Shown: piece after piece, positions 1 to 64,000 of the stretch | Layout: each line of letters begins with the position of its first letter | How positions within the stretch are numbered: position 1 is the first letter of the stretch | Assembly: GCF_001027285.1 (NCBI RefSeq) | Contig: NZ_CP011509.1 | Span: forward strand, 11,122,501 to 11,186,500 | Length of the DNA stretch: 64,000 bases | DNA from: Archangium gephyra | GTDB lineage: Bacteria; Myxococcota; Myxococcia; Myxococcales; Myxococcaceae | Reading direction: 5' to 3' | Translations under genes and position numbers: made by a program | The notes under the pieces: generated by a model | The model's input: only the letters and a program-made list of their open reading frames with translations | Database searches by the model: none | Told to the model about the DNA's origin: nothing

Positions 1-287
1 TCCCCGTTCACGTCCACCACCACGGGCGTCATCATCACCTGCTTGTGCTCGGGCATCACCTCGCTGCCCGTCCACGCCCACTGCAGCTCCGGCGCGAAGT
101 CTCCCGTGGGGGGCGGCCGCACCTCGCAGCGCTCCGAGAGGTTGCCCTCGCCCCGCGTCTTCGGGTCGTCCTTCGTCTCCGTGGTGCCGCACGCCGCCCC
201 GGACAGCACTCCCAGCGCGATGAACAGCCGTCCACACCACAACCTCGTTCCACCCACACGGCCCTGCCTGCCGCCTCGCGTCTTCAT
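1..287 (-). CDS. Lipoprotein with FG-GAP/VCBS-type repeat start (partial)
   Basis: Only the N-terminal ~95 residues are in the window; the gene runs off the left edge. The product begins with a basic segment and a hydrophobic stretch ending in the lipobox-like LSGAAC, so it is probably a secreted lipoprotein. After a charged linker the sequence PELQWAWTGSEV is followed by PVVVDVNG, which resembles the first blade of FG-GAP/VCBS repeat proteins common in myxobacterial envelopes. The ATG chosen is the one that precedes the signal sequence. Function is unknown; a surface or outer-membrane-associated propeller is the best guess. Confidence 0.6.
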   Translation of the reverse strand, partial: MKTRGGRQGRVGGTRLWCGRLFIALGVLSGAACGTTETKDDPKTRGEGNLSERCEVRPPPTGDFAPELQWAWTGSEVMPEHKQVMMTPVVVDVNG

Positions 288-451
288 ATGGCCTCTTCCT
301 CCACTCGAGACTCGAAGCCCCCATGCCTGGTGGGGACTCCTGGGTGGGTATTGAGGAGAAGGCCTGGGATTGGATCTTTTCCCGGAAGGTGAGAGGGCCG
401 CGGGCCCGTATTCACAGCCAGAATATTTCGTCACCTCGGCGCCGTGGATGT

Positions 452-478
452 GGCTCCTGGGGTAGCACGCCAGGAGCC
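452..478 (-). terminator. Hairpin downstream of the DUF3616 gene
   Basis: A perfect 9-bp stem GGCTCCTGG/CCAGGAGCC with a 9-nt loop lies six bases beyond the stop codon of the minus-strand DUF3616 gene. No T-run follows it on that strand, so it may be a Rho-type or mRNA-3'-end structure rather than a classical intrinsic terminator. Confidence 0.5.
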
Positions 479-483
479 GCCCT

Positions 484-1524
484 CTACTTCTTCCCGGGCA
501 ACCGCAACCAGACGCCCCGGAAACGCTTCTTCGCCACCTCCGGGAGCCGCTTGCACTCGACGCCGTCGATCAGGCTGCTCCCGTCATCGCTGAGGACGAG
601 GATCTCCTCCTTGTCCTCGAACGTGACGAAGGCCTCGGGGTTGAGGCCGGTGAAGTCGGCCCCCTCCACCGCCCTGGGCTCTCCGGCCCCTCCATCCCAG
701 GTGAACAGGCGCGAGCCGCCGTGGCCGGAGATGGGGCCTCCGATGAAGAGGTACTGCCCCCGCCACCAGGAGATGGCTCGAATCCCCAGCCCCCCGAGGT
801 CCAGCAACCGCGCGGGCCCCAGGCGCGCCTTCTTCCCCTGGAGCAGCTCCGTGGGATTCAAGAGCACGACGGTGAGCGCCTTGCCCTGGGGAATGGGATT
901 GCGGAAACCGATCAGGATGGACTTCCCATCCTGCATCGCCGTCATGCCCTCGATGTTGAGGCCCCCCTCCTCCTTCGGAGCGCGCGTGGCGGCCGAGGCG
1001 AGGCCGAACGACTTCAGCTGGGGCGCCGCGAGCAGCTCATCGAGCAGCCGGGTGTAGGGTTTGCCCTCGAGCCGCGTCGTTCCATCCTCCAGGGTGCGCG
1101 TGGCGAAGAAGCGGAAGCGATTGGGGTCCACCTTCCCTGAGCTCTTGCGCCCATGGGAGGTCAACCAGAAGGAGAGCGGGGAGATCTCCGTCGCGGCCTC
1201 GATGTCCGTCTCGGGGGGCCGCTTCTTGCCCGCGGGAAGCTTCAGCGCCGCCGACAGGTCGACGGTCCTCACCGGGCCTCCTCCGCTCTTGCCGTCGTAG
1301 ACGCGGATGACGTTGTCCTCGTCATCGGCGACGGTGAACATCCACTGGCCCTGCACCACCGCACCCGAGGCATCGCACGCACCCTCGAAGGTCACGGTCT
1401 TCATGGCCGGAGCCGGAGGAGCCGGCATGTTCTGGGGAGCGGGGGCAGCGGGCTGGTCCACCACCGGCGATGACCCCAGGACGGCGGTCACGACAAAGGC
1501 AGTCTTGAACATGCCGCGAATCAT
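484..1524 (-). CDS. DUF3616 family secreted protein
   Basis: A 346-residue protein with an N-terminal hydrophobic signal (residues ~5-20) and a Pro/Ala-rich linker. The mature part matches the DUF3616 pattern: FEGACDASG and VADDEDNVIRVYD near residues 48-75, IEAAT, SFWLTSHGR, LNIEGMT and GFRNP in the middle, and VLSDDGS near the C-terminus. The family is predicted to fold as a beta-propeller; no activity is known. A second in-frame Met (residue 5) is an equally possible start. It is divergent from the two-component system to its right, and a long inverted repeat lies between them. Confidence 0.8.
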   Translation of the reverse strand: MIRGMFKTAFVVTAVLGSSPVVDQPAAPAPQNMPAPPAPAMKTVTFEGACDASGAVVQGQWMFTVADDEDNVIRVYDGKSGGGPVRTVDLSAALKLPAGKKRPPETDIEAATEISPLSFWLTSHGRKSSGKVDPNRFRFFATRTLEDGTTRLEGKPYTRLLDELLAAPQLKSFGLASAATRAPKEEGGLNIEGMTAMQDGKSILIGFRNPIPQGKALTVVLLNPTELLQGKKARLGPARLLDLGGLGIRAISWWRGQYLFIGGPISGHGGSRLFTWDGGAGEPRAVEGADFTGLNPEAFVTFEDKEEILVLSDDGSSLIDGVECKRLPEVAKKRFRGVWLRLPGKK

Positions 1525-1625
1525 AAGCAGCCAGGCCAGGGCCCGGGGCCGCCGTGTCCGCTCGGAAATATTTCGTCATCCCACCGAAGCGCGCGGTTAA
1601 TAACCGGTGGGCATCTTCTACAGTG

Positions 1626-1704
1626 CGACCCGGGAGCAAGCGTCCAACCGTCCCTGAATGGTCAGGCGGTGAGACATCGTCCCCCTCCAAGTGCTCCCGG
1701 GTCG
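1626..1704. promoter_or_regulatory. 13-bp perfect inverted repeat in divergent promoter region
   Basis: CGACCCGGGAGCA at 1626-1638 is the exact reverse complement of TGCTCCCGGGTCG at 1692-1704, with 53 bp between the arms. It sits between the divergent DUF3616 gene and the response-regulator gene. A spacing of about five helical turns between arms would suit looping by a dimeric regulator, possibly the adjacent response regulator. Regulatory function is inferred only. Confidence 0.5.
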
Positions 1705-1761
1705 TATCTTCTATCGCTGAGCCCCTCGGGGCGGACGGCCAGCGGGAGGAGAGAGACGCGC

Positions 1762-2490
1762 ATGGAACCGACGACACACTCCCCCACGGACGAAGGAACC
1801 ATCCAGGTGTTGCTGGTGGAGGACGACGAGCGTCTGGCCCGGCTCACCAGCCGCTACCTCCAGGAGCACGGCATCATCGTCACCATCGCCCGCACCGGCC
1901 CCGAGGGACTGGCCGAGGCGAGCCGCCATGCCTACGACGTCCTGCTGTTGGATCTCATGCTCCCCGGGCGGGATGGGATGGAGGTGTGCCGCGAGCTGCG
2001 CACGCGCAGTGATGTCCCCATCATCATGGTGACGGCACGCGGCGAGGAGGCCGACCGGGTGCTCGGCCTGGAGTCGGGCGCGGACGACTATCTCGCCAAG
2101 CCCTACTCCTCGCGCGAGCTGCTCGCGCGCATCCGCGCCCAGGTGCGCCGGGCTCGCGGACGCACCGGTCCATCCTCCCAACCCATCCAGGCGGGCAAGC
2201 TGTCGCTGGATCCCCGCAGCCTCAGCGCCACCCTGGACGGCAAGGTGCTGCCGCTGACCTCGTACGAGTTCGCGCTGCTGCGCGTGCTGGCCGAGCGCGC
2301 CGGACGGGTGCTCAGCCGCGAGCAGCTCCTGGACCTGGTGAAGGGCAACGCGGACGAGGTGTTCGACCGCTCCGTGGACGTGCACATCTTCCGCATCCGC
2401 CAGAAGATCGAAGAGGATCCGCGCAACCCGAAGCTGCTCAAGACGGTGCGCGGCGCGGGCTACCTGCTCGCCACTGGTGACGAGACATGA
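1762..2490 (+). CDS. OmpR/PhoB-family response regulator
   Basis: A 242-residue two-component response regulator. Residues ~12-125 form the receiver domain, with acidic VEDDE, the phosphoacceptor Asp in LLLDLMLPG, the conserved Thr in MVTARG and the Lys in LAKPYSSREL. Residues ~145-240 form the OmpR-type winged helix (LTSYEFALLRVLAERAGRVLS, then VDVHIFRIRQKIEEDP and VRGAGYLL). The ATG is preceded by a strong purine-rich site (GGGAGGAGAG), which favours it over longer in-frame starts. Its stop codon overlaps the kinase start (ATGA). The downstream MacAB/TolC-type genes are a plausible target. Confidence 0.93.
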   Translation: MEPTTHSPTDEGTIQVLLVEDDERLARLTSRYLQEHGIIVTIARTGPEGLAEASRHAYDVLLLDLMLPGRDGMEVCRELRTRSDVPIIMVTARGEEADRVLGLESGADDYLAKPYSSRELLARIRAQVRRARGRTGPSSQPIQAGKLSLDPRSLSATLDGKVLPLTSYEFALLRVLAERAGRVLSREQLLDLVKGNADEVFDRSVDVHIFRIRQKIEEDPRNPKLLKTVRGAGYLLATGDET

Positions 2491-3875
2491 AGACCCGGCT
2501 TCCCGGGCGCCTGCTGCTGCGCATCTACCTGGTGGGGCTCGCGCAGCTGCTGCTCATCGCCTTCGCGTTCAACCTGGCCCGCCGGTACGCCGAGGAAGGA
2601 AACCGGCCACGGTTCTCCGAGCGGGCCGCGGCCTACGCTGTCTCCAGCTGGGCCCTGTTCCTGGACCAGCCCGAGAGGTTGCAGGAGGTGGTGGATCAGG
2701 CGGGCCAGCAGCTCCGGATGCAGGTGACGATGCGCGCCCCCGATGGCCAGCTCCTCGTCTCCAATATCCCATCCCCCCACCCGCCCCTGTCCGCCGAAGA
2801 GCTGCGCCGGCTCGAACAGGAGCGCATGCTGAGCAACCCCGAGCCGCCCCACCTCATACGGGTGGCCATCCCGAAGACGGGCGCGCTGCGGGCCTACGCG
2901 ATCATCGACCTGCCCAAGCCGCCCGGGCCTCCGCCGGACCTGGGCATCATGCTCGCCGTGGTGCTCGGGTGCACGGCCATCACCTCCATCGTCTTCGCCC
3001 GCTCCCTGGCCGTGCCCCTGCAGAAGCTGGCGGCGGCGGCGCGGGCCTTCGGCGCGGGCACGCTGAGCGCGCGCACGGGCGTGCGCCGGCGCGACGAGCT
3101 GGGCCAGGTGGCCGAGGCCTTCGACGAGATGGCCGAGCGCATCACCCACCTGCTGCGCTCGCAGAAGGAGCTGCTGGCCAATGTCTCGCACGAGCTGCGC
3201 ACGCCGCTCGCCCGCATCCGCGTGGCGTTGGATCTGGCCAACGAGGGGGACGCCACCCTCGCGCGCGAGTCCCTGGCGGACATCGCCGAGGACCTGAACG
3301 AGCTGGAGCGGCTGGTGTCGGACGTGCTCACCGCGGCCCGGTTGGACCTCGCCACGGAGCAGACCGCTGGCGCCACCCCACCGCTGCGCCGCGAGCTCGT
3401 GGAAGCCCAGATGTTGGTGGACAAGGCCGCCGGGCGCTTCCGCTCCACCCACCCGGCGCACCGGCTGGAGGTGCGGGTGGAGGGCGGGACACTGCCCCTG
3501 CTGGAGGCGGACCCGGTGCTGTTGCGGCGCGCGCTCGACAACCTCCTCGACAACGCGGGCAAGTACTCCGAACCCCAGTCGACGGTCCGGCTGCTCGCCC
3601 GCCCAGTGGAACACGGCCTCCAGGTGGAGGTGCGCGATGAGGGCATCGGCATCGAGGCGAAGGACCTGCCCCATCTCTTCACCCCGTTCTTCCGCAGCGA
3701 CCGCAGCCGCGCCCGGAAGACGGGCGGAGTGGGACTGGGGCTCGCGCTGTCGCGCCGGATCGTCGTCGCCCACGGCGGCACGCTCACGCTGGAGAGCCAG
3801 CCCGACCAGGGCACCACGGTCCGCATCACGCTTCCCGCGGCTCCGGAGGCAGGGCAGCCGCTGACGGGCACGTAG
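2487..3875 (+). CDS. HAMP-domain sensor histidine kinase
   Basis: A 462-residue membrane kinase. TM1 is at about residues 8-30 and TM2 at about 152-172, enclosing a ~120-residue periplasmic sensor domain. A HAMP segment follows (AVPLQKLAAAARAFGAGTLS), then the H-box NVSHELRTPLARIR with the phospho-His near residue 236. The ATPase domain has the N-box LLDNAGKYS, DEGIGIEAKDL, and the G2 box GVGLGLALSRRI. The layout is CpxA/RstB-like. It is translationally coupled to the response regulator through a 4-bp ATGA overlap, so the pair works together in envelope or drug sensing. The inducing signal is unknown. Confidence 0.93.
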   Translation: MKTRLPGRLLLRIYLVGLAQLLLIAFAFNLARRYAEEGNRPRFSERAAAYAVSSWALFLDQPERLQEVVDQAGQQLRMQVTMRAPDGQLLVSNIPSPHPPLSAEELRRLEQERMLSNPEPPHLIRVAIPKTGALRAYAIIDLPKPPGPPPDLGIMLAVVLGCTAITSIVFARSLAVPLQKLAAAARAFGAGTLSARTGVRRRDELGQVAEAFDEMAERITHLLRSQKELLANVSHELRTPLARIRVALDLANEGDATLARESLADIAEDLNELERLVSDVLTAARLDLATEQTAGATPPLRRELVEAQMLVDKAAGRFRSTHPAHRLEVRVEGGTLPLLEADPVLLRRALDNLLDNAGKYSEPQSTVRLLARPVEHGLQVEVRDEGIGIEAKDLPHLFTPFFRSDRSRARKTGGVGLGLALSRRIVVAHGGTLTLESQPDQGTTVRITLPAAPEAGQPLTGT

Positions 3876-3909
3876 GACTCGCGTCTAGCGGGGGGTGCTA
3901 TAACAACTC

Positions 3910-4491
3910 ATGTCCCTATCAGCGGAAGAGCTGCTTTCCATAGTTCGGAACTATTTCCGTCCGGACAAGGACTTCAACTACAGGCCGGAAAGCAGTCCCG
4001 AGCATGAGCGGTTCTCGGAGCAATGGGAGCGAGCACTCGAGCGGATGGACCAATGGCGGGCGTTCCTGCGAGAGCTCAGAGGAGCGCTACCTGACTTCGA
4101 TATCAGAAACGTCACGGCGCCATGTGACTCCTGTTTCCGCTGCGCTACGTATCCGAAGGAGAAAACCCGGCCGATAACGAGTAGCTGGTCCGTCGTCGGC
4201 TGTCTCAGCATCCTGGCGCCTGTCTATACAGTGTATGGAGTACACTGCACCTACACATACACCGACAAAGGCCGGGATCTGAGCGAGGAGGTCTTTCTCT
4301 ATTCGCTTCCACCCGAGATGCAGGGACCCGCATCCATCATCGCCAGGGGAATCGAGGCGACCTTCGGGGCCGAGGCCCTTCCTCGTGAGATCGCGGAAAC
4401 TCGCATCCCGCTCATCGTGGAGCCGCAGGAGCCGCCCGAGACCACCCTGTTTCACGCCCTGTTCATCAGTGAGCCCGAGAAGATCCCCTGA
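3910..4491 (+). CDS. Hypothetical protein, lower-GC orphan
   Basis: A 193-residue soluble protein with no signal peptide. The N-terminal ~60 residues are charged and helical (EHERFSEQWERALERMDQWRAFLREL). A cysteine pair of the form CDSCFRC is near residue 74-80, followed by a beta-rich middle with YGVHCTYTYTDKG and a C-terminal acidic tail. Base composition is visibly less GC-rich than that of its neighbours, and third positions are less G/C-biased, which suggests transfer. It separates the two-component system from the efflux genes. I do not recognise the family; it has the feel of the many short immunity-like orphans of myxobacteria, but this is a guess. Confidence 0.7.
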   Translation: MSLSAEELLSIVRNYFRPDKDFNYRPESSPEHERFSEQWERALERMDQWRAFLRELRGALPDFDIRNVTAPCDSCFRCATYPKEKTRPITSSWSVVGCLSILAPVYTVYGVHCTYTYTDKGRDLSEEVFLYSLPPEMQGPASIIARGIEATFGAEALPREIAETRIPLIVEPQEPPETTLFHALFISEPEKIP

Positions 4492-4614
4492 CGGGAGAGG
4501 CACCGCTCGGCGGCCCTGACACAGGGCAGGCGGCCATGATGGCGGACCTGGCCCGTCATCTTTCGTAATACAGGCGAGATTCACCGAAACATCGCGACGC
4601 ATAGATCTTGGCCC

Positions 4615-6012
4615 ATGAGGTCAACGACCGAGCTACCGCGACGCGAAGAGCAGTCTCCTCCCCTCCAGCCCCGGCCCGTGCCGGTGGAAGACACCCGGCG
4701 CTGGCACCTGCCGGCCCGGTGGCCCCTGTGGCTGGGCGTCGTCGCCGTGGTGGTGGCCGCGGGCGTGTGGCTGCTCAAGCCCAAGGCGAAGGATCCGGCC
4801 GCCAGCTTCGAGACGGCGGCGGTGCAGCGGCGCGATGTCGAGTCGCGCGTGACGGCGACGGGCACCGTGTCCGCCCTGGTGACGGTGCAGGTGGGCAGCC
4901 AGGTCTCCGGCCGCATCCAGGAGATCCTCGTCGACTACAACTCGCCGGTGAAGAAGGGCCAGGTGATTGCCCGCATCGATCCGCAGCTGCTCCAGGCGGC
5001 GGTGGAGCGGTCCCGGGCCAACCTCATCGCCGCGAGGGCCAACGTGCAGAAGGCGCGCGTGGAGGCGGACAACTCCCGCCGACAGGCCGAGCGCTCCAAG
5101 ACGCTGCGCGACCAGCAGTTCATCTCCCAGTCGGAGCTGGACACCGCCGAGTCCGCCGCCCAGGTGTCCCAGGCCCAGGTGACGTCGGCCGAGGCCTCGC
5201 TGGCCCAGGCGCAGGCGGCGCTCAACGAGGCGGAGGTGAACCTGCGCTACGCCACCATCGTGTCGCCCACCGACGGCATCGTCATCTCGCGCAGCGTGGA
5301 CGTGGGCCAGACGGTGGCGGCCTCGCTGCAGGCCCCCACCCTGTTCACCATCGCCGAGGACCTGCGCAAGATGCAGGTGGACACCAGCGTGGCCGAGTCC
5401 GACGTGGGCCGGCTGCAGGACGGCATGCGCGCCACCTTCACCGTGGATGCCTGGCCGGGGGTGAACTTCGAGGGCGTCATCCGGCAGATCCGCAACGCCT
5501 CGCAGACGGTGCAGAACGTCGTCACCTATGACGCCGTCATCGACGTGGCCAACCCGGAGCTCAAGCTCAAGCCGGGCATGACGGCCAACGTCACCTTCGT
5601 CACCGCCCACCGGGACAACGTGGTGACCGTGCCCAACGCGGCGCTGCGCTTCCGGCCTCCGGAGCCCCCCGAGGGTGCGGCGCGCCCGGGCCGCGGCGCG
5701 GGAACCGCGAATGCCGCGGGAGCCCCGGGTGGCACGGGCGCGTTCGAGAAGCCCGCCCCCGGCACCAAGACGGTGTTCGTGCTGAGCGACGGGCGGCCCC
5801 GGCCCGTGCGTGTGAAGCCCGGCGTGACGGACGGCACGTACACGGAGGTGGAGGGTGAGCTGCGCGAGGGAGATCAGGTCATCACCGCCATGGCCGCGGG
5901 TGCGCAGTCCACGCAGGGCGCGAGCCAGGGCTCCGGTCAGCGGACGGGCGGCATGGGCGGCATGGGTGGTGGCAGGTCCGGTGGCGGATTCCGTCCCCCG
6001 GGTCCCTTCTAG
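4615..6012 (+). CDS. macA: MacA-like periplasmic adaptor (membrane fusion protein)
   Basis: A 465-residue membrane fusion protein linking an inner-membrane ABC pump to an outer-membrane channel. One N-terminal TM anchor (WPLWLGVVAVVVAAGVWLL, ~residues 38-56) is followed by a lipoyl half-motif (QVGSQVSGRIQEILVD), a long Gln/Ala-rich coiled-coil hairpin (~residues 120-205), the second lipoyl half (YATIVSPTDGIVISR) and beta-barrel domains. The C-terminus is Gly/Met-rich (GGMGGMGGG), which is unusual for the family and low-complexity. No clear ribosome site precedes the ATG. It is the first gene of an operon with the ATPase, the permease and a TolC-type channel. Confidence 0.9.
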   Translation: MRSTTELPRREEQSPPLQPRPVPVEDTRRWHLPARWPLWLGVVAVVVAAGVWLLKPKAKDPAASFETAAVQRRDVESRVTATGTVSALVTVQVGSQVSGRIQEILVDYNSPVKKGQVIARIDPQLLQAAVERSRANLIAARANVQKARVEADNSRRQAERSKTLRDQQFISQSELDTAESAAQVSQAQVTSAEASLAQAQAALNEAEVNLRYATIVSPTDGIVISRSVDVGQTVAASLQAPTLFTIAEDLRKMQVDTSVAESDVGRLQDGMRATFTVDAWPGVNFEGVIRQIRNASQTVQNVVTYDAVIDVANPELKLKPGMTANVTFVTAHRDNVVTVPNAALRFRPPEPPEGAARPGRGAGTANAAGAPGGTGAFEKPAPGTKTVFVLSDGRPRPVRVKPGVTDGTYTEVEGELREGDQVITAMAAGAQSTQGASQGSGQRTGGMGGMGGGRSGGGFRPPGPF

Positions 6013-6030
6013 GTGGACGTGAGGCGCGAC

Positions 6031-6773
6031 ATGAACGGGCAGCTACAGCAGATGCCGCTCATCGCACTGCGGGGCGTGAGCAAGATCTACCAGACGGGAG
6101 ACGTGGAGGTAGCGGCCCTGCGGGGCGTGGACTTCAACGTGGAGTCCGGCGAGTTCGTGGCCATCATGGGCTCGAGCGGCTCGGGGAAGTCCACCCTGAT
6201 GAACATCCTCGGCTGCCTGGACCGGCCCACCGCGGGCCAGTACTTCCTGGACGGCCAGGACGTGTCACGCCTGGACCGCAATGGCCTGGCCATCGTGCGC
6301 AACCGCACCCTGGGCTTCGTCTTCCAGAGCTTCAACCTGCTGGCGCGCACCAGCGCCCTGGAGAACGTGGAGCTGCCCATGCTCTACGCCGGGATACCCG
6401 CGCGCGAGCGCAAGCGGCGGGCCCGCGAGGCGCTCGAGCGGGTGGGCCTGGGCGCGCGCCTGGACCACCACCCGCGCCAGCTCTCCGGTGGCCAGCAGCA
6501 GCGCGTGGCCATCGCCCGGGCACTGGTGAGCCAGCCCCGCGTCATCCTCGCCGACGAGCCCACGGGCAACCTGGACTCGCGCACCAGCGTGGAGGTGATG
6601 GCGCTCTTCCAGGAGCTCCGTCACGAGGGCATCACCCTCGTGCTGGTGACGCACGAGCCGGACATCGCCAGCCATGCCGGGCGCGTGGTGGTGGTGAGGG
6701 ACGGGCGCATCATCTCGGACAAGCGCCAGCAACCGGTGCCCGCGGAAGTGCCGCCGCTCGAGGAGGCCGTGTC

Positions 6774-6777
<4 letters not shown>
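6031..6777 (+). CDS. ABC transporter ATPase, MacB/LolD type
   Basis: A 248-residue nucleotide-binding subunit. Walker A is GSSGSGKST, the Q-loop is FQSFNLL, the signature is [15 protein letters not shown], and Walker B is [13 protein letters not shown] with the switch His in VLVTHEPD. The ATG chosen is preceded by GTGAGG at good spacing; an upstream in-frame GTG just after the macA stop would add six residues. It is encoded apart from its permease, unlike E. coli MacB where both are fused, and its stop overlaps the permease start. It powers MacA/TolC-coupled export of drugs, peptides or lipoproteins. Confidence 0.93.
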
Positions 6778-8005
<1,228 letters not shown>

Positions 8006-8006
<1 letters not shown>

Positions 8007-9301
8007 TGCGAACCCTTCTGCCCCTTCTCACCCTGCTGCTCGCCGCCAGTCCGGCGTGGGCCCAGCAGCGCGTGCTCACCCTGGACGAGGCCCTGCGCAC
8101 CGCCGCCGAGCGGCAGCCGCAGCTGCGCCAGGCCCAGGCCAACACCACCGCGGCCAACGCCCGCGTGGACCAGAACTTCTCCTCGCTGCTGCCCCAGGTG
8201 AGCGCCAACCTCACCTACCAGCGCTCCCTGTCCGAGAACGGCACGGTGAACACGACGACTCCCTCCGGCTTCATCAGCCGCGAGGGCTTCAACGTGGGCG
8301 CCTCCGTCAGCCAGCTCCTCTGGGACTTCGGCCGCACCACGGGCCGGTGGCGCTCCGCCCAGCAGTCCGCCCAGGCGCAGAAGCAGACGGAGAACCAGAC
8401 GTCCCTGGACGTGCTGGCCAACGTGCAGACCGCCTACTTCAACGCCCTGGCGCAGCAGGCGCTGGTGCAGGTGGCCCAGGAGACGCTGGACAACGAGAAG
8501 GCGCGCCTGGGGCAGGTCAACGCCCAGGTGCAGGTGGGCACCCGGCCGGAGATCGACCTGCTGCAGCAGCGCACGGCGGTGGCCAACGCCCAGGTGCAGC
8601 TCATCCAGGCGCGCAACAACGCCGCCACCAGCCGGGCGCAGCTCAACCAGGCCATGGGCCTGGAGGGCTCCACCGACTACACCGTCCAGGACGCGGTGGT
8701 GGCCCCCGTGGAGGGCGAGGCCCTGGCCGTGGACGCGCTGGTGGACACCGCCCTCCAGGGCCGGCCCGAGCTGGCCGCGAGCGAGTACCAGCTGCGCGCC
8801 CAGGAGCTGCAAATCTCCGCCACGCGCGGCGGCTACTGGCCGAGGCTCTCCGCCTCCGTGTCGGGCTCTCAGGCGGGCGCGGACCCGACGAAGCTCCAGT
8901 GGGGGCTCAACGGCCAGGTGGGCCTGAGCTGGCCCCTCTTCGAGGGCGGCATCACCCGCGCCCAGGTGCGCGAGCAGGAGGCCAACCTCACCAACCTCCA
9001 GGCCCAGCGTGACGCGCTGCGCCAGCAGGTGCGGCTGGAGGTGGAGCGCGCGCAGCTGGCGGTGAACGCCGCGAGCGAGAGCGTGTCCGCCACGGAGGAG
9101 GCGCTGGCCAATGCCCGCGAGCGGCTGCGGCTGGCCGAGGGCCGCTACCGCGCGGGGGTGGGCAACATCATCGAGCTGTCCGACGCGCAGCTCTCCGCCA
9201 CCAACGCGGCCGTCCAACGTGTCCAGGCCACGTACAACCTGGCCACCGCGCGCACCGAGCTGGCGCGCGCCCTGGGGCGGCAGCCCGGTCCCACCGGGTG
9301 A
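8006..9301 (+). CDS. TolC-family outer membrane efflux channel
   Basis: A 431-residue outer-membrane factor. The signal peptide ends near AWAQQ; two OEP repeats follow, each with long helical coiled-coil stretches rich in Gln, Ala and Glu (for example LTLDEALRTAAERQPQLRQAQ at the N-terminus and the C-terminal SEGRYRAGVGN-type segment, here AEGRYRAGVGNIIELSDAQ). The ATG is embedded in the permease stop codon, which fixes the start. It completes the tripartite efflux system with the adaptor and ABC pump encoded just upstream. Confidence 0.92.
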
Positions 9302-9366
9302 ACAATTTTCCCAGTTTTTGAGAGCTGTCCGTATTGAACGGAAAATCTTGGTGGTAGGGTTTTCAC

Positions 9367-9395
9367 ACGCCCGGCTGGAAGACAGGCGGGCGTGA
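9367..9395 (+). promoter_or_regulatory. Hairpin in the leader of the secreted hydrolase-like gene
   Basis: CACGCCCG and CGGGCGTG form a perfect 8-bp stem around a 13-nt loop, about 22 bases upstream of the next start codon and just before its AGGAAG ribosome site. It could terminate the efflux operon or structure the leader of the following gene. No T-run is present. Confidence 0.4.
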
Positions 9396-9417
9396 ACCCC
9401 CACACAGGAAGTTCCCC

Positions 9418-10302
9418 ATGCACATCCGTACGGCAGTCCTCGCGGCGACGGCCACCGCCGCCCTCCTCGTGGCCCCGGAGGCCTCGGCCACCAACTACAC
9501 GCTGTGGATCCACGGCAAGAATGGCGGCGGCACCCAGCGCGGCAACTACGCCGACTTCTCCAACTGGGGCCCGAGCACCGTCGCGGCCGGCGTGAACAAG
9601 AAGGCCGTCAACTGGGACGGCCGGCAGCGCATCTCCGTGGAGAACTTCCGCGTGCGTGACGCGCTCGACTGCTTCTGCACCGGCTCCAACTGGTGCTACA
9701 TCGCCGTGCACAGCGCGGGCGACCTGCAGATCGGCTACACGCTGTCGCTGTACGGCGGCTCCACGCGCTACAAGAAGAACGCCGTCCCCAGCTCCACGGG
9801 CGTGTGCGGCAACACGGATGGCACCACGCAGGTGGGCTGGAACATCAAGTGGGTGGACGTGGCCTCGGGCGCCGGTGGCGGCAGCGAGCTGGCCGACAAC
9901 GGCGAGTGGGCCACCAGCGACGCCATCGTCGGCGACCTGGTCACCAGCACCGCGCGCGCCATGTTCAACCACAACACCACGCGCTCGGTGTGGTTCTACA
10001 TGTTCGCCGGCGCCAAGGGCACGGCCTACTCCGGCATCCTCTCCGGGCAGGATGACGAGGCCGTGGCCTACCACTCCACCGGTGGCGTCTCCGTCAAGGG
10101 CGGCTTCTGCAACCCCGGCGACTGGTTCTGCGACGGCACCCTGAACACGGGCACGGCGGCCACCAGCAACGGCAAGGCCAAGTGGAGCTACCACACCGTG
10201 CAGTTCCGCGATGACGGCGAGAACCACGACCACTACCAGAACGGCAACTGGGAGAACATCGTCGGCGTGGTCCGCGCCGACGTGGCCACCTACGCGTACT
10301 GA
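9418..10302 (+). CDS. Secreted hydrolase-like protein (alpha/beta-hydrolase elbow motif)
   Basis: A 294-residue exported protein with a signal peptide cleaved near residue 24 (EASATNY). The mature part opens with YTLWIHGKNGGG, an oxyanion-like HG motif, and contains WCYIAVHSAGDLQIGY, which looks like a nucleophile elbow with Ser in HSAGD. His residues near the C-terminus (GENHDHYQNGNWENI) could supply the catalytic base. Several Cys residues suggest disulfides. I do not recognise the exact family. It is convergent with the 3-hydroxybutyrate transporter/dehydrogenase operon, so an esterase or depolymerase role is plausible but unproven. Confidence 0.65.
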   Translation: MHIRTAVLAATATAALLVAPEASATNYTLWIHGKNGGGTQRGNYADFSNWGPSTVAAGVNKKAVNWDGRQRISVENFRVRDALDCFCTGSNWCYIAVHSAGDLQIGYTLSLYGGSTRYKKNAVPSSTGVCGNTDGTTQVGWNIKWVDVASGAGGGSELADNGEWATSDAIVGDLVTSTARAMFNHNTTRSVWFYMFAGAKGTAYSGILSGQDDEAVAYHSTGGVSVKGGFCNPGDWFCDGTLNTGTAATSNGKAKWSYHTVQFRDDGENHDHYQNGNWENIVGVVRADVATYAY

Positions 10303-10311
10303 GCCGGAGGC

Positions 10312-10328
10312 GGCCTGAAGCTCAGGCC
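10312..10328. terminator. Compact hairpin between convergent genes
   Basis: GGCCTGA-AGC-TCAGGCC is a perfect 7-bp stem with a 3-nt loop. It sits between the convergent secreted-hydrolase and transporter genes and contains the transporter stop codon, so it could end transcription from either side. Confidence 0.5.
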
Positions 10329-11716
10329 ACCTCGCGCCGCTCGCCGCTCCCCGCGGCTCCTTCAGAAGGGGCCGTGGGGGCCGGTTCCGAGAGGTGCCCG
10401 CGGAACGTCTCTGCGGAGAGGTAGACGGAGACGAGGGTAACGAGCGCCAGGCCCACCATGTAGAGCGACACGGGCCAGGGCTTGCCGCCGGACTGGGACA
10501 GCAGGAAGGTGGCGGTGAGGGGCGACAGGCCACCGGCGAACACGGAGGCGAGCTGATAGCCCAGCGAGGCGCCGCTGTAGCGCACGCGCGTGCCGAAGAG
10601 CTCCGAGAAGAAGCTGGCCTGAGGCCCGTACATGGCCGCGTGGGCGATGATGCCCAGCGAGATGGCCACCACGATGAGGGCCGTGGAGCGGGTATCGACG
10701 AGCCAGAAGAAGGGGAAGGCGAGCAGCGCGCAGCCCAGGGCACCGCCGAGGTAGACGGGGCGGCGCCCCACCACGTCCGACAGGGCCCCGAAGGCGGGAA
10801 TGGCCACCAGGTGCACGGTGGTGGCCGCGAGCACGCCATTGAGCATGGTGGACTTCTCCAGCTTCAGCTGCTCGGTGCCGTAGGTGAGGACGAACGTGGT
10901 GACGATGTAGAAGAAGCCGTTCTCCGCGAAGCGCGCCCCCATGGCGAGGAGGATCTGCCGCGGGTAGGTGCGCAGCACCTCGAGGATGGGGAGCTTCTCC
11001 GGAGCGGCGCTCTGGGCCTTGGAGGCCTGGTGGGCGGCCTGCTGCGCGCGGAAGGCGGGGGACTCGGCGACGCTGACGCGGATGAAGACGCCAATGCCGA
11101 TGAGCACCGCGCTGAAGAGGAAGGGCACGCGCCAGCCCCACGAGATGAACTGCTCCTCGGGCAGGCGGGAGAAGAGGGAGAACACGGCGTTGGCCACCAG
11201 CAGGCCCGCGGGCGCGCCCATCTGCGGCCAGCTCCCGTAGAAGCCACGCCGGTTCGGGGGAGCGTGCTCCACGGCCATCAGCACCGCGCCGCCCCACTCT
11301 CCTCCCAGGCCGAAGCCCTGGAGGATGCGCAGCAGCACCAGCAGGATGGGCGCCCCCACGCCGATGGTCTCGTACGTGGGCAGCAGGCCGATGGCGAACG
11401 TGGCCAGGCCCATGATCATCAGCGTGGCGCTGAGCATGGACTTGCGCCCGAGCTTGTCGCCGAAGTGGCCGAAGATGATGCCGCCGAGTGGCCGGGCCAC
11501 GAAGCCCACCGCGAAGGTGGCGAACGCGGCCAGCGTGCCCATCAACGGATCGAAGGACGGGAAGAAGAGGCGGTTGAAGATGAGCGCCGCCGCCGTCCCG
11601 TACAGGAAGAAGTCGTACCACTCCACGGCGGTGCCGATGAAGCTCGCGGCGGCCACCTTCCAGATGTTCGTGTGCTGGGCCTGCTCGGGCGCCTGGGAGG
11701 CGTTGGGTACCGTCAC
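10322..11716 (-). CDS. MFS transporter, metabolite:H+ symporter (MHS) family
   Basis: A 464-residue, 12-TM permease of the ShiA/ProP-like MHS group. Characteristic pieces are FIGTAVEWYDFFLYGTAAAL in TM1, FARPLGG-like VGFVARPLGGIIFGHFGD with the following GRK loop, and LRILQGFGLGGEWGGAVLM. The family imports organic acids and zwitterions by proton symport. It is the last gene of a minus-strand set with 3-hydroxybutyrate dehydrogenase, a porin-like protein and a lipase-like esterase, so import of 3-hydroxybutyrate or short oligomers is the most likely job. The gap to the upstream dehydrogenase gene is about 39 bp. Confidence 0.85.
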   Translation of the reverse strand: MTVPNASQAPEQAQHTNIWKVAAASFIGTAVEWYDFFLYGTAAALIFNRLFFPSFDPLMGTLAAFATFAVGFVARPLGGIIFGHFGDKLGRKSMLSATLMIMGLATFAIGLLPTYETIGVGAPILLVLLRILQGFGLGGEWGGAVLMAVEHAPPNRRGFYGSWPQMGAPAGLLVANAVFSLFSRLPEEQFISWGWRVPFLFSAVLIGIGVFIRVSVAESPAFRAQQAAHQASKAQSAAPEKLPILEVLRTYPRQILLAMGARFAENGFFYIVTTFVLTYGTEQLKLEKSTMLNGVLAATTVHLVAIPAFGALSDVVGRRPVYLGGALGCALLAFPFFWLVDTRSTALIVVAISLGIIAHAAMYGPQASFFSELFGTRVRYSGASLGYQLASVFAGGLSPLTATFLLSQSGGKPWPVSLYMVGLALVTLVSVYLSAETFRGHLSEPAPTAPSEGAAGSGERREVA

Positions 11717-11755
11717 GGTGTTTCCCCTGTCATGAAGTGGTGCGGGTGCTGCGTC

Positions 11756-12526
11756 TCAGCGGGCCGTCCAGCCGCAATCCATCACCTGGGCGGCCCCGGT
11801 GATGCCGCCCGCGGCCTCCGAGCACAGGAAGGACACGTACGCGGCCACCTCGCTCGGCTCCAGCAGGCGCTTCACCGCCGCCGGGGCCAGCATGACGCGC
11901 TCGATGACCTCCGTCTCCGTCATGCCGTGCACGCGGGCCTGGTCGGCGATCTGCTTCTCCACCAGCGGCGTGCGCACGTAGCTGGGGCAGATGGCGTTGA
12001 CCGTGACGCCCTTGTCCGCGGCCTCCAGCGCCACCGTCTTCGTCAGCCCCATGAGGCCGTGCTTGGCGGAGACGTAGGCGGACTTGTACGGCGAGGCCAC
12101 CAGCCCGTGCAGCGAGGAGACGTTGATGATGCGTCCCCACTTGCGCGCGTACATCAGCGGCAGGGCGTGCTTCGTCAACACGAAGGGCCCCACCAGCATG
12201 ATGCGGATCATCTGCTCCCAGCGCTCCTCCGGGAACTCCTCCACCGGAGACACGTGCTGGAGCCCGGCGTTGTTCACCAGGATGTCGAGCCGGTCCCATT
12301 CCTTCTGGGCCCGGGCCACCAGGGCCTTGCACTCCTCGCGCGAGGACACATCGGCCCGCTGCGCGACAGCGCCCGGAATGGCCGCGGCCACCGCGCGCGC
12401 GCCGGCCTCGTCCAGGTCCGACACCAGCACCCGGGCGCCGCGCGCCGCCAGATCCTCGGCCACCGCCCGGCCGATTCCACTCGCCGCGCCCGTCACGAGC
12501 GCGGTCCTTCCCGTCAGCTCTCCCAT
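11756..12526 (-). CDS. bdhA: D-3-hydroxybutyrate dehydrogenase
   Basis: A 256-residue short-chain dehydrogenase of the usual length. The NAD site is TGAASGIGRAVAE near residue 12, the structural motif is NNAGLQHVSPVEEFPEERW, and the catalytic site is Ser in VSSLHG with Y-x-x-x-K in YVSAKHG. The QHVSPVEEFP and NAICPSYVRTPLV segments are characteristic of 3-hydroxybutyrate dehydrogenases. It would oxidise D-3-hydroxybutyrate to acetoacetate in the cytoplasm. The second of two nearby ATGs was chosen because the AGAGGG site is better spaced for it. It lies 12 bp after the porin-like gene in the same orientation. Confidence 0.9.
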   Translation of the reverse strand: MGELTGRTALVTGAASGIGRAVAEDLAARGARVLVSDLDEAGARAVAAAIPGAVAQRADVSSREECKALVARAQKEWDRLDILVNNAGLQHVSPVEEFPEERWEQMIRIMLVGPFVLTKHALPLMYARKWGRIINVSSLHGLVASPYKSAYVSAKHGLMGLTKTVALEAADKGVTVNAICPSYVRTPLVEKQIADQARVHGMTETEVIERVMLAPAAVKRLLEPSEVAAYVSFLCSEAAGGITGAAQVMDCGWTAR

Positions 12527-12537
12527 GGACATCCCTC

Positions 12538-13950
12538 TCAGAGAATCATGCGCAGCGTGAGGAAGCCCGACAGGTCGCGCTCCTTCAGCTCCGGCTTGCC
12601 CTCGATGTTGCGCGCGTAGGTGGCCACGCGCGCACCCAGCGCCACCTGGTCGAACATCCACCACGTCGCGCCCACGTTGAAGTAGGTCAGGGCCGTGTTG
12701 GTGACGGGCTCGCTGGCGGGCGTGTCACCGGTGCGGGGAACGAAGGAGGGCGTGTGGTCCGCCACGCGCACGAAGTTGAAGCCCACGCCCGAGCGGCCGA
12801 AGAGGAAGACGTCCAGGCCACCCGACAGGGTGAGCGCGTCGAAGGGCGTCTGCAGCAGCTGGTTGCTGTAGCCCGCGACCGAGTTGACGACGTCGTTCTG
12901 CACGCGCGCCACGTTGAAGAAGGGCGTCACCTCCACGGGCAGCGCGGGCACCATGCCCTTGAGCTTGAGCTTCACGCCGCCGCGCAGGTTGTAGCCATCG
13001 AGGGGCGGATCCTGCGTGGAGGTGGCCTGGTAGTTGATGCTGAAGACCTGGGCCATGGCCTTGGCCTCGAACCAGGGGTGCTCGTAGGAGATAGAGGGGC
13101 TGATGACGCGGAAGTGGATGTCGTCATCCGGCTGGCCGTTGCGGAAGTTGCCCAGGGGCCGCTCCCAGAAGCGGCTGTTGCCGCCGAAGGAGCCACCCAC
13201 CATGAAGGAGGCCGAGGTGCTCAGCGGGTTGGCCTCGGTGTAGCTCAGGCCGGCGGTGAGGCCCCAGCGCGAGTAGCGCGCCTGCACGCCCTGGCCGCGG
13301 TTGAAGCCGCTGTAGAGCAGCGGATCTCGCGTGTACTTGTCCGCCAGGAGCACGTCGCCCATGTGCGCGGAGAAGTAGTCCACGCTGGCCGGGTCCAGGA
13401 TGATGCCGGCCTCCACCGTGGCGCCCCACCGCTGCAGGCGCAGCACCTGGTCGCGCACGGACATGGAGGCCGTGCCCTCCCAGATGCCCGAGCCGTGGCT
13501 GCGGATGTTGCGCTCGAACTCGCTGCGGAAGGTGACGTAGGGCCCCAGCCGTCCCTCGGCGCCGAAGCGCGCGAGGGCCACCGTGGTGATGCGGCTCTCC
13601 TTCTCCGGGTTGGGGTTGACCAGCAGGTTCTCCGACTGGAGACCGCCCGCGATGGAGAGCACCGGGCTGATGAAGTACGTGTCGCTGCCCAGGGCGAAGA
13701 GGGGCCGGGTCGCGGGCGTCGGAGCACCCAGCACCAGCGCCGCCGGGTCCTGCTTCGCCTCGGCATCCGGCTTCGCGGGGGCCTGCGGCTCGAGGGCGGG
13801 CGCGGCGGGAGCGGCCTGGGCGACGGGCGCGTCGGCGGACGCCGGAGCGGCGGCCTCGGAGCTCTGGGCGTGGGCGGAAGCCGTCAGCAGGGCGGACGCC
13901 AGCGTGCACACGAGCGCCACGCGAGACGCGGTGGGGAGGGAGGAAGTCAT
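12538..13950 (-). CDS. Outer-membrane porin-like beta-barrel protein
   Basis: A 470-residue exported protein. The signal peptide ends at ASAHAQ; a ~50-residue Ala/Pro linker precedes a domain of alternating short strands (YFISPVLSIAGGLQSEN, RFGAEGRLGPYVTFRSEFE, ending in FLTLRMIL with a terminal aromatic/hydrophobic pattern). The MGDVLLADKYTRDPLLYSGFNRGQGVQ region resembles phosphate-selective-porin-type barrels, but I cannot name the family. Between an esterase gene and a 3-hydroxybutyrate dehydrogenase gene, it probably lets ester-hydrolysis products cross the outer membrane. Confidence 0.75.
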   Translation of the reverse strand: MTSSLPTASRVALVCTLASALLTASAHAQSSEAAAPASADAPVAQAAPAAPALEPQAPAKPDAEAKQDPAALVLGAPTPATRPLFALGSDTYFISPVLSIAGGLQSENLLVNPNPEKESRITTVALARFGAEGRLGPYVTFRSEFERNIRSHGSGIWEGTASMSVRDQVLRLQRWGATVEAGIILDPASVDYFSAHMGDVLLADKYTRDPLLYSGFNRGQGVQARYSRWGLTAGLSYTEANPLSTSASFMVGGSFGGNSRFWERPLGNFRNGQPDDDIHFRVISPSISYEHPWFEAKAMAQVFSINYQATSTQDPPLDGYNLRGGVKLKLKGMVPALPVEVTPFFNVARVQNDVVNSVAGYSNQLLQTPFDALTLSGGLDVFLFGRSGVGFNFVRVADHTPSFVPRTGDTPASEPVTNTALTYFNVGATWWMFDQVALGARVATYARNIEGKPELKERDLSGFLTLRMIL

Positions 13951-13994
13951 GAGGGGAGAACTCTCTTGGGGGGGGCTGCTCTCCAGAAGGGGAA

Positions 13995-14031
13995 CCGCCG
14001 CCCGCGCGGCAGCCACGGGCGCGGGCGGCGG
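13995..14031 (-). other. Strong intercistronic hairpin
   Basis: A perfect 13-bp GC-only stem (CCGCCGCCCGCGC/GCGCGGGCGGCGG, 11-nt loop) lies between the esterase-like gene and the porin-like gene. No T-run follows, so it may be an attenuating or mRNA-stabilising element that lowers expression of the downstream porin, dehydrogenase and transporter relative to the secreted enzyme. Confidence 0.55.
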
Positions 14032-14054
14032 AGCAAGACTGCCAGGGACCGCGG

Positions 14055-15488
14055 CTACTTCGCCAGATAGCCCATGACGAGCTTCAGGCCCGCCGACGAG
14101 CGCAGGGAGCCGAAGTGGTTGGCGATGAAGCCCTTGTTGAAGTACCCGCTGGTGTCGTAGTCGTTGAGCGTCGTCAGCTTGTTCACCGTGCAGTCCGGCA
14201 GGTCGATGCGCGAGGCGGACTCGGACACGTAGAAGTCCTGGTAGTTGGCGCCCTGCTCGATGTCCGTCATGGTGACGGTGTAGTACTTCACCACGTTGCC
14301 GCCGCACTGGCCCGTCTTGCCGAAGGCGTAGTCACCGTCCGCGCACGGCGTGGCGAACAGATCGCGAGGGCCGTTGAGCGGCTTGTGGAAGTACGTCTGC
14401 GTGTAGTTGGAGCGGCTGCCCATCTCGCAAACGATGGTGCCACGCATGGTGGGGTTGGCCGTGCACAGCCCGCTGTCGTAGGTGGACACGCCGTGGTTGG
14501 CGCCCGAGCCGAGGATGACGTGGCTCACCCGCGTGAAGGGGTTGACGGACTCCGGCTTGCCGTCCACGTACTCCACGTACAGCCGGCGCAGCGCATCGCG
14601 CACCACCGTCACGCCCAGCGAGTGGCCGACGAGGGCCACCTTGCGGTTGGGGTTGTTGAGCATCACCGCCTTGACGAGGGACTGGAGGATGGGCGTGGAC
14701 CAGCCGTGGTCGATGTTGCCCGCCGCGTTCTCCGTGGTGCTGTTGCCGGTGGGGTCCACGGTGGCGATCAGGTCCGTGCGGAAGTCCACGGCGATGACGC
14801 GGTAGCGATCGGCGACCAGCGCCTCGGCCAGCTGCGCGCGCGCCTCGGTGTCCGGGTTGAACTGCACCTTCTCGAAGGCGGAGTTGATGGTGGTGCCCGC
14901 CGGCAGGAGGAACTTCTCCCAGGAGTGCGGCCGGGTGGAGTTGCCGTGCACCAGGATGACGATGGGCTTGGAGGTGTCCTCGTTGTTCTGGACGTACTCC
15001 TTGGCGGCGCAGTGATAGCCGGGGATGCGGGCCACGTCCCCGTCGATGTGGCCGGTCGCCTTGTTGGGGCCGCCGAAGACGCCGTCGCCGGTCCACTTGC
15101 CGTCGTTGTTGCCGTCCGTATAGGGCGTGGAGCCGGCCTTGTTGTTCTTGTCGTAGTAGAGGTTCTCGATGGAGCAGCCGGGGTGGTTGCTCAGCGGACG
15201 GTACTTGCCGTCGTACTGCTTGTACGTCGCGGGCGTCTGCCGCTCCGTGAGCCCGGGATCCGCCATCTCGGGCGCGTCGTGGATGGACCAGTTGGCCACG
15301 TCCACTCCAGCGGCCACCAGCTCGTCGTGACGCGCGGAGATCTGCTTCTTGCACGCCTCCACCGACACGACATCCTCCTCACCGTCTCCATTGCCGTTGC
15401 CATTGCCGTTGGGCTTCTCGCACGCCAGCAGCGCGCACGCCGCGAGACCGGTCGCATAGAAACGGAGGGAGAACCTGGACATCCTCAT
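14055..15488 (-). CDS. Secreted lipase-like esterase, candidate PHB/PHA depolymerase
   Basis: A 477-residue lipoprotein with lipobox LLAC near residue 23, a Gly/Asn linker, and an alpha/beta-hydrolase domain. The oxyanion loop is VILVHGNS, and the nucleophile elbow GHSLG has the Ser near residue 289. A conserved ANHGVS segment follows, with several Cys. The general plan recalls lipase-box depolymerases such as PhaZ7 of Paucimonas, but homology cannot be proved by eye. The ATG has AGGAG at good spacing. It heads the operon with porin-like, 3-hydroxybutyrate dehydrogenase and MHS transporter genes, and diverges from a clear PHB depolymerase across an operator-rich region. Confidence 0.75.
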   Translation of the reverse strand: MRMSRFSLRFYATGLAACALLACEKPNGNGNGNGDGEEDVVSVEACKKQISARHDELVAAGVDVANWSIHDAPEMADPGLTERQTPATYKQYDGKYRPLSNHPGCSIENLYYDKNNKAGSTPYTDGNNDGKWTGDGVFGGPNKATGHIDGDVARIPGYHCAAKEYVQNNEDTSKPIVILVHGNSTRPHSWEKFLLPAGTTINSAFEKVQFNPDTEARAQLAEALVADRYRVIAVDFRTDLIATVDPTGNSTTENAAGNIDHGWSTPILQSLVKAVMLNNPNRKVALVGHSLGVTVVRDALRRLYVEYVDGKPESVNPFTRVSHVILGSGANHGVSTYDSGLCTANPTMRGTIVCEMGSRSNYTQTYFHKPLNGPRDLFATPCADGDYAFGKTGQCGGNVVKYYTVTMTDIEQGANYQDFYVSESASRIDLPDCTVNKLTTLNDYDTSGYFNKGFIANHFGSLRSSAGLKLVMGYLAK

Positions 15489-15588
15489 GTGTTGCTCCTG
15501 TGGGAAGACGAGAGGCGCTGGGGGGACTGCATGGGTCGGGTGGCGCCTGCTCGAGCCGGCCGTCGGGGCGGCGGCGGCATACTACCGT

Positions 15589-15723
15589 AACATGAAGCCG
15601 GACTCATGTTTGTATGATGCCCGGTTCAGGTTGGCCCCCACTGTCCGTCCTTGACGTCCCGCGTCATACTCGACGGTGCAACCTGATGCCGGGTTCATGT
15701 CTTCATGATGCTAGCTTCATGTT
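15589..15723. promoter_or_regulatory. Four 22-bp operator-like sites in two tandem pairs
   Basis: Each site has two 7-bp half-sites around an 8-bp spacer. Site A (15589-15610) is AACATGA-N8-TCATGTT, a perfect palindrome. B (15611-15632) is TGTATGA-N8-TCAGGTT; C (15680-15701) is AACCTGA-N8-TCATGTC; D (15702-15723) is TTCATGA-N8-TCATGTT. Sites A/B and C/D abut head to tail, and the pairs start 91 bp apart. The spacers are also alike (TGCCCGGT in B, TGCCGGGT in C). A TAGTAT hexamer lies beside A on the esterase side, and TTGACA (15733-15738) lies just past D on the depolymerase side. This is probably the control region for both divergent transcripts. Confidence 0.65.
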
Positions 15724-15842
15724 CGCAAGGGTTTGACATTGCGCGTCACGAACGGCGGGATTCCCTTACACAAATCCGCATAAGGGGTATTCAAGGGATT
15801 GTGTTAAGGCATTACCTCCCCTTTCCAGGGAGGACCCCCATC

Positions 15843-18752
15843 ATGATGAAGCGTCGTTTCGCAGGAGCCGTGGGAGCCATTCTCACGCTGGCGGTGCTCG
15901 GGTGCGAGGGCATGCCGCCCCAAGAGGAGGCAGCGCCCCTGGAGCCACTGGGCGTGACGCGACATGCGCTCACGGAGGTGACGGGCTTTGGCACCAATCC
16001 CGGCGCGCTGAAGATGTGGAAGCACGTCCCCGCGAGCATGCCCGCCAACGCGCCGCTGGTGGTGGCGCTGCACGGCTGTACCCAGGCGGCCAGCGCCTAC
16101 GCCGCCACCGGCTGGAGCGCCCTGGCGGACCAGCTCAAGTTCTACGTGATCTACCCGGAGCAACCGAAGGACAACAACGCGAACATCTGCTTCAACTGGT
16201 TCGAGCCGGGTGACCTCGCGCGCGGCCAGGGCGAGGCGCTGTCCATCAAGCAGATGGTGGACAAGATGAAGGCGGACCACTCCATCGACGGGCGCCGCGT
16301 CTTCGTCACCGGCCTGTCGGCGGGAGCCGCGATGACGCTCGTGATGGCCGCCACCTACCCGGACGTCTTCGCCGGGGCCGCCCCCATGGCCGGCGTCCCG
16401 TACAAGTGCGCGACCTCGATGAATGATGCCTTCACCTGCATGAGCCCGGGCGTGGACAAGACGCCCACGGCCTGGGGGGACCTCGTGCGCAACGCCTACC
16501 CCGGCTACACGGGCCCCTATCCGAAGATCTCCCTCTGGCACGGCACGGGCGACTACGTGGTGAAGAACACCAACCAGAACGAGGCCGTGGAGCAGTGGAC
16601 GGCGGTGCACGGCCTCGACCTGACGGCGGACGTCAATGACACGGTCGCCGGCTACCCCCACAAGGGCTACAAGGACGCCGCGGGCAACGTGCTGGTGGAG
16701 ACGTACGCCATCACCGGCATGGGACATGGCACGCCCATCGACCCGGCCACGAAGTTCCCCGGCGGCGCGGCGTGCGGCACGGCGGGCGCGTACATCCTGG
16801 ACACGGACATCTGCTCCACCTGGTACGTGGCGAAGTTCTTCGGGCTCGACAACTCCGACGCGGTGCCGCCCACCGTGAGCCTCTCCTCGCCGGCCAACGG
16901 CGCCACCCTGAGCGGCACGGTGCTGGTGACGGCCAGCGCCACGGACAACGTCGGCGTCGCCAAGGTGGAGTTCTCCATCGACAACACGCTGGTGGGCACC
17001 GATACGGCGTCCCCCTTCGAGTACAGCTGGAACACCGCGGCGGCCACCAATGGCAGCCACAAGCTGGTGGCCCGGGCCTATGACGCCGCGGGCAACACCA
17101 CCACCTCCAGCACCGTCTCCGTCACCGTGACGGGCGGCATCTCCGACACCACGGCGCCCACTGTCGCCATCACCTTCCCCACCGCGAGCGCCACCGTGGC
17201 CGGCGCCGTGGACATCGCCGTCACCGCCTCCGACGACACTGGCGTCACCAAGGTGGAGTTCCTCATCGACGGGACCGTGGTGGGCCAGGGCGTCGCGTCG
17301 CTGGCGGCCGGGCCTTACACGTACAACTGGAACACCACCTCCTACGCCACGGGCCTCCACAACCTCCAGGCGCGGGCCTACGACGCCGCGGGCAACACGG
17401 CGACCTCGGCCACGGTGTCCGTGACGGTGGACCAGAACTCCGTGCGCTTCACCGAGCGCTTCTCCAACGCCGGCCCCGACAACGCGGGCTGGAGCATCAC
17501 CGAGTGGGCGCTCGACGCCAGCGATCAGACCGGCGTCACCGGCAGCCAGTCCCTCCTGGGCTCCGCCACGCCTGCCTTCAACACCGTCACCCGCACCGCG
17601 AGCGTGAGCGTGACGCTCACCTCCAACCCCCGGCTCACCTACTGGCGCAAGCTGGACCTCTCGGGTGCCAACACCTCGGCCTCGGCCAGCTTCAAGGTCG
17701 TGGTCAACAACGGCACCGACAACGTGGTGGACTCGGTCACCAAGACGGGCATGGGCACCGTCACCGAGGCCAACTGGACGCAGCGGGCCGACATCGACCT
17801 GTCGGCGTATGCCAACCGGACCGTCATCCTGAAGTTCATCGTCACGGCGACGGACACCGGCTCGAGCGTCAGCCGCGCCAAGGCGTGGGTGGACAGCATC
17901 TCCGTGGGCCCGCCGACGGCCTCGTCCGACACCACGCCCCCCACGGTGAACATCACCGCTCCGGCCAACGCAGCCACCGTCAGTGGCACCGTAGACGTGA
18001 CGGCGAGCGCCTCGGATGCCGTGGGCGTGAAGAAGGTCGAGTTCTACCTCGACGGCTCGCTGGCGGACACTGACACGGCGGCCCCGTACGTCTTCACCTG
18101 GAACACGGCGGGCGTGGCCAACGGCGGCCACTCGCTCATGGCCAAGGCCTATGACGCCGCCAACAACGTGAGCACGGACAACGACACCTCGGTGACGGTG
18201 AGCAACACCAGCGGCGGGACGACGACCGTGTCCTTCAGCAGCATCGCCGCGGATGACGGGTACGTGAAGGCGAACGCGGATGGAACCCTGCCCGCGGTGG
18301 GCACCATCAGCACCCCGGCCATCGGCAAGGGCACGGACGCGAAGCTCAACCGGGCCTTCTTCTCCTTCGACACCTCGGCGCTGCCGGACACCGCCACCAT
18401 CGTGCGCGCCTCGCTCAAGGTGACGCTGTCCTCCGCGGGAGGAGATCCCTGGGCCGACCCCGCGGCCGGCAACACGCTCGTCATCGACCTGAAGAACGGG
18501 GTGTTCGGAACCACCGCCGCCATGGAGACCACCGACTACGCCGCGGCCGCCACCGCCTCGGCCGTCTCGGAGCTCATCAAGTTCACCACTGGCACCCAGA
18601 GCTCGGCCGACTTCAACGCCGCGGGCCTCGCCTCCGTCAACAGGACGGGCAAGACGCAGGCCCGGCTCCAGTTCAAGACGAACCCCTCGGGCACCTCGTA
18701 CCTCTTCCTCACCGAGGGCACCGGCGCCACGTTGACGGTGGAGTACAAGTAG
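15843..18752 (+). CDS. Extracellular PHB depolymerase, modular
   Basis: A 969-residue lipoprotein or secreted enzyme (VLGC near residue 20). Residues ~55-335 are a PHB-depolymerase esterase domain: oxyanion loop VALHGCTQ (~75), lipase box GLSAG with Ser ~159, LWHGTGD with the catalytic Asp ~233 and GMGHGTP with the His ~294. Then come two bacterial Ig-like domains (each PPTV/APTV...VGVAKVEF...YDAAGNT), a ~150-residue jelly-roll-like module, a third Ig-like domain, and a C-terminal DNRLRE-like domain (FFSFDTSALPDTATIVRASLKV). The add-ons presumably bind the polymer. GGGAGGA precedes the start. It diverges from the esterase/porin/dehydrogenase operon. Confidence 0.9.
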   Translation: MMKRRFAGAVGAILTLAVLGCEGMPPQEEAAPLEPLGVTRHALTEVTGFGTNPGALKMWKHVPASMPANAPLVVALHGCTQAASAYAATGWSALADQLKFYVIYPEQPKDNNANICFNWFEPGDLARGQGEALSIKQMVDKMKADHSIDGRRVFVTGLSAGAAMTLVMAATYPDVFAGAAPMAGVPYKCATSMNDAFTCMSPGVDKTPTAWGDLVRNAYPGYTGPYPKISLWHGTGDYVVKNTNQNEAVEQWTAVHGLDLTADVNDTVAGYPHKGYKDAAGNVLVETYAITGMGHGTPIDPATKFPGGAACGTAGAYILDTDICSTWYVAKFFGLDNSDAVPPTVSLSSPANGATLSGTVLVTASATDNVGVAKVEFSIDNTLVGTDTASPFEYSWNTAAATNGSHKLVARAYDAAGNTTTSSTVSVTVTGGISDTTAPTVAITFPTASATVAGAVDIAVTASDDTGVTKVEFLIDGTVVGQGVASLAAGPYTYNWNTTSYATGLHNLQARAYDAAGNTATSATVSVTVDQNSVRFTERFSNAGPDNAGWSITEWALDASDQTGVTGSQSLLGSATPAFNTVTRTASVSVTLTSNPRLTYWRKLDLSGANTSASASFKVVVNNGTDNVVDSVTKTGMGTVTEANWTQRADIDLSAYANRTVILKFIVTATDTGSSVSRAKAWVDSISVGPPTASSDTTPPTVNITAPANAATVSGTVDVTASASDAVGVKKVEFYLDGSLADTDTAAPYVFTWNTAGVANGGHSLMAKAYDAANNVSTDNDTSVTVSNTSGGTTTVSFSSIAADDGYVKANADGTLPAVGTISTPAIGKGTDAKLNRAFFSFDTSALPDTATIVRASLKVTLSSAGGDPWADPAAGNTLVIDLKNGVFGTTAAMETTDYAAAATASAVSELIKFTTGTQSSADFNAAGLASVNRTGKTQARLQFKTNPSGTSYLFLTEGTGATLTVEYK

Positions 18753-18768
18753 CCGCCCCGCCGTCCTC

Positions 18769-19620
18769 TCACCCGCGTCCCTTCCCGCGCGGGACCAGGT
18801 GTTGCTCGAGCCGTTCGAGCAGCGCCAGTTCCGCGCGGGAGCGCTCGGCCAGGGGTGCGAAGAGCAGGCGCGCGCGCATGCCCATCCCCTCCGTGAGCTC
18901 GAAACGCCGGAGGTCATCCGGCAACCCCAGCAGCACCTCCGCCAGCGGACGCACCCGGTGGAGCTGGTAGGAGCCGAGCGACTCCAGCCGCCGCACCACC
19001 TGCTCCTCGGAAGCACCCTCCGCCAGGGCCTCTCCCGCCGCCGCCTCGAGCGCGAGGCTGGAGCGCACCCGCTCCTCCAGGTCCGCGAGCACCGCCGCCG
19101 TGTTGCGCCGGGCGTTGCGCAGGACGCGTGCGGGGTCCAGCACCTGGGCCACGCGACGCCGGGCCGCCGTGCCGAGCACCGTCCGCCCCTGCACGCGGGC
19201 GAGGATCGCCTTCAGGTAGCTGGCCGCGAAGCACGCCACGAAGAGGGCCTCGTCCAACGGCGCCCGCTCCAACCCGGCGAGCGACTCCGCGAGGGAGACC
19301 AGCCCCGCCTCCGTCAGCACGTAGCGCTGGCCCCGGGGTGCCTTCCGGCTCCTCGCCCCCGCCAGGGGCTCGGCCCACCCGCTCCGGCACAACCGCGCCA
19401 GGGAGCGGCGCACCTGCGTGAGGTCGAGGTCCTGCGAGGGCCTCGTGACGTCATGCTCCACCCAGTTGGTGAAGAGCAGGAAGAAGAAGCGCACATCGGA
19501 GGCCCGGAAGCCTCCCGCGCTCGCTCCAGCCCCATGCGCGGCCAGCAGTGCCGCCTGGATGAAGGTGGCCTGCGTCGTCACGTGCCCGAGGCGCTCGGCG
19601 AGCGGCGGAGTCCGGCCCAT
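18769..19620 (-). CDS. Predicted winged-helix transcriptional regulator
   Basis: A 283-residue cytoplasmic protein. Residues ~25-120 look like a winged helix: FRASDVRFFFLLFTNWVEHD, then LTQVRRSLARLCRSGWAEPL and the wing RYVLTEAGLVSLAESL. The C-terminal ~160 residues are helical and Arg/Leu-rich and may form a ligand or dimerisation domain. The layout recalls PaaX-type regulators, but no family is certain. It is convergent with the depolymerase gene (16-bp gap) and divergent from the fatty-acid hydroxylase gene, with a perfect inverted repeat between. It could regulate either the hydroxylase or the PHB genes. Confidence 0.65.
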   Translation of the reverse strand: MGRTPPLAERLGHVTTQATFIQAALLAAHGAGASAGGFRASDVRFFFLLFTNWVEHDVTRPSQDLDLTQVRRSLARLCRSGWAEPLAGARSRKAPRGQRYVLTEAGLVSLAESLAGLERAPLDEALFVACFAASYLKAILARVQGRTVLGTAARRRVAQVLDPARVLRNARRNTAAVLADLEERVRSSLALEAAAGEALAEGASEEQVVRRLESLGSYQLHRVRPLAEVLLGLPDDLRRFELTEGMGMRARLLFAPLAERSRAELALLERLEQHLVPRGKGRG

Positions 19621-19674
19621 GGGGCCATGATGCCATGCCCTCCGGCGCCACCGGACGCGCACTTCAGGTGACAT

Positions 19675-19691
19675 TGTCTGTACGCCAGACA
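19675..19691. promoter_or_regulatory. Operator-like palindrome between regulator and hydroxylase genes
   Basis: TGTCTG-N5-CAGACA is a perfect inverted repeat in the 124-bp divergent region. Its size and position suit a dimeric repressor acting on one or both genes; the adjacent winged-helix protein is the obvious candidate. Not proven. Confidence 0.5.
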
Positions 19692-19744
19692 GGCATGGAG
19701 AGGCCGTTGGCGCGTACACCTCGCATCACGCAAGCGAGGACCCT

Positions 19745-20464
19745 ATGCTTCCCATGCTGCTTGGCATCGCCGCCGTCTGCTTCGCCCTCGAGCACCTCTT
19801 CCGCGGCTGGCGGCTGCCACGCGTGCGCGCCTGGCACCTGCGGGTGGTCCTCATCAACCTGGTCCAGGTGGGCGTCGTGGTGCTCGCCGGCTTCACCTGG
19901 GAGCGCTGGCTGGCCGCCACCTCCCTCTTCCACCTCTCGCGCGCCCTGCCCCCGCTGGCCGCTGGCGCCCTCGCCTACTTCATCGCCACCTTCGTCTTCT
20001 ACTGGTGGCACCGGGCCCGGCACGAGAGCGACCTGCTCTGGCGCCTCTTCCATCAAATCCACCACAGCCCCCAGCGCCTGGAGGTCATCACCAGCTTCTA
20101 CAAGCACCCGCTGGAGATGGTGGCCAACTCCCTCATTGGCGGCCTGCTCATCTACACCGTGTTGGGCTTGAGCCCGGCGGCGGGCGCCGTCTACACCGCC
20201 TGCACCGCGCTGGGCGAGTTCTTCTACCACACCAACGTGCGCACCCCCCGTTGGGTGGGCTTCATCTTCCAGCGCCCGGAGATGCACCGCATCCACCACG
20301 AATACGGCAAGCACCGCGACAACTACGGCGACATCGTCTGGTGGGACATGCTGTTCGGCACCTACTCCAACCCGCCCACCTGGGAGGCCACCTGTGGCTT
20401 CGAGGACGCCCGGGAGCTGCGACTGGCCGAGATGCTCGCCTTCCGCGACGTCCACCGGGAGTGA
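19745..20464 (+). CDS. Sterol desaturase / fatty acid hydroxylase family protein
   Basis: A 239-residue integral membrane di-iron oxygenase. The eight-histidine signature is present: HRARH, then HQIHHS about 13 residues later, and HRIHHEYGKH near the C-terminus. Hydrophobic segments at the N-terminus (LPMLLGIAAVCFALEHLF and the following VVLINLVQVGVVVLAG) and mid-protein (ALAYFIATFVFYWW) anchor it in the membrane. The family hydroxylates or desaturates lipids using O2. Substrate is unknown; lipid or carotenoid-like membrane modification is possible. GCGAGGA precedes the ATG. It is divergent from a predicted regulator. Confidence 0.88.
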   Translation: MLPMLLGIAAVCFALEHLFRGWRLPRVRAWHLRVVLINLVQVGVVVLAGFTWERWLAATSLFHLSRALPPLAAGALAYFIATFVFYWWHRARHESDLLWRLFHQIHHSPQRLEVITSFYKHPLEMVANSLIGGLLIYTVLGLSPAAGAVYTACTALGEFFYHTNVRTPRWVGFIFQRPEMHRIHHEYGKHRDNYGDIVWWDMLFGTYSNPPTWEATCGFEDARELRLAEMLAFRDVHRE

Positions 20465-20643
20465 AGCCCGTCCGCTCCTCTGCTCTCCAGGCGACAGCAC
20501 GAGCCCCCGTGCCCATACCCGGGGGGATGCGGAAGCGAGCCCGCCTGCTCATTTGAAGCACCCTACCCTCTGGCGCATGAGCCGCCTCGCCCCCCTTGGC
20601 ACCGCACTCGGCGGTCCCAAGCTTGTCGATGACGCGCCGACCC

Positions 20644-20660
20644 CACCACCATAGGTGGTG
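20644..20660 (+). promoter_or_regulatory. Perfect hairpin/operator just upstream of the hybrid kinase
   Basis: CACCACC-ATA-GGTGGTG is a perfect 7-bp inverted repeat about 22 bp before the kinase ATG and immediately before its GA-rich ribosome site. It could be an operator or an RNA hairpin limiting translation. Confidence 0.5.
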
Positions 20661-20682
20661 CGACCAGAGGGGGAGGGCATTG

Positions 20683-23600
20683 ATGGCGGAGGGCTACGAA
20701 CAGGCTGGACCCTCTCTGGAAGGGGCGCATCCCGGCAGGCGGCTGGGCAACCGCTTTGAGTTGACCCAACGCATCAAGCAGGGCCGTGGCATCACCACGT
20801 GGCTCGGGGTGGACCTGCATACGGGGGCCCGGCTCGTCATCAAGACGACATCCGCCCTCTCCCTGGTCTCCACCGCCCGCCAGCGCCTGGAGCACGAGGC
20901 GGGTGTGCTGCGCTCCCTGCACAGCCCCTACCTCATGCCCGTCCTGCATTTCGGGACGGGGGGAGAGCTGCTCTTCCTGGTGACGCCCTTCGTGCCCGGG
21001 GTGTCGCTCCAGGAGCGGCTCGCCAGTGGCACCCTCTCCGTCCCCGAGGCGCTCATCGTGGGCCAGTGTGTGCTGGCCGCCCTCGCCGAGACGCACGCCC
21101 ACGGCATCCTCCACCGGGATGTGAAGCCCTCCAACATCATCGTCGAGGGCCGCCCCACCCTCACCCGCGCCACCCTGGTGGACTTCGGTCTGGCGCGCAG
21201 TGAACGGTTGGACCCGTCCCTGCGCGACCTGCCCGTGGGCACCGCGCGCTACCTCTCGCCCGAGCAGGCCGGACTGCTCAACCGTCCGGTGGAGGCCACT
21301 TCGGACCTGTACGCGCTGGGGGCCGTGCTCTTCGAGGCGCTCGCCGGCCACCCGGCCTTCGACGGCACCTCCGTGGGCGAGGTGCTGCGCCAGCACCTCA
21401 CCACCCGGCCGCGGCTGCGCACCACCGGCGTGGAGGTGCCCCGCGCGCTGGAGGAGGTCGTCTCCCGTCTGTTGCAGACGGATCCGCAGGATCGCTACCA
21501 GTCCGCCGAGTCCGCGCGCGAGGACCTGCGCGCCATCGAGGCGGCCCTGGCCCGGGGCGAGCAGGACCCGGAGCTGGTGGCGGGCGCCCATGACATGCGC
21601 CACAGCCTCACCGAGCCCTCCTTCGTGGGCCGGCACGAGGAGCTGGCGCTGCTGGAGCGGGAGCTGGAGCGCTCCCGCACGGAGCCGGGGCGGCTGCTGG
21701 TGGTGGAGGCCGAGAGCGGCGGAGGCAAGAGCCGGCTGCTGGAGGAGTTCGCCACGCGCGCGCGCCAGCACCGGGCCTGGCTGCTGCAGGGCCAGGCCGT
21801 GGCCCAGTCCGCGCAGCGGCCCTTCCAGCTCTTCGCGGACGTGGCCTCGGGCATCGCCTCGGCGGCGCTGGAGCGGCCCGCGCTGGCGGAGCTGCTGCGT
21901 GAGCGGTTGCAGGAGCAGGCCGCCTCGGTGTGCACGGTGCTGCCGCAGCTGCAGCCGGTGCTGCGTCCCGCGCAGCAGGGCCTGGGCCCCGAGTCCCTGG
22001 GCGAGAGCCGCGGCATCTGGGCCCTCACCACGCTGCTGGGCGCGCTGGGCACGGAGGCGGAGCCCGCGGTGGTGCTGCTCGAGGACTGTCAGTGGGCGGA
22101 TGAGCCGACGCTCCGGTCACTGGAGAGCTGGCAGCAGGCGCGCCGCAGCGTGGGCGGGCACGTGCTGATCATCGTGTCCTTCCGCAGCGAGGAGGTGGGC
22201 CCCGGGCACGTGCTGCGGCGGCTCAACCCGGCGGCGCACCTGCGGCTGACGGCCTTCGGGCCCGCGGACGTGGCGCGCATGTTGGAGTCCATGGCCGGCA
22301 CGCTGCCGCGCGAGGCCATGGAGCTGGTGGTGCGCCTGTCCGAGGGCAACCCCTTCATGGCCTCGGCGGTGCTGCACGGACTGGTGGAGGACGGCGCACT
22401 GGTGCCGGGCCCGAGGGGTTGGCAGGTGGAACCCGAGGCCATGGCGCATGTGCGCTCCTCGAGACAGGCGGCCTCCTTCCTGGTGCGCCGGCTGAAGCTG
22501 CTGCCGCCGGAGTCCCTGCGCCTGCTGTCGGTGGGCGCGGTGCTGGGCAAGAACTTCGACCTGGAGCGGGTGGCGAGCCTGTCGGGCACGCCGCGCGAGC
22601 GGGTGGTGGCGGGGCTGGTGGAGCCTCGGCGCCGGCACATGCTGTGGGAGGGCAGTGGCGGCCGCTACACCTTCGTCCACGACAAGCTGCGCGAGGCGCT
22701 GCTGAGCCTGCTCAAGCCCGAGGAGCGCCGGGAGCTGCACCGGCTGGCGGCGCGCGCCATCGCGGCCAACCCGCCGGCGGATCCCTTCGAGCTCGCCTAC
22801 CACTTCGACGCCGCGGGCGAGTACACCCAGGCCCTGCCCTACGCGCTGGTGGCCGCCGAGCGGGCCCGGCAGCAGTTCGCCCTGGAGACGGCGGAGCACA
22901 ACTACCGCATCGCCGAGCGGGGCGCGGCCGGGGCCGACCCGGGCATCCGCTTCCGCATCAGCGCCGGCTTCGGCGACGTGCTCATGCTGCGCGGCCGCTA
23001 TGACGCCGCCCAGCAGCAGCTCTCGCTCGCCCAGTCGCTCGCCCATGACCGGTTGGATCAAGCTCGCACGCTGGCCAAGCTGGGAGAGCTGGCCTTCCGG
23101 CGCGGCAACGTGGACGAAGGCAACGCGGCCATGGAGCAGGCCCTCCGGCTGCTCGGCCGCTTCATGCCCCGCTCATCCGCCGCCCTGAGCCTGGCGGCCC
23201 TCTGGGAGGTCGGCGTCCAGGCGGGCCATACCCTGCTGCCACGGCTCTGGCTGGCACGCCGTCCCCTCGAGGAGAGCGAGGAGGATCTGCTGGCCGTCCA
23301 TATCTACAGCCGGCTGGCCTACAGCTACTGGTACCTGCGCGGCCGCATGGCCGTTCTCTGGGCGCACCTGCGAGACCTCAACATCGCCGAGCGCTACCCG
23401 CCCACCCCCGAGCTGGCCCAGGCCTACTCGGAGCACTCTCCCGCGATGACCACCCTGCCCTGGTACCGCCGGGCCAACGCCTACTCGGAAAAGTCCCTGG
23501 CCATGCGCCGGCAGATGGGTGACGTGTGGGGACAAGGACAGACATTGCATTTCTACGCCCTGGCCCTCTACGCGGAGAGCCGCTTCGAGGAGAGCATCGA

Positions 23601-25656
23601 GAAATGCCGCGAGGCGGTGCGGCTGCTGGACCGGACGGGAGACCGGTGGGAGGTCAACAACGCCACCTTCAACACCATCATGTGCCTGTACCGGCAGGGG
23701 AAGTTGAAGGAGGCGCTGGAGGCCAGCCAGCGGCTGCACGGCGAGGCCCTCGCCATTGGAGACCGGTACGCGGTGCGGCTGGCGCTGGAGGCCTGGGGCA
23801 AGGCCTCCGGAGGCCGCATTCCCCGCGGGCTGCTCGAGGGGGAGATCTCCAACCCGGAGGCGGATCCGCAGTCGCACTCGGGCGTGCTCCAGGCGGAGGC
23901 CATCCGCCAGTTGCGCGAGGGGGACGCCGAGGGCGCGGTGGCCACGCTGGAGGAGGCACAGCGCATCGCCGAGGCGGCCCACCTGCATTCGGAGTACGTG
24001 TCGCCCATTCCGGGCTGGCTGGCCACCGCGCTGCGCCAGCGCGTCGAGCAGGTGTCCTCGCTGGCGCCGCATGAGCGCAAGGCGCTGCTGAAGCGGGCCG
24101 AGCACGTGGCCCGGCGGGCGCACGACGTGGCGAACACCTACCGCAACAACCTCCCGCATGCCCTGCGCGAGCGGGCCCTGCTGGCGGCCATGTCCGGCCA
24201 TGCGCGCCGCGCGCGCCGCTGGCTGGAGCAGAGCCTGAGCGTGGCCAACGAGCTGGGCATGCGCCATGAGCGCGCCCAGACGCTGCTGGCGCGTGGGCAG
24301 GTGGGCCGGGCCCTCGGCTGGCCCGGAGCCGCCGCGGACGTCGAGACGGCCACCCGCGAGCTGCAGGAGCTGGAGCAGGGGCTGGGCCAGGAGGGCCCCG
24401 GGAGCTCGGAGCGCTCGGACACCCTGTCCCTGGCGGACCGCTTCCCCCGCGTGCTGGACGCGGGCCGCCGCATCGCCTCCGCGCTCACCCGCGAGGCGGT
24501 GTTCGACGCCGCGCGCCGCTCCATGATGGAGCTGCTGCGCCCGGAGCACTGCGTGGTGTTCGACCCGGAGGCGCTGCTGCCCGAGGACGAGCTGGCGGCG
24601 GCGGGCGTGGGCCGGACCGCCATCGCCCGGACGCTGGAGACGGGGCGTCCGGCGGTGATGGGCCAGGGCATGCCCGGCGGGGTGAGCGAGAGCATGGAGC
24701 TGCTGGGGGTGCGCTCGCTGCTGTGCGCCCCCATCCAGGTGCGCGGCAAGACGGTGGCGTGTGTGTGCGTCAGCCACCGGCAGGTGGGCGAGCTCTTCGG
24801 CGAGGACGAGGAGCGGCTGGCCTCCTTCGTCTGCATCCTGGCGGGCGCCGCCCTGGAGAACGCCGAGGGTTTCGAGCGCATGGCCGCCCTCTCCGAGGAG
24901 CGGGGCCGGCTCTACCGCGAGGAGCAGGAGGCGGTGCGGCGCCGCGACGACTTCCTCTCCATCGCCGCGCACGAGCTGAAGACACCCCTCACCTCGCTGC
25001 AGCTCCACCTCCAGGGCCTCATGTCGCAGCTGCGCCAGGGGCTGGAGCGGCTGCCCCCGGAGCGGCTCGGCGCCAAGCTGGAGTCCGCCAACCTCCAGAC
25101 GCAGCGGCTGGGCAAGCTGGTGAACGAGCTGCTGGACATCTCGCGCATCGCCCAGGGGCAGATGCTGGGCAAGCTCGAGGACGTGGACCTGGTGCAGCTG
25201 GTGCGCGGGGTGGTGGAGCGCTCCCGCGAGGCGCTCGCCCGCGCCGAGTGCGAGCTGCGGCTGAACCTGTCCCCCTCCCTGGTGGGCCACTGGGACGCCA
25301 TGCGGCTGGAGCAGGTGGTGGTCAACCTGCTCACCAACGCGACGAAGTATGGCGCGGGCCGGCCCATCGAAATCACCGTCGAGGGCGACGCCACCCAGGC
25401 GCGCCTGCGCGTGCGGGACGAGGGCATCGGCATCGCCGAGGAGGACGCGGCGCGCATCTTCGAGCGCTTCGAGCGCGCCGTGTCCGTGCGCCACTACGGC
25501 GGCTTCGGCATCGGGCTGTGGATCGTCCGGGAGATCGTCCAGGCGCTCGGCGGTACCATCGAGGTGGAGAGCGCCCTGGGCAAGGGCGCCACCTTCACCG
25601 TCACGCTGCCCCGCCACGGCCCCGAGGAGCCGCGCGAGGCGCATGAGACGCACTAG
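20683..25656 (+). CDS. Ser/Thr kinase - AAA ATPase - TPR - GAF - histidine kinase fusion
   Basis: A 1657-residue soluble hybrid kinase. Residues ~20-285 are a Hanks-type kinase with the Lys in RLVIK, HRDVKPSN (~144) and DFGLA (~167); the glycine loop (GRGITT) is atypical. Residues ~300-600 form an orc1/cdc6-like AAA domain (GRHEELALLE, Walker A GGGKSR ~347, Walker B LLEDCQWAD ~465). A long TPR region (~690-1150) follows, then GAF (~1245-1400), HisKA with AAHELKTP (His ~1429), and HATPase (NLLTNATKYG, GFGIGLWI). This HSTK-type architecture is known in myxobacteria and cyanobacteria. No receiver domain or partner regulator is adjacent. The ATG follows a GAGGGGGAGGG site. Confidence 0.93.
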   Translation: MAEGYEQAGPSLEGAHPGRRLGNRFELTQRIKQGRGITTWLGVDLHTGARLVIKTTSALSLVSTARQRLEHEAGVLRSLHSPYLMPVLHFGTGGELLFLVTPFVPGVSLQERLASGTLSVPEALIVGQCVLAALAETHAHGILHRDVKPSNIIVEGRPTLTRATLVDFGLARSERLDPSLRDLPVGTARYLSPEQAGLLNRPVEATSDLYALGAVLFEALAGHPAFDGTSVGEVLRQHLTTRPRLRTTGVEVPRALEEVVSRLLQTDPQDRYQSAESAREDLRAIEAALARGEQDPELVAGAHDMRHSLTEPSFVGRHEELALLERELERSRTEPGRLLVVEAESGGGKSRLLEEFATRARQHRAWLLQGQAVAQSAQRPFQLFADVASGIASAALERPALAELLRERLQEQAASVCTVLPQLQPVLRPAQQGLGPESLGESRGIWALTTLLGALGTEAEPAVVLLEDCQWADEPTLRSLESWQQARRSVGGHVLIIVSFRSEEVGPGHVLRRLNPAAHLRLTAFGPADVARMLESMAGTLPREAMELVVRLSEGNPFMASAVLHGLVEDGALVPGPRGWQVEPEAMAHVRSSRQAASFLVRRLKLLPPESLRLLSVGAVLGKNFDLERVASLSGTPRERVVAGLVEPRRRHMLWEGSGGRYTFVHDKLREALLSLLKPEERRELHRLAARAIAANPPADPFELAYHFDAAGEYTQALPYALVAAERARQQFALETAEHNYRIAERGAAGADPGIRFRISAGFGDVLMLRGRYDAAQQQLSLAQSLAHDRLDQARTLAKLGELAFRRGNVDEGNAAMEQALRLLGRFMPRSSAALSLAALWEVGVQAGHTLLPRLWLARRPLEESEEDLLAVHIYSRLAYSYWYLRGRMAVLWAHLRDLNIAERYPPTPELAQAYSEHSPAMTTLPWYRRANAYSEKSLAMRRQMGDVWGQGQTLHFYALALYAESRFEESIEKCREAVRLLDRTGDRWEVNNATFNTIMCLYRQGKLKEALEASQRLHGEALAIGDRYAVRLALEAWGKASGGRIPRGLLEGEISNPEADPQSHSGVLQAEAIRQLREGDAEGAVATLEEAQRIAEAAHLHSEYVSPIPGWLATALRQRVEQVSSLAPHERKALLKRAEHVARRAHDVANTYRNNLPHALRERALLAAMSGHARRARRWLEQSLSVANELGMRHERAQTLLARGQVGRALGWPGAAADVETATRELQELEQGLGQEGPGSSERSDTLSLADRFPRVLDAGRRIASALTREAVFDAARRSMMELLRPEHCVVFDPEALLPEDELAAAGVGRTAIARTLETGRPAVMGQGMPGGVSESMELLGVRSLLCAPIQVRGKTVACVCVSHRQVGELFGEDEERLASFVCILAGAALENAEGFERMAALSEERGRLYREEQEAVRRRDDFLSIAAHELKTPLTSLQLHLQGLMSQLRQGLERLPPERLGAKLESANLQTQRLGKLVNELLDISRIAQGQMLGKLEDVDLVQLVRGVVERSREALARAECELRLNLSPSLVGHWDAMRLEQVVVNLLTNATKYGAGRPIEITVEGDATQARLRVRDEGIGIAEEDAARIFERFERAVSVRHYGGFGIGLWIVREIVQALGGTIEVESALGKGATFTVTLPRHGPEEPREAHETH

Positions 25657-25671
25657 CCGGCGCCCCCGCCC

Positions 25672-26616
25672 TCAACGGCGGGTGAGCGACAGGTAGATGA
25701 CGTTGTCCACGCTGTCGCGGAAGAGCTTCACCTCGGCCAGTTCCGAGGGATCGATCTCCGCGGTGAGGGCCCTCATCTGGCTCTCGTCGCGGTAGACGAG
25801 CCACCAGTCCATGAAGGCCTCCATGTACCCGGTCTCGGGAGGGAAGACGGCGAAGTTGGCCACCAGCAGCTTCCCGCCCGAGCGCAGCATGTGGAAGAGC
25901 AGCCGGGTGAGCCGTGCGGCGGTGCCCTCGGCCAGGTAGTCGTACAGGCCGGCCGAGTAGACGAAGTCCATGTCCCGGAAGGACGTCTTCCCCAGGAGCA
26001 TGGAGCGCACCGAGCCGCACACCGTCCGCACCGGGCCGGTGGGGAACACCCGCGCGATCTCCGCCAGGCAGAGTGGATCCTGATCGAAGGCGATCAGCTC
26101 ACCGAGCCGGTGGTCTCGCACGGCCGTGGACAGCTCGGCCTCGCGCAGGTGGCCACACGCCACGGAGAGGATGCGCGGCAGGTGCACGCGCTCGGCGGTG
26201 GCGTCGAGCTCCGCGGCCAGCAATTCGCGCCGCTCGCGCACACTGCGCGCGCTCGGCTGGTCATGCATGTAGCGGTAGATTTCCCGGCCCTGGTACTCCA
26301 GGCCGTCCACGTGCGCGTGGTCGTTGTAGAGGTAGTCGATGAGCTCGGCATCCCCCGCGTAGCCACGGGGACGCTCGAAGGCATGACGGGTGAAGGGACA
26401 CTGGTGGATGACTTCGCGCAGCGGGTGGGTGCGCACGGCTTCCAGACAGAAGCGCCGCCACTCCTCCCGGTCCCATTTGCGGCGGAGGGTCCGCAGTCCC
26501 CGGTGCAGGGACTCCATGCCGGACTGAACATCTCCACCCTGGGTGATTTGCGCGTGAACGTCATCCAGCCACGAAGTGGCCCGGACAAAGGCATCACTCC
26601 AATCGACCCACTCCAT
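25672..26616 (-). CDS. Class I SAM-dependent methyltransferase
   Basis: A protein of about 314 residues from the Met preceding EWVDWSD; longer starts at 26700 or 26826 are in frame, but the extra codons lack the GC3 bias of this genome. The N-terminal half is helical and contains CPFTRHAFERPRGYAGDAELIDYLY, a hallmark of a family that includes proteins annotated in 3-hydroxypalmitate methyl ester (PhcB-like) synthesis. The methyltransferase core follows: ILSVACGHLREAE (SAM-binding loop), IAFDQDPLCL (acidic end of beta2) and DFVYSAGLYDYL. Substrate unknown. It is convergent with the hybrid kinase gene, 15 bp away. Confidence 0.75.
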   Translation of the reverse strand: MEWVDWSDAFVRATSWLDDVHAQITQGGDVQSGMESLHRGLRTLRRKWDREEWRRFCLEAVRTHPLREVIHQCPFTRHAFERPRGYAGDAELIDYLYNDHAHVDGLEYQGREIYRYMHDQPSARSVRERRELLAAELDATAERVHLPRILSVACGHLREAELSTAVRDHRLGELIAFDQDPLCLAEIARVFPTGPVRTVCGSVRSMLLGKTSFRDMDFVYSAGLYDYLAEGTAARLTRLLFHMLRSGGKLLVANFAVFPPETGYMEAFMDWWLVYRDESQMRALTAEIDPSELAEVKLFRDSVDNVIYLSLTRR

Positions 26617-26830
26617 CACAGGCGAGGCCAATTTGTTCCGCGGGTTGGGGGCATGACCAGGAGAAACAGCATCGCTCGAAGAGGAGGGAGGTCCTTCCAT
26701 CGCCACCAAAACGAAGAGACCTTCCACTCCCTTCCCTTGGAGTGGGCCACCGGCCCTGCGCTGGTCTGGAGGGCAGGAGGGCGTGTGATCCAAAATGGAA
26801 GGAGTCGCAGGACGCTCTACACACACCGAC

Positions 26831-27349
26831 TCACAACGCGAAATAGTCCCGGGTGATGTTCAAGCGCACGTGTGCGTCCTCGGGGCTCAGCTCGATGGAG
26901 CGCGTGCGCGTGGCGAGGATGCCCAGGCGCCGCAACAGGTGCTCGATGTCGTCGGCGAGCGCGAGCACCGGGCGCACCGTGCAGCCCGTGGCGAAGGCCA
27001 TGTCGTCGAGCTTCACCAGGTTGCCCGGCTCGCTGGTGGCCACGAAGACGGTGCCGCGCACCTCGTCACGCCACTCCACCCGCAACGGGCACATCCGCAG
27101 GCGCTCGAGCACCCGCGGGGGCACGCAGCGCGCCATGCCTTCTGGAACGCGCTCCAGGCCCTCGCGGCGGATGAAGGGCACCTGGAGCTGCCGAGCCAAC
27201 GAGATGAGCAGCTGCTCCGGCCCGAGCAGTCCCATCCGCACCGCGGCCTCCCCCAACCTGCACCGCCACCGCGCCTGGGAGGCGAGCGCCGTCTCCACCT
27301 GCGCCGACGCCAACAGCCCGCTCGCCACCCACAGCTCGCCCAGCCGCAT
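26831..27349 (-). CDS. Stand-alone GspE N-terminal (MshEN) domain protein
   Basis: A 172-residue protein made almost wholly of a GspE N-domain: RLGELWVASGLLASAQVETALASQ, then RLGEAAVRMGLLGPEQLLISLARQLQVPFI and VPPRVLERLRMCPLRV, VATSEPGNL and TGCTVRPVLALADDI. In type II secretion and type IV pilus ATPases this module precedes the motor; alone it may bind cyclic di-GMP (known for MshEN) or act as an adaptor. No motor domain follows. The start was set at the first Met with family similarity; the Gly/Arg-rich extension upstream is unlikely to be coding. Confidence 0.75.
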   Translation of the reverse strand: MRLGELWVASGLLASAQVETALASQARWRCRLGEAAVRMGLLGPEQLLISLARQLQVPFIRREGLERVPEGMARCVPPRVLERLRMCPLRVEWRDEVRGTVFVATSEPGNLVKLDDMAFATGCTVRPVLALADDIEHLLRRLGILATRTRSIELSPEDAHVRLNITRDYFAL

Positions 27350-27681
27350 CCGCCGCACGCCCACGACCACCCCCCACGCCACACGCCCCCAACGGACTAC
27401 ACGCGCTCGGGCGCCCCCCAGCCCCCCACCACCCCGACCCGCCCGAGCGCTCCCGGCCCCATTCCCCTCAACCCACCCCCGACCCCCAACCCGTGCGCTC
27501 TTCATTGCGCGTCGCGTGCCACGCCCCACCTCATGGATTCCAAGGGGTTGGCCCCTCTGTCCCGAGGTGCCCTGCCGGTAAGCGGGAAGAAATTCAGGGG
27601 TGGGATGGCGGGAAATCGGGAGGACCGCTCGCCGTAGGTAGAGTGTCCGGCAGGCGATTCATCTTCCCCGGCGGAGACTCC
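27350..27681. other. Gene-free region with two G-quadruplex-like tracts
   Basis: This 332-bp divergent region carries an extreme strand skew. On the minus strand, two runs fit four-block G-quadruplex patterns: one at 27414-27440 (blocks GGG, GGGG, GGGGGG, GGGGGG) and one at 27457-27492 (blocks of 3, 5, 5, 3, 4 and 4 Gs with 1-4-nt loops). They lie on the coding-strand side upstream of the GspE-N gene. The right-hand part precedes the S9 peptidase gene, has a GGCGGAGA ribosome site, and contains a TAGAGT hexamer (27640s) as a weak -10 candidate. Confidence 0.55.
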
Positions 27682-29610
27682 ATGCAGCCCAGGTTCACCT
27701 TCCTCCGAGTGCTGGCGGCGGCCGCGCTCGTGCCCACCCTCGCGCTCGCGGCGCCCAAAGCGGCACCGGCCAGCGCGCGGCCCTCGAAGCAGTACTCCAT
27801 CGAGCAATTCATGGCGACGACGAAGCTCGGCGGCGCCTCCTTCTCCCCGGACGAGAAGCGCATCCTCTTCTCCTCCAACGAGAGTGGCATCTTCAACGCC
27901 TATACCCTGCCGCTCACCGGCGGGAAGGCGAAGGCGCTCACCCAGTCCAGGACGGACTCCACCTACGCCGAGGGCTTCTTCCCCAAGGACGAGCGCATCC
28001 TCTTCACGCGCGACCAGGGAGGCAACGAGCAGAACCACCTCTACGTGCGCACTCCGGACGGCAAGGAGCGCGACCTCACGCCCGGCGAGAAGCTCAAGGC
28101 CCAATTCATGGGCTGGAGCCAGGACGACTCGGCCTTCTACGTCCTCACCAACGAGCGCGACGCGCGCTTCTTCGACGTCTACCGCTACGACGCGAAGACG
28201 TACGCGCGCACGCTCGTCTACCAGAACGACCGGGGCTTCAACATCGCGGACGTTTCGCTCGACGGGAAGTGGCTGGCCTTCAACAAGCCGCGCACCAACT
28301 ACGATACGGACATCCACCTCTACAACGTGGAGACGAAGGAGCTGAAGCACATCACCCCGCACCAGGGGGACGTGTACTTCGCCGCGAGCAGCTTCGACCC
28401 CGCCTCCACCGCCCTCTACTTCCTCACGGACCAGGGCTCCGAGTTCAAGCGCGTGGCCCGCTACGAGCTGGCCACCGGCAAGGTGGAGGACGTGGAGCGC
28501 GCGGACTGGGACGTGATGTACACCTCCTTCTCGCGCAAGGGCGGCTACCGCGTCACCGCCATCAACGAGGACGGCCGCACCGTCATCCGCGTGCACGACG
28601 TCAAGGCCGGCAAGCCCCTGGCGCTGCCTCAGCTGCCCGAGGGAGACATCACCTCGGTGACCATCTCCGACACCGAGAAGCGGATGGCCTTCTACCACAA
28701 CGGTGACCGCTCCCCGTCCAACCTCCACGTCTACGACTTCGGCACGAAGAAGGTCTCCCGCCTCACCGACGCGATGAGCCGGGACATCGACGCGAAGGAT
28801 CTCGTCGATGCCGAGGTGGTGCGCTTCAAGTCCTTCGACGGGATGGAGATTCCCAACATCCTCTACAAGCCGCACCAGGCCACCGCCACCGCCAAGGCGC
28901 CCGCCATCGTCTGGGTGCACGGCGGCCCCGGGGGACAGACGCGCAAGGGCTACGCGCCGGTGCTCCAGTACCTCGCCAACCACGGCTACGTGGTGCTGGG
29001 CATCAACAACCGCGGCAGCTCCGGCTACGGCAAGAGCTTCTACGTCGCGGATGATCAGAAGCACGGCCGCGAGCCGCTGCTCGACTGCCTCGAGGCGAAG
29101 AAGTACCTGTCCAGCCTGCCCTACGTGGACGCCGAGCGCATCGGCATCGCCGGGGGCAGCTACGGCGGCTACATGACGCTGGCCGCGCTCGCCTTCCACC
29201 CGGACGCCTTCAAGGTGGGCGTGGACATCTTCGGCGTGTCCAACTGGCTGCGCACCCTCCAGAGCATCCCGTCCTGGTGGGAGAGCCAGCGCGAGGCCCT
29301 CTACAAGGAGCTCGGCGACCCGGCGAAGCAGGAGCAGATGCTGCGCGACATCTCGCCCCTGTTCCACGCGGAGAAGATCTCCAAGCCGCTGCTCGTCCTC
29401 CAGGGCGCCAATGATCCGCGCGTCATCCAGCCCGAGTCGGATGAGATCGTCCAGGCGGTGAAGAAGAACGGCGTCCCGGTGGAATACGTCATCTTCCCCG
29501 ACGAGGGCCACGGCTTCACCAAGCGCAAGAACGAGGTGGAGGCCTACTCGCGGATGCTCGGCTTCCTGGACAAGCACCTGAAGGCCGCGGGCCCCGCTCC
29601 GGTGAACTGA
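27682..29610 (+). CDS. Secreted S9-family (prolyl oligopeptidase-type) serine peptidase
   Basis: A 642-residue exported peptidase. The signal peptide (LAAAALVPTLALAAP) is followed by a beta-propeller (~residues 35-385; blades such as GASFSPDEKRILFSSNESG). The alpha/beta-hydrolase domain has PAIVWVHGGPGGQ, the nucleophile GGSYGGY, the Asp in GANDPRV and the His in DEGHGF. This is the DPP4/acylaminoacyl-peptidase plan. It probably trims peptides in the periplasm or outside, in keeping with a predatory or proteolytic lifestyle. The ATG with GGCGGAGA upstream was preferred over longer frames. Confidence 0.92.
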   Translation: MQPRFTFLRVLAAAALVPTLALAAPKAAPASARPSKQYSIEQFMATTKLGGASFSPDEKRILFSSNESGIFNAYTLPLTGGKAKALTQSRTDSTYAEGFFPKDERILFTRDQGGNEQNHLYVRTPDGKERDLTPGEKLKAQFMGWSQDDSAFYVLTNERDARFFDVYRYDAKTYARTLVYQNDRGFNIADVSLDGKWLAFNKPRTNYDTDIHLYNVETKELKHITPHQGDVYFAASSFDPASTALYFLTDQGSEFKRVARYELATGKVEDVERADWDVMYTSFSRKGGYRVTAINEDGRTVIRVHDVKAGKPLALPQLPEGDITSVTISDTEKRMAFYHNGDRSPSNLHVYDFGTKKVSRLTDAMSRDIDAKDLVDAEVVRFKSFDGMEIPNILYKPHQATATAKAPAIVWVHGGPGGQTRKGYAPVLQYLANHGYVVLGINNRGSSGYGKSFYVADDQKHGREPLLDCLEAKKYLSSLPYVDAERIGIAGGSYGGYMTLAALAFHPDAFKVGVDIFGVSNWLRTLQSIPSWWESQREALYKELGDPAKQEQMLRDISPLFHAEKISKPLLVLQGANDPRVIQPESDEIVQAVKKNGVPVEYVIFPDEGHGFTKRKNEVEAYSRMLGFLDKHLKAAGPAPVN

Positions 29611-29632
29611 GGCAGGTGGGCGGGCCGGGCCG

Positions 29633-30265
29633 TCACCACGTCACGCCGAGGTGGAGCGTGCCGGAATAGCGGCCCGCCTTGCCGAGGGTGAAGGCCGCCG
29701 GCTCGCCCACGTTGGACACGGGCGCGCCGGTGACGTAGCGCTGATCGAAGAGCACGGTGTAGCTCAGGCGCGCGTCGGCGGTGAGGCCCCGGTAGGACGC
29801 GCGCACGCCCGCTCCGAGCGGGACATTGCCCACGAGGTCATCGCCGAAGCCCCGCACGGTGCCGCGGATGTTGTAGACGCTGAGGCCCAGCCCCCCCAGC
29901 ACGTAGGGCCGCACCGCCGCGTGGAAGAGGTCCACGGTGGCCGCCGCGTGGACGCCATGGCGCACCAGCGCCACACCGTCCGCCGTGGCCTGGGGATGAC
30001 GCGTGTCGAGCCCGTTCACCGCGCCCGAGAAGCCCGCCTCCAGGCCCACGTCCAGGACGCCCAGCAACGGAGGGGGCAGGACGTCCAGCAGCACCCCGTA
30101 CGTGATGCCCGGATCGATGAGCGGCGCCAGGTTCAGGGTGTAGCCCTCCACGCCCGCGCCCGCGGTGACGGACAGCTCGCGCAGCTTGGACCAGGGCGCC
30201 GCCTCCGCCCCCTGGCTCCCCACGCCGAGCGCGAGGAGCACCCACCCCACCCCTGCCCGCTTCAT
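29633..30265 (-). CDS. Outer-membrane beta-barrel protein
   Basis: A 210-residue exported protein: signal peptide to about residue 23 (GSQGAEAAP), then repeated amphipathic strands (GAGVEGYTLNLAPLID, YVLGGLGLSVYN, LGAGVRASYRGL) and a C-terminus YSGTLHLGVTW that ends in Trp, typical of barrel proteins recognised by the Bam machinery. Family unknown; an 8-stranded OmpW/OmpA-like barrel is likely. GGGAGCGGGA lies just upstream of the start. It is convergent with the S9 peptidase gene. Confidence 0.75.
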   Translation of the reverse strand: MKRAGVGWVLLALGVGSQGAEAAPWSKLRELSVTAGAGVEGYTLNLAPLIDPGITYGVLLDVLPPPLLGVLDVGLEAGFSGAVNGLDTRHPQATADGVALVRHGVHAAATVDLFHAAVRPYVLGGLGLSVYNIRGTVRGFGDDLVGNVPLGAGVRASYRGLTADARLSYTVLFDQRYVTGAPVSNVGEPAAFTLGKAGRYSGTLHLGVTW

Positions 30266-30297
30266 TCCCGCTCCCACCCGGCCCCCCGCGCCTGACC

Positions 30298-30702
30298 CTA
30301 GTGGCCGAGAAGCTCGGCCTTCTGCTTCACCTCCTCCGCCTTCTGGCCCGTGAGGAGCTCCACCTTGTACGTCTTCTCGGCGCCCGCGGCCGGCTCGAAG
30401 CTGACACGCACCGGCGAGCCCTCGTCGAGCTCCTCCCACGTCACCAGCTGCCCGTCGCGCTCCAGCTTCGTGTCCGGGGTGAGGGCGAACCACACCTCCT
30501 GGGCGGCCGGCTCGCTCACGCTCTTCACGGCGATGCGGTGGGCGTCCTTGTCCACGTCCGTCACCACGCCCTCCTGCTTCTGCGAGAGGCCGGGCACCGC
30601 GGACTCGACATCCCGCGCCGCCTTCTTCGTCCCCGCGCACCCCGCGCCGCCCAGCACCGCCGCCAGCATGACCGCTCCCAAGACCTTCACGCGCGTCCTC
30701 AT
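30298..30702 (-). CDS. Small lipoprotein, hypothetical
   Basis: A 134-residue lipoprotein: hydrophobic signal and lipobox GGAGC near residue 18, then ~110 charged residues. The segment EGVVTDVDKDAHRIAVKSVSEPAAQEVWFALTPDTKLERDG looks like a small beta-barrel (DUF5666-like or SH3-like fold). A GGGAGG site sits upstream of the ATG. No function can be assigned. The gene is 32 bp upstream of the barrel-protein gene in the same orientation, so the two may be co-transcribed. Confidence 0.7.
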   Translation of the reverse strand: MRTRVKVLGAVMLAAVLGGAGCAGTKKAARDVESAVPGLSQKQEGVVTDVDKDAHRIAVKSVSEPAAQEVWFALTPDTKLERDGQLVTWEELDEGSPVRVSFEPAAGAEKTYKVELLTGQKAEEVKQKAELLGH

Positions 30703-30855
30703 ACGAGACCTCCCGGACACGGCTCCCGGGCTGGCACGAGCCGAGTCCAGGGCCTGTGCGAAGCTATGAACGCTCGCGTTCCAACGCCCCACGGCTCGGC
30801 CACCCGGGCGTAGGACAGGCAGGCCATCGGGCCCGGGACGCTCGCCCCGGACCCG

Positions 30856-31179
30856 CTACGCCCGGAGCGGCTCCACGCTCTCGGGGCACTGCCAGTAGGT
30901 GAACTCGCACGTGGCCGCGGCGGGGTCGCACGGCACCTGCATCACCGTGATGAGCTCACACGGGTGCGACGGGACGCCGGGCTCCAGGCCCGGAGCCACC
31001 TGGGTGGACGGCGGAACCCCGGCCTCGTTGCCGCCGATGACCCGCTCCGTCCGCCGCGACGCACCGCCCCGCGACTCCTCCTCCCGCTTCTGCCCGGGAG
31101 GCGCCCACGGGGAGCACATCGGAAACAGGACCGGCACCGTCCCCAACACCGCGCCCAGCACATACAGCTTCCTGTTCAT
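30856..31179 (-). CDS. Small exported hypothetical protein
   Basis: A 107-residue protein with a short hydrophobic N-terminus (LYVLGAVLGTVPVLFPMCSPW) that may be a signal or lipoprotein sequence, a charged linker and a Cys-containing C-terminus (HPCELITVMQVPCDP...CEFTYWQC). The four C-terminal Cys suggest disulfide bonds outside the cytoplasm. A clear GGAAGGGGGAG site precedes the ATG. Not recognised. Confidence 0.55.
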   Translation of the reverse strand: MNRKLYVLGAVLGTVPVLFPMCSPWAPPGQKREEESRGGASRRTERVIGGNEAGVPPSTQVAPGLEPGVPSHPCELITVMQVPCDPAAATCEFTYWQCPESVEPLRA

Positions 31180-31316
31180 GACTCCCCCTTCCTGGCCGTG
31201 ACCACCCCCACGCCCCTGGCGCGGCGGTTCCGGCCCAGCCCCCCAAGGACGGCCGGGGCGGGGAGAGCTGACGGGGTTTTCGACCTGGGCCTCTCTGAGG
31301 CTAGAGTGCGCCGCGC

Positions 31317-31694
31317 ATGCCCTTCCAGATCACCGTCCACGAGGCAGACCGAATCATCGACGTCGTCTACCCCCCGCAACCCACCGCGGAGGATGTGACG
31401 GACTACCTCAAGCGCATCCGCGAGACGATTGCCCGCATGGGCGGTCCCTGGAGCGCGCTGGTGGACCAGGGGCAGCTGCGCGTGATGCCGCCGGACATGG
31501 TGGCCACCATGGCCAGCCTCAACGCCTTCGCGCAGTTGCACGGAATGAAGCGCTCGGCGCGCGTGGTGAGCGATGCCGCCTCCGGCCTCCAGGCCTGGCG
31601 CATGACGAAGCAGGCCATGCTCACCATCCCCACGCGCACCTTCGAGACGCGCGAGGCCGCCCTCGCCTGGCTGCGCAATCCCGACGACGAGTAG
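31317..31694 (+). CDS. SpoIIAA/STAS-like small protein
   Basis: A 125-residue cytoplasmic protein. Its pattern (VHEADRIIDVVYPPQPT, ETIARMGGPWSALVDQGQLRVMPPDM, SARVVSDAASGLQAWRMTKQA, FETREAALAWL) matches the SpoIIAA-like/STAS-type fold, in which a beta-sheet alternates with helices. Such proteins are common orphans in myxobacteria, and their role is unclear. There is no strong ribosome site, so translation may be leaderless. Confidence 0.6.
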   Translation: MPFQITVHEADRIIDVVYPPQPTAEDVTDYLKRIRETIARMGGPWSALVDQGQLRVMPPDMVATMASLNAFAQLHGMKRSARVVSDAASGLQAWRMTKQAMLTIPTRTFETREAALAWLRNPDDE

Positions 31695-31838
31695 TCCGCC
31701 GCTCCCGTGGGACGCCCTCCCACGCACGCTCCGTCAAATGTACGCCCCCGTAGGGTTTATTTGGGGCATCATGGGGTCGCCCGACTTCCCCGTCTGGCGT
31801 GTTTTTCTCACCCCCAAAGAAGACAGGAGCGAATCCCC

Positions 31839-33512
31839 ATGCGACATCCCCGATTCGGGTGGACGGCTCGTCCCCTCGTGGGCGCGCTGATGTGCACCCT
31901 CACGCTCGCGGCCGGCTGTGGCCCGGCGGAAGGGCTGGACGAGGCGCCGGCCCCGGAGCTCGGCGAGAAGCAGAGCGAGGTCGTCTACGGCACGGACAAC
32001 CGCCAGGACGTCTACGCGCACCCGAACGCCACGCTGCGCCTGCGCGCCCAGCAGGCCACGGTGGCGCTGATGAATCCCTCGGACTTCAACGCGACCAACC
32101 CCAACAACGTCACCTTCCCCGGCTCGACGCTGGGCAGCTCCTACAACCTGTGCACCACCGAGCGCTTCCGGGATGATCCGACGGCGGCCTTCTGCTCGGG
32201 CACGCTCATCGACGACGACCTGGTGCTCACCGCGGGCCACTGCGTCACCAGCGCCGCGGACTGCACCAACACGCGGCTCGTCTTCAACTACTACCGCCCC
32301 GCGGCGGGCACGCTGCAGCCCGTCACCACGGCGGACATCTTCAGCTGCACCTCCATCGTGGCGCGCCAGCAGGCCACGGTGAACGGGCAGAACCTGGACT
32401 TCGCCGTGCTGCGGCTGGACCGGGCGGCCACGCCGCGCTTCACCCCGGCGCCGGTGCGCACGGGCAACACCGCGCTGACGGCCGGGCAGAACGTGGCCGT
32501 CATCGGCAGCGGCAGCGGCATCCCCTTCAAGATCGACTCGGGCGGCGCGGTGCGTGACACGCGCTCGGGCACGCTGGACTACTTCATCGCCACCACGGAC
32601 ACCTTCGGTGGCAACTCGGGCTCGGGCGTGTACGAGACGAGCGGCTACACGGTGGCGGGCATCCTCGTGCGCGGCGAGACGGACTACGTCACCAGCGGCA
32701 GCTGCCGGGTGGTGAACGTGTGCACCGAGACGGGCTGCCGCGGCGAGGACGTCACCTACGTCTTCCCGGCCGTGCGCGCCCTCTGCACCGCGACGAACAA
32801 CGGCAGCGCGCGGCTGTGCACCGGCCTGCCGCCGCCGCCTCCGCCGCCGGCCAACTCGTACGCGTACACGGCGACCAACACCAACAGCGCCCAGCAGAAC
32901 ACGGTGAACAAGACGCTCACGTTCGCCGCGGGCGACGTGGTGGAGCTGGGCACCTGCGGCGTGGACGGCGCCACCCTGGACGGGGACTCCTTCCTGCGCC
33001 TCAACAACGGCGCGGGCACCGAGGTGGCCTCCAATGACGACTCGTGCGGGGGCCGCGGCTCCTACATCAAGTACACCGTGCCGGCGGCCGGCTCCTTCAC
33101 CATCCGTGGCGGCTGCTACTCGAGCGGCAGCTGCGGCGGCACCGTGGTGTGGAAGGTGACGCCGGGCACCCCGGGCGGCGGTGGCACCAGCGGCTCGTTC
33201 GCCTTCAACGCCAGCAACACCAACAGCGCCCAGCAGAACACCGTCAACAAGGACGTGACGCTCGCGGCCGGCCAGGTCATCAAGCTCGGCACCTGCACGG
33301 TGGCCGGCGGCTCCGGCACTGGCGACACCTACCTGCGGCTGTACGGCCCCTCGGGCACGCAGGCGGCCTTCAACGACGACGGCAGTGGCTGCGGCACCCT
33401 GTCGTACCTCACGTACACCGTCCCGGCGGGGGCGGGCGGCACGTACCAGGTCCGCGCCGGCTGCTACTCCAGCAACAGCTGCAGCGGAACGGTGGCCTAC
33501 ACCATCCAGTAG
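31839..33512 (+). CDS. Secreted trypsin-like serine protease with two PPC-type domains
   Basis: A 557-residue exported protease; the N-terminus ends in a lipobox-like LAAGC near residue 25. The chymotrypsin-fold triad is visible: His in LTAGHC, Asp in NLDFAVLRL and Ser in GGNSGSG. After a poly-proline linker (PPPPPPP) come two tandem ~105-residue beta-sandwich modules that are near copies, each beginning YTATNTNSAQQNTVNK or FNASNTNSAQQNTVNK and ending with a GGCYSS/AGCYSS motif. These resemble pre-peptidase C-terminal domains and probably aid secretion or substrate binding. It is followed by a strong hairpin. Confidence 0.88.
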   Translation: MRHPRFGWTARPLVGALMCTLTLAAGCGPAEGLDEAPAPELGEKQSEVVYGTDNRQDVYAHPNATLRLRAQQATVALMNPSDFNATNPNNVTFPGSTLGSSYNLCTTERFRDDPTAAFCSGTLIDDDLVLTAGHCVTSAADCTNTRLVFNYYRPAAGTLQPVTTADIFSCTSIVARQQATVNGQNLDFAVLRLDRAATPRFTPAPVRTGNTALTAGQNVAVIGSGSGIPFKIDSGGAVRDTRSGTLDYFIATTDTFGGNSGSGVYETSGYTVAGILVRGETDYVTSGSCRVVNVCTETGCRGEDVTYVFPAVRALCTATNNGSARLCTGLPPPPPPPANSYAYTATNTNSAQQNTVNKTLTFAAGDVVELGTCGVDGATLDGDSFLRLNNGAGTEVASNDDSCGGRGSYIKYTVPAAGSFTIRGGCYSSGSCGGTVVWKVTPGTPGGGGTSGSFAFNASNTNSAQQNTVNKDVTLAAGQVIKLGTCTVAGGSGTGDTYLRLYGPSGTQAAFNDDGSGCGTLSYLTYTVPAGAGGTYQVRAGCYSSNSCSGTVAYTIQ

Positions 33513-33530
33513 CGCACACCGCGCCGTACC

Positions 33531-33559
33531 GGGCCGCTCGCCTTCGTGGCGGGCGGCCC
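33531..33559 (+). terminator. Strong hairpin after the serine protease gene
   Basis: GGGCCGCTCGCC and GGCGGGCGGCCC pair over 12 bp with one T-G wobble and a TTCGT loop, 19 bases past the protease stop. No T-run follows. It separates the protease from serA. Confidence 0.6.
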
Positions 33560-33580
33560 GCGTGTGGGCGTAGCAGAGGC

Positions 33581-33609
33581 TTGACAGCCCGGGGAGCGAG
33601 ATCTAACGC
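33581..33609 (+). promoter_or_regulatory. Sigma-70-type promoter of serA
   Basis: TTGACA (33581-33586), a 17-bp spacer, then TAACGC (33604-33609). The predicted start of transcription is only a few bases before the serA ATG, and no ribosome-binding site precedes that ATG, so the serA mRNA may be leaderless or nearly so. Confidence 0.55.
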
Positions 33610-33619
33610 GGTGCTCCAT

Positions 33620-34870
33620 ATGAGCACGCCCAAGTTCCCGTCGCCCTCCACCCCGGTGTCCATCGAAGGCCCCCTGAAGGTCCTGCTGCTGGAGAACATC
33701 CACGCGTCCGCCGAGGAGATGCTCGCGGCGGAGGGCTTCGCGGTGGAGCGGCTCAAGGGAGCGCTCAAGCCCGAGGAGCTGGAGGAGCGCATCCAGGGCG
33801 TGCACCTGCTGGGCATCCGCAGCAAGACGAACGTGTGGGAGCCGGCGCTGGCCAAGGCGCCCAACCTGCTGGCGGTGGGAGCCTTCTGCATCGGCACCAA
33901 CCAGGTGGACCTGAAGTCGGCCAACGTCCACGGGGTGCCCGTCTTCAACGCGCCCTTCAGCAACACGCGCAGCGTGGCGGAGCTGGTCATCGCGGAGATC
34001 GTCATGCTCACGCGCCAGCTCGGGGACCGCAACCGCGAGGTGCACCTGGGCCAGTGGCGCAAGGTGGCCACGGGCAGCCACGAGGTGCGCGGCAAGACGC
34101 TGGGCATCGTGGGCTACGGGCACATCGGCACCCAGGTGGGCGTGCTGGCCGAGTCCATGGGCATGCGCGTCGTCTTCTATGACGTCATGACGAAGCTGCC
34201 GCTGGGCAACTCGCGGCCCACGGCCAACCTGAGCGAGCTGCTGGAGAGCTCGGACTTCGTGACGCTGCACGTGCCGGCCACGCCGTCCACCGAGTGGATG
34301 ATTGGCGCGGCCGAGCTGGCGCGGATGCGCAAGGGCAGCTGCCTCATCAACGCGAGCCGGGGCACGGTGGTGGACATCCCCGCGCTGGCGAGCGCCCTGA
34401 AGTCGGGCCACCTGGGCGGCGCGGCGGTGGACGTCTACCCGACGGAGCCAGAGACGAACAGCGACGGCTTCGTCACCGAGCTGCAGGGGCTGCCCAACGT
34501 CATCCTCACCCCGCACATTGGTGGATCCACGGAGGAGGCGCAGGCGGCGATTGGCAAGGAGGTGGCCACCTCGCTCATCAAGTTCGTGCGCAGCGGAGCC
34601 ACGACGGGCGCGGTGAACTTCCCGCAGGTGGAGACGCCGCTGATCGCCAACACGCACCGCATCCTCAACGTGCACCGCAACACACCGGGCGTGCTCCGCG
34701 ACATCAACAAGATCGTCTCGGACCTCAACGCCAACATCCACGCGCAGGTGCTGAGCACGGACGCGAACATCGGCTACCTGGTGATGGACCTGGACCAGGA
34801 CGTGGCCAACCCGGTGTGCCAGGCCATCGCGGGCCTGCACACGGACATCAAGACGCGCATCGTGTCCTAA
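33620..34870 (+). CDS. serA: D-3-phosphoglycerate dehydrogenase
   Basis: A 416-residue enzyme of the E. coli SerA type (catalytic plus C-terminal ACT domain). The NAD motif is GIVGYGHIGTQVG; the catalytic Arg lies in NASRGTVVD, Glu in the PTEPET region and His in LTPHIGGSTEEAQ. The C-terminus (VLRDINKIVSDLNANIHAQVLSTDANIGYLVMDLD) is the ACT domain for serine feedback. It catalyses the first step of serine synthesis and, in this subtype, can reduce 2-oxoglutarate to D-2-hydroxyglutarate. A flavin-dependent D-2-hydroxyacid dehydrogenase encoded nearby may recycle that product. The serA stop overlaps the convergent Uma2 gene by 4 bp. Confidence 0.93.
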   Translation: MSTPKFPSPSTPVSIEGPLKVLLLENIHASAEEMLAAEGFAVERLKGALKPEELEERIQGVHLLGIRSKTNVWEPALAKAPNLLAVGAFCIGTNQVDLKSANVHGVPVFNAPFSNTRSVAELVIAEIVMLTRQLGDRNREVHLGQWRKVATGSHEVRGKTLGIVGYGHIGTQVGVLAESMGMRVVFYDVMTKLPLGNSRPTANLSELLESSDFVTLHVPATPSTEWMIGAAELARMRKGSCLINASRGTVVDIPALASALKSGHLGGAAVDVYPTEPETNSDGFVTELQGLPNVILTPHIGGSTEEAQAAIGKEVATSLIKFVRSGATTGAVNFPQVETPLIANTHRILNVHRNTPGVLRDINKIVSDLNANIHAQVLSTDANIGYLVMDLDQDVANPVCQAIAGLHTDIKTRIVS

Positions 34871-35454
34871 CCGGGCTCGGGCGACTCGGAGAACCAGAGG
34901 GCCTCGAGCTCCAGCTCGAGGGCCTCGAAGGGCTCGGCGCGAACGCGGGCGTTGCCGCTCCAGGAGCCCCGCTCCAACCATCGCCCCTCGTGGCGCTGGA
35001 GGACTTCCAGGATGCGGAGCACCGGATCCACGAGCCAGACGAACTCCACCCCCTGCCGGGCGTAGAGGCGCTTCTTCACGGTCCGGTCGATGCGGGCCGT
35101 CGACGGGGAGAGCACCTCGCAGACCCAGTCCGGAGCGAGGGTGAAGTGGGCCACGTCGGAGCGCACGGGCATGCGCGAGTGCCGCCAGCCCGCCAGGTCC
35201 GGCACCAGCACGTTCTTGCCGAAGTGCAGCTCCGGCTCGTTGAAGAACCACCAACCGCCCGGACCGCCCCGGCCCCGCTGGAAGGGACCGCCCAGTTCCA
35301 TGGCGAGCGCGAAGCTGGCGGCCGAATGAGGGCTCGCGGGCCGGGGTGAGGCAACGAGCTCTCCTTCGAGAATCTCCCCCACCACGTGGGCGGGAAGGGC
35401 GCTGAGCTCCTCGTAGGTCGCCTCACGATGAGGGGGCTGCTTCTCCTCCGCCAT
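34867..35454 (-). CDS. Uma2 family endonuclease (DUF820)
   Basis: A 195-residue PD-(D/E)XK-fold protein. Typical elements are TYEELSALPAHVVGEILEGELVASP at the N-terminus, LVPDLAGWR with the metal-binding Asp, WVCEVLSPSTARIDRTVKKRLYARQGVEFVWLVDP with the E-x-L and Lys residues, and a variable C-terminus. The biological role of Uma2 proteins is not established; many copies occur per genome. It ends tail-to-tail with serA, overlapping by 4 bp. A palindrome lies ~215 bp upstream of its start. Confidence 0.85.
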   Translation of the reverse strand: MAEEKQPPHREATYEELSALPAHVVGEILEGELVASPRPASPHSAASFALAMELGGPFQRGRGGPGGWWFFNEPELHFGKNVLVPDLAGWRHSRMPVRSDVAHFTLAPDWVCEVLSPSTARIDRTVKKRLYARQGVEFVWLVDPVLRILEVLQRHEGRWLERGSWSGNARVRAEPFEALELELEALWFSESPEPG

Positions 35455-35667
35455 CTCCGCGCGTCCTCTCCAGTCCGTCGATCCAGTCCAAGCTGTCGTT
35501 CCAGGACTCAGCATCTTCCCTCCGCGTCCGCGATGCCAGTCCCCGGGAGCCGTGATTCTCGGCAATGCGGGGCCGTGGACATGCATGGCGGCCTGCCCAC
35601 CCGGTATCCGGGCAGCAGGCACGTCGTCTCACGAAGAGATTACTTCCGAAGTCATCCGGAAGCAACC

Positions 35668-35685
35668 TACGTGAAACGTCACGTA
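35668..35685. promoter_or_regulatory. Operator-like palindrome TACGTGA-N4-TCACGTA
   Basis: A perfect 7-bp inverted repeat in the 263-bp gap between the Uma2 start and the end of the FAD-dehydrogenase gene. A second, weaker one (CTTCCG-N8-CGGAAG, 35643-35662) lies just beside it. Both are on the promoter side of the Uma2 gene; a regulatory role is inferred. Confidence 0.4.
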
Positions 35686-35700
35686 AAGGGTCTTGGCCTC

Positions 35701-35717
35701 TGTGAGGAGCAGGGCCC

Positions 35718-35722
<5 letters not shown>
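35701..35722 (-). terminator. Hairpin overlapping the FAD-dehydrogenase stop codon
   Basis: TGTGAGG and CCTCACA form a 7-bp stem with an 8-nt loop; the right arm covers the stop codon of the minus-strand dehydrogenase gene. Probable 3'-end structure without a T-run. Confidence 0.4.
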
Positions 35723-37118
<1,396 letters not shown>

Positions 37119-37302
37119 GAGGGGAGCACTAGTGCAGGGGCTCGCCCATGGCAAGCCAGCGAGCGAGGCATGGAGCGCTTTCATGCCCTGGTGCCAGTCC
37201 GCGCCTGGACAGACGCGGCTCCACCACCCAGACGGGCCAGTCCCCCATGCTTATCCTCCGCGCGGCCCGTGTCGGCATGTACGAGCCGGGGGGAGTCCAC
37301 AC

Positions 37303-38076
37303 ATGGAGCTGCGCAAGCCCCTGTTCATCGCGGCACTGGTGTTGCTCGGCCTCTGTGTCCTCGTCGAGGTGGGTGCGTCCATCCTGCTGCCCCGCCCCGT
37401 CGCCAGCCGCGCGGACATCGAGGCCAACCTGCGCAGCGAGGGCGCCCAGGACGATGTCAGTGTCGACGAGGTGCTCGCCATGCAACGCGAGAACCCCCCG
37501 ACTCCAGGCCTCGGCATTCCCTACCTCGCGCTCGTCGACGGGCTGCTGCTCCTCACGCTCGGGCTCATGGGCGCCAGCCTGCTCATCCCCGAGCGCGTCC
37601 ACGGCCAGGTGCAGGGGGTGGTGTCGCTCGTGGGCGCCATCGTGGCCCTGCTGGCCGGGATCGCCATGCTCGTGGGCGCCATCGGCCTGCTGCTGCTCAT
37701 GGTGTCCCTCTTCACCGCGGTGCCCTTCGGCACCATCGCCTACCTGGCCATCTGGGGCTTCTTCAACCGCGGCGGGGCCTCCGCCACGCTCGGCCTGCTC
37801 ATGGCCTTCAAGGTGACCGCCGGGGTCTGCCTCGTGCTCGCCCAGCCACGCTTCCTCCAGAACAAGGGGCTGGTGCTGCTCTTCCTCACCTCGCTCCTGG
37901 CCGGCGCCATTCTCAGCATCCTGCACGGCTGGGTGCCCCTCCTCCTCGTGAGCATCACCGATGCCGTGGGCGCCATCATCGTCTCCATCCTCGGCCTCGT
38001 CTGGGCCGTGGTGCTCTTCATCGGCGCGCTCGTCTCCATCCTCCGGGTGCTCAAGCTCAAGCGCACCGCGGCCTGA
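37303..38076 (+). CDS. Polytopic membrane protein, hypothetical
   Basis: A 257-residue, very hydrophobic protein with about seven or eight predicted TM helices (first at ~7-27, then after a ~45-residue extracytoplasmic loop a dense array from ~72 to the end), finishing in a basic LKLKRTAA tail. No catalytic motif is visible. GGGGGGAG upstream of the ATG fixes the start. It is convergent with the injection-system operon, only 3 bp from its last gene, but is not clearly part of it. Confidence 0.75.
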   Translation: MELRKPLFIAALVLLGLCVLVEVGASILLPRPVASRADIEANLRSEGAQDDVSVDEVLAMQRENPPTPGLGIPYLALVDGLLLLTLGLMGASLLIPERVHGQVQGVVSLVGAIVALLAGIAMLVGAIGLLLLMVSLFTAVPFGTIAYLAIWGFFNRGGASATLGLLMAFKVTAGVCLVLAQPRFLQNKGLVLLFLTSLLAGAILSILHGWVPLLLVSITDAVGAIIVSILGLVWAVVLFIGALVSILRVLKLKRTAA

Positions 38077-38079
38077 GCC

Positions 38080-38565
38080 TCAGCGCAGCTTCACCGGGCA
38101 CTCGGCGGTGCTCCCCACTCCCCGGGTGCACGTCAGCGACAGCGTGGCTCCCGCCTCGGGCACATCCAGCCCCCGGCGCTCGCCCAGGCCCTCGAGGGTC
38201 GCGGGGACCGCGGGCCCGCCCTTGGGCTCGAGCCGCACGTCCACCTGGCTCCCCGACAGCGGCTCCACGTTCACCGTGCGCACCCGCGCTCCCGACTTCG
38301 CGATGTCCACCCGGCACGCCAGTCCCCGCGCCACCCGCACGGTGCCTTCGGACAGCACGCAGCCCGTGGTCTTCAGGTCCTCCTCCGCCACCGGCCGCGG
38401 CTTGACGAAGCGCTCGCGCCACCGCTCACGCTCCTGCTTCGACATCGGGTTGGCCCCCTTCGAGGAGCGATCCTGCGCGCCCAGGCCCGCGCCCAGCACA
38501 TACATCGCGACGCAGGCGAACACCGCCAGGATGAGCAGAATGGTGGAGGGCTTGGGTTGCTCCAT
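38080..38565 (-). CDS. Single-TM protein at the end of the contractile-system operon
   Basis: A 161-residue protein with one N-terminal TM (ILLILAVFACVAMYVLGAGL, ~residues 9-28). The rest is predicted outside the cytoplasm and includes a beta-rich domain with three Cys (TTGCVLSEGTVRVARGLACRVD and LSLTCTRGVG). It begins 12 bp after the Cys-rich membrane protein gene and is the last gene of the operon. No family is recognised; a small anchor or accessory protein of the contractile apparatus is a reasonable guess. Confidence 0.65.
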   Translation of the reverse strand: MEQPKPSTILLILAVFACVAMYVLGAGLGAQDRSSKGANPMSKQERERWRERFVKPRPVAEEDLKTTGCVLSEGTVRVARGLACRVDIAKSGARVRTVNVEPLSGSQVDVRLEPKGGPAVPATLEGLGERRGLDVPEAGATLSLTCTRGVGSTAECPVKLR

Positions 38566-38577
38566 GGCGCACGCTCC

Positions 38578-39639
38578 TCAGGGATTGGGAATCGAGCGCC
38601 GCGGCTCGAGTTGCATCTCCTGCAGGAGGCGGTGGTCCCGGATGATGGCCGGCCTCACGCATTGGCCCTCCACGCACACCGTTCCGAGCGGACACCGGGG
38701 GCACAGCACGGCGCCCCGGTTGCACGTCCCGTTGCAGACACCCGAGACACACTGGGAGGGATGGGTGCACTTCTCCCCCACGGGAATGAGGCAGAAGCCC
38801 TGGTGGCACGTCAGGGGAGAGCGGCAGTCGTCGTTGCTGTCGCATGTGTCTCCCAGGGTCACCTGCTCCTTGCACGCGCTCGCTTCGCAGCGTCCCGTCA
38901 CGCACTGCTCGGGTTTGTCACAGCCATTGAAACCCGCGAGTCCGCGACAGGTGGCCTCATGACACGCCAGGGGCTCGTTGCAGTCATCCGCGCTGTTGCA
39001 CGTCCCCGTCAGGGCCATGCGCTCCTGGCAGGTGTCTCCCTCGCACCGGCCCGTGGCGCACTGCCCGCCGCTCGCGCACCCCTTGAAGCCCGCCGTGCCG
39101 ACACAGACATTGCCCGTGCCGCACGTGAGGTCCTTCCCGCATCGCGGCTCCTTCTTCGCGCAGGCCACCCCGAGCCCGGGCCCCTCGTCCCCGCCTCGCG
39201 AGGAGAGGATGGCCACCACCACGCCCACGATGAGCAACACCCCGGCGGCGAGCGCCACCAGCCACCAGGGAAAGGGCTTCTTCACGGGCACCGCCGCTGC
39301 CCGCACGGTGAAGGCCACCGAGGGCCCCCGGTCATAGTGCTCGTCCGGGTTGGAGATGCTCGCCACATCCAGGGCGAAGCCGTACGAGCCCGGTGGCGTG
39401 CCCGGGGGGATGGAGAACCTCACCGGAATGACCGCCGTCCCATCCGGCGACAGGGTCCGCTCCACACCGTCCGGGAACTGCATCCACTCGGCCCGGGTGT
39501 TGCCGTCGGGCACCACCGTGGCCCGGACGGTCACCCCCATGCCCAGCTTGTTGGAGACGGTGAAGGACACCTCGCCCTGGCCCGCGGCGTCCAGCTGCAC
39601 GCTGCTCGTGGTGGCGGTGACGTCGAAGGCGCGCGGCAT
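38578..39639 (-). CDS. Membrane protein: Ig-like N-domain, TM, Cys-rich C-domain
   Basis: A 353-residue protein. Residues ~1-115 form a beta-sandwich (SFTVSNKLGMGVTVRATVVPDGNTRAEWMQF, PPGTPPGSYGFALDV) similar to NPCBM-associated/Ig-like modules. One TM spans ~125-150 (WWLVALAAGVLLIVGVVVAIL). The remaining ~190 residues hold about 30 Cys in repeated units such as CxxxxDCxxxLxCxxxxC. There is no signal peptide, so the N-domain is likely cytoplasmic and the Cys-rich part external. Its ATG overlaps the stop of the tail-protein gene, tying it to the contractile system, where it could dock the baseplate at the membrane. Confidence 0.7.
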   Translation of the reverse strand: MPRAFDVTATTSSVQLDAAGQGEVSFTVSNKLGMGVTVRATVVPDGNTRAEWMQFPDGVERTLSPDGTAVIPVRFSIPPGTPPGSYGFALDVASISNPDEHYDRGPSVAFTVRAAAVPVKKPFPWWLVALAAGVLLIVGVVVAILSSRGGDEGPGLGVACAKKEPRCGKDLTCGTGNVCVGTAGFKGCASGGQCATGRCEGDTCQERMALTGTCNSADDCNEPLACHEATCRGLAGFNGCDKPEQCVTGRCEASACKEQVTLGDTCDSNDDCRSPLTCHQGFCLIPVGEKCTHPSQCVSGVCNGTCNRGAVLCPRCPLGTVCVEGQCVRPAIIRDHRLLQEMQLEPRRSIPNP

Positions 39640-40154
39640 CAGCTCGCTCCTGGTGTGGGCTGCCCGAAGTGCAGCTCGTAGGTGACGTAGGCGGGCTTCT
39701 CCCGCTCGATGATGGCCTCCACCATGGGCCGGTGCGCGGACAGCTCCGCCGGGGCACGCACCCTCAGGTGGAAGGGCCGGGGACGCCCGTTGGCGCCGGG
39801 CACCTGCTCCTCGATGACGAAGTCCTCGCGGCCCGTGGCCGTGCGCAGGAAGAGCAGCAGCCCCCGGGCCGTGCCCCGCCAGCGCGACAGCTCCACCGCC
39901 GCCGCCACCAGCTCGCGCATCCGCCCCAGGCCCGTGGTGACAGGCACGCCCAGGTCCACCCAGCGCGCCAGGAAGGGCACGAAGCGCTCCGGTGCGCGCA
40001 GCGGATGGAAGAGCGCCGGCAGCTCCGCCAGGGCCGCCTCGGAGGGCGCGTGCAGCGCCTCCATCACGTCCATCAACGCCACCAGCGGGCTGTCCTCGTG
40101 GAGGGTCCGCTGGAAGACGCCGGGCAGCAACCGGGTGATTTCATTCCGCTTCAT
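39639..40154 (-). CDS. Phage tail protein I-like baseplate protein (Afp12-like)
   Basis: A 171-residue protein matching the P2 gpI/TIGR02242 tail-protein pattern: LPGVFQRTLHEDSPLVALMDVMEALHAP at the N-terminus, then FLARWVDLGVPV, ELSRWRGTARGLLLFLRTATGRE and a C-terminal beta segment RPFHLRVRAP. In phages and related injection systems these proteins form baseplate wedges with protein J. It overlaps the baseplate-J gene by 14 bp and the next gene by one base of a shared ATGA, showing translational coupling. Confidence 0.85.
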   Translation of the reverse strand: MKRNEITRLLPGVFQRTLHEDSPLVALMDVMEALHAPSEAALAELPALFHPLRAPERFVPFLARWVDLGVPVTTGLGRMRELVAAAVELSRWRGTARGLLLFLRTATGREDFVIEEQVPGANGRPRPFHLRVRAPAELSAHRPMVEAIIEREKPAYVTYELHFGQPTPGAS

Positions 40155-42732
40155 CGACCGTCACCACCTCGAGCTCGTGCGGGCCCGACACCAGGAGCCA
40201 GGAGGGCGGCAGCGTCACCTTCTCCGTGAACTCCTGCGTCGAGCAGTTGCCGTACTGGCCTCCCGGCTCGCGCTGACGATGGACACCCGCCGGGCCTCCC
40301 GCGAGCAGCAGCCCGCCTCCGGGCGCCGCCGCCAGGGCGAACACGGGTTGGAAGAGGCGCTCGCGCTCACGCAAGGGCAGCCCGCTGTCCACGCCAGGGC
40401 GGTTCCACGAGGCCTCGCGCCGGCTCGCGTCCATCCACAGCACACCCGCGCGGTGCGTGGCCGCATAGGCCCTCGCCCCGTCGAAGGCGAGCGCGAGGCA
40501 GCTGCCTCCATCCCAGTTCTTGTCCAGGGGACGCCACCCGTCCGGTGGATCCGCCGAGCCGAGCAGTTCCCAGCTCAAGCACCCCTTGCCCGGATCCGCG
40601 CCACTGGCGGCGGCCAGTCCCGCCCAGAGGAAGGAGCGCGGCCCGTCCCGCTGCACCTCCAGCACACGCACGTCCTGGTTGCGCAGGCCGATGTGCCGGA
40701 AGCTGTTGCCACGCCCGCCGCTGCTGGAGAGGTAGACGCCGCGCAGGCTCATCCCCGACACCGCGACGCTCACCCCGCCACGCGCATCCGTGGAGGCGGC
40801 CACGGAGAGAAACCCAAGGTCGTGGTCCGACGGGTCCACCAGCACCTGCAGCGGGGTGGCGCCCTCCTCCACCGCCAGCTCGAAGAGGCCCACGCGCGTG
40901 GCCATCAACAGCACGGGCACGCCGTCGCGCACCATCCACGCCAGGTCCTCCACGTGGTCCAGCGTGTGCGTGGTGCGCTCCCATGTCTCGCCGCTGTCCA
41001 GCGAGAGGTGGAGCCGGGAGCGCTGGGGCTCGTCCGCCAGCCGCGCGGCCACGGCCACCAGTCCGGCGCGTTGCGGATGGGCCTCCACCACCTCCACCTG
41101 CTCCCCGGGAAAGCGGCCCACGCGCTCCCAGCCATCCGCGTCGGAGACGGTCCGGAAGAGCGCATCCCCTCCCCCCGCGTAGTACGTGCGCGGCTGGAAG
41201 GCGTCCTCGCAGAGCGTGCGCACGTCCCTGGGCACCTCGTCCACCAGCAGGCGCACCTGGTCCACGTAGCTGACCCCGGGCTCGGCGAGCAGCGTGTCGT
41301 AGACGTGCGAGACGCGCAGCGACTGGCCGAAGCGCCAGCCTCCTGGTTGCAGCTTCGTGGGCAGTGGATTGAGGGCCTGGTGCAGCCGCTCCAGCGAGCG
41401 CCGCTTCAGCGCGGCCGCGTCCTCCGCCCGGTGCACCACCACACGCGCCCGCACGCGCACCGTCTTGTAGCGGGCCCAGCCCACCTGGCACGTGGTGCCC
41501 AGGGGCCGCCGCTCGTTCAGCGCCGTCTCGATGCGGGCACGCGCCTCCTCCGTCTCGTGCTGGCGCAGCGCCTCCTGGGTGACGCCCTCGCCCGAGGGCC
41601 CCTGGACGCCGGGAGGCAGGTAGGGCACCAGCAGCACCTCCACCGAGCCCGGCAGCGCGTGCGCCCAGAGCTGGGCCTGGGTGAAGGCCTTGGCGCGGGC
41701 CACCGCTCCCGAGCTGCGCAGCGCGAGCCGCTCGTAGTCCTGGGCGGTGATGGCGCGTCCCAGCGAGTGCAGTTCCTGCGGTCCCCGGACGAGCGCGTTC
41801 TCCAGCGTCTCCGCCGCGCGGCCTCCCACGGCCGGCGAGGGGTTGGTCACCTTCACCCCGGGCAGCGCCGTCTTGAGGGTGTCCAGGGCTCCCGCGGCCA
41901 CGTTGCCGGTGAGCCCCCCGCCGCACAGGTACCACAGCATGATGGCCCGGCCCGCCTTGGGCACGGCCGCCAGGGCACGCGGCTCGGTGGACAGCGCGCC
42001 GTCCTCTCCCGTCATCCGGGCCGAGGGCGCGAAGGTGAGGGTGCCCGTCATCCGGTCCACCACGTAGGCGGGCTCGTCCGGCGGCAGGTTGGCGAAGCTC
42101 TCCACCTCGCGCCAGATGCGGAACGTCTTGTCCCCCAGCTTGCGCGCCGGCACTCGCCCATCCAGCTCTCCCGGCAGGGCCTCCACGCCCACCATCAAGT
42201 CCCGTCCATCCCCCGTGGGCGCCACGATGGGCGGACGGCGTGCCGTCACGGACAGGCCGGGCATCCCCGTGCCCACTCCCGCCAGCTCCGCCTCCACCTG
42301 CTCGCCATGGTGGGCGAGCACCTCCACCTCCGTGCCTCCCACCGGAATGCGCACGGGCTCGGCGGTGAGGAAGATGACGGGCTCGGCACCGGCCTCGGCC
42401 CGCGAGGCGGTGACGCCCGTGCCCCGCGCAATCTCCACCACGCTCGTGGCGGGACGCGCGAGGCTGAAGCGCAGCCGCACCGTGGCGGCGCTCGGGGGCT
42501 GCAAGCGCACGCCGAGCAGGCGGAGGAACTCGACGTAGGCCTTCTCCGGCAGCCGGTTGAGCCGGTAGAGCATCGTCTCCGTCAGGTGGGCGAAGACCTC
42601 CAGCAGCACCATGCCCGGGTCATGCGGGCTCAGATCGGTCCACTCGGGGCTCTTCCGCGCGATGCGGTTGCGCGCCTCCTCGAGGAGTTGCTGGAAGCTG
42701 CGGTCATCCAGGTTGGGTGAAGGCAGGGGCAT
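40141..42732 (-). CDS. Baseplate J-like protein fused to an Asp-box beta-propeller
   Basis: An 863-residue protein. Residues ~1-515 are a baseplate J/Afp11-type wedge: PNLDDRSFQQLLEEARNRIARKSPEW, DLSPHDPGMVLLEVFAHLTETMLYRLNRLPEKAYVEFLRLLG, ALGRAITAQDYERLAL-type segment here HSLGRAITAQDYERLAL, and VSHVYDTLLAEPGVSYV. From ~520 to the end it switches to sialidase/BNR-like repeats, with the Asp-box SLDSGETW near residue 577 and later repeats such as YLSSSGGRGNSF. Baseplate J homologues normally lack this propeller. It may present a binding surface at the baseplate rim. Start and stop overlap neighbours. Confidence 0.88.
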   Translation of the reverse strand: MPLPSPNLDDRSFQQLLEEARNRIARKSPEWTDLSPHDPGMVLLEVFAHLTETMLYRLNRLPEKAYVEFLRLLGVRLQPPSAATVRLRFSLARPATSVVEIARGTGVTASRAEAGAEPVIFLTAEPVRIPVGGTEVEVLAHHGEQVEAELAGVGTGMPGLSVTARRPPIVAPTGDGRDLMVGVEALPGELDGRVPARKLGDKTFRIWREVESFANLPPDEPAYVVDRMTGTLTFAPSARMTGEDGALSTEPRALAAVPKAGRAIMLWYLCGGGLTGNVAAGALDTLKTALPGVKVTNPSPAVGGRAAETLENALVRGPQELHSLGRAITAQDYERLALRSSGAVARAKAFTQAQLWAHALPGSVEVLLVPYLPPGVQGPSGEGVTQEALRQHETEEARARIETALNERRPLGTTCQVGWARYKTVRVRARVVVHRAEDAAALKRRSLERLHQALNPLPTKLQPGGWRFGQSLRVSHVYDTLLAEPGVSYVDQVRLLVDEVPRDVRTLCEDAFQPRTYYAGGGDALFRTVSDADGWERVGRFPGEQVEVVEAHPQRAGLVAVAARLADEPQRSRLHLSLDSGETWERTTHTLDHVEDLAWMVRDGVPVLLMATRVGLFELAVEEGATPLQVLVDPSDHDLGFLSVAASTDARGGVSVAVSGMSLRGVYLSSSGGRGNSFRHIGLRNQDVRVLEVQRDGPRSFLWAGLAAASGADPGKGCLSWELLGSADPPDGWRPLDKNWDGGSCLALAFDGARAYAATHRAGVLWMDASRREASWNRPGVDSGLPLRERERLFQPVFALAAAPGGGLLLAGGPAGVHRQREPGGQYGNCSTQEFTEKVTLPPSWLLVSGPHELEVVTVDEAE

Positions 42733-43166
42733 CAGGCGGGCCCTCCCGCGAGGTCGAGGCCGAAGCGCAGCCGCTCCGTGCGCTGCGTGGTGCGCACGCG
42801 GTACTCGAGCGAGATGTCGAGCCGGAAGGGCTCCTCGGCGCTCCGGTTGGCGTCCACGTCGAGCAGATCGATGCGAGGCTCCCAGCGCGCCAGGGCCCGG
42901 CGCACGTAGTGGATGGCGAGGCCCGCGGTGGTGTCATCGTTGGGAGCGAAGACGAGCCGGTGCAGCTCGCAGCCGTAGTCCGGGCGCATGACGCGCTCGC
43001 CGGGCACGGTGGACAGCAACAGGAGGATGGCCTGACGCACCGAGGCCTCCTCCTGCACCATGGCGATGCCCCCCGAGGGCGAGAGGTGCAGGCCGCCGGG
43101 CCCGACGCCGACGAGGTCCAGGTCCGGATGGAGGAAGCGCCACGCCCGGTAGCGGGGAGCGTTCAT
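42732..43166 (-). CDS. GPW/gp25 family baseplate protein (Afp9-like)
   Basis: A 144-residue baseplate wedge protein. The gp25 lysozyme-like core is clear: SGGIAMVQEEASVRQAILLLLSTVPGERVMRPDYGCELHRLVF, then AIHYVRRALARWEPRIDLLDV. In T4, T6SS and Afp-type systems gp25 joins the sheath to the hub and is essential for contraction. It overlaps both neighbouring genes by 1-4 bp. Confidence 0.9.
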   Translation of the reverse strand: MNAPRYRAWRFLHPDLDLVGVGPGGLHLSPSGGIAMVQEEASVRQAILLLLSTVPGERVMRPDYGCELHRLVFAPNDDTTAGLAIHYVRRALARWEPRIDLLDVDANRSAEEPFRLDISLEYRVRTTQRTERLRFGLDLAGGPA

Positions 43167-43501
43167 CGGTCCTCCGACACGAAGGGCTGACCGGGAGCGG
43201 TGCAGTGGTACTTCACCACGCCCGGCGGCGTGCCATCCGTGAGCCCGGTGACGATGTCGAGGACGACGGGCCTGCCGTCCACGCGGATCCACGAGGAGTA
43301 GCCCGCCTGCACCTTCAGCGTGGTGGTGCACGGCTTGATGGTGGGCCCGATGTTGGGACAGCCCACGATGGGCCGTCCCTCGGGGTCCGCCTGCACGAGC
43401 ACCGGGCGGCCCTCGATGGTCACCCACGACTGCGAGGCGGTGAGACCGATCCTGCCCAGGTGCGCGCACTGCATGAGTGCATCCACGGTCACCCAACGCA
43501 T
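43163..43501 (-). CDS. PAAR-like spike-tip protein
   Basis: A 112-residue protein rich in short strands and Cys/His residues that could hold a metal: ALMQCAHLGRIGL, GCPNIGPTIKPCTTTLKV, VVKYHCTAPGQPF. Size, position between the VgrG-like spike and gp25, and the Cys/His pattern suit a PAAR-like tip (Afp10 slot) that sharpens the spike, although the canonical PAAR repeats are not obvious. It overlaps gp25 by 4 bp and directly abuts the spike gene. Confidence 0.65.
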   Translation of the reverse strand: MRWVTVDALMQCAHLGRIGLTASQSWVTIEGRPVLVQADPEGRPIVGCPNIGPTIKPCTTTLKVQAGYSSWIRVDGRPVVLDIVTGLTDGTPPGVVKYHCTAPGQPFVSEDR

Positions 43502-45022
43502 TCAGTCCCTCCTCCGGAAATCGATGGTGGCGGCTTCGATCGTGACGGACTTGCCGGGGGCCTCGATCTCGAGCGCCGTCTCGGCGTGCAGGCGGACGAC
43601 ATGGGGCGACAGTTGCAGGTAGCTGCCGAGCTGGTCCTCGACCCGGAGTGTCTGTGTCTCGTCGTTGAGGCGCAGCTTGAGCCCACCGGGAGTGAGCAGG
43701 TTGAAGCGGCGCACGGCCGCGCCGGAGACGCCGGTGTCCGGGGGTCCATTCGCCCCGTAGAGGCCGCCCACCACCACGCCGCGTGCCGGGTCCTCCCCCG
43801 ACAGGACGAGCAGCACGGTGTCGCCCACGTCCGGCAGCATCACCAGGCCCTTGCCCGCGCCGGCGCCCGCGCAGAGCACCTGCATCCAATCCGTCTCCAC
43901 GTCGCCGCAGGTGGGCAGCGAGACACGCACCCGGCCCTTGTTGTCGGGGTCGTCCACCCGGCTCACCACGCCCGGCACCACCGAGGAGGCGCGCGGCCGG
44001 GTCCGCCGGGGGGGAGGCGCGGAGGACAGCTCGGAGAGGAAGCCGTGCTGTGCCTCCAGGGTGTGCGTGACGGAGGTGAGGACGTACTGGCCCGCCACCA
44101 CCGGCACCACGCCGCGCACGTCCACGCGTGTGCCGGGGCGCAGCCGGGGATCTCCCTCCGCCACCCCGGTGAGCACCACCTCGCGCGCCAGCCGGTGGTC
44201 CAGCTCCGCCCGGGCCAGTGCCTCCGCGTGCGCGGTGTCCTCCGCGTTCTCGTTGACGAGCGCCCGCTCGCCACTGCCGCCCACGCGTTCCGGGGGCACG
44301 GAGGCCTCCACCCGCCGGCCCACGCGTCCTCCAGAGGGGCTCGCCGTGTAGACCTGGCCTTGCAGGGCGTTCCACCCCGCCGAGGACACCGAGCGGCACG
44401 CCGGGTCCCCATTCACCTCCACGCTCGCCTCCAGCAGCGACTCGCCCATCACCAGCGGGACGGGGTCTCCGTGGCCGTCCAGCGACAGCACGCGCAGCAC
44501 GCCCTCCGCCAGCACCAGCCACAGGCCACAGCGCTCCGTCTGCTCCACGAGGAACTCGAGGTCCGACTGTCCGTGCTGGATGAGGTGGTGCGAGAGCGGC
44601 CCGGGCTCGGAGGCCTCGACGGACAGGCCCAGGTCCGACACCAGCTCGCGGGCCAGGTCCCTCGGCGTCACCTGTGCGTGCACCCGCACCGGCTGCCGCT
44701 TGCGCAGGCGGTGGAGCAGGTCGTAGCTCCGGACGCGCACCTGCCTCGTGCCCGAGGCACCGTGGACGTACTCCACCGCCGTCACCTCACCCACGAAGAG
44801 CGGCTCGCGCCGGGCCGCCACCGAGATGCGCAGCGCGGTGCCCGGAGGCAGGCCCCGCGTGGCCAGGGCTCCGCGCGGGTCCGTGAAGGTGAGCTCGCAC
44901 TGCGCGGGCAGGGACAGGTGCTGTTGGACGCGCACCGACTCCAGGGCGCGCAGCTCCTCGGGCGCCATGGGCACCCCGTCCACCTCCACCCGCAGCTCGG
45001 GCAGTCCCCGGACGGACCTCAT
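43502..45022 (-). CDS. VgrG/gp27-gp5-like spike protein (Afp8-like)
   Basis: A 506-residue hub-spike protein. Residues ~1-330 form the phage late control D/gp27-like hub (GTALRISVAARREPLFVGEVTAVEYVHGASGTRQVRVRSYDLLHRL, RELVSDLGLSVEASEPG). Residues ~350-430 are the gp5 OB fold: VVSRVDDPDNKGRVRVSLPTCGDVETDWMQV, MLPDVGDTVLLVLSGEDPARGVVVGGLYG. A short beta-helical tail follows (LKLRLNDETQTLRVEDQLGSYLQLSPHVVRLHAETALEIEAPGKSVTIEAATIDF). No effector domain is fused. It overlaps the LysM gene by 4 bp. Confidence 0.9.
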   Translation of the reverse strand: MRSVRGLPELRVEVDGVPMAPEELRALESVRVQQHLSLPAQCELTFTDPRGALATRGLPPGTALRISVAARREPLFVGEVTAVEYVHGASGTRQVRVRSYDLLHRLRKRQPVRVHAQVTPRDLARELVSDLGLSVEASEPGPLSHHLIQHGQSDLEFLVEQTERCGLWLVLAEGVLRVLSLDGHGDPVPLVMGESLLEASVEVNGDPACRSVSSAGWNALQGQVYTASPSGGRVGRRVEASVPPERVGGSGERALVNENAEDTAHAEALARAELDHRLAREVVLTGVAEGDPRLRPGTRVDVRGVVPVVAGQYVLTSVTHTLEAQHGFLSELSSAPPPRRTRPRASSVVPGVVSRVDDPDNKGRVRVSLPTCGDVETDWMQVLCAGAGAGKGLVMLPDVGDTVLLVLSGEDPARGVVVGGLYGANGPPDTGVSGAAVRRFNLLTPGGLKLRLNDETQTLRVEDQLGSYLQLSPHVVRLHAETALEIEAPGKSVTIEAATIDFRRRD

Positions 45023-45783
45023 GACGTCCCCCGGATGGCCGAGGCCGGTGGCAGACGGAGCACCGTGCCCGTGCCCAGGTGCATCGGATCATTGATGCCA
45101 TTGAGCGAGGCGATGAGCCTCCACAGCGACGGGTCCCTGTAGCGCTCCCAGGCGATCTCATCCAGGCGCTGGCCCGAGCCCGGCTCCGGTCCACCGCTGA
45201 GGACGGATTGGGTGTCGAAGGCCTCGGGTGGGAGGCTCGCGGCCACCTGCTCGGCCAGCTGCTCGTTCTCGGCGCCGACGCCGCCCGGGGGGACTCGCGG
45301 GGCCTCCACCTGCCGGGCGACTTCCTCCTCCACGCGCAACAGGCGCAGCGAGAGCCAGGAGCGCCGGGGTGCACCCGTGGGGGTGAAGTGCTCCAGGCGC
45401 TCGGCCACCGCGGCCACCACGCACGGCATGTTCAGCACCTTGCCCCAGACAACGCGCAGCAACGAGGGGCGGCCATAACCGTCCTCGGCATGCGCGTTCT
45501 CCGCGAGCTGCCACAGGGGCCGCGTCAGGTCCCTCACGTCCTCGGACGTCACCGAGGAGCCCGCCAGCGTCACGTCGAAGAGGAGCTCCAGGTTGAGCTC
45601 GGTGGTGCCGCCACCGGTGAAGAGGAGCGGATCATCCATGAGCCCCGAGCCCGTGAGCGGCACGCCCAGCGCGCGCCGGGGCCGCACGCCCGCCGTGCGG
45701 CGCACCACGAGCGTCTCCGGGTTGAGCAGCGCGCCCAGCCGGAGGCCCTCGGGCTCGATGAGGAAGGCCACGCGCTCCATCAC
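45019..45783 (-). CDS. LysM-type tube/hub adaptor (Afp7-like)
   Basis: A 254-residue protein. The N-terminal ~150 residues match the CIS tube-adaptor pattern (VAFLIEPEGLRLGALLNPETLVVRRTAG, then ELNLELLFDVTLAG, PSLLRVVWGKVLNMPCVVAAVAERLEHFTPTGAPRRSWLSLRLLRVEE); the C-terminal ~45 residues are a LysM-like motif (RLDEIAWERYRDPSLWRLIASLNGINDPMHLGTGTVLRLP). Afp7/gp53-like proteins link the tube to the spike hub. Start and stop both overlap neighbours by 4 bp. Confidence 0.88.
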   Translation of the reverse strand: MMERVAFLIEPEGLRLGALLNPETLVVRRTAGVRPRRALGVPLTGSGLMDDPLLFTGGGTTELNLELLFDVTLAGSSVTSEDVRDLTRPLWQLAENAHAEDGYGRPSLLRVVWGKVLNMPCVVAAVAERLEHFTPTGAPRRSWLSLRLLRVEEEVARQVEAPRVPPGGVGAENEQLAEQVAASLPPEAFDTQSVLSGGPEPGSGQRLDEIAWERYRDPSLWRLIASLNGINDPMHLGTGTVLRLPPASAIRGTS

Positions 45784-46901
45784 TCACCTCGCTGCTCGCG
45801 CTCCAGCCGGCGCAGCCGCTCCCAGTCACGGAGCACCACCAGCGGATCGCCAGGATCAGGGGAAGGAAGCTCCGGGGCCTCTGGCCACGGGTGGGAAACA
45901 TCCAAGGAAGGCGCCGGAACGGGCGTAGGGGACGACTCGGCCCTGGCCGTGTCGCGGGGACGCGAAGTCTCCCGCGAGGAGGGCTCCAGCGTCGGGAAGA
46001 GAGAGGGACGCATCGGAGGCGATGGGGCCGCATCTCCTGCGTGACCTGGAGCCATGACCGTGCCCATCACCCCTCGCCCTCCGGGAGAGGGACGGGGTGA
46101 GGGTATCGAAGACCGCGGGTTCCCCTCCTGTGGGACCAGACGTGTCCCGGGGAAGGACGAGGGCCGCTGGTTCTTCTCCGGGGACGAAGACGTCTCGGGA
46201 AGCGGGCGGAAGGAGAGCCCTCGGGTCCGGGTGAAGCCCGCTTCGCGCGGAGGGCCCGTGCGAGGTGCCGTGGGAATGGCGCCACCTTCACGCGGTGCCA
46301 CAGGAGCTTCCAGACGCGCAAGGCCAGACACCGGAGCGGCAGTCTCGCGCGCCGGTGGTGGACGAGGCACGGGCCCACCCGTACGTGGTGCCGTGCTCGG
46401 CGCGGAAGCGGGAGCGGGAGCGGAGTGCCGCACGACAGGAGCCGCGTTCACCGAAGGCCGAAGAACAGAGCTGCGCACTGGCCGAGCGCTCACGGGCGCC
46501 TCGCGGCCAGGGGGCGAGGGTTTCGAGAAAGGGACACGGGGCCGCGACGGGGGCGTGGGCACTGCCCCAATGACAGGCATGGGCTCGCGCCGGGGAGGAG
46601 CAACCGGAGCCTCTGACTCCTCCAGCTCCAATCCCTCGAGCAGGTGCGGCGCACCACGGCGTACGCGCTCCACCCAGTCCGCGGGCGGGCCTCGCCGCGT
46701 GGACCGCACCAGTTGCCTCCAGTGCTCCGGTGGGCCTCCGTCCGGCCGCGGGACATCCCCCGCCCCACCGGAGAGGGAGTCTTCCACGGGCAACTCCACG
46801 GAGGGCTCGTTCAGGACGGACTCCGCCCAGCCCTTCACCCACCGCGCCACCGCGCGCACCAGGGCCCTGCCCCGGCTCTTGTCCGCCCCTTCAGCCGCCA
46901 C
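45780..46901 (-). CDS. Proline-rich protein in the contractile-system operon
   Basis: About 373 residues if translation starts at the GTG that overlaps the tube-gene stop; no better start is visible. The first ~75 residues look folded (RALVRAVARWVKGWAESVLNEPS, HWRQLVRSTRRGPPADWVERVRRGAPHLLEGLELEES). Residues ~80-340 are a low-complexity Pro/Ala/Arg/Ser region, and a short charged helix ends the protein (PLVVLRDWERLRRLEREQRGE). It occupies the Afp6 position between tube and LysM genes. A REP-like repeat is inserted in frame in its middle. Function unknown; a flexible linker or length-related factor is possible. Confidence 0.6.
   Translation of the reverse strand: MAAEGADKSRGRALVRAVARWVKGWAESVLNEPSVELPVEDSLSGGAGDVPRPDGGPPEHWRQLVRSTRRGPPADWVERVRRGAPHLLEGLELEESEAPVAPPRREPMPVIGAVPTPPSRPRVPFSKPSPPGREAPVSARPVRSSVLRPSVNAAPVVRHSAPAPASAPSTAPRTGGPVPRPPPARETAAPVSGLARLEAPVAPREGGAIPTAPRTGPPREAGFTRTRGLSFRPLPETSSSPEKNQRPSSFPGTRLVPQEGNPRSSIPSPRPSPGGRGVMGTVMAPGHAGDAAPSPPMRPSLFPTLEPSSRETSRPRDTARAESSPTPVPAPSLDVSHPWPEAPELPSPDPGDPLVVLRDWERLRRLEREQRGE
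46069..46104. repeat. REP-like palindromic repeat inside the proline-rich gene
   Basis: An imperfect inverted repeat with arms ACCCC...CCCTC and GAGAGGG...GGGGT. Read on the coding strand it gives the peptide SPRPSPGGRG, a familiar translation of dispersed GC-rich palindromic repeats found in many bacterial genomes. It is in frame and does not break the gene. Confidence 0.55.
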
Positions 46902-47379
46902 GGTTGATGGACTCGAAGACGAGCGTGACGGACTCGATGGCCACCATCTGCCCCAGCGCATCCAGCGCCGCGCCCTTCCACCCTGAGGGCCACGCATCCA
47001 CCAGGTTCCAGCGGAACACCTCCGTCAGTCCGTCCGGCCCCGTCATCAGGATGGAGATGTTCTTGCGGCTCGGCGTGCCGTTCACCGACTCCATGAACCA
47101 GTTCCACAGCTCGCGCGAGGTCGTCAGCCCGTAGCGCAGCGTGACGTCCCCATACGCCACCGGCCCGGCGAGCCGGCGCACCACCGCGCCCGCTCCGCCC
47201 TCGCGGTAGCGCAGTGCGTTCACCTGCACCTCCAACCCATGGCACTCGGTGAAGTGCCCCTCGTTCACCCCGTTGATGTCCAGCTTGAAGTTGTACGCGC
47301 GCAACGGGTCCACCAGGGTCCCCGGCTGCGCCCCCGGCTCCTGCGGGGGTGGAGTCTCCGCCTGCTTCGGATCAGCCAC
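46891..47379 (-). CDS. Contractile-system inner tube protein (gp19/Hcp-like)
   Basis: A 162-residue tube protein of the T4 gp19 (pfam06841) type: PLRAYNFKLDINGVNEGHFTECHGLEVQVNALRYREGG, RLAGPVAYGDVTLRYGLTTSRELWNWFMESVNG, then RWNLVDAWPSGWKGAALDALGQMVAIESVTLVFESI. The GTG start is fixed by a GGAGGAGG site six to seven bases upstream, inside the end of the sheath gene. Only one tube gene is present, whereas Afp and PVC have two or more. It would stack as hexamers inside the sheath. Confidence 0.9.
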   Translation of the reverse strand: MADPKQAETPPPQEPGAQPGTLVDPLRAYNFKLDINGVNEGHFTECHGLEVQVNALRYREGGAGAVVRRLAGPVAYGDVTLRYGLTTSRELWNWFMESVNGTPSRKNISILMTGPDGLTEVFRWNLVDAWPSGWKGAALDALGQMVAIESVTLVFESINRGG

Positions 47380-48592
47380 GGGCCGCCTCCTCCGTCTGCT
47401 CCACACCGCCCGAGTGCTGGCCGATGCGGAAGATGATGAACTCCGCCGGCTTCACCGGCGCGATCCCGATGACGCAGATCAACTGCCCCGCGTCCACCAC
47501 CTCGGGCGGGTTCGTCTCGTCATCGCACTTCACGAAGAAGGCCTCCTGCTCCGTCCGGCCCACCAGCGCCCCGTCCCGCCACAGCCGCCGCAGGAACGCA
47601 CTCACGTCCCGGATGACGGCGCGCCGGAGCGACAGATCATTCGGCTCGAACACCACCCAGCGCGTCCCCTGGCCGATCGTCTCCTCCACCATGCAGAAGA
47701 GCCGCCGCACGTTGAGGTAGCGCCACTCGGGGTCACTCGACAGCGTCCGCGCGCCCCACACCTTGATGCCGTCCCGGGGGAAGAAGCGGATGCAGTTGAC
47801 GCCGCACTGGTTGAGCACGCCCAGCTCCTCGCGCGTCAACGGTGTCGCCAGGCCCTCGGCCGCGTTCACCACCTCGTTGGCCGGGGGTTTGTGCACCCCG
47901 CGTGTCCCATCCACCCGCGCGTAGATGCCCGCGATGTGGCCGGACGGCGGCGCGTTCACCAGCCGCTTGCGGTCGAACGGATCGTACATGGAGACCCACG
48001 GGAAGTAGTACGCGCCGTACTTCGAGTCCCGCGCCCGCTCGCCCTTGGAGCGGCGTGGCCCCGGCGGCCCGCCCTCTCCTTCCTTGCCCGCCACGGGCGC
48101 CGAGACCGTGCCCACCTCGCACAGCCGCTCCACGGTGGCGTCCTCGGGCGCGTCCAGCACGGCCACCCGGTCCATCATCTGCTCGGCGTGGGTGAGCAGC
48201 GCGTTGTAGGAGCCTGGATCCGTGTAGCCGGGCGCCGCGACGATGGCCACCTCGTCCACCTCGCGCAGCACGTCCAGGCCCTCGCGCTTGGGTCCGCTGC
48301 CCAACAGGCTGGGACTGTCGCCGATGTTGACGACGAAGCAGCGCCGCCCGCCGTTCTCGAAGAAGCCGTACACGGCCAGCGACAGCGGCGTGCTCTTCAC
48401 CTCCTTGCCCTGGCAGAACTCCTTCACGAACTGGGACCAGTTGTTGATGGCCACCGGCTCGTGCAGGCGCGCGCCGGGATGGGGGGCCCTGCCCACGAAG
48501 CCCGCCGTGCTCGTCCCCGCGGCCTCCAGGGGCTTGGGCCCGGTGGACACCTCTTCGATGTAGATACCGGGTGTCAGATAGCTCGTCGCCAC
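47372..48592 (-). CDS. Contractile tail sheath protein
   Basis: A 406-residue phage-tail-sheath family protein. The N-terminal linker arm is TPGIYIEEVSTGPKPLEAAGTSTAGFVGRA; the middle has EQMMDRVAVLDAPEDATVERLCE; the conserved C-terminal domain reads EWRYLNVRRLFCMVEETIGQGTRWVVFEPND, then RDVSAFLRRLWRDGALVG and VIGIAPVKPAEFIIFRIGQHSGG. This is the only sheath gene in the operon; Afp-type systems usually have three. It begins 1 bp after the terminator-like gene and overlaps the tube start by 8 bp. Confidence 0.93.
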   Translation of the reverse strand: MATSYLTPGIYIEEVSTGPKPLEAAGTSTAGFVGRAPHPGARLHEPVAINNWSQFVKEFCQGKEVKSTPLSLAVYGFFENGGRRCFVVNIGDSPSLLGSGPKREGLDVLREVDEVAIVAAPGYTDPGSYNALLTHAEQMMDRVAVLDAPEDATVERLCEVGTVSAPVAGKEGEGGPPGPRRSKGERARDSKYGAYYFPWVSMYDPFDRKRLVNAPPSGHIAGIYARVDGTRGVHKPPANEVVNAAEGLATPLTREELGVLNQCGVNCIRFFPRDGIKVWGARTLSSDPEWRYLNVRRLFCMVEETIGQGTRWVVFEPNDLSLRRAVIRDVSAFLRRLWRDGALVGRTEQEAFFVKCDDETNPPEVVDAGQLICVIGIAPVKPAEFIIFRIGQHSGGVEQTEEAARG

Positions 48593-48593
48593 G

Positions 48594-49277
48594 TCATCCC
48601 TCCTTCAACGGCAGGCGCACCAGCAGCGCTCCCTCCTCGGTGGGGAGCTCCTCGGTACGCACCGCGAGCACTGCTCCCTTCGCACGCACCTCCAGCCGTC
48701 CGAGCGGCGTGTCGGCGGGCACCGAGGCGATGCGGAAGCGGCCCTTCGCGTCGGTGCGCGCGTTGAGGCCCATGGACGGCAGCTCCACCTGGGCATCCGG
48801 AATGGGGATGTCCCCCGGCCCCACCACGCGGCCCAGCAGCACCGTCCCCGGCACGGTCCGGGTGATGAGCGGCACCCTCACGCGCGGAATGGCGGGCAGC
48901 GGACGCTCGCGCTCGAGCGGCACGCGCAGGCGGAAGGCGGGCCGCGGAGGCACTCCCAGCGCCGCCCACAGCGGCACCGGCACGGGCGAGAGGTCCACCT
49001 CGAAGCCCGGCTCCTCCATGGCCGCGAAGACGAGCTCACCCAGCAGGTGGTGGGCCCGCTCCGGAGAATCCCCGCCCGCGGTGACGAGGTAGCAGAGCGA
49101 CACCCGGAGCGGAGGCCGGCGCGACGTGCGGGGCGGCGGCGCCGGAGCGAGCTCCAACAGATAGAGCCCCACGAGCCGATCCACCGACTCGCGGTCCGGC
49201 ACGGACAGGGAGACGGGCGCATCGCCGAGCACCCGTCCCACCCAGCTCTTCAAGCGCTGATCGACTTCGTCGATCAT
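48594..49277 (-). CDS. DUF4255 (Pvc16/Afp16-type) tail terminator with carboxypeptidase-regulatory-like domain
   Basis: A 227-residue protein. The N-terminal ~140 residues follow the DUF4255 pattern (MIDEVDQRLKSWVGRVLGDAPVSLSVPD, LRVSLCYLVTAGGDSPERAHHLLGELVFAAME). The C-terminal ~75 residues look like a carboxypeptidase regulatory-like sandwich (LLGRVVGPGDIPIPDAQVELPSMGLNARTDAKGRFRIASVPADTPLGRLEV). Pvc16/Afp16 proteins cap the tube and sheath at the distal end. The ATG has an AAGGGG site. It is the first structural gene of the operon, so the promoter is expected just upstream. Confidence 0.87.
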   Translation of the reverse strand: MIDEVDQRLKSWVGRVLGDAPVSLSVPDRESVDRLVGLYLLELAPAPPPRTSRRPPLRVSLCYLVTAGGDSPERAHHLLGELVFAAMEEPGFEVDLSPVPVPLWAALGVPPRPAFRLRVPLERERPLPAIPRVRVPLITRTVPGTVLLGRVVGPGDIPIPDAQVELPSMGLNARTDAKGRFRIASVPADTPLGRLEVRAKGAVLAVRTEELPTEEGALLVRLPLKEG

Positions 49278-49306
49278 AGGCCCCTTCGCCGAGGTTCCGG
49301 GTATTT

Positions 49307-49322
49307 CGAGAGTTGGCTCTCG
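49307..49322. promoter_or_regulatory. Hairpin in the contractile-operon promoter region
   Basis: CGAGAG-TTGG-CTCTCG, a perfect 6-bp inverted repeat with a 4-base loop, lies 30 bp upstream of the first structural gene of the operon. It could be an operator or leader structure. Confidence 0.4.
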
Positions 49323-49412
49323 CACCCTTTCTCGGAGTGCCGCGAGACTGGCCATGTGCCAGGGTCCAAGGAACTGGTCCCCAGGGAGGTGAGCCAGTCC
49401 GTGCGCGGACAC

Positions 49413-50717
49413 TCAGCGCTTGGGCCAGTCCGTCAGCAGCCGCACGGCCTCCGCCTGCTGGCTCCAGTCCACCTTGCCGCGCAGGGAACACAGGCCCGAG
49501 GGCTCCTGGGTCTGGAGGTGGATCTCCTTCCACACGGGGACGCTCGCATCGTAGCGGGTCTCCCACGCGCTCCAGCGCACGCCTCCCGCGGCGGCCACGG
49601 CGCGCGCCACGCACGCATCGAACTCGGACTCCGAGGGCAGATACCGGAGCTGCTCGAGGAGGTGCGGTATCTCGCGGGCCCTCACGTTCGGAGAGGAGCG
49701 CGCGCCGGTGATGGCCCGCAGCACCTGCGTGCCCCGGTTCCTCGGCAGGAAGGCGACGTAACCGGGACGGAGTACCACGTAGCCCTTCATGGACGCGCCG
49801 TCCGGGAGGGCCATCCCCTCGAGGGTCGCCGCGTAGCAGACCACATCCGCCAGACGCTCGGTGCGCGCGGAGTCCAGCAGCGGCTGACGGCGCAGCTCCA
49901 TCAGGACCGCGAGGACATGACCCTGCGCCACGTCCTGGATGAAGAGCTTGCGCTCCCCCAGCACACGCACGCCGAGCCAGGAGGCCTGGACCCCCTCCTC
50001 GGTGATGGAGCGCAGCAAGAGCTGCACCGTCTCACCCGTGTAGGGCTTCCACACGAGCCGCTTGCTGGTGAGCCAGTACCTGCCGGAGCACACCACGCCA
50101 TGGACGATGTTCGCGAAGAGCACCACCAGCAGCGCGAGCCCCAGGAGCTCTCCGCCCCAACGGTTCGCGAGCGGCCCCAGGGCGAGCGCCCCGATGATCG
50201 ACACGTAGAGCCGGAGCGCGAACCCGACGTCCGCCGTATCGCCCTCGAGCAGGCGCACCTCGCCCTGGATGGGCTCCAGGGGAATGGCCTGGAAGACGAG
50301 CCGCTCAAGCCGGGGGAGCTCCTCCACCAGCGAGGGCGCACCGGACACAGGCGCCAGCTCATCGATCCGCTTGTGGACGAGCGTCTCCAGCCGGCTCCGG
50401 AGCATCCACACGTCCCGCATCATGACGAGCACCGGGGACTGCACCGGCCAGCCGTCCGCCTGGGCGCGGCGCTGGATGCGGTCCATGGCCTCGTGGAAGG
50501 CGGCCTCGTGGCGCAGCACCGCCTCGAGTGCGGCGTGCTGGGCGCGCAGGCGGCGCTTCCACCGGACTCCCGAGAGGAGGGACTCCAGCGCGGCGTAGCG
50601 CTCGCGCGACGCCTCCATCACCTCGACACGGCCCTCGAGCTGACGGCGCATGTCCTCGGCGGAGGGGAGCCCCACCGGGGAGCCCGAGGAGACCGCTGTG
50701 CGCACGCGCTCGGACAT
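49413..50717 (-). CDS. Membrane protein with bPH-like region, hypothetical
   Basis: A 434-residue protein. The N-terminal ~150 residues are helical and Arg/Glu-rich, with coiled-coil character. Two close TM helices follow at ~170-215 (LYVSIIGALALGPLA and LLGLALLVVLFANIVHGVVC). The next segment, RYWLTSKRLVWKPYTGETVQLLLRSI, resembles the YxxTxxRL signature of bacterial PH domains. The C-terminal ~150 residues contain a second similar sandwich (YVVLRPGYVAFLPRN). It lies 135 bp upstream of the contractile operon in the same orientation; a functional link is possible but not shown. Confidence 0.65.
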   Translation of the reverse strand: MSERVRTAVSSGSPVGLPSAEDMRRQLEGRVEVMEASRERYAALESLLSGVRWKRRLRAQHAALEAVLRHEAAFHEAMDRIQRRAQADGWPVQSPVLVMMRDVWMLRSRLETLVHKRIDELAPVSGAPSLVEELPRLERLVFQAIPLEPIQGEVRLLEGDTADVGFALRLYVSIIGALALGPLANRWGGELLGLALLVVLFANIVHGVVCSGRYWLTSKRLVWKPYTGETVQLLLRSITEEGVQASWLGVRVLGERKLFIQDVAQGHVLAVLMELRRQPLLDSARTERLADVVCYAATLEGMALPDGASMKGYVVLRPGYVAFLPRNRGTQVLRAITGARSSPNVRAREIPHLLEQLRYLPSESEFDACVARAVAAAGGVRWSAWETRYDASVPVWKEIHLQTQEPSGLCSLRGKVDWSQQAEAVRLLTDWPKR

Positions 50718-50777
50718 GGTGGCCGGGCATCATAACGGGTGCGCGGGCCCGCGGCGTCCGCGCGCGGCCCACCGGTG

Positions 50778-51686
50778 TCAGGTCGGCGACGCCGATTGCC
50801 CTTCAGTCGGAGCCGGAGGTGGCGCTGGAGTCGACGCCGGAACAGTGGGAGAGGCCTCCGCGGGAGCTGGCTCGCCAGAGGGAAGCGCCGTGCCCGGAGA
50901 AGCAGGTGCGGCCTCCCCCGCGGGCACAGGGGGCACGGCCACGGGAGGAGCCACCTCGCCCGCGTCGGACGCCTGCGAGCCCTCCACCGAAGGAACGGCC
51001 GGAGAACCGATCACGGGCGAGCCCTCCACGACCGGAGCAGGCGCCTGCGCGCCCTCCGCCGGAGGGGACTCGGACGGTGGGGGAGTGACGGGCCGCGCGG
51101 GAGCTTCGGCCTGCTCCACCGGAACCGGCGCCGGCTCCGGCTGGGCCTCGGCTGGGAGCGGGCCCGGCCGCACCTGCTTCGCGAGCCCGGCCAGGCCCTC
51201 CTCGAGGTAACCGCCGAGCCTCGAGCGGATGAGGGGGACGAGGTAGTGGGCGAAGGGGTTGCCGCCGAGGTCGCCCTCGTCCACCCACGTCACCCGGGTG
51301 CCCTGGCCCTCGGGCGCGAAGGAGATGCGGCCGTGCACCAGGTAGCGGCCCTGCTCCACGGACATGTCATAGGCCACGCCCGTCTTCGGGTCGGCCTGGG
51401 TGAGGGACAGGGTGCCGTTGCCCACGCTCCCGCCACTCCAGCTGTGCACGGCGCCCACGCCCTCCTGGGGCCCACCGAACACCCACTGGCTGCCCGGGTA
51501 CTTCTCCGCGCGCCAGGGGCCCCACTCCCGCCACCGCTCGAGGTTGGCCACGTAGGGGTAGACCGCCTCGGGCGGGGCCTGGAGGAGCGTCGAGCGCTCG
51601 ACGCGGAACGTCGAGGGCAGCACCAGACCGATGGCGAGCAGCAGCCCCACCAGCGTCGCGGAGGCGATCAGGATCTTCTTGAGCAT
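50778..51686 (-). CDS. SRPBCC (polyketide cyclase/START-like) protein with Pro/Ala-rich tail
   Basis: A 302-residue protein with one N-terminal TM or signal anchor (LIASATLVGLLLAIGLVL). Residues ~28-165 match the polyketide-cyclase2/SRPBCC fold: VERSTLLQAPPEAVYPYVANLERWREWGPW, SWSGGSVGNGTLSLTQADPKTG, RVTWVDEGDLGGNP. The last ~130 residues are a low-complexity Pro/Ala/Glu region, probably a flexible spacer across the periplasm or cell wall. Ligand unknown. Confidence 0.78.
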   Translation of the reverse strand: MLKKILIASATLVGLLLAIGLVLPSTFRVERSTLLQAPPEAVYPYVANLERWREWGPWRAEKYPGSQWVFGGPQEGVGAVHSWSGGSVGNGTLSLTQADPKTGVAYDMSVEQGRYLVHGRISFAPEGQGTRVTWVDEGDLGGNPFAHYLVPLIRSRLGGYLEEGLAGLAKQVRPGPLPAEAQPEPAPVPVEQAEAPARPVTPPPSESPPAEGAQAPAPVVEGSPVIGSPAVPSVEGSQASDAGEVAPPVAVPPVPAGEAAPASPGTALPSGEPAPAEASPTVPASTPAPPPAPTEGQSASPT

Positions 51687-51909
51687 CGAGAAATTTCGGA
51701 GGCCAGCTGCACCCGGAGGGCACACCGTAGCAGACCCCGCCGGTGGGTCGAGCCCTCCCCGGGGGCGGACGGAGGTCGCCCACCCACCGGCTCGGCCCGT
51801 CCGCCTGTCTGCCCTGCCCGGAAGTGAACCCTGTGTTCGCGGCTTCTCTCCGGGCCCCGGCTCGCGAATGATTCGCTCCGGGCCGGGAGGGTCCGGAGGG
51901 GACGGAGCG

Positions 51910-52629
51910 ATGCGCACGACAGTCAAGCCGAGGAGCGGCCCGGACACACCGGGCCTCGTCAGGGGATACGCCCGGTGCGCTCGCGCGCTCACCTGCCTGC
52001 TGATGCTGGCGGTGTCACCCGGCGCCCGGGCGCAGCAGGACCCGGAGGACGTGGACCTCCCGGACTCGGAGCAGGAGGAGACGGTGGCCACGCCCGCGCC
52101 CACGGATCCCGACGCCGCGCCTCCGTGGAAGACCCGGTTCGGCATGAGGCTGGTGGCGGGCGCGCCCGAGGGCATTGGCATCGCGGCCGTCCTCCATCCC
52201 CGGCGCTGGGCGCGGGCCCACGTGGGCGCCACGCGCAACAACCTGGGTTTCGGGGCGCGCGGTGGGCTGAGCCTCATTCCCCTCGAGCTGCTCATCTCCC
52301 CCGTGCTGGAGCTGGAGTATGGCTACTACTTCAACGCGGACTACGAGGAGTTGCTGACGCAGCTGCACGGCCAGCCCACCACCCCGGTCACGGGCATCCG
52401 GAAGGTGGGCTACCACCAGGTGAGCGGCAGCATCGGGCTGGAGTTCTCGCCCGTGCGCTACGTGACGTTCTTCGGAGGCGTGGGCATCAGCTACTGGTTC
52501 ATCGAGGTGGGCAACGCGAAGGACTTCATCCTCGAGGCCGGGAACGATCCAGAGCTCACCGCCCGGCCGCTCAACCTGGGCCTCTCCAGCCCGGTGGCGA
52601 AGCTGGGCCTCCTCATCTACTTCAACTGA
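51910..52629 (+). CDS. Exported outer-membrane barrel-like protein
   Basis: A 239-residue protein: signal peptide to about ARAQQ (residue ~42), an acidic linker (DLPDSEQEETVATPAPTDPDA), then strands such as FGMRLVAGAPEGIGIAAVLHP, LGFGARGGLSLIPLELLISPVLELEYGYYF and a terminal LGLLIYFN. The ending in an aromatic plus Asn and the alternating pattern suggest a small outer-membrane barrel. A GGAGGGG site is upstream. It is followed 12 bp later by a lipoprotein gene, likely co-transcribed. Confidence 0.7.
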   Translation: MRTTVKPRSGPDTPGLVRGYARCARALTCLLMLAVSPGARAQQDPEDVDLPDSEQEETVATPAPTDPDAAPPWKTRFGMRLVAGAPEGIGIAAVLHPRRWARAHVGATRNNLGFGARGGLSLIPLELLISPVLELEYGYYFNADYEELLTQLHGQPTTPVTGIRKVGYHQVSGSIGLEFSPVRYVTFFGGVGISYWFIEVGNAKDFILEAGNDPELTARPLNLGLSSPVAKLGLLIYFN

Positions 52630-52640
52630 CAGGCTCCACC

Positions 52641-53207
52641 ATGCGTGCCCTTCCCCGCGTCTTGCTGCTGACCGCCACCCTGTTGCTCGCTCCCGGCTGC
52701 CGGAAGATCACCGACACCTTCTTCGTGGTGAACGCCGAGACGGAGGAGATCTGCAAGAGCCAGCGAAGCATCGGGTTCCCCGCCGCCGGGCCGGACACGC
52801 GGACGCTCGTGTACACCTTCGAGTTCCCGCTGGGGCAGATTGGAGCGGACATGCCCGAGGGGCGGCTGGAGACGGACTTCCGGCTGAAGCTGTTCCAGCT
52901 GGACGTGACGGGGGACAGCGCGGACCTGGGCGGGCTGGAGTACGCGAAGGTGTCGTTGAGGCGGGTGGGAGCGGAGGAGGTCATCCGGACGCTGCTGGAG
53001 TTCCGGCAGCCGTCGCAGGCGTTCTCGCCCACGCAGCTGTCGCTGCGCGGGGTGGAGGCGGCGAGCGTGGCGCAACTGGCGCGCGAGGACCGGCTGGAAC
53101 TGGTGTTCGAGACCCAGGGCACCCTGCCCGACCGGGCGTGGACGGCGGACATCCTGGCCTGTGCCGGACTCCGGACCGAGGTGCACTACTTCAACTTCAT
53201 CTTCTGA
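52641..53207 (+). CDS. Lipoprotein, hypothetical
   Basis: A 188-residue lipoprotein: signal with lipobox LAPGC at residue ~20, then a beta-rich domain (TLVYTFEFPLGQIGADMPEGRLETDFRLKLFQLDVTGD). No family is recognised. It directly follows the barrel-protein gene, so the two may form an outer-membrane pair. Its 3' end overlaps the convergent SUKH gene by 11 bp. Confidence 0.7.
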   Translation: MRALPRVLLLTATLLLAPGCRKITDTFFVVNAETEEICKSQRSIGFPAAGPDTRTLVYTFEFPLGQIGADMPEGRLETDFRLKLFQLDVTGDSADLGGLEYAKVSLRRVGAEEVIRTLLEFRQPSQAFSPTQLSLRGVEAASVAQLAREDRLELVFETQGTLPDRAWTADILACAGLRTEVHYFNFIF

Positions 53208-53856
53208 CGGAGGTGCCCGCCCACGTCGCCACCCATTCGCGGGCCCGGGCGCTCTCCTTCATGAGGAAGTCGAAGTGCCCGGCCTGGACGCGCCGCACCA
53301 GCTCCGCATCCCGGGCGATGGCCTCGGAAGCATTCCAGGGGAAGGTCCGGCGTGGAGGGGAGTCTTCCCCGTCCGCGGAGTCCTGCGGAGCGGTCTCCAG
53401 GTAACGGGCATAGGTGGTGAAGAAGTGGTCGACGCACGAGGCGACGGGGACGGCGTACAGCGCCTCGTAGACGTCGATCCACACCACCGGCTGCACGCCC
53501 CGCGCGTCCGCCAATGACGGCACCGTGGCGTAGCAGTAGGCCAGCCGGTCGTCCTTCGCGAAGACGAGCAGCGAGCCGAACGGCTCCGCCCAGTCCTTGC
53601 GCCAGTGCGCGTTCACCCGGTGCAGGTCGGGCCGCCGCTCGTGCCGCGCGGGGAAGAGGTAGAGCTCGTCCCTCACCCAGAGGTAGCCCGCGCGCGCATA
53701 CAGGGCCGCCAGCTGGGGGTCCATCGGCTGTCCCGCCACGGACGGCTCCACCGGGCCACCGGACGGGAGCGGCGGCTCCAGCTTCAGGGGATGGGCCCGG
53801 CCCTGGCACACCTCCAACAGGCGCTCGAAACCGGGCAGCGCGGTCGCGGACTGCAT
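53197..53856 (-). CDS. SMI1/KNR4 (SUKH) family protein
   Basis: A 219-residue cytoplasmic protein. It fits the SUKH pattern: a short helical N-terminus, then PMDPQLAALYARAGYLWVRDELYLFPA, SLLVFAKDDRLAYCYATVPSLAD and WIDVYEALYAVPVASCVDHFFTTYARYLE. SUKH proteins often act as immunity proteins against secreted nuclease toxins; no toxin gene is adjacent here, so it may be an orphan immunity gene or play another role. Convergent overlap of 11 bp with the preceding lipoprotein gene. Confidence 0.7.
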   Translation of the reverse strand: MQSATALPGFERLLEVCQGRAHPLKLEPPLPSGGPVEPSVAGQPMDPQLAALYARAGYLWVRDELYLFPARHERRPDLHRVNAHWRKDWAEPFGSLLVFAKDDRLAYCYATVPSLADARGVQPVVWIDVYEALYAVPVASCVDHFFTTYARYLETAPQDSADGEDSPPRRTFPWNASEAIARDAELVRRVQAGHFDFLMKESARAREWVATWAGTSVRR

Positions 53857-53883
53857 TCAGGGGACTCCTCTCGTGTGTCTTCT

Positions 53884-53909
53884 GCGGTCACCTCACTGTA
53901 GATGACCGC
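53884..53909. promoter_or_regulatory. Inverted repeat GCGGTCA-N12-TGACCGC
   Basis: A perfect 7-bp inverted repeat 28 bp upstream of the SUKH start, in the divergent region shared with the CBS gene. Operator-like by size and position only. Confidence 0.35.
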
Positions 53910-54054
53910 GCAAGTCATGTCACGAAACGCGCGGAGCCCGTTGCCACCCGCCGCGCGGGGGCGGGACGCAGCCCTTGCGCCCCTCCCGGACCCGGACGCA
54001 GACGCTGCGCGCCGAACAGATGGGCCCCGACTCCGCGAGCACCCGGCTCCAGGA

Positions 54055-54070
54055 TGGCCAGCGCCTTGCT
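54055..54070 (+). promoter_or_regulatory. Candidate sigma-54 promoter of the CBS-domain gene
   Basis: TGGCCAG-CGCC-TTGCT matches the -24/-12 consensus (TGGCACG-N4-TTGCW), with the invariant GG and GC separated by exactly 10 bp. The predicted transcript starts about 20 bp before the ATG at 54103. Sigma-54 promoters with enhancer-binding proteins are abundant in myxobacteria. Confidence 0.55.
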
Positions 54071-54102
54071 AGCTTGAGACGGAGAACTCACGAGGGACCG
54101 CC

Positions 54103-54684
54103 ATGACCCATGTCGTCGACGACTTCATGACCCGCATCGTGCACACCATTGGTACGCAGAGCCCCCTGGCCGAGGCGCACCGGCTCATGAACGAGCACGC
54201 CATCCGCCACCTGCCCGTGCTGGAGGGCGGGAAGTTGGTGGGAATGGTGTCCATGAGGGATCTGCACCTCATCGAGACCCTCAAGGGCGTGGACCCCAAG
54301 GAGGTGGCGGTGGAGGAGGCCATGGCCCAGGAGGCCTATACGGTGCCGCCGGGGACGCCGTTGCTCGAGGTGGCGCGCACCATGGCCATGCACAAGTACG
54401 GCTCCGCCGTCATTGCCCAGAAGGGCCGCGTGGAGGGCATCTTCACCACCGTGGACGCGATGAGGGCCCTGGAGACGCTCCTGGCCTCACCCATGGCCGA
54501 GCAGGCTCCCGCCCCCCGGCGGAAGACCACGCCCCGGCAGCTCGCCAAGAAGGCGGCACCCCGGAAGGCCGCGGCGGCCCGGAAGGGGGCCAGCAACACC
54601 GCGAAGCGCCCGGCCGGGAAGAAGAGCACGGCGAAGCGCCCGGCGCGGAAGGTGGCTCCGGCGCGCAAGCGCAGCGGGCGCTGA
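54103..54684 (+). CDS. Tandem CBS-domain protein with histone H1-like Lys/Ala-rich tail
   Basis: A 193-residue protein. Residues ~5-125 are two CBS motifs (VDDFMTRIVHTIGTQSPLAEAHRLMNEHAIRHLPVLEGGKLVGMVSMRDL and the second repeat ending VEGIFTTVDAMRAL), which usually bind adenine nucleotides. The last ~60 residues are an Ala/Lys/Pro-rich basic tail (AKKAAPRKAAAARKG, GKKSTAKRPARK) like eukaryotic H1 or myxobacterial HMGA/CarD-type tails, which probably binds DNA. This would couple nucleotide sensing to DNA or chromatin binding. A sigma-54-like promoter precedes it. Confidence 0.88.
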   Translation: MTHVVDDFMTRIVHTIGTQSPLAEAHRLMNEHAIRHLPVLEGGKLVGMVSMRDLHLIETLKGVDPKEVAVEEAMAQEAYTVPPGTPLLEVARTMAMHKYGSAVIAQKGRVEGIFTTVDAMRALETLLASPMAEQAPAPRRKTTPRQLAKKAAPRKAAAARKGASNTAKRPAGKKSTAKRPARKVAPARKRSGR

Positions 54685-54715
54685 GCGTCAGCGCCACATC
54701 ACGAGGGGAGCCGGC

Positions 54716-55789
54716 TCACGCCGCGCGGCGCTTGGGCAGCGTGCCGCGCATCACCTCGTGGGCGCCCAGCAGCATCTCCTCGGTGGTCTCCCAGCTCACG
54801 CACGCATCCGTCACCGAGCAGCCGTAGCGCAGCTGCGAGAGATCCGTGGGGATGGGCTGGGTGCCCGCCTCGAGGAAGCTCTCGATCATCACACCGACCA
54901 CCGAGCGGTTGCCCTCGCGGATCTGGTGCATCACGTCGCGCATCACCAGCGGCTGCAGCTCCGGCTTCTTCCACGAGTTGGAGTGCGAGCAGTCCACCAC
55001 GATGTTGCCCGGCAGCTTCGCCTTGGCGAGCGCCTGCTCGGCGAGCGAGACGGACACCGTGTCGTAGTTGGGCCGCCCGCCTCCGCCCCGGAGCACCAGG
55101 TGGCCGTAGCTGTTGCCCCGCGTCCGGATGATGGCCGACTCGCCCCGCTCGTTGAGCCCCAGGAAGCTGTGCGGACGCGAGGCCGAGAGGATGCCGTTCA
55201 CTCCCGCCTCCAGGGAGCCGTCGGTGCTGTTCTTGAAGCCCACCGGCGTCGACAACCCCGAGGCCATCTCGCGGTGCGTCTGCGACTCCGCGGTGCGCGC
55301 CCCGATCGCGGTCCAGGAGATCAAATCGCCGTAGTACTGCGGCGCGATCGGATCCAGCGCCTCGGTCGCCGCCGGCATGCCGAGCTCGGCCACGTCCAGC
55401 AGGAAGCGGCGGCCCCGCTCCATGCCTTCCTCGATGCGGAAGGAGTCATCCATGCGCGGATCATTGATGAAGCCCTTCCAACCGGTGGAGGTGCGCGGCT
55501 TCTCGAAGTACACGCGCATCACCACGTGGAACGAGTCCTTCACCTTGTCGGCGAGCTGGCGCAACCGCCGCGCGTAGTCGACACCGGCTTCCGGGTCATG
55601 GATGGAGCACGGGCCCACGATGACGAACAGGCGCGGATCCTTGCGGTCCAGGATGTCCATCAGCGCGCGGCGGCCAGCGAGCACGGTCTCGGCCGCACGC
55701 TCGGACAGCGGCACCCGCTTCTTGATCTCGGAGGGAGAGGGCATCTGGTCGATGCCGACGACATTCAGGTTTTCGGTGCGAGCGGTCAT
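54716..55789 (-). CDS. aroG: 3-deoxy-7-phosphoheptulonate (DAHP) synthase, class I
   Basis: A 357-residue enzyme of the AroF/G/H type and usual length. It condenses phosphoenolpyruvate with erythrose 4-phosphate, the first step of the shikimate pathway. Visible motifs are FVIVGPCSIHDPEAG, MRVYFEKPRTSTGWKGFINDPRMD, SWTAIGARTAESQTHREMASG, VGFKNSTDG, HLVLRGGGGRPNY and VDCSHSNSWK, which carry PEP- and metal-binding residues. The isoform (Phe-, Tyr- or Trp-sensitive) cannot be told by eye. It stands alone, convergent with the CBS gene. Confidence 0.93.
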   Translation of the reverse strand: MTARTENLNVVGIDQMPSPSEIKKRVPLSERAAETVLAGRRALMDILDRKDPRLFVIVGPCSIHDPEAGVDYARRLRQLADKVKDSFHVVMRVYFEKPRTSTGWKGFINDPRMDDSFRIEEGMERGRRFLLDVAELGMPAATEALDPIAPQYYGDLISWTAIGARTAESQTHREMASGLSTPVGFKNSTDGSLEAGVNGILSASRPHSFLGLNERGESAIIRTRGNSYGHLVLRGGGGRPNYDTVSVSLAEQALAKAKLPGNIVVDCSHSNSWKKPELQPLVMRDVMHQIREGNRSVVGVMIESFLEAGTQPIPTDLSQLRYGCSVTDACVSWETTEEMLLGAHEVMRGTLPKRRAA

Positions 55790-55946
55790 GGGGCGGGGGC
55801 GTCAGGGGGCTCGGGGGGCACGAAACACAGGGATATTAGCGCGAGGGGGTGTCGAATATTCCGGCGAGATGCGTCCACCCCCCCACCGGCGGCCTGGCGG
55901 GCGGGGGAATGGCCGTTTCCACCGATCGTGGTAGGCAACGACGGCA

Positions 55947-57032
55947 ATGGACCCTGTACAGACAGTTCCCCGAGTCCTCGTCGTCGGCTGTGGTGGAATC
56001 GGCGGCATCATCCTGTCTCGCTTGATGGAGGCTGGCGGGAATGTGACCGCGGTGGCACGGCGCGAGGAGATCGCTCGCGTGCTCCAGACGCGCGGCCCGG
56101 TGCTGCGCGACGAGAAGGGCGAGCGCACCGTCCGCGGACACCTGGAGGTCTTCGTCGAGCCGCCCCGGCAAGGCGCCTACGACTTCATCCTGCTCGCCAC
56201 GCCCCCGAACGGGGTGGAGGCGGCCGCCCGGGACACGGCCCACCTGCTGGCCCCCGAGGGCGCCATGGTGGTGCTCCAGAACGGGCTGTGCGAGGAGCTG
56301 GTGGCCCGGGTGGTGGGCGAGGACAAGGTGCTCGGCGCCATCGTGGCCTGGGGCGCGTCGTCCCCGGAAACCGGCGTCTATGAGCGGACCTCCTCGGGAG
56401 GCTTCGCGGTCGGCGCGCTCTCCGGCGGGCAGGACGCGCGGCTGTCCCGGCTGGCCGGGGTGCTGGGCGCGGTGAGCGAGGTGGCCTTCACCGAGAACCT
56501 GCGCGGCGCGCGGTGGAGCAAGCTGGCGATCAACTGCGCCATCTCCACCCTGGGCACCGTGGGAGGGAGCAGGGTCGGCCCCCTCCTCCTACACCGCTTC
56601 GTCCGGCGGCTCGCCATGGAGGTCTTCACCGAGGTCTTCCAGGTGGCCCGCGCCGAGAACGTGAGGCTGGAGAAGGTGGCCTCCACGGTGGACCTGGAGT
56701 GGCTCACGCTCAAGGAGTCCGAGCAGCACGCGTGGGGCTCTCCCAGCCTCGTGGGCCGGCACGCGATGCTGCTGGCCATCGGCGCGCGGTACCGGCGGCT
56801 GCGCTCGTCCATGCTGGCGGCCATCGAGCGGGGCCGCGAGCCACCGGTGGACTTCCTCAACGGCGAGGTGGTCCAGCGCGGCAAGGCCCACGGCATTCCG
56901 GTACCGGTGAACGCGCACCTGCTCGAGGCCGTCCACGCCATGTCCCGGCGCGAGCTGAAACCTGGCGTGGAGACGCTCCGCCACATCTACGAGCAGACGC
57001 GGCCGCGGAGCCAACTCCAGACAGGGGGATGA
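55947..57032 (+). CDS. Ketopantoate reductase family (PanE/ApbA) oxidoreductase
   Basis: A 361-residue NADPH-dependent reductase. The nucleotide-binding motif is VVGCGGIGG at residue ~13; the catalytic Lys lies in RWSKLAINCAISTLG and the Glu in DFLNGEVVQRG. It is ~60 residues longer than E. coli PanE because of an insertion of helical character (DLEWLTLKESEQHAWGSP...) before the C-terminal domain. It may make pantoate for coenzyme A, but the family also includes enzymes with other substrates, so the panE name is withheld. It is followed by an excellent intrinsic terminator. Confidence 0.85.
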   Translation: MDPVQTVPRVLVVGCGGIGGIILSRLMEAGGNVTAVARREEIARVLQTRGPVLRDEKGERTVRGHLEVFVEPPRQGAYDFILLATPPNGVEAAARDTAHLLAPEGAMVVLQNGLCEELVARVVGEDKVLGAIVAWGASSPETGVYERTSSGGFAVGALSGGQDARLSRLAGVLGAVSEVAFTENLRGARWSKLAINCAISTLGTVGGSRVGPLLLHRFVRRLAMEVFTEVFQVARAENVRLEKVASTVDLEWLTLKESEQHAWGSPSLVGRHAMLLAIGARYRRLRSSMLAAIERGREPPVDFLNGEVVQRGKAHGIPVPVNAHLLEAVHAMSRRELKPGVETLRHIYEQTRPRSQLQTGG

Positions 57033-57052
57033 GAGACCGGGGCTCGAGACCC

Positions 57053-57080
57053 GCCCTGTGACAAATGTCGCAGGGCTTTT
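57053..57080 (+). terminator. Intrinsic terminator of the ketopantoate-reductase-like gene
   Basis: A 10-bp stem (GCCCTGTGAC with GTCGCAGGGC, one T-G wobble) and an AAAT loop, followed directly by TTTT. This is the clearest classical Rho-independent terminator in the window. Confidence 0.8.
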
Positions 57081-57148
57081 CTGGCTTCATTGAATTCCTT
57101 GGAACTCAGGAATAACAATGATCCATCTCGAACCCCCGGAGGACCCCC

Positions 57149-57601
57149 ATGAAGCGTCTCATCGTCCTTGGCGTCTCGGCGTGTACGGCACTCTCCCTGA
57201 TTGGATGTGGAGGCCCCTCGGAAGAGGAGTTCGCGGCCGAGGAGCTGGGCGTGGAGGAGCAGGAGGCCATCACCTGCACGGGCGCCCAGGGCGACGCGTA
57301 CGGCAATGGCCCGGAGGGCGGTGGGGTGATCAACGCGATCCGCAACTGGTTCGGCACGGGCGCGCGCGGCGACACCGCGATGCGGGTCGCCAAGTGCGAG
57401 AGCGGCTACTGGGCCAACTGCTGCGCCTACGGCGGCGGCACCAAGGCCCACTACGAGTACTCCAGCCAGTACAAGGGCCTCTTCCAGATGGGGCAGGCCG
57501 AGCGTGACCAGTACGGCTTCACCTGGTGCGCTCCCGCCCAGGCCGAGGCCGCATCCAAGATGCAGGCGGCGCGGGGCTGGTCGCCCTGGTCCTGCTACTG
57601 A
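57149..57601 (+). CDS. Lysozyme/transglycosylase-like lipoprotein
   Basis: A 150-residue lipoprotein: lipobox LIGC at residue ~20, an acidic spacer, and a small lysozyme-like domain. The catalytic Glu is probably that in AKCESGYWANCC, followed by YKGLFQMGQAERDQYG and the C-terminal QAEAASKMQAARGWSPWSCY, a layout like SLT and Rpf transglycosylases with disulfides. It may remodel the cell's own peptidoglycan or attack prey walls. A GGAGGA site precedes the ATG. Confidence 0.78.
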   Translation: MKRLIVLGVSACTALSLIGCGGPSEEEFAAEELGVEEQEAITCTGAQGDAYGNGPEGGGVINAIRNWFGTGARGDTAMRVAKCESGYWANCCAYGGGTKAHYEYSSQYKGLFQMGQAERDQYGFTWCAPAQAEAASKMQAARGWSPWSCY

Positions 57602-57646
57602 GTCCCTCCTCCCTCCTGGGAGGATGAAGGTGAAGTCCCGCGGCAC

Positions 57647-57670
57647 GGAGCCGGGGGGCCCGTCGGCTCC
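57647..57670. terminator. Hairpin between convergent genes
   Basis: GGAGCCG and CGGCTCC form a 7-bp stem with a 10-nt loop between the lysozyme-like gene and the DUF4340 gene, a likely shared 3'-end structure. No T-run on either strand. Confidence 0.4.
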
Positions 57671-57681
57671 CCCTCCCTGCT

Positions 57682-58617
57682 TCAGTTCCCCGCGGCCACC
57701 GTGACGGCCATGGCCGCCAGCGCATCCACGCCGCTGAGCAGCCGGACCCAACCCGCGGTGTGCTCGGTGCGCGCGAAGAAGTCCCCCTCCCCCCCGCGCG
57801 CGACGGTGAGCTGCCCCAGGACCCGGCCACCGCGCTTGAACTCCACGCGGAAGACCTCCTCGGGCTCGCCACCGGGCGGCTCCTCTCCCCGGCCGAGCAT
57901 GTCTCGCGGCGGCAACCGCCACACGCGATCCAGCCAGGCCCGCGCGAGCTCGTCCGGCGCCTCCGGCGTCTGCTGGGGCGCGACCGTCACCGGCTCCGGC
58001 GGCGCGCCCTTCACGACGAAGGAGCGCACGTTGGCCCCCTGGAAGACGACGAAGGCGTCGAACTCGCCCAGCTCGAAGGTGTGCATGCGGCGATCCACGA
58101 GCAGGGCCGCCGCGCTCTCCAACTGCGGCACGAGCGAGGGCCCCAGCAGGAAGACGGAGCCGTCCTCGCGGCGCGCGTAGGGGTTGGGCAGCTCCTCGCC
58201 CTGCCGTGCCCCCAGCGTGAGGACCTGCTGCTGGCCCGCCACCGTCAGCGTCAGCTTGCGCGGGCTGCCGGTGAGGCCCATCTCCTCGAGCTTCTTCTCG
58301 TCCTGCACGCCCAGGGCCCGGATGGCCTTGAGCGGCGCGAGGCCCGTGAAGAGACTCTTCGCCATCTCGTTTCCGCGCAGCTCGCCCGGCTTCTCGCCCA
58401 GGCGGACCCAGAGCGTCTCCGCGTTGCGCTCATCGCGGAACAGCTCCACGACACGGGCCTCGTCGTCGAAGCGCACCCGCTGGAGCGCACGGCTGGAGAA
58501 CTCCAGCACGGTGACCTCGCCGGGCAGCCCCGCGGACCCGCGTTGCCAGACGAGCACGGCGGCCACCAGGGCCAGGACCGCGAGCACCACCTGCAGCAGC
58601 ACCGCCCGCGCGTTCAT
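57682..58617 (-). CDS. DUF4340 family protein
   Basis: A 311-residue protein with one N-terminal TM (LLQVVLAVLALVAAVLVW), the rest predicted in the periplasm. DUF4340 features include VTVLEFSSRALQRVRFDDEARVVELF near the start and repeated small-domain strands (TLTVAGQQQVLTLGARQ, VFLLGPSLVPQL). Such proteins are regularly encoded with GldG-type ABC transporter genes, as here: its ATG overlaps the GldG-like stop by 4 bp. Its function is unknown; a periplasmic partner of the transporter is likely. Confidence 0.82.
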   Translation of the reverse strand: MNARAVLLQVVLAVLALVAAVLVWQRGSAGLPGEVTVLEFSSRALQRVRFDDEARVVELFRDERNAETLWVRLGEKPGELRGNEMAKSLFTGLAPLKAIRALGVQDEKKLEEMGLTGSPRKLTLTVAGQQQVLTLGARQGEELPNPYARREDGSVFLLGPSLVPQLESAAALLVDRRMHTFELGEFDAFVVFQGANVRSFVVKGAPPEPVTVAPQQTPEAPDELARAWLDRVWRLPPRDMLGRGEEPPGGEPEEVFRVEFKRGGRVLGQLTVARGGEGDFFARTEHTAGWVRLLSGVDALAAMAVTVAAGN

Positions 58618-60467
58618 CGCCCGCCTCCTTCCGGCATGCGCGGCGCGCGCCGGCCCCGCCGCCGTGTCACGAAGAACCCCGTCCCCAGCACCATCGCCGG
58701 CGCCAGGAGGACCGTCGCATAGAACCAGACGACATCCTGCTCGCGCGTGTGCCGCAGCGGCACGTCCTCCTCGTTGGACACCGTGCCCGAGATGGACTCG
58801 TCCCCGGTGAGCCAGCGCAGCGCGTCCAGCGCGAGGTAGGCATTGCCCATGGTCGGCAGCACGCCATCCGCCAGGGCATCCACGTCCGCCATCACCACCA
58901 CCCGGGCGGGCTCCTGGCCACGGCCCACCTTCTGGACCGCCACCACCAGGGGCCAACCGCGGCGCTCCTCGCCCGCGTCCTGGGTGAAGTCCCGGTCCAC
59001 GTCCGGGAACGTCGCCTCGTGCGCCCGGACCGTCACGTCATGGCTCACCCCGGCCGGCGGCGGCAGCTCGGGCTCGAGGAGCCCCGCGCCCGGGAAGGCC
59101 ACCGGAGCCTGCGGCCCCAGCGAGGACAGCGTGGCCACGGACGGGTGCGCCGAGTAGAGCGAAGTGCCCAGGTTGGCGCGGTCGCTCACCTGACGCGTGG
59201 CGCGGAAGAAGACCTGATCATTGACCAGCGGGATGTGCACGAACCTCAGCCCCAGCGGCGCCAGCAGCTCGGCGTGCGTGGCGCCATCCGGATCCATCGC
59301 GAGCCACAGCCGCCCGCCCCTGTCCAGGTAGTCGCGCAGGGCGACGACCTCGCCCGGGAGGAGCTCCTTCGTGGCACCCGGGATGACCACGGCCGCCGCG
59401 TCGGGCGGCACCTCGTTGCCCAAGCCCTGGGCCGCGCTCAGGGAGCGCACCTGCACGTTGTGCGCGTGCAGGAAGTCCTTGAAGTCGCCGATGCCCGGAG
59501 GCGCTGGCACGCCCGGCACCGGCCGCGCATCCCCCCGCTCGCCATGGCCGGTGGTGAGGTAGAGCACGTGCCGGGGCCGCGACACCAGGAGCAGCCGCCG
59601 GTGCACCGCCTGGTCCAGCCGCGCGAGCTGCGCGCGGGAGCGCTCGGGCTCCAGGCCCACCGTGTACATCTCGTGCTGCTCGCCGCGCGAGAGGACGAGG
59701 AAGCCGTTGGTCATCACGCCCATGGCGCGCGCCCGCGCCGGCTCCATCGCCTGGTCCACCCGCTCCACCTGGAGCAGCGGGGACGCCTGGGCCAGCTCGC
59801 GGAAGTACTGGGCCACCAGCTCCCCCTCCTCGCTGGCCGGCGGGAAGAAGAGCGTCGCCCGGATGGGCTCGGTGAGCGCCTGGACCACCTTGCGCGTGGA
59901 CTCGCCCGGCCGCGTGGTGCGGAAGTAGGACAAGTCCCACCCCGTGTCGAGCTGCGTGGCCACGTACATGGCCGAGCAGGCGAAGACGAGCACGGAGGCC
60001 GTCCCCACGCCGGAGAAGAGCGCCCCGCGTGCCCGGTCCGTCTCCAGCACCGGCGCGCGGGCCATGGCCGCGACGGAGGACTCCAACAGCGCCAGCGGCA
60101 CCAGCGACGAGAGGAGCAGCGCCGGGAAGAGCGCCTGGAAGACCACCGCCAGCCCCGGCGAGGACTCCGCCAGCGAGGCGCCGAGCAGCCGCGCCCCCAG
60201 CTCCGACTGTGCGGTGTGGAGCAGCAGCCCGGCCAGGCCCACCGCGTAGCAGGCCAGCACCCAGCGCCACAGCACCTTGCGCTCGCCCTCCGCCCGGGCC
60301 ATCCGCACGGCGCCCCAGACGATGAGCCCCACAAGAACCCCGGTGCGCACCACCCCGATGGCGATGAGCCCGCCGCCCATGCCCGCGATGCGCTCGGCGA
60401 TGAGGCCGAGCACCAGCACCGCCGCGAAGGCGATGCTCGTGGGGAGACTGCTTGCCCGGGGGCTCAT
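58614..60467 (-). CDS. GldG-family membrane protein of an ABC transporter
   Basis: A 617-residue protein. It has several N-terminal TM helices (~residues 10-110 and 165-185), a large extracytoplasmic GldG-like domain (~190-560) with FREL-type segments (VAQYFRELAQASPLLQVERVDQA) and a ThuA/GATase-like stretch (HVLYLTTGHGERG, VVIPGATKELLPGEVVALRDYLDRGGRLWLAMDPD), and one C-terminal TM (VWFYATVLLAPAMVLGTGFF) with a basic tail. In Bacteroidetes GldA/F/G are needed for gliding. In myxobacteria homologous sets exist, but their substrate is not firmly known. Coupled by ATGA overlaps on both sides. Confidence 0.85.
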   Translation of the reverse strand: MSPRASSLPTSIAFAAVLVLGLIAERIAGMGGGLIAIGVVRTGVLVGLIVWGAVRMARAEGERKVLWRWVLACYAVGLAGLLLHTAQSELGARLLGASLAESSPGLAVVFQALFPALLLSSLVPLALLESSVAAMARAPVLETDRARGALFSGVGTASVLVFACSAMYVATQLDTGWDLSYFRTTRPGESTRKVVQALTEPIRATLFFPPASEEGELVAQYFRELAQASPLLQVERVDQAMEPARARAMGVMTNGFLVLSRGEQHEMYTVGLEPERSRAQLARLDQAVHRRLLLVSRPRHVLYLTTGHGERGDARPVPGVPAPPGIGDFKDFLHAHNVQVRSLSAAQGLGNEVPPDAAAVVIPGATKELLPGEVVALRDYLDRGGRLWLAMDPDGATHAELLAPLGLRFVHIPLVNDQVFFRATRQVSDRANLGTSLYSAHPSVATLSSLGPQAPVAFPGAGLLEPELPPPAGVSHDVTVRAHEATFPDVDRDFTQDAGEERRGWPLVVAVQKVGRGQEPARVVVMADVDALADGVLPTMGNAYLALDALRWLTGDESISGTVSNEEDVPLRHTREQDVVWFYATVLLAPAMVLGTGFFVTRRRGRRAPRMPEGGGR

Positions 60468-61186
60468 CGCCACCTCCGCGCTTCGAGCACCCGGGTGGCC
60501 CCGAAGAGCGCCACGTAGGTGAGCAACAGGTAGTACGTCACGTCCCGGACGCGCACCTGGCCGCTCTGGAACGTGGGGAAGTGCTGGTTCCACAGCGACA
60601 GCGCGCTGAACACGTCCGCGAGCGGCTGCCCGGCGATGCGCGCCAGCAACCAGCACAGGATGAGCGCCACCAGCATCACCGCGGTGAGGAAGGCGGCCAT
60701 GGTCTGGTTGCGCGCCAGGGACGAGCCGAACGTCCCCACCGCCAGCGACGCGCTGCCCAGCAGCAGCAGCCCCAGGTAGCCCGCGAAGATGTGCCCGGCG
60801 GACACCTTCCCGTGCACCATGACGAGCAGCGGCATGTAGAGGGTGCACACCAGGTAGAGCGCCAGGAAGGCCAGTCCCGCCAGGTACTTGCCCAGGACGA
60901 TGTCGCGATCCCTCACGGGCGAGGAGTACAGCAGCGACAGGGTGCCCGTCTGCCGCTCCTCGGCCAGCAGCCGCATGGAGATGAACACCGAGGCGACGAT
61001 GGTGAAGCCGCTCGAGTAGTAGAAGAAGTGGGAGAGCACCGTCGAGGAGCGCTCCATCGCCTTGCCGAGCGCGAACGCGTTGAAGAACAGCCCGTTCAAC
61101 GCGAGGATCGACGCGAGGATGATGTAGCCACTGAGCGTGTGCAGATAGCCCGCGAGCTCGCGGCGGGCGATCAGAAGGGCCTTCAC
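60464..61186 (-). CDS. GldF-type ABC-2 permease
   Basis: A 240-residue permease with six predicted TM helices and the ABC-2/GldF pattern: LIARRELAGYLHTLSGYIILASILALNGLFFNAFA, SMRLLAEERQTGTLSLLYSSPVRDRDIVLGKYLAGL and a final YLLLTYVALFGATRVLEARRW. It pairs with the ATPase just upstream (4-bp overlap) and the GldG-like protein downstream (4-bp overlap). Confidence 0.88.
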   Translation of the reverse strand: MKALLIARRELAGYLHTLSGYIILASILALNGLFFNAFALGKAMERSSTVLSHFFYYSSGFTIVASVFISMRLLAEERQTGTLSLLYSSPVRDRDIVLGKYLAGLAFLALYLVCTLYMPLLVMVHGKVSAGHIFAGYLGLLLLGSASLAVGTFGSSLARNQTMAAFLTAVMLVALILCWLLARIAGQPLADVFSALSLWNQHFPTFQSGQVRVRDVTYYLLLTYVALFGATRVLEARRWR

Positions 61187-62124
61187 GATGCCACCGCCTT
61201 GGGAGCCGCCCCGCCGCTTCGGGTGAGATTCAGGAAGATGGACTCCAGGCGCTGCGTGCCTCGCTCCAGGCGGATGAGCTCCAGCCCCGCGACCATGAGC
61301 GCCCGCGCCACACGAGGCCGCAGGTCCGGCGAGGCCTCCACACGCAGGGCGAGCACCCCGCCCTCCTCGTGCAGCACGCTCACCGGCCCGAAGTCCGCCA
61401 GCACCTCCAGGGCCTTGGCCCGGTCCCCGCGCACCTCCACCTCGATGGTGCCACCGCCCAGCTCGCGCGCCAGCGCCTCCTCCGTCCCCTGCGCCACCAA
61501 CTGCCCTCCACTGATGACGAGCAGCCGGTCACACGTCTCGCTGATCTCCGGAAGGATGTGGCTCGAGACGAGCACCGTGTGCGAGCCCTTCAGCGTGCGG
61601 ATGAGCTCGCGCATGCCGCGGATCTGCGCGGGATCCAGACCGCTGGTGGGCTCGTCCAGGATGAGGAACGCCGGCCGGTGAACCAGCGCCTGCGCCACGC
61701 CCACGCGCTGCCGGTAGCCATGGCTGAGCATGGAGATGAGCGTCCCGTCCATCTCGCGCAGCGCCGTCTGCTCCTCCGCCTCGGCGACACGGGCGCGCAC
61801 CTCCTTGCCCGAGACCCCGCGCAACTGCGCCACGTAGGCGAGGTAGGCCCCCACCGTCATCTCGTCATAGAGCGGCGGCGTATCCGGCAGGAACCCGATG
61901 CGCTTGCGCACCTCGTGCGGCGCTCGCACCGCGTCATGGCCGTCGATCACCACACGCCCCGAGGTGGGCAGCAGCACGCACCCGAGGATCTTCAACGTCG
62001 TCGTCTTCCCGGCCCCGTTGAGCCCCAGGAAGCCGATGACCTCGCCCGGGTTGATGGTGAAGGAGACATCCCGGATCGCCGCATGCTCTCCGTAGTACTT
62101 CGTGAGCCCTTCGACCTGGATCAT
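61183..62124 (-). CDS. GldA-type ABC transporter ATPase
   Basis: A 313-residue ATPase. Walker A is GLNGAGKTT, the signature region LSHGYRQRVGVAQAL is slightly atypical (LSHGY in place of LSGGQ), and Walker B is FLILDEPTSGLDP with the switch His in VLVSSHIL. The C-terminal ~80 residues form the DUF4162-like regulatory domain typical of GldA-type proteins. It heads a four-gene coupled operon with the permease, GldG-like and DUF4340 genes, behind a promoter with an internal inverted repeat. Confidence 0.9.
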   Translation of the reverse strand: MIQVEGLTKYYGEHAAIRDVSFTINPGEVIGFLGLNGAGKTTTLKILGCVLLPTSGRVVIDGHDAVRAPHEVRKRIGFLPDTPPLYDEMTVGAYLAYVAQLRGVSGKEVRARVAEAEEQTALREMDGTLISMLSHGYRQRVGVAQALVHRPAFLILDEPTSGLDPAQIRGMRELIRTLKGSHTVLVSSHILPEISETCDRLLVISGGQLVAQGTEEALARELGGGTIEVEVRGDRAKALEVLADFGPVSVLHEEGGVLALRVEASPDLRPRVARALMVAGLELIRLERGTQRLESIFLNLTRSGGAAPKAVAS

Positions 62125-62161
62125 CCCGGTGCCTCTCCACCCTGAGAAATACAGTCTTTCC

Positions 62162-62189
62162 TGATTAGCGGATTACGCTATTTTGTCAA
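62162..62189 (-). promoter_or_regulatory. Promoter with internal operator for the Gld-type ABC operon
   Basis: On the minus strand TTGACA (62184-62189) and TAATCA (62162-62167) are 16 bp apart in a locally AT-rich pocket, about 40 bp upstream of the ATPase start. Between and overlapping them lies the inverted repeat TAGCG-N5-CGCTA (62166-62180), well placed for a repressor. Confidence 0.5.
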
Positions 62190-62284
62190 TCGTGCCCCCG
62201 CGTCTGACCAGGGGTGTGTCCGCACCGTCCACATCCGTCACGCCCTCGGGTGCTGTCCGCCTCCCGGGCGCGCTCTTCACGAAC

Positions 62285-62303
62285 TTGTCCAACTGTTGGA
62301 CAA
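62285..62303. promoter_or_regulatory. 19-bp perfect palindrome TTGTCCAAC-T-GTTGGACAA
   Basis: Two exact 9-bp arms around one central base, in the 273-bp divergent region between the ABC operon and the HisRS-like gene. It has the look of a dimeric repressor operator (TetR or similar). No regulator gene is adjacent in the window. Confidence 0.6.
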
Positions 62304-62397
62304 CTTTGGCGAGACCGTGCCCGGAGGGGGCCCTCCTGCTCCCGAACCGAGGACAGACCCCTACACGGACTTTCTTCGGATGCCCTAAGGTCCGGGC

Positions 62398-63543
62398 ATG
62401 GCGAAAGATCGACCCTCCACGAGGAAGATCGCCGAGGCCATCGCGCGGCGCGCCGGCAACGAGGAGCTCACGCGGCTTCTCGTCGAGGAGCTGCCCGGCT
62501 CGGAGCTGGCCTCGCTGCTGCTGCACGTGATGCGCGAGCGCAGCCGCTCGGTGACGTGGGCGGACGCGCTGCGCTTCGTGGAGCGCAACGGCCTGGTGCG
62601 GGCCGACACCGCGGATGCCCGTGTCCTGACGGAGCTGGACGCGCGGTCCTTCGCCGCGGCGGAGGGCTTCGATGCGGTGGAGCTCTCTCCGGTGGCGCCC
62701 TTTGGCGTGAATGCACTGACGGGCATCGACCAGAACAACGTGCTGACGGCCACCCGCGGCACCGAGGTGTTGGCGGATCCCACCATCGCCATGGCGTTGG
62801 AGTGCGCGAGCCGGCGCAAGCGGGAGGGCCGCGCCGGGGTGGTGCGATTGGCGGCCAGCCACCGGCTCATCCGCATGCAGCCGTTCGATGACCCGAGCTT
62901 CTCGCGCCACTTCCGCCTCTTCGCGCTGGTGACGGCGGGCCGGGACACCGGGGACGAGCGCTTCGAGCAGGAGGCCCTGCGCGAGCAGCTCTCCGTCTGG
63001 CTGACCCTGTTGACGAACCTGCGCGCCGCGGGCTGGGAGATTCCCGGCGTGCGCATCGAGCTGAGCGACACCCGCGTCATGCGCACGCTGCTGACATCCG
63101 CGGGCGTGCCGCTGGAGTCCCTGCGCGGGCACGTCAGCCCCATGAAGTTCGACGAGGAGCTGAAAAGGCGCGGGCTGAAGCTCCCCGGGGCCGTGGACGA
63201 GCCCCTGAAGGTGCTGGACGGAGAGCATCGGCGCCTGGGCGAGCGGATGGAGCGCCTGCGCACCGGGGTGCTGGAGCCACTGGCCGCGCGCTTTCCCGGC
63301 ACGGAGGGGCGCTTCGACTTCTCACGGCTCCACGGCGTCAACTACTACGAGGGGCCCACCGTCCACGTCGTGCTGCGCCACCCGGATGGCCGAGAGCTGC
63401 CGGTAGGAGATGGGGGCTTCACGACCTGGACACAGTCCCTGCTCAATGACCGCAAGGAGCGGCTGCTGACCGGTGCCCTGGGCACTGAGTTCCTCTACCG
63501 CGTGTTCCGCCCGGGAACCCAGCCGCTCCGCCAGCCAGACTAG
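62398..63543 (+). CDS. HisRS/HisZ-like class II core protein, probably not a synthetase
   Basis: A 381-residue cytoplasmic protein. The middle and C-terminal parts recall the class II synthetase core of HisRS/HisZ: VAPFGVNALTGIDQNNVLTATRGTEVLADPT, FSRHFRLFALVTAGRD in the place of motif 2, and FDFSRLHGVNYYEGPTVHVVLRHPDGRELPVGDGGFTTW, which echoes the histidine-binding YYTG region. The motif-3 position reads ALGTEF rather than the GxGxER of true synthetases, and no anticodon domain is seen. It may be a regulatory or non-canonical homologue. This assignment is by pattern only. Confidence 0.55.
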   Translation: MAKDRPSTRKIAEAIARRAGNEELTRLLVEELPGSELASLLLHVMRERSRSVTWADALRFVERNGLVRADTADARVLTELDARSFAAAEGFDAVELSPVAPFGVNALTGIDQNNVLTATRGTEVLADPTIAMALECASRRKREGRAGVVRLAASHRLIRMQPFDDPSFSRHFRLFALVTAGRDTGDERFEQEALREQLSVWLTLLTNLRAAGWEIPGVRIELSDTRVMRTLLTSAGVPLESLRGHVSPMKFDEELKRRGLKLPGAVDEPLKVLDGEHRRLGERMERLRTGVLEPLAARFPGTEGRFDFSRLHGVNYYEGPTVHVVLRHPDGRELPVGDGGFTTWTQSLLNDRKERLLTGALGTEFLYRVFRPGTQPLRQPD

Positions 63544-63737
63544 CCCCTCGCTCCCCCCACCAGGGTCAACACACGCGGCCCGGGGCTCGCGGGTCTCGCG
63601 AGGTTCTCGTTGAAGGCAAACCGGATTCGTTTCATGGTTTCCCTCACCGGCCGATGGCGGCGGCACGAGGCAGACCTCGGCGCGCCCGCCCACGAGGACC
63701 GGGAACGCGATGTGAAGTCCCCAAGGGGTGAACAACC

Positions 63738-64000
63738 ATGGCGATGAAGAAGGCCACGAAGAAGGCAGCGGAGAAGATTCGGACGGCGGCCAAGAAGGTG
63801 GCCGGCAAGGTGACCAGCAAGGTGGCGGCGGTCAAGAAGGCGGCGGCCAAGAAGGCTCCCGCGAAGAAGGCCAAGGCCCAGCCGATTCCGAAGGGCTACC
63901 ACATCGTCACGCCGAGCCTGGTGGTGAAGGGCGCGAAGGAGGCCCTCGAGTTCTACAAGAAGGCCTTCGGCGCCAAGGAAGTGGGCAAGGCGATGACGAC
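63738..64000 (+). CDS. VOC-superfamily protein with Lys/Ala-rich N-terminal tail (partial)
   Basis: The first ~88 residues are present; the gene runs off the right edge. Residues ~1-48 are a histone H1-like basic tail (repeats of AAKK, AKKVAGK and KKAAAKKAPAKK). From residue ~52 a PhnB-like glyoxalase/VOC fold starts (GYHIVTPSLVVKGAKEALEFYKKAFGAKEV). AAGGGGTGA precedes the ATG. The tail may tether the enzyme to DNA or simply be a basic extension; it is a second example in this window of a conserved enzyme-type domain joined to such a tail. Confidence 0.8.
   Translation, partial: MAMKKATKKAAEKIRTAAKKVAGKVTSKVAAVKKAAAKKAPAKKAKAQPIPKGYHIVTPSLVVKGAKEALEFYKKAFGAKEVGKAMT

Follow-up and report, generated by a model that had tools for sequence, protein, structure and literature searches.

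Paired dyad sites at a putative PHB-utilisation locus of Archangium gephyra and a candidate FadR-like TetR regulator

The described systems closest to the one considered here are TetR-family acyl-CoA regulators. FadR of Sulfolobus acidocaldarius (SaFadR) binds semi-palindromic sites in two stoichiometries; it represses clustered genes for lipases and beta-oxidation, and acyl-CoA releases it (PMC6449355). FadR of Bacillus subtilis (3WHB) and FadR of Thermus (3ANG; PMC5597230) are TetR-family acyl-CoA regulators of fatty-acid degradation, and FasR of Mycobacterium tuberculosis is characterised as a TetR-like sensor of long acyl-CoA (PMC7382501). In the open-access literature searched, no description was found of an acyl-CoA-type TetR protein controlling PHB depolymerases, subscription papers being mostly outside this coverage. 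A study of Sinorhizobium under Myxococcus predation treats PHB through the synthesis genes of the prey and is not relevant here (PMC10315480). The kind of regulator is already known; the regulon presented below and its link to PHB depolymerases appear new.

The analysed DNA, called the window, is a stretch of 64,000 nucleotides (G000:C1:11122501-11186500) in the 12.49-Mb single contig of its own genome, G000. The genes flanking the array are as follows, in window positions.

10322..11716, minus strand: MFS metabolite/H+ symporter (TIGR00883, 452.9 bits, cut-off 443.45), a candidate 3HB importer
11756..12532, minus strand: 3-hydroxybutyrate dehydrogenase, start MSMGELTGR (TIGR01963, 355.7 bits, cut-off 307.05, scanned as 11756-12619)
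12538..13950, minus strand: lipase-adjacent gene with the signal-peptide-like start MTSSLPTAS, possibly encoding an outer-membrane protein
14055..15488, minus strand: lipase-like alpha/beta hydrolase whose gene opens the leftward unit (Pfam Abhydrolase_6 26.4 versus 26.3, Lipase_2 23.9 versus 20.3)
15843..18752, plus strand: extracellular short-chain-length PHA (PHB) depolymerase with Ig-like domains (NF050058 336 versus 150, TIGR01840 272.1 versus 107.85; Pfam)

The gene families suggest a PHB-utilisation locus. The earlier note spoke of divergent depolymerases; this is right for the rightward gene, identified by NCBIfam model NF050058, but the leftward one encodes a lipase-like hydrolase, for which no NCBIfam model matched and no PDB sequence was found at E <= 0.01. 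The lipase-adjacent gene, scanned as 12538-14001, has no Pfam match; it has counterparts in relatives, where its neighbourhood with the lipase is kept. Further along the window, 20596-25656 encodes a large protein, by eye an apparent hybrid of Ser/Thr kinase, ATPase, GAF and histidine kinase, that is also found near the depolymerase in the genomes G005 and G034. The sequence CCTCCC-N7-GGGAGG at 15815-15833 could form a hairpin across the presumed ribosome-binding site of the depolymerase, and relatives keep most of it, but its folding was no better than that of shuffles in three of three sequences.

On reading the sequence, the array between the divergent genes consists of four 22-bp dyads in two abutting pairs, the starts of the pairs being 91 bp apart, exactly as first proposed. 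The ranks below refer to a matrix of TetR start-codon operators introduced further on, either symmetrised or as read.

15579..15584, minus strand: candidate -10 box TAGTAT of the putative lipase-side promoter, 4 bp from dyad 1
15589..15610, plus strand: dyad 1, AACATGAAGCCGGACTCATGTT, pair 1, nearer the lipase-like gene, rank 1
15611..15632, plus strand: dyad 2, TGTATGATGCCCGGTTCAGGTT, pair 1, abutting dyad 1, rank 4 symmetrised and 6 as read
15680..15701, plus strand: dyad 3, AACCTGATGCCGGGTTCATGTC, pair 2, on the depolymerase side, rank 2 symmetrised and 3 as read, an exact match to the core
15702..15723, plus strand: dyad 4, TTCATGATGCTAGCTTCATGTT, pair 2, abutting dyad 3, rank 3 symmetrised and 7 as read

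Counted by eye, dyads 1 to 4 have 0, 4, 2 and 2 mismatches to AACATGA-N8-TCATGTT. The supposedly perfect palindrome, dyad 1, has a perfect inverted repeat in its 7-bp arms, but not in its 8-bp spacer, and the spacer TGCC(C/G)GGT, believed to be shared, occurs in dyads 2 and 3, that is, in two sites out of four. A search with AACATGA-N8-TCATGTT at three mismatches finds three of the four sites (0.18 expected; three were reached in none of 100 shuffles) and misses dyad 2. In each of the five genomes of the genus with both genes, the candidate -10 box is either TAGTAT or TAGGAT. A good -35 box was not seen for it, and a consensus sigma-70 promoter scan of 15400-15900 yielded nothing. As for genome-wide specificity, the arms-only pattern with at most three mismatches performs at the chance level in G000 (61 matches versus 65 for the reversed pattern). 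With a model of the entire 44-bp pair, the window's two pairs are the only matches at E <= 1 in 12.5 Mb (150 of 3455 first-look candidates scored).

The intergenic region was matched in 10 of 96 genomes of the family: all six of the same genus, the window's included, G034, and three genomes with short stretches only. The latter (G045, G089 and G090, L047-L049) were set aside, as the matched query positions lie outside the dyads; the matrix scan gave no match in L047 and L049 and one weak distant match of 9.3 bits in L048. The earlier note would have counted a lack of conservation in related strains against the sites; all four dyads are conserved in G000, G002, G003, G004 and G006, and one pair each in G005, whose intergenic match spans 43 bases only, and in G034. 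Dyads 1 and 2 are present in all five same-genus genomes where both divergent genes lie side by side; the genome of G005 has no lipase match, and the counterpart of dyad 4 is found there upstream of the depolymerase.

Within the pairs, the abutting 22-bp offset is kept in 12 of 12 cases, and 25 of 44 columns are invariant in their alignment (A1), the 12 pairs being those picked up by an exploratory matrix. In the five four-dyad genomes, 74% of the dyad columns are invariant, versus 47% of the intergenic columns outside them; of 353 circular shifts of the dyad mask, only 4 reach equal invariance. The positions 15589 and 15680 begin a 47-nt direct repeat (repeat search; spacing 91, 74% identity) that makes up part of the array, and one might take the dyads for functionless relics of a duplicated spacer, retained through general conservation; given the excess of invariant columns and the constancy of the offset, we regard this as very unlikely. 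The conservation supports the assignment of the array as candidate regulator-binding sites. The constant abutting spacing points to cooperative dimers on one face of the helix, so that the cooperative pairs suggested earlier are probable, as judged from the alignment.

A required loop between the pairs finds no support. The pair-to-pair distances in the five two-pair genomes are 90, 91, 91, 91 and 93 bp, which at 10.5 bp per turn makes roughly 8.6 to 8.9 turns and no fixed integer, and lone pairs occur at four other places: at the depolymerase and at the 3HB dehydrogenase of G005, in G031 and in G034. Thus, a promoter may carry just one pair. The second G005 pair (at 1095763) and that of G031 were found by applying the 44-bp model to 16 genomes, where three other matches, at E between 0.1 and 1, are partial; in each genome 150 first-look candidates were scored out of about 1,100 to 4,400, so that diverged matches may be missed. 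The former precedes a relocated 3-hydroxybutyrate dehydrogenase gene, its product 91% identical to the window's, and the latter a gene with a depolymerase-like beginning. In G034 one pair occupies the gap between both divergent genes, hence the arrangement of one pair per promoter is not universal.

Beside each pair there is a second conserved motif, Box A, a dyad resembling TGACGC-N3-GCGTCA.

15651..15666: Box A copy 1, TTGACGTCCCGCGTCA, beside pair 1, 13 of 16 columns invariant in five genomes, repeat family D3
15733..15748: Box A copy 2, TTGACATTGCGCGTCA, beside pair 2, 14 of 16 columns invariant in five genomes

It also stands beside the pairs of G005, G034 and G031, and its conservation at least equals that of the dyads (pairwise identity 0.88 and 0.95, versus 0.86 and 0.84 for the dyads). 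In genus g19 and in G041 the distance from Box A to a single dyad is fixed, with 16 nt from TGACGC to TGAATC. Box A-like stretches are seen at other candidate regulon members, for example TGACGCAATGCGTTG between the dehydrogenase and TetR genes of G000 described below. A loose Box A pattern, TGACGCRNNRYRWYR, has 65 matches in G000 versus 26 for its reverse, and the surplus is comparable in the remaining genomes of g1 and g6 that were searched; elsewhere the counts are 64 versus 37 (G041), 58 versus 40 (G068), 39 versus 47 (G063) and 28 versus 24 (G027). Box A may represent a second regulatory input. Separately, near-identical sites TGACGCAGCGCAA(C/T)G were noted at G000:C1:11947207, 11949444, 11953695, 12083808 and 12085531, all on the minus strand and in two clusters.

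The best candidate for the regulator is encoded outside the window.

G000:C1:1008575-1009258: candidate TetR-family regulator (PF00440 TetR_N, 49.8 bits, cut-off 24)

Its gene is about 10.1 Mb from the array by coordinate, or 2.4 Mb if the contig is circular. It is referred to as TetR below. At E <= 1e-30, orthologues are present in 71 of the 96 genomes, and in 30 of the 30 examined a dyad overlaps the TetR ATG. The same holds for eight of ten further TetR regions, down to 56-57% identity (nine of the ten, all but L190, were read; one of the eight repeats G080, and L192 and L142 come from the same genome); in L191 (G011, 44% identity) the dyad is absent from the stretch read. The dyad operator at its own gene suggests autoregulation, as far as sequence can tell. 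In L188 (G094) and L189 (G092), the dyad at the start codon has extra TTCATG/CATGAA half-sites next to it, so that this genus may have an operator of several sites. The G000 gene has an acyl-CoA ligase and an alpha/beta hydrolase as neighbours, with a Lipase_2 gene on the other strand, and in G027 a ketoacyl synthase III gene lies downstream. ArgR-type paired boxes were also considered, on account of the two-turn pair spacing and the TGAA-N6-TTCA core, and dropped after the link to TetR emerged.

The link itself comes from a matrix built from 12 unique TetR start-codon operators, none of them from the window. When symmetrised, it places the window dyads at ranks 1-4 among all positions of the 64 kb (scores 28.3, 16.9, 8.4 and 6.8); as read, it ranks them 1, 3, 6 and 7, with three unrelated places interleaved. 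In 20 mononucleotide-shuffled windows the best scores of the symmetrised matrix averaged 3.3 with the maximum of 10.0, and the maximum of the matrix as read was 13.1. The scores of dyads 2 and 4 are below the best of the shuffled windows, so that the case for these two rests on placement and conservation rather than just on score.

The earlier note had proposed a different protein for gel-shift experiments, the winged-helix one encoded at 18769-19620, which has no Pfam or NCBIfam match. It adjoins the depolymerase gene in G000, and in G003 and G006 its orthologues lie no more than about 5 kb from the array. At E <= 1e-20, however, it was not found in G002 and G004, which have all four sites, nor in G005 and G034, which have pairs; overall, it was found in 24 of 96 genomes and is missing from 48 of the 72 with an exact core site (up to 25 candidates were scored per genome, so that diverged matches may be missed). 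On these searches, it is most unlikely that this protein binds the array.

The common core of the dyads is approximately TGAWGNNNGRTTCA. In G000 the exact core with outer A and T occurs at four places, while the reversed control gives none: at the start codon of TetR, roughly 100 bp ahead of the gene for a second PHB depolymerase, in the window array, and just before a TonB receptor gene. The second depolymerase, also secreted (NF050058, 309.1 bits), has upstream of its gene a TetR-type dyad at G000:C1:2875951-2875970 (L164:8952) and a TTTTGACGCGTCGCGG stretch. The lipase paralogue at 9983914 in G000 (L039) was rejected as a regulon member, having no above-threshold dyad in the stretch examined.

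Across the family, there are 268 exact core matches in the 71 TetR-positive genomes (reversed control 4) and 11 in the 25 TetR-negative ones (control 0). The core is present in 67 of 71 genomes of the former group versus 5 of 25 of the latter (Fisher p = 2e-12 with genomes treated as independent, the co-occurrence being confounded by phylogeny and genome size). The TetR-negative genomes with matches are G016 (3), G036 (1), G050 (4), G085 (2) and G086 (1). The TetR-positive ones lacking the exact core are G001, G051, G088 and G090; in the three read, that is, all but G090, a diverged dyad lies over the ATG.

In genus g19, single dyads with the same core stand upstream of the lipase orthologues and are often preceded by TGACGC at a fixed distance, and in G041 TetR is 10.6 kb from the lipase. 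A composite model, R2, gave full matches near lipases and partial ones at E from 0.04 to 0.7. Partial matches precede one short-chain dehydrogenase gene (MQLKDLK...) in G068 (0.043), G027 (0.135) and G077 (0.179), and in G000 (0.475) the match lies between the gene for the MQLKDLK dehydrogenase and a gene for a TetR-family regulator; for partial matches elsewhere, for example in G071, no link was evident. In G051, a single stretch of 10 kb contains an SDR (83% identical to the G000 MQLKDLK protein), a dyad, the lipase, an OMP-like gene, an MFS symporter, a 3HB dehydrogenase sharing 81% identity with that of the window, and TetR. An intermediate site, AAGATGATGCCTGATTCATGTC, precedes a hydrolase gene in G005 about 10 kb from the G005 TetR.

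One could suppose that the PHB array is bound by a different regulator whose specificity overlaps with that of TetR, and that TetR serves its own operator and the lipid cluster alone. The left arms do differ, being ACATGA at the PHB locus and AGTTGAAG at the G000 TetR operator, and Box A hints at a further DNA-binding protein working at the array. However, the matrix transfers between the loci, G051 unites the genes in a single cluster, the G005 site is intermediate in sequence, and G000 has one match to TetR at E <= 1e-30 (30 of 44 candidates scored). We thus consider a separate regulator quite unlikely.

The similarity of TetR to the FadR/SaFadR-like acyl-CoA regulators covers the whole protein, including the ligand domain. 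The nearest PDB sequence is SaFadR (6EL2/6EN8), with the profile E-value of 7.1e-43 (6el2, over profile positions 12-183; the next match has 3.3e-17), or 4.2e-30 with a single protein query. For the predicted model of TetR (mean pLDDT 83.3), SaFadR is also the best Foldseek match, with TM-scores by target of 0.87-0.92 in six of the seven listed chains and 0.75 in the remaining one, and fatty-acid regulators are among the next. The cut-offs of the curated NCBIfam FadR/FasR models were missed (NF053878, 54.6 versus 200; NF053731, 55.9 versus 330). Given the similarity to SaFadR and the genes in TetR neighbourhoods (acyl-CoA ligase, hydrolase, lipase, ketoacyl synthase III), the ligand is likely acyl-CoA, by analogy. 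The earlier note had put forward 3-hydroxybutyrate; homology favours acyl-CoA.

Taken together, it is probable that the array is a double operator of a FadR-like, acyl-CoA-sensing TetR repressor encoded elsewhere on the chromosome. The computed support comprises the sites, their conservation, the motif shared with the start codon of the regulator gene, the predicted fold and the co-occurrence. What we infer is that the protein binds, that it represses rather than activates, that binding is cooperative, and what the operons and the ligand are. One TetR dimer would occupy each 22-bp dyad, and an abutting pair would hold two dimers cooperatively on the same helix face. Pair 1, covering the promoter region next to the -10 box, would shut the leftward unit (the lipase-like hydrolase, the putative outer-membrane protein, 3-hydroxybutyrate dehydrogenase and possibly the symporter), and pair 2 the rightward PHB depolymerase; control of both divergent units, proposed earlier, is supported. 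Acyl-CoA arising from fat or polyester would release the repressor, and then the scavenging genes, the second PHB depolymerase, the TonB receptor and the TetR gene itself would be expressed.

Repression by occupancy is suggested by dyads lying over the TetR start codon, 4 bp from the lipase-side TAGTAT/TAGGAT, and, for the lipase of G051 and the TonB receptor of G000, between the presumed -10 box and the gene, these promoter positions being assigned by eye. Against this, as many as three dyads lie upstream of the presumed -10 box of the lipase promoter in g19, several of them accompanied by Box A, and this fits activation too. The same TetR might then act as an activator, or both ways, from pairs upstream of weak promoters, in line with the lack of a good -35 box on the lipase side and with the TetR-like FasR, described as an activator (PMC7382501). 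The dyads at the start codon and downstream of -10 boxes argue the other way, as does the closest relative, SaFadR, a repressor (PMC6449355); activation by TetR seems unlikely to us.

If repression by TetR is accepted, what was an orphan repeat becomes a regulon with a named candidate regulator in several genera of the family, and extracellular PHB degradation would be linked to an acyl-CoA-type sensor. A bolder and rather doubtful possibility is that one SaFadR-like TetR is the master switch coupling the breakdown of prey lipids and PHB in predatory myxobacteria, with composite operators shared with a Box A protein and two signals needed.

Among the known systems, FasR gives a fold match to TetR, at about 20% identity by fold alignment, and differs in being an activator and in controlling lipid biosynthesis (PMC7382501). 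FadR of B. subtilis and of Thermus are significant matches by both profile and fold, but their similarity to TetR is weaker than that of SaFadR; the Thermus operator is palindromic, and its consensus, TTRNACYNRGTNYAA, has no evident letters in common with the window motif (PMC5597230). SaFadR shares with the candidate the TetR fold and 31% identity by fold alignment, as well as a small number of sites in the genome, one of them at its own gene, the dyad form of the operators, and lipase and fatty-acid genes as targets. Its recognition-helix residues Gly48 and Tyr51 correspond to Gly56 and Tyr59 of TetR, whereas Asn37, a dimer-of-dimer contact, corresponds to alanine 45, that is, the contact is not kept. 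The SaFadR motif is 16 bp long and the second dimer is proposed to sit on an overlapping repeat, on the opposite face, whereas here 22-bp dyads abut at 22 bp. Finally, unlike that of SaFadR, the candidate regulon has PHB depolymerases and 3HB dehydrogenase among its targets.
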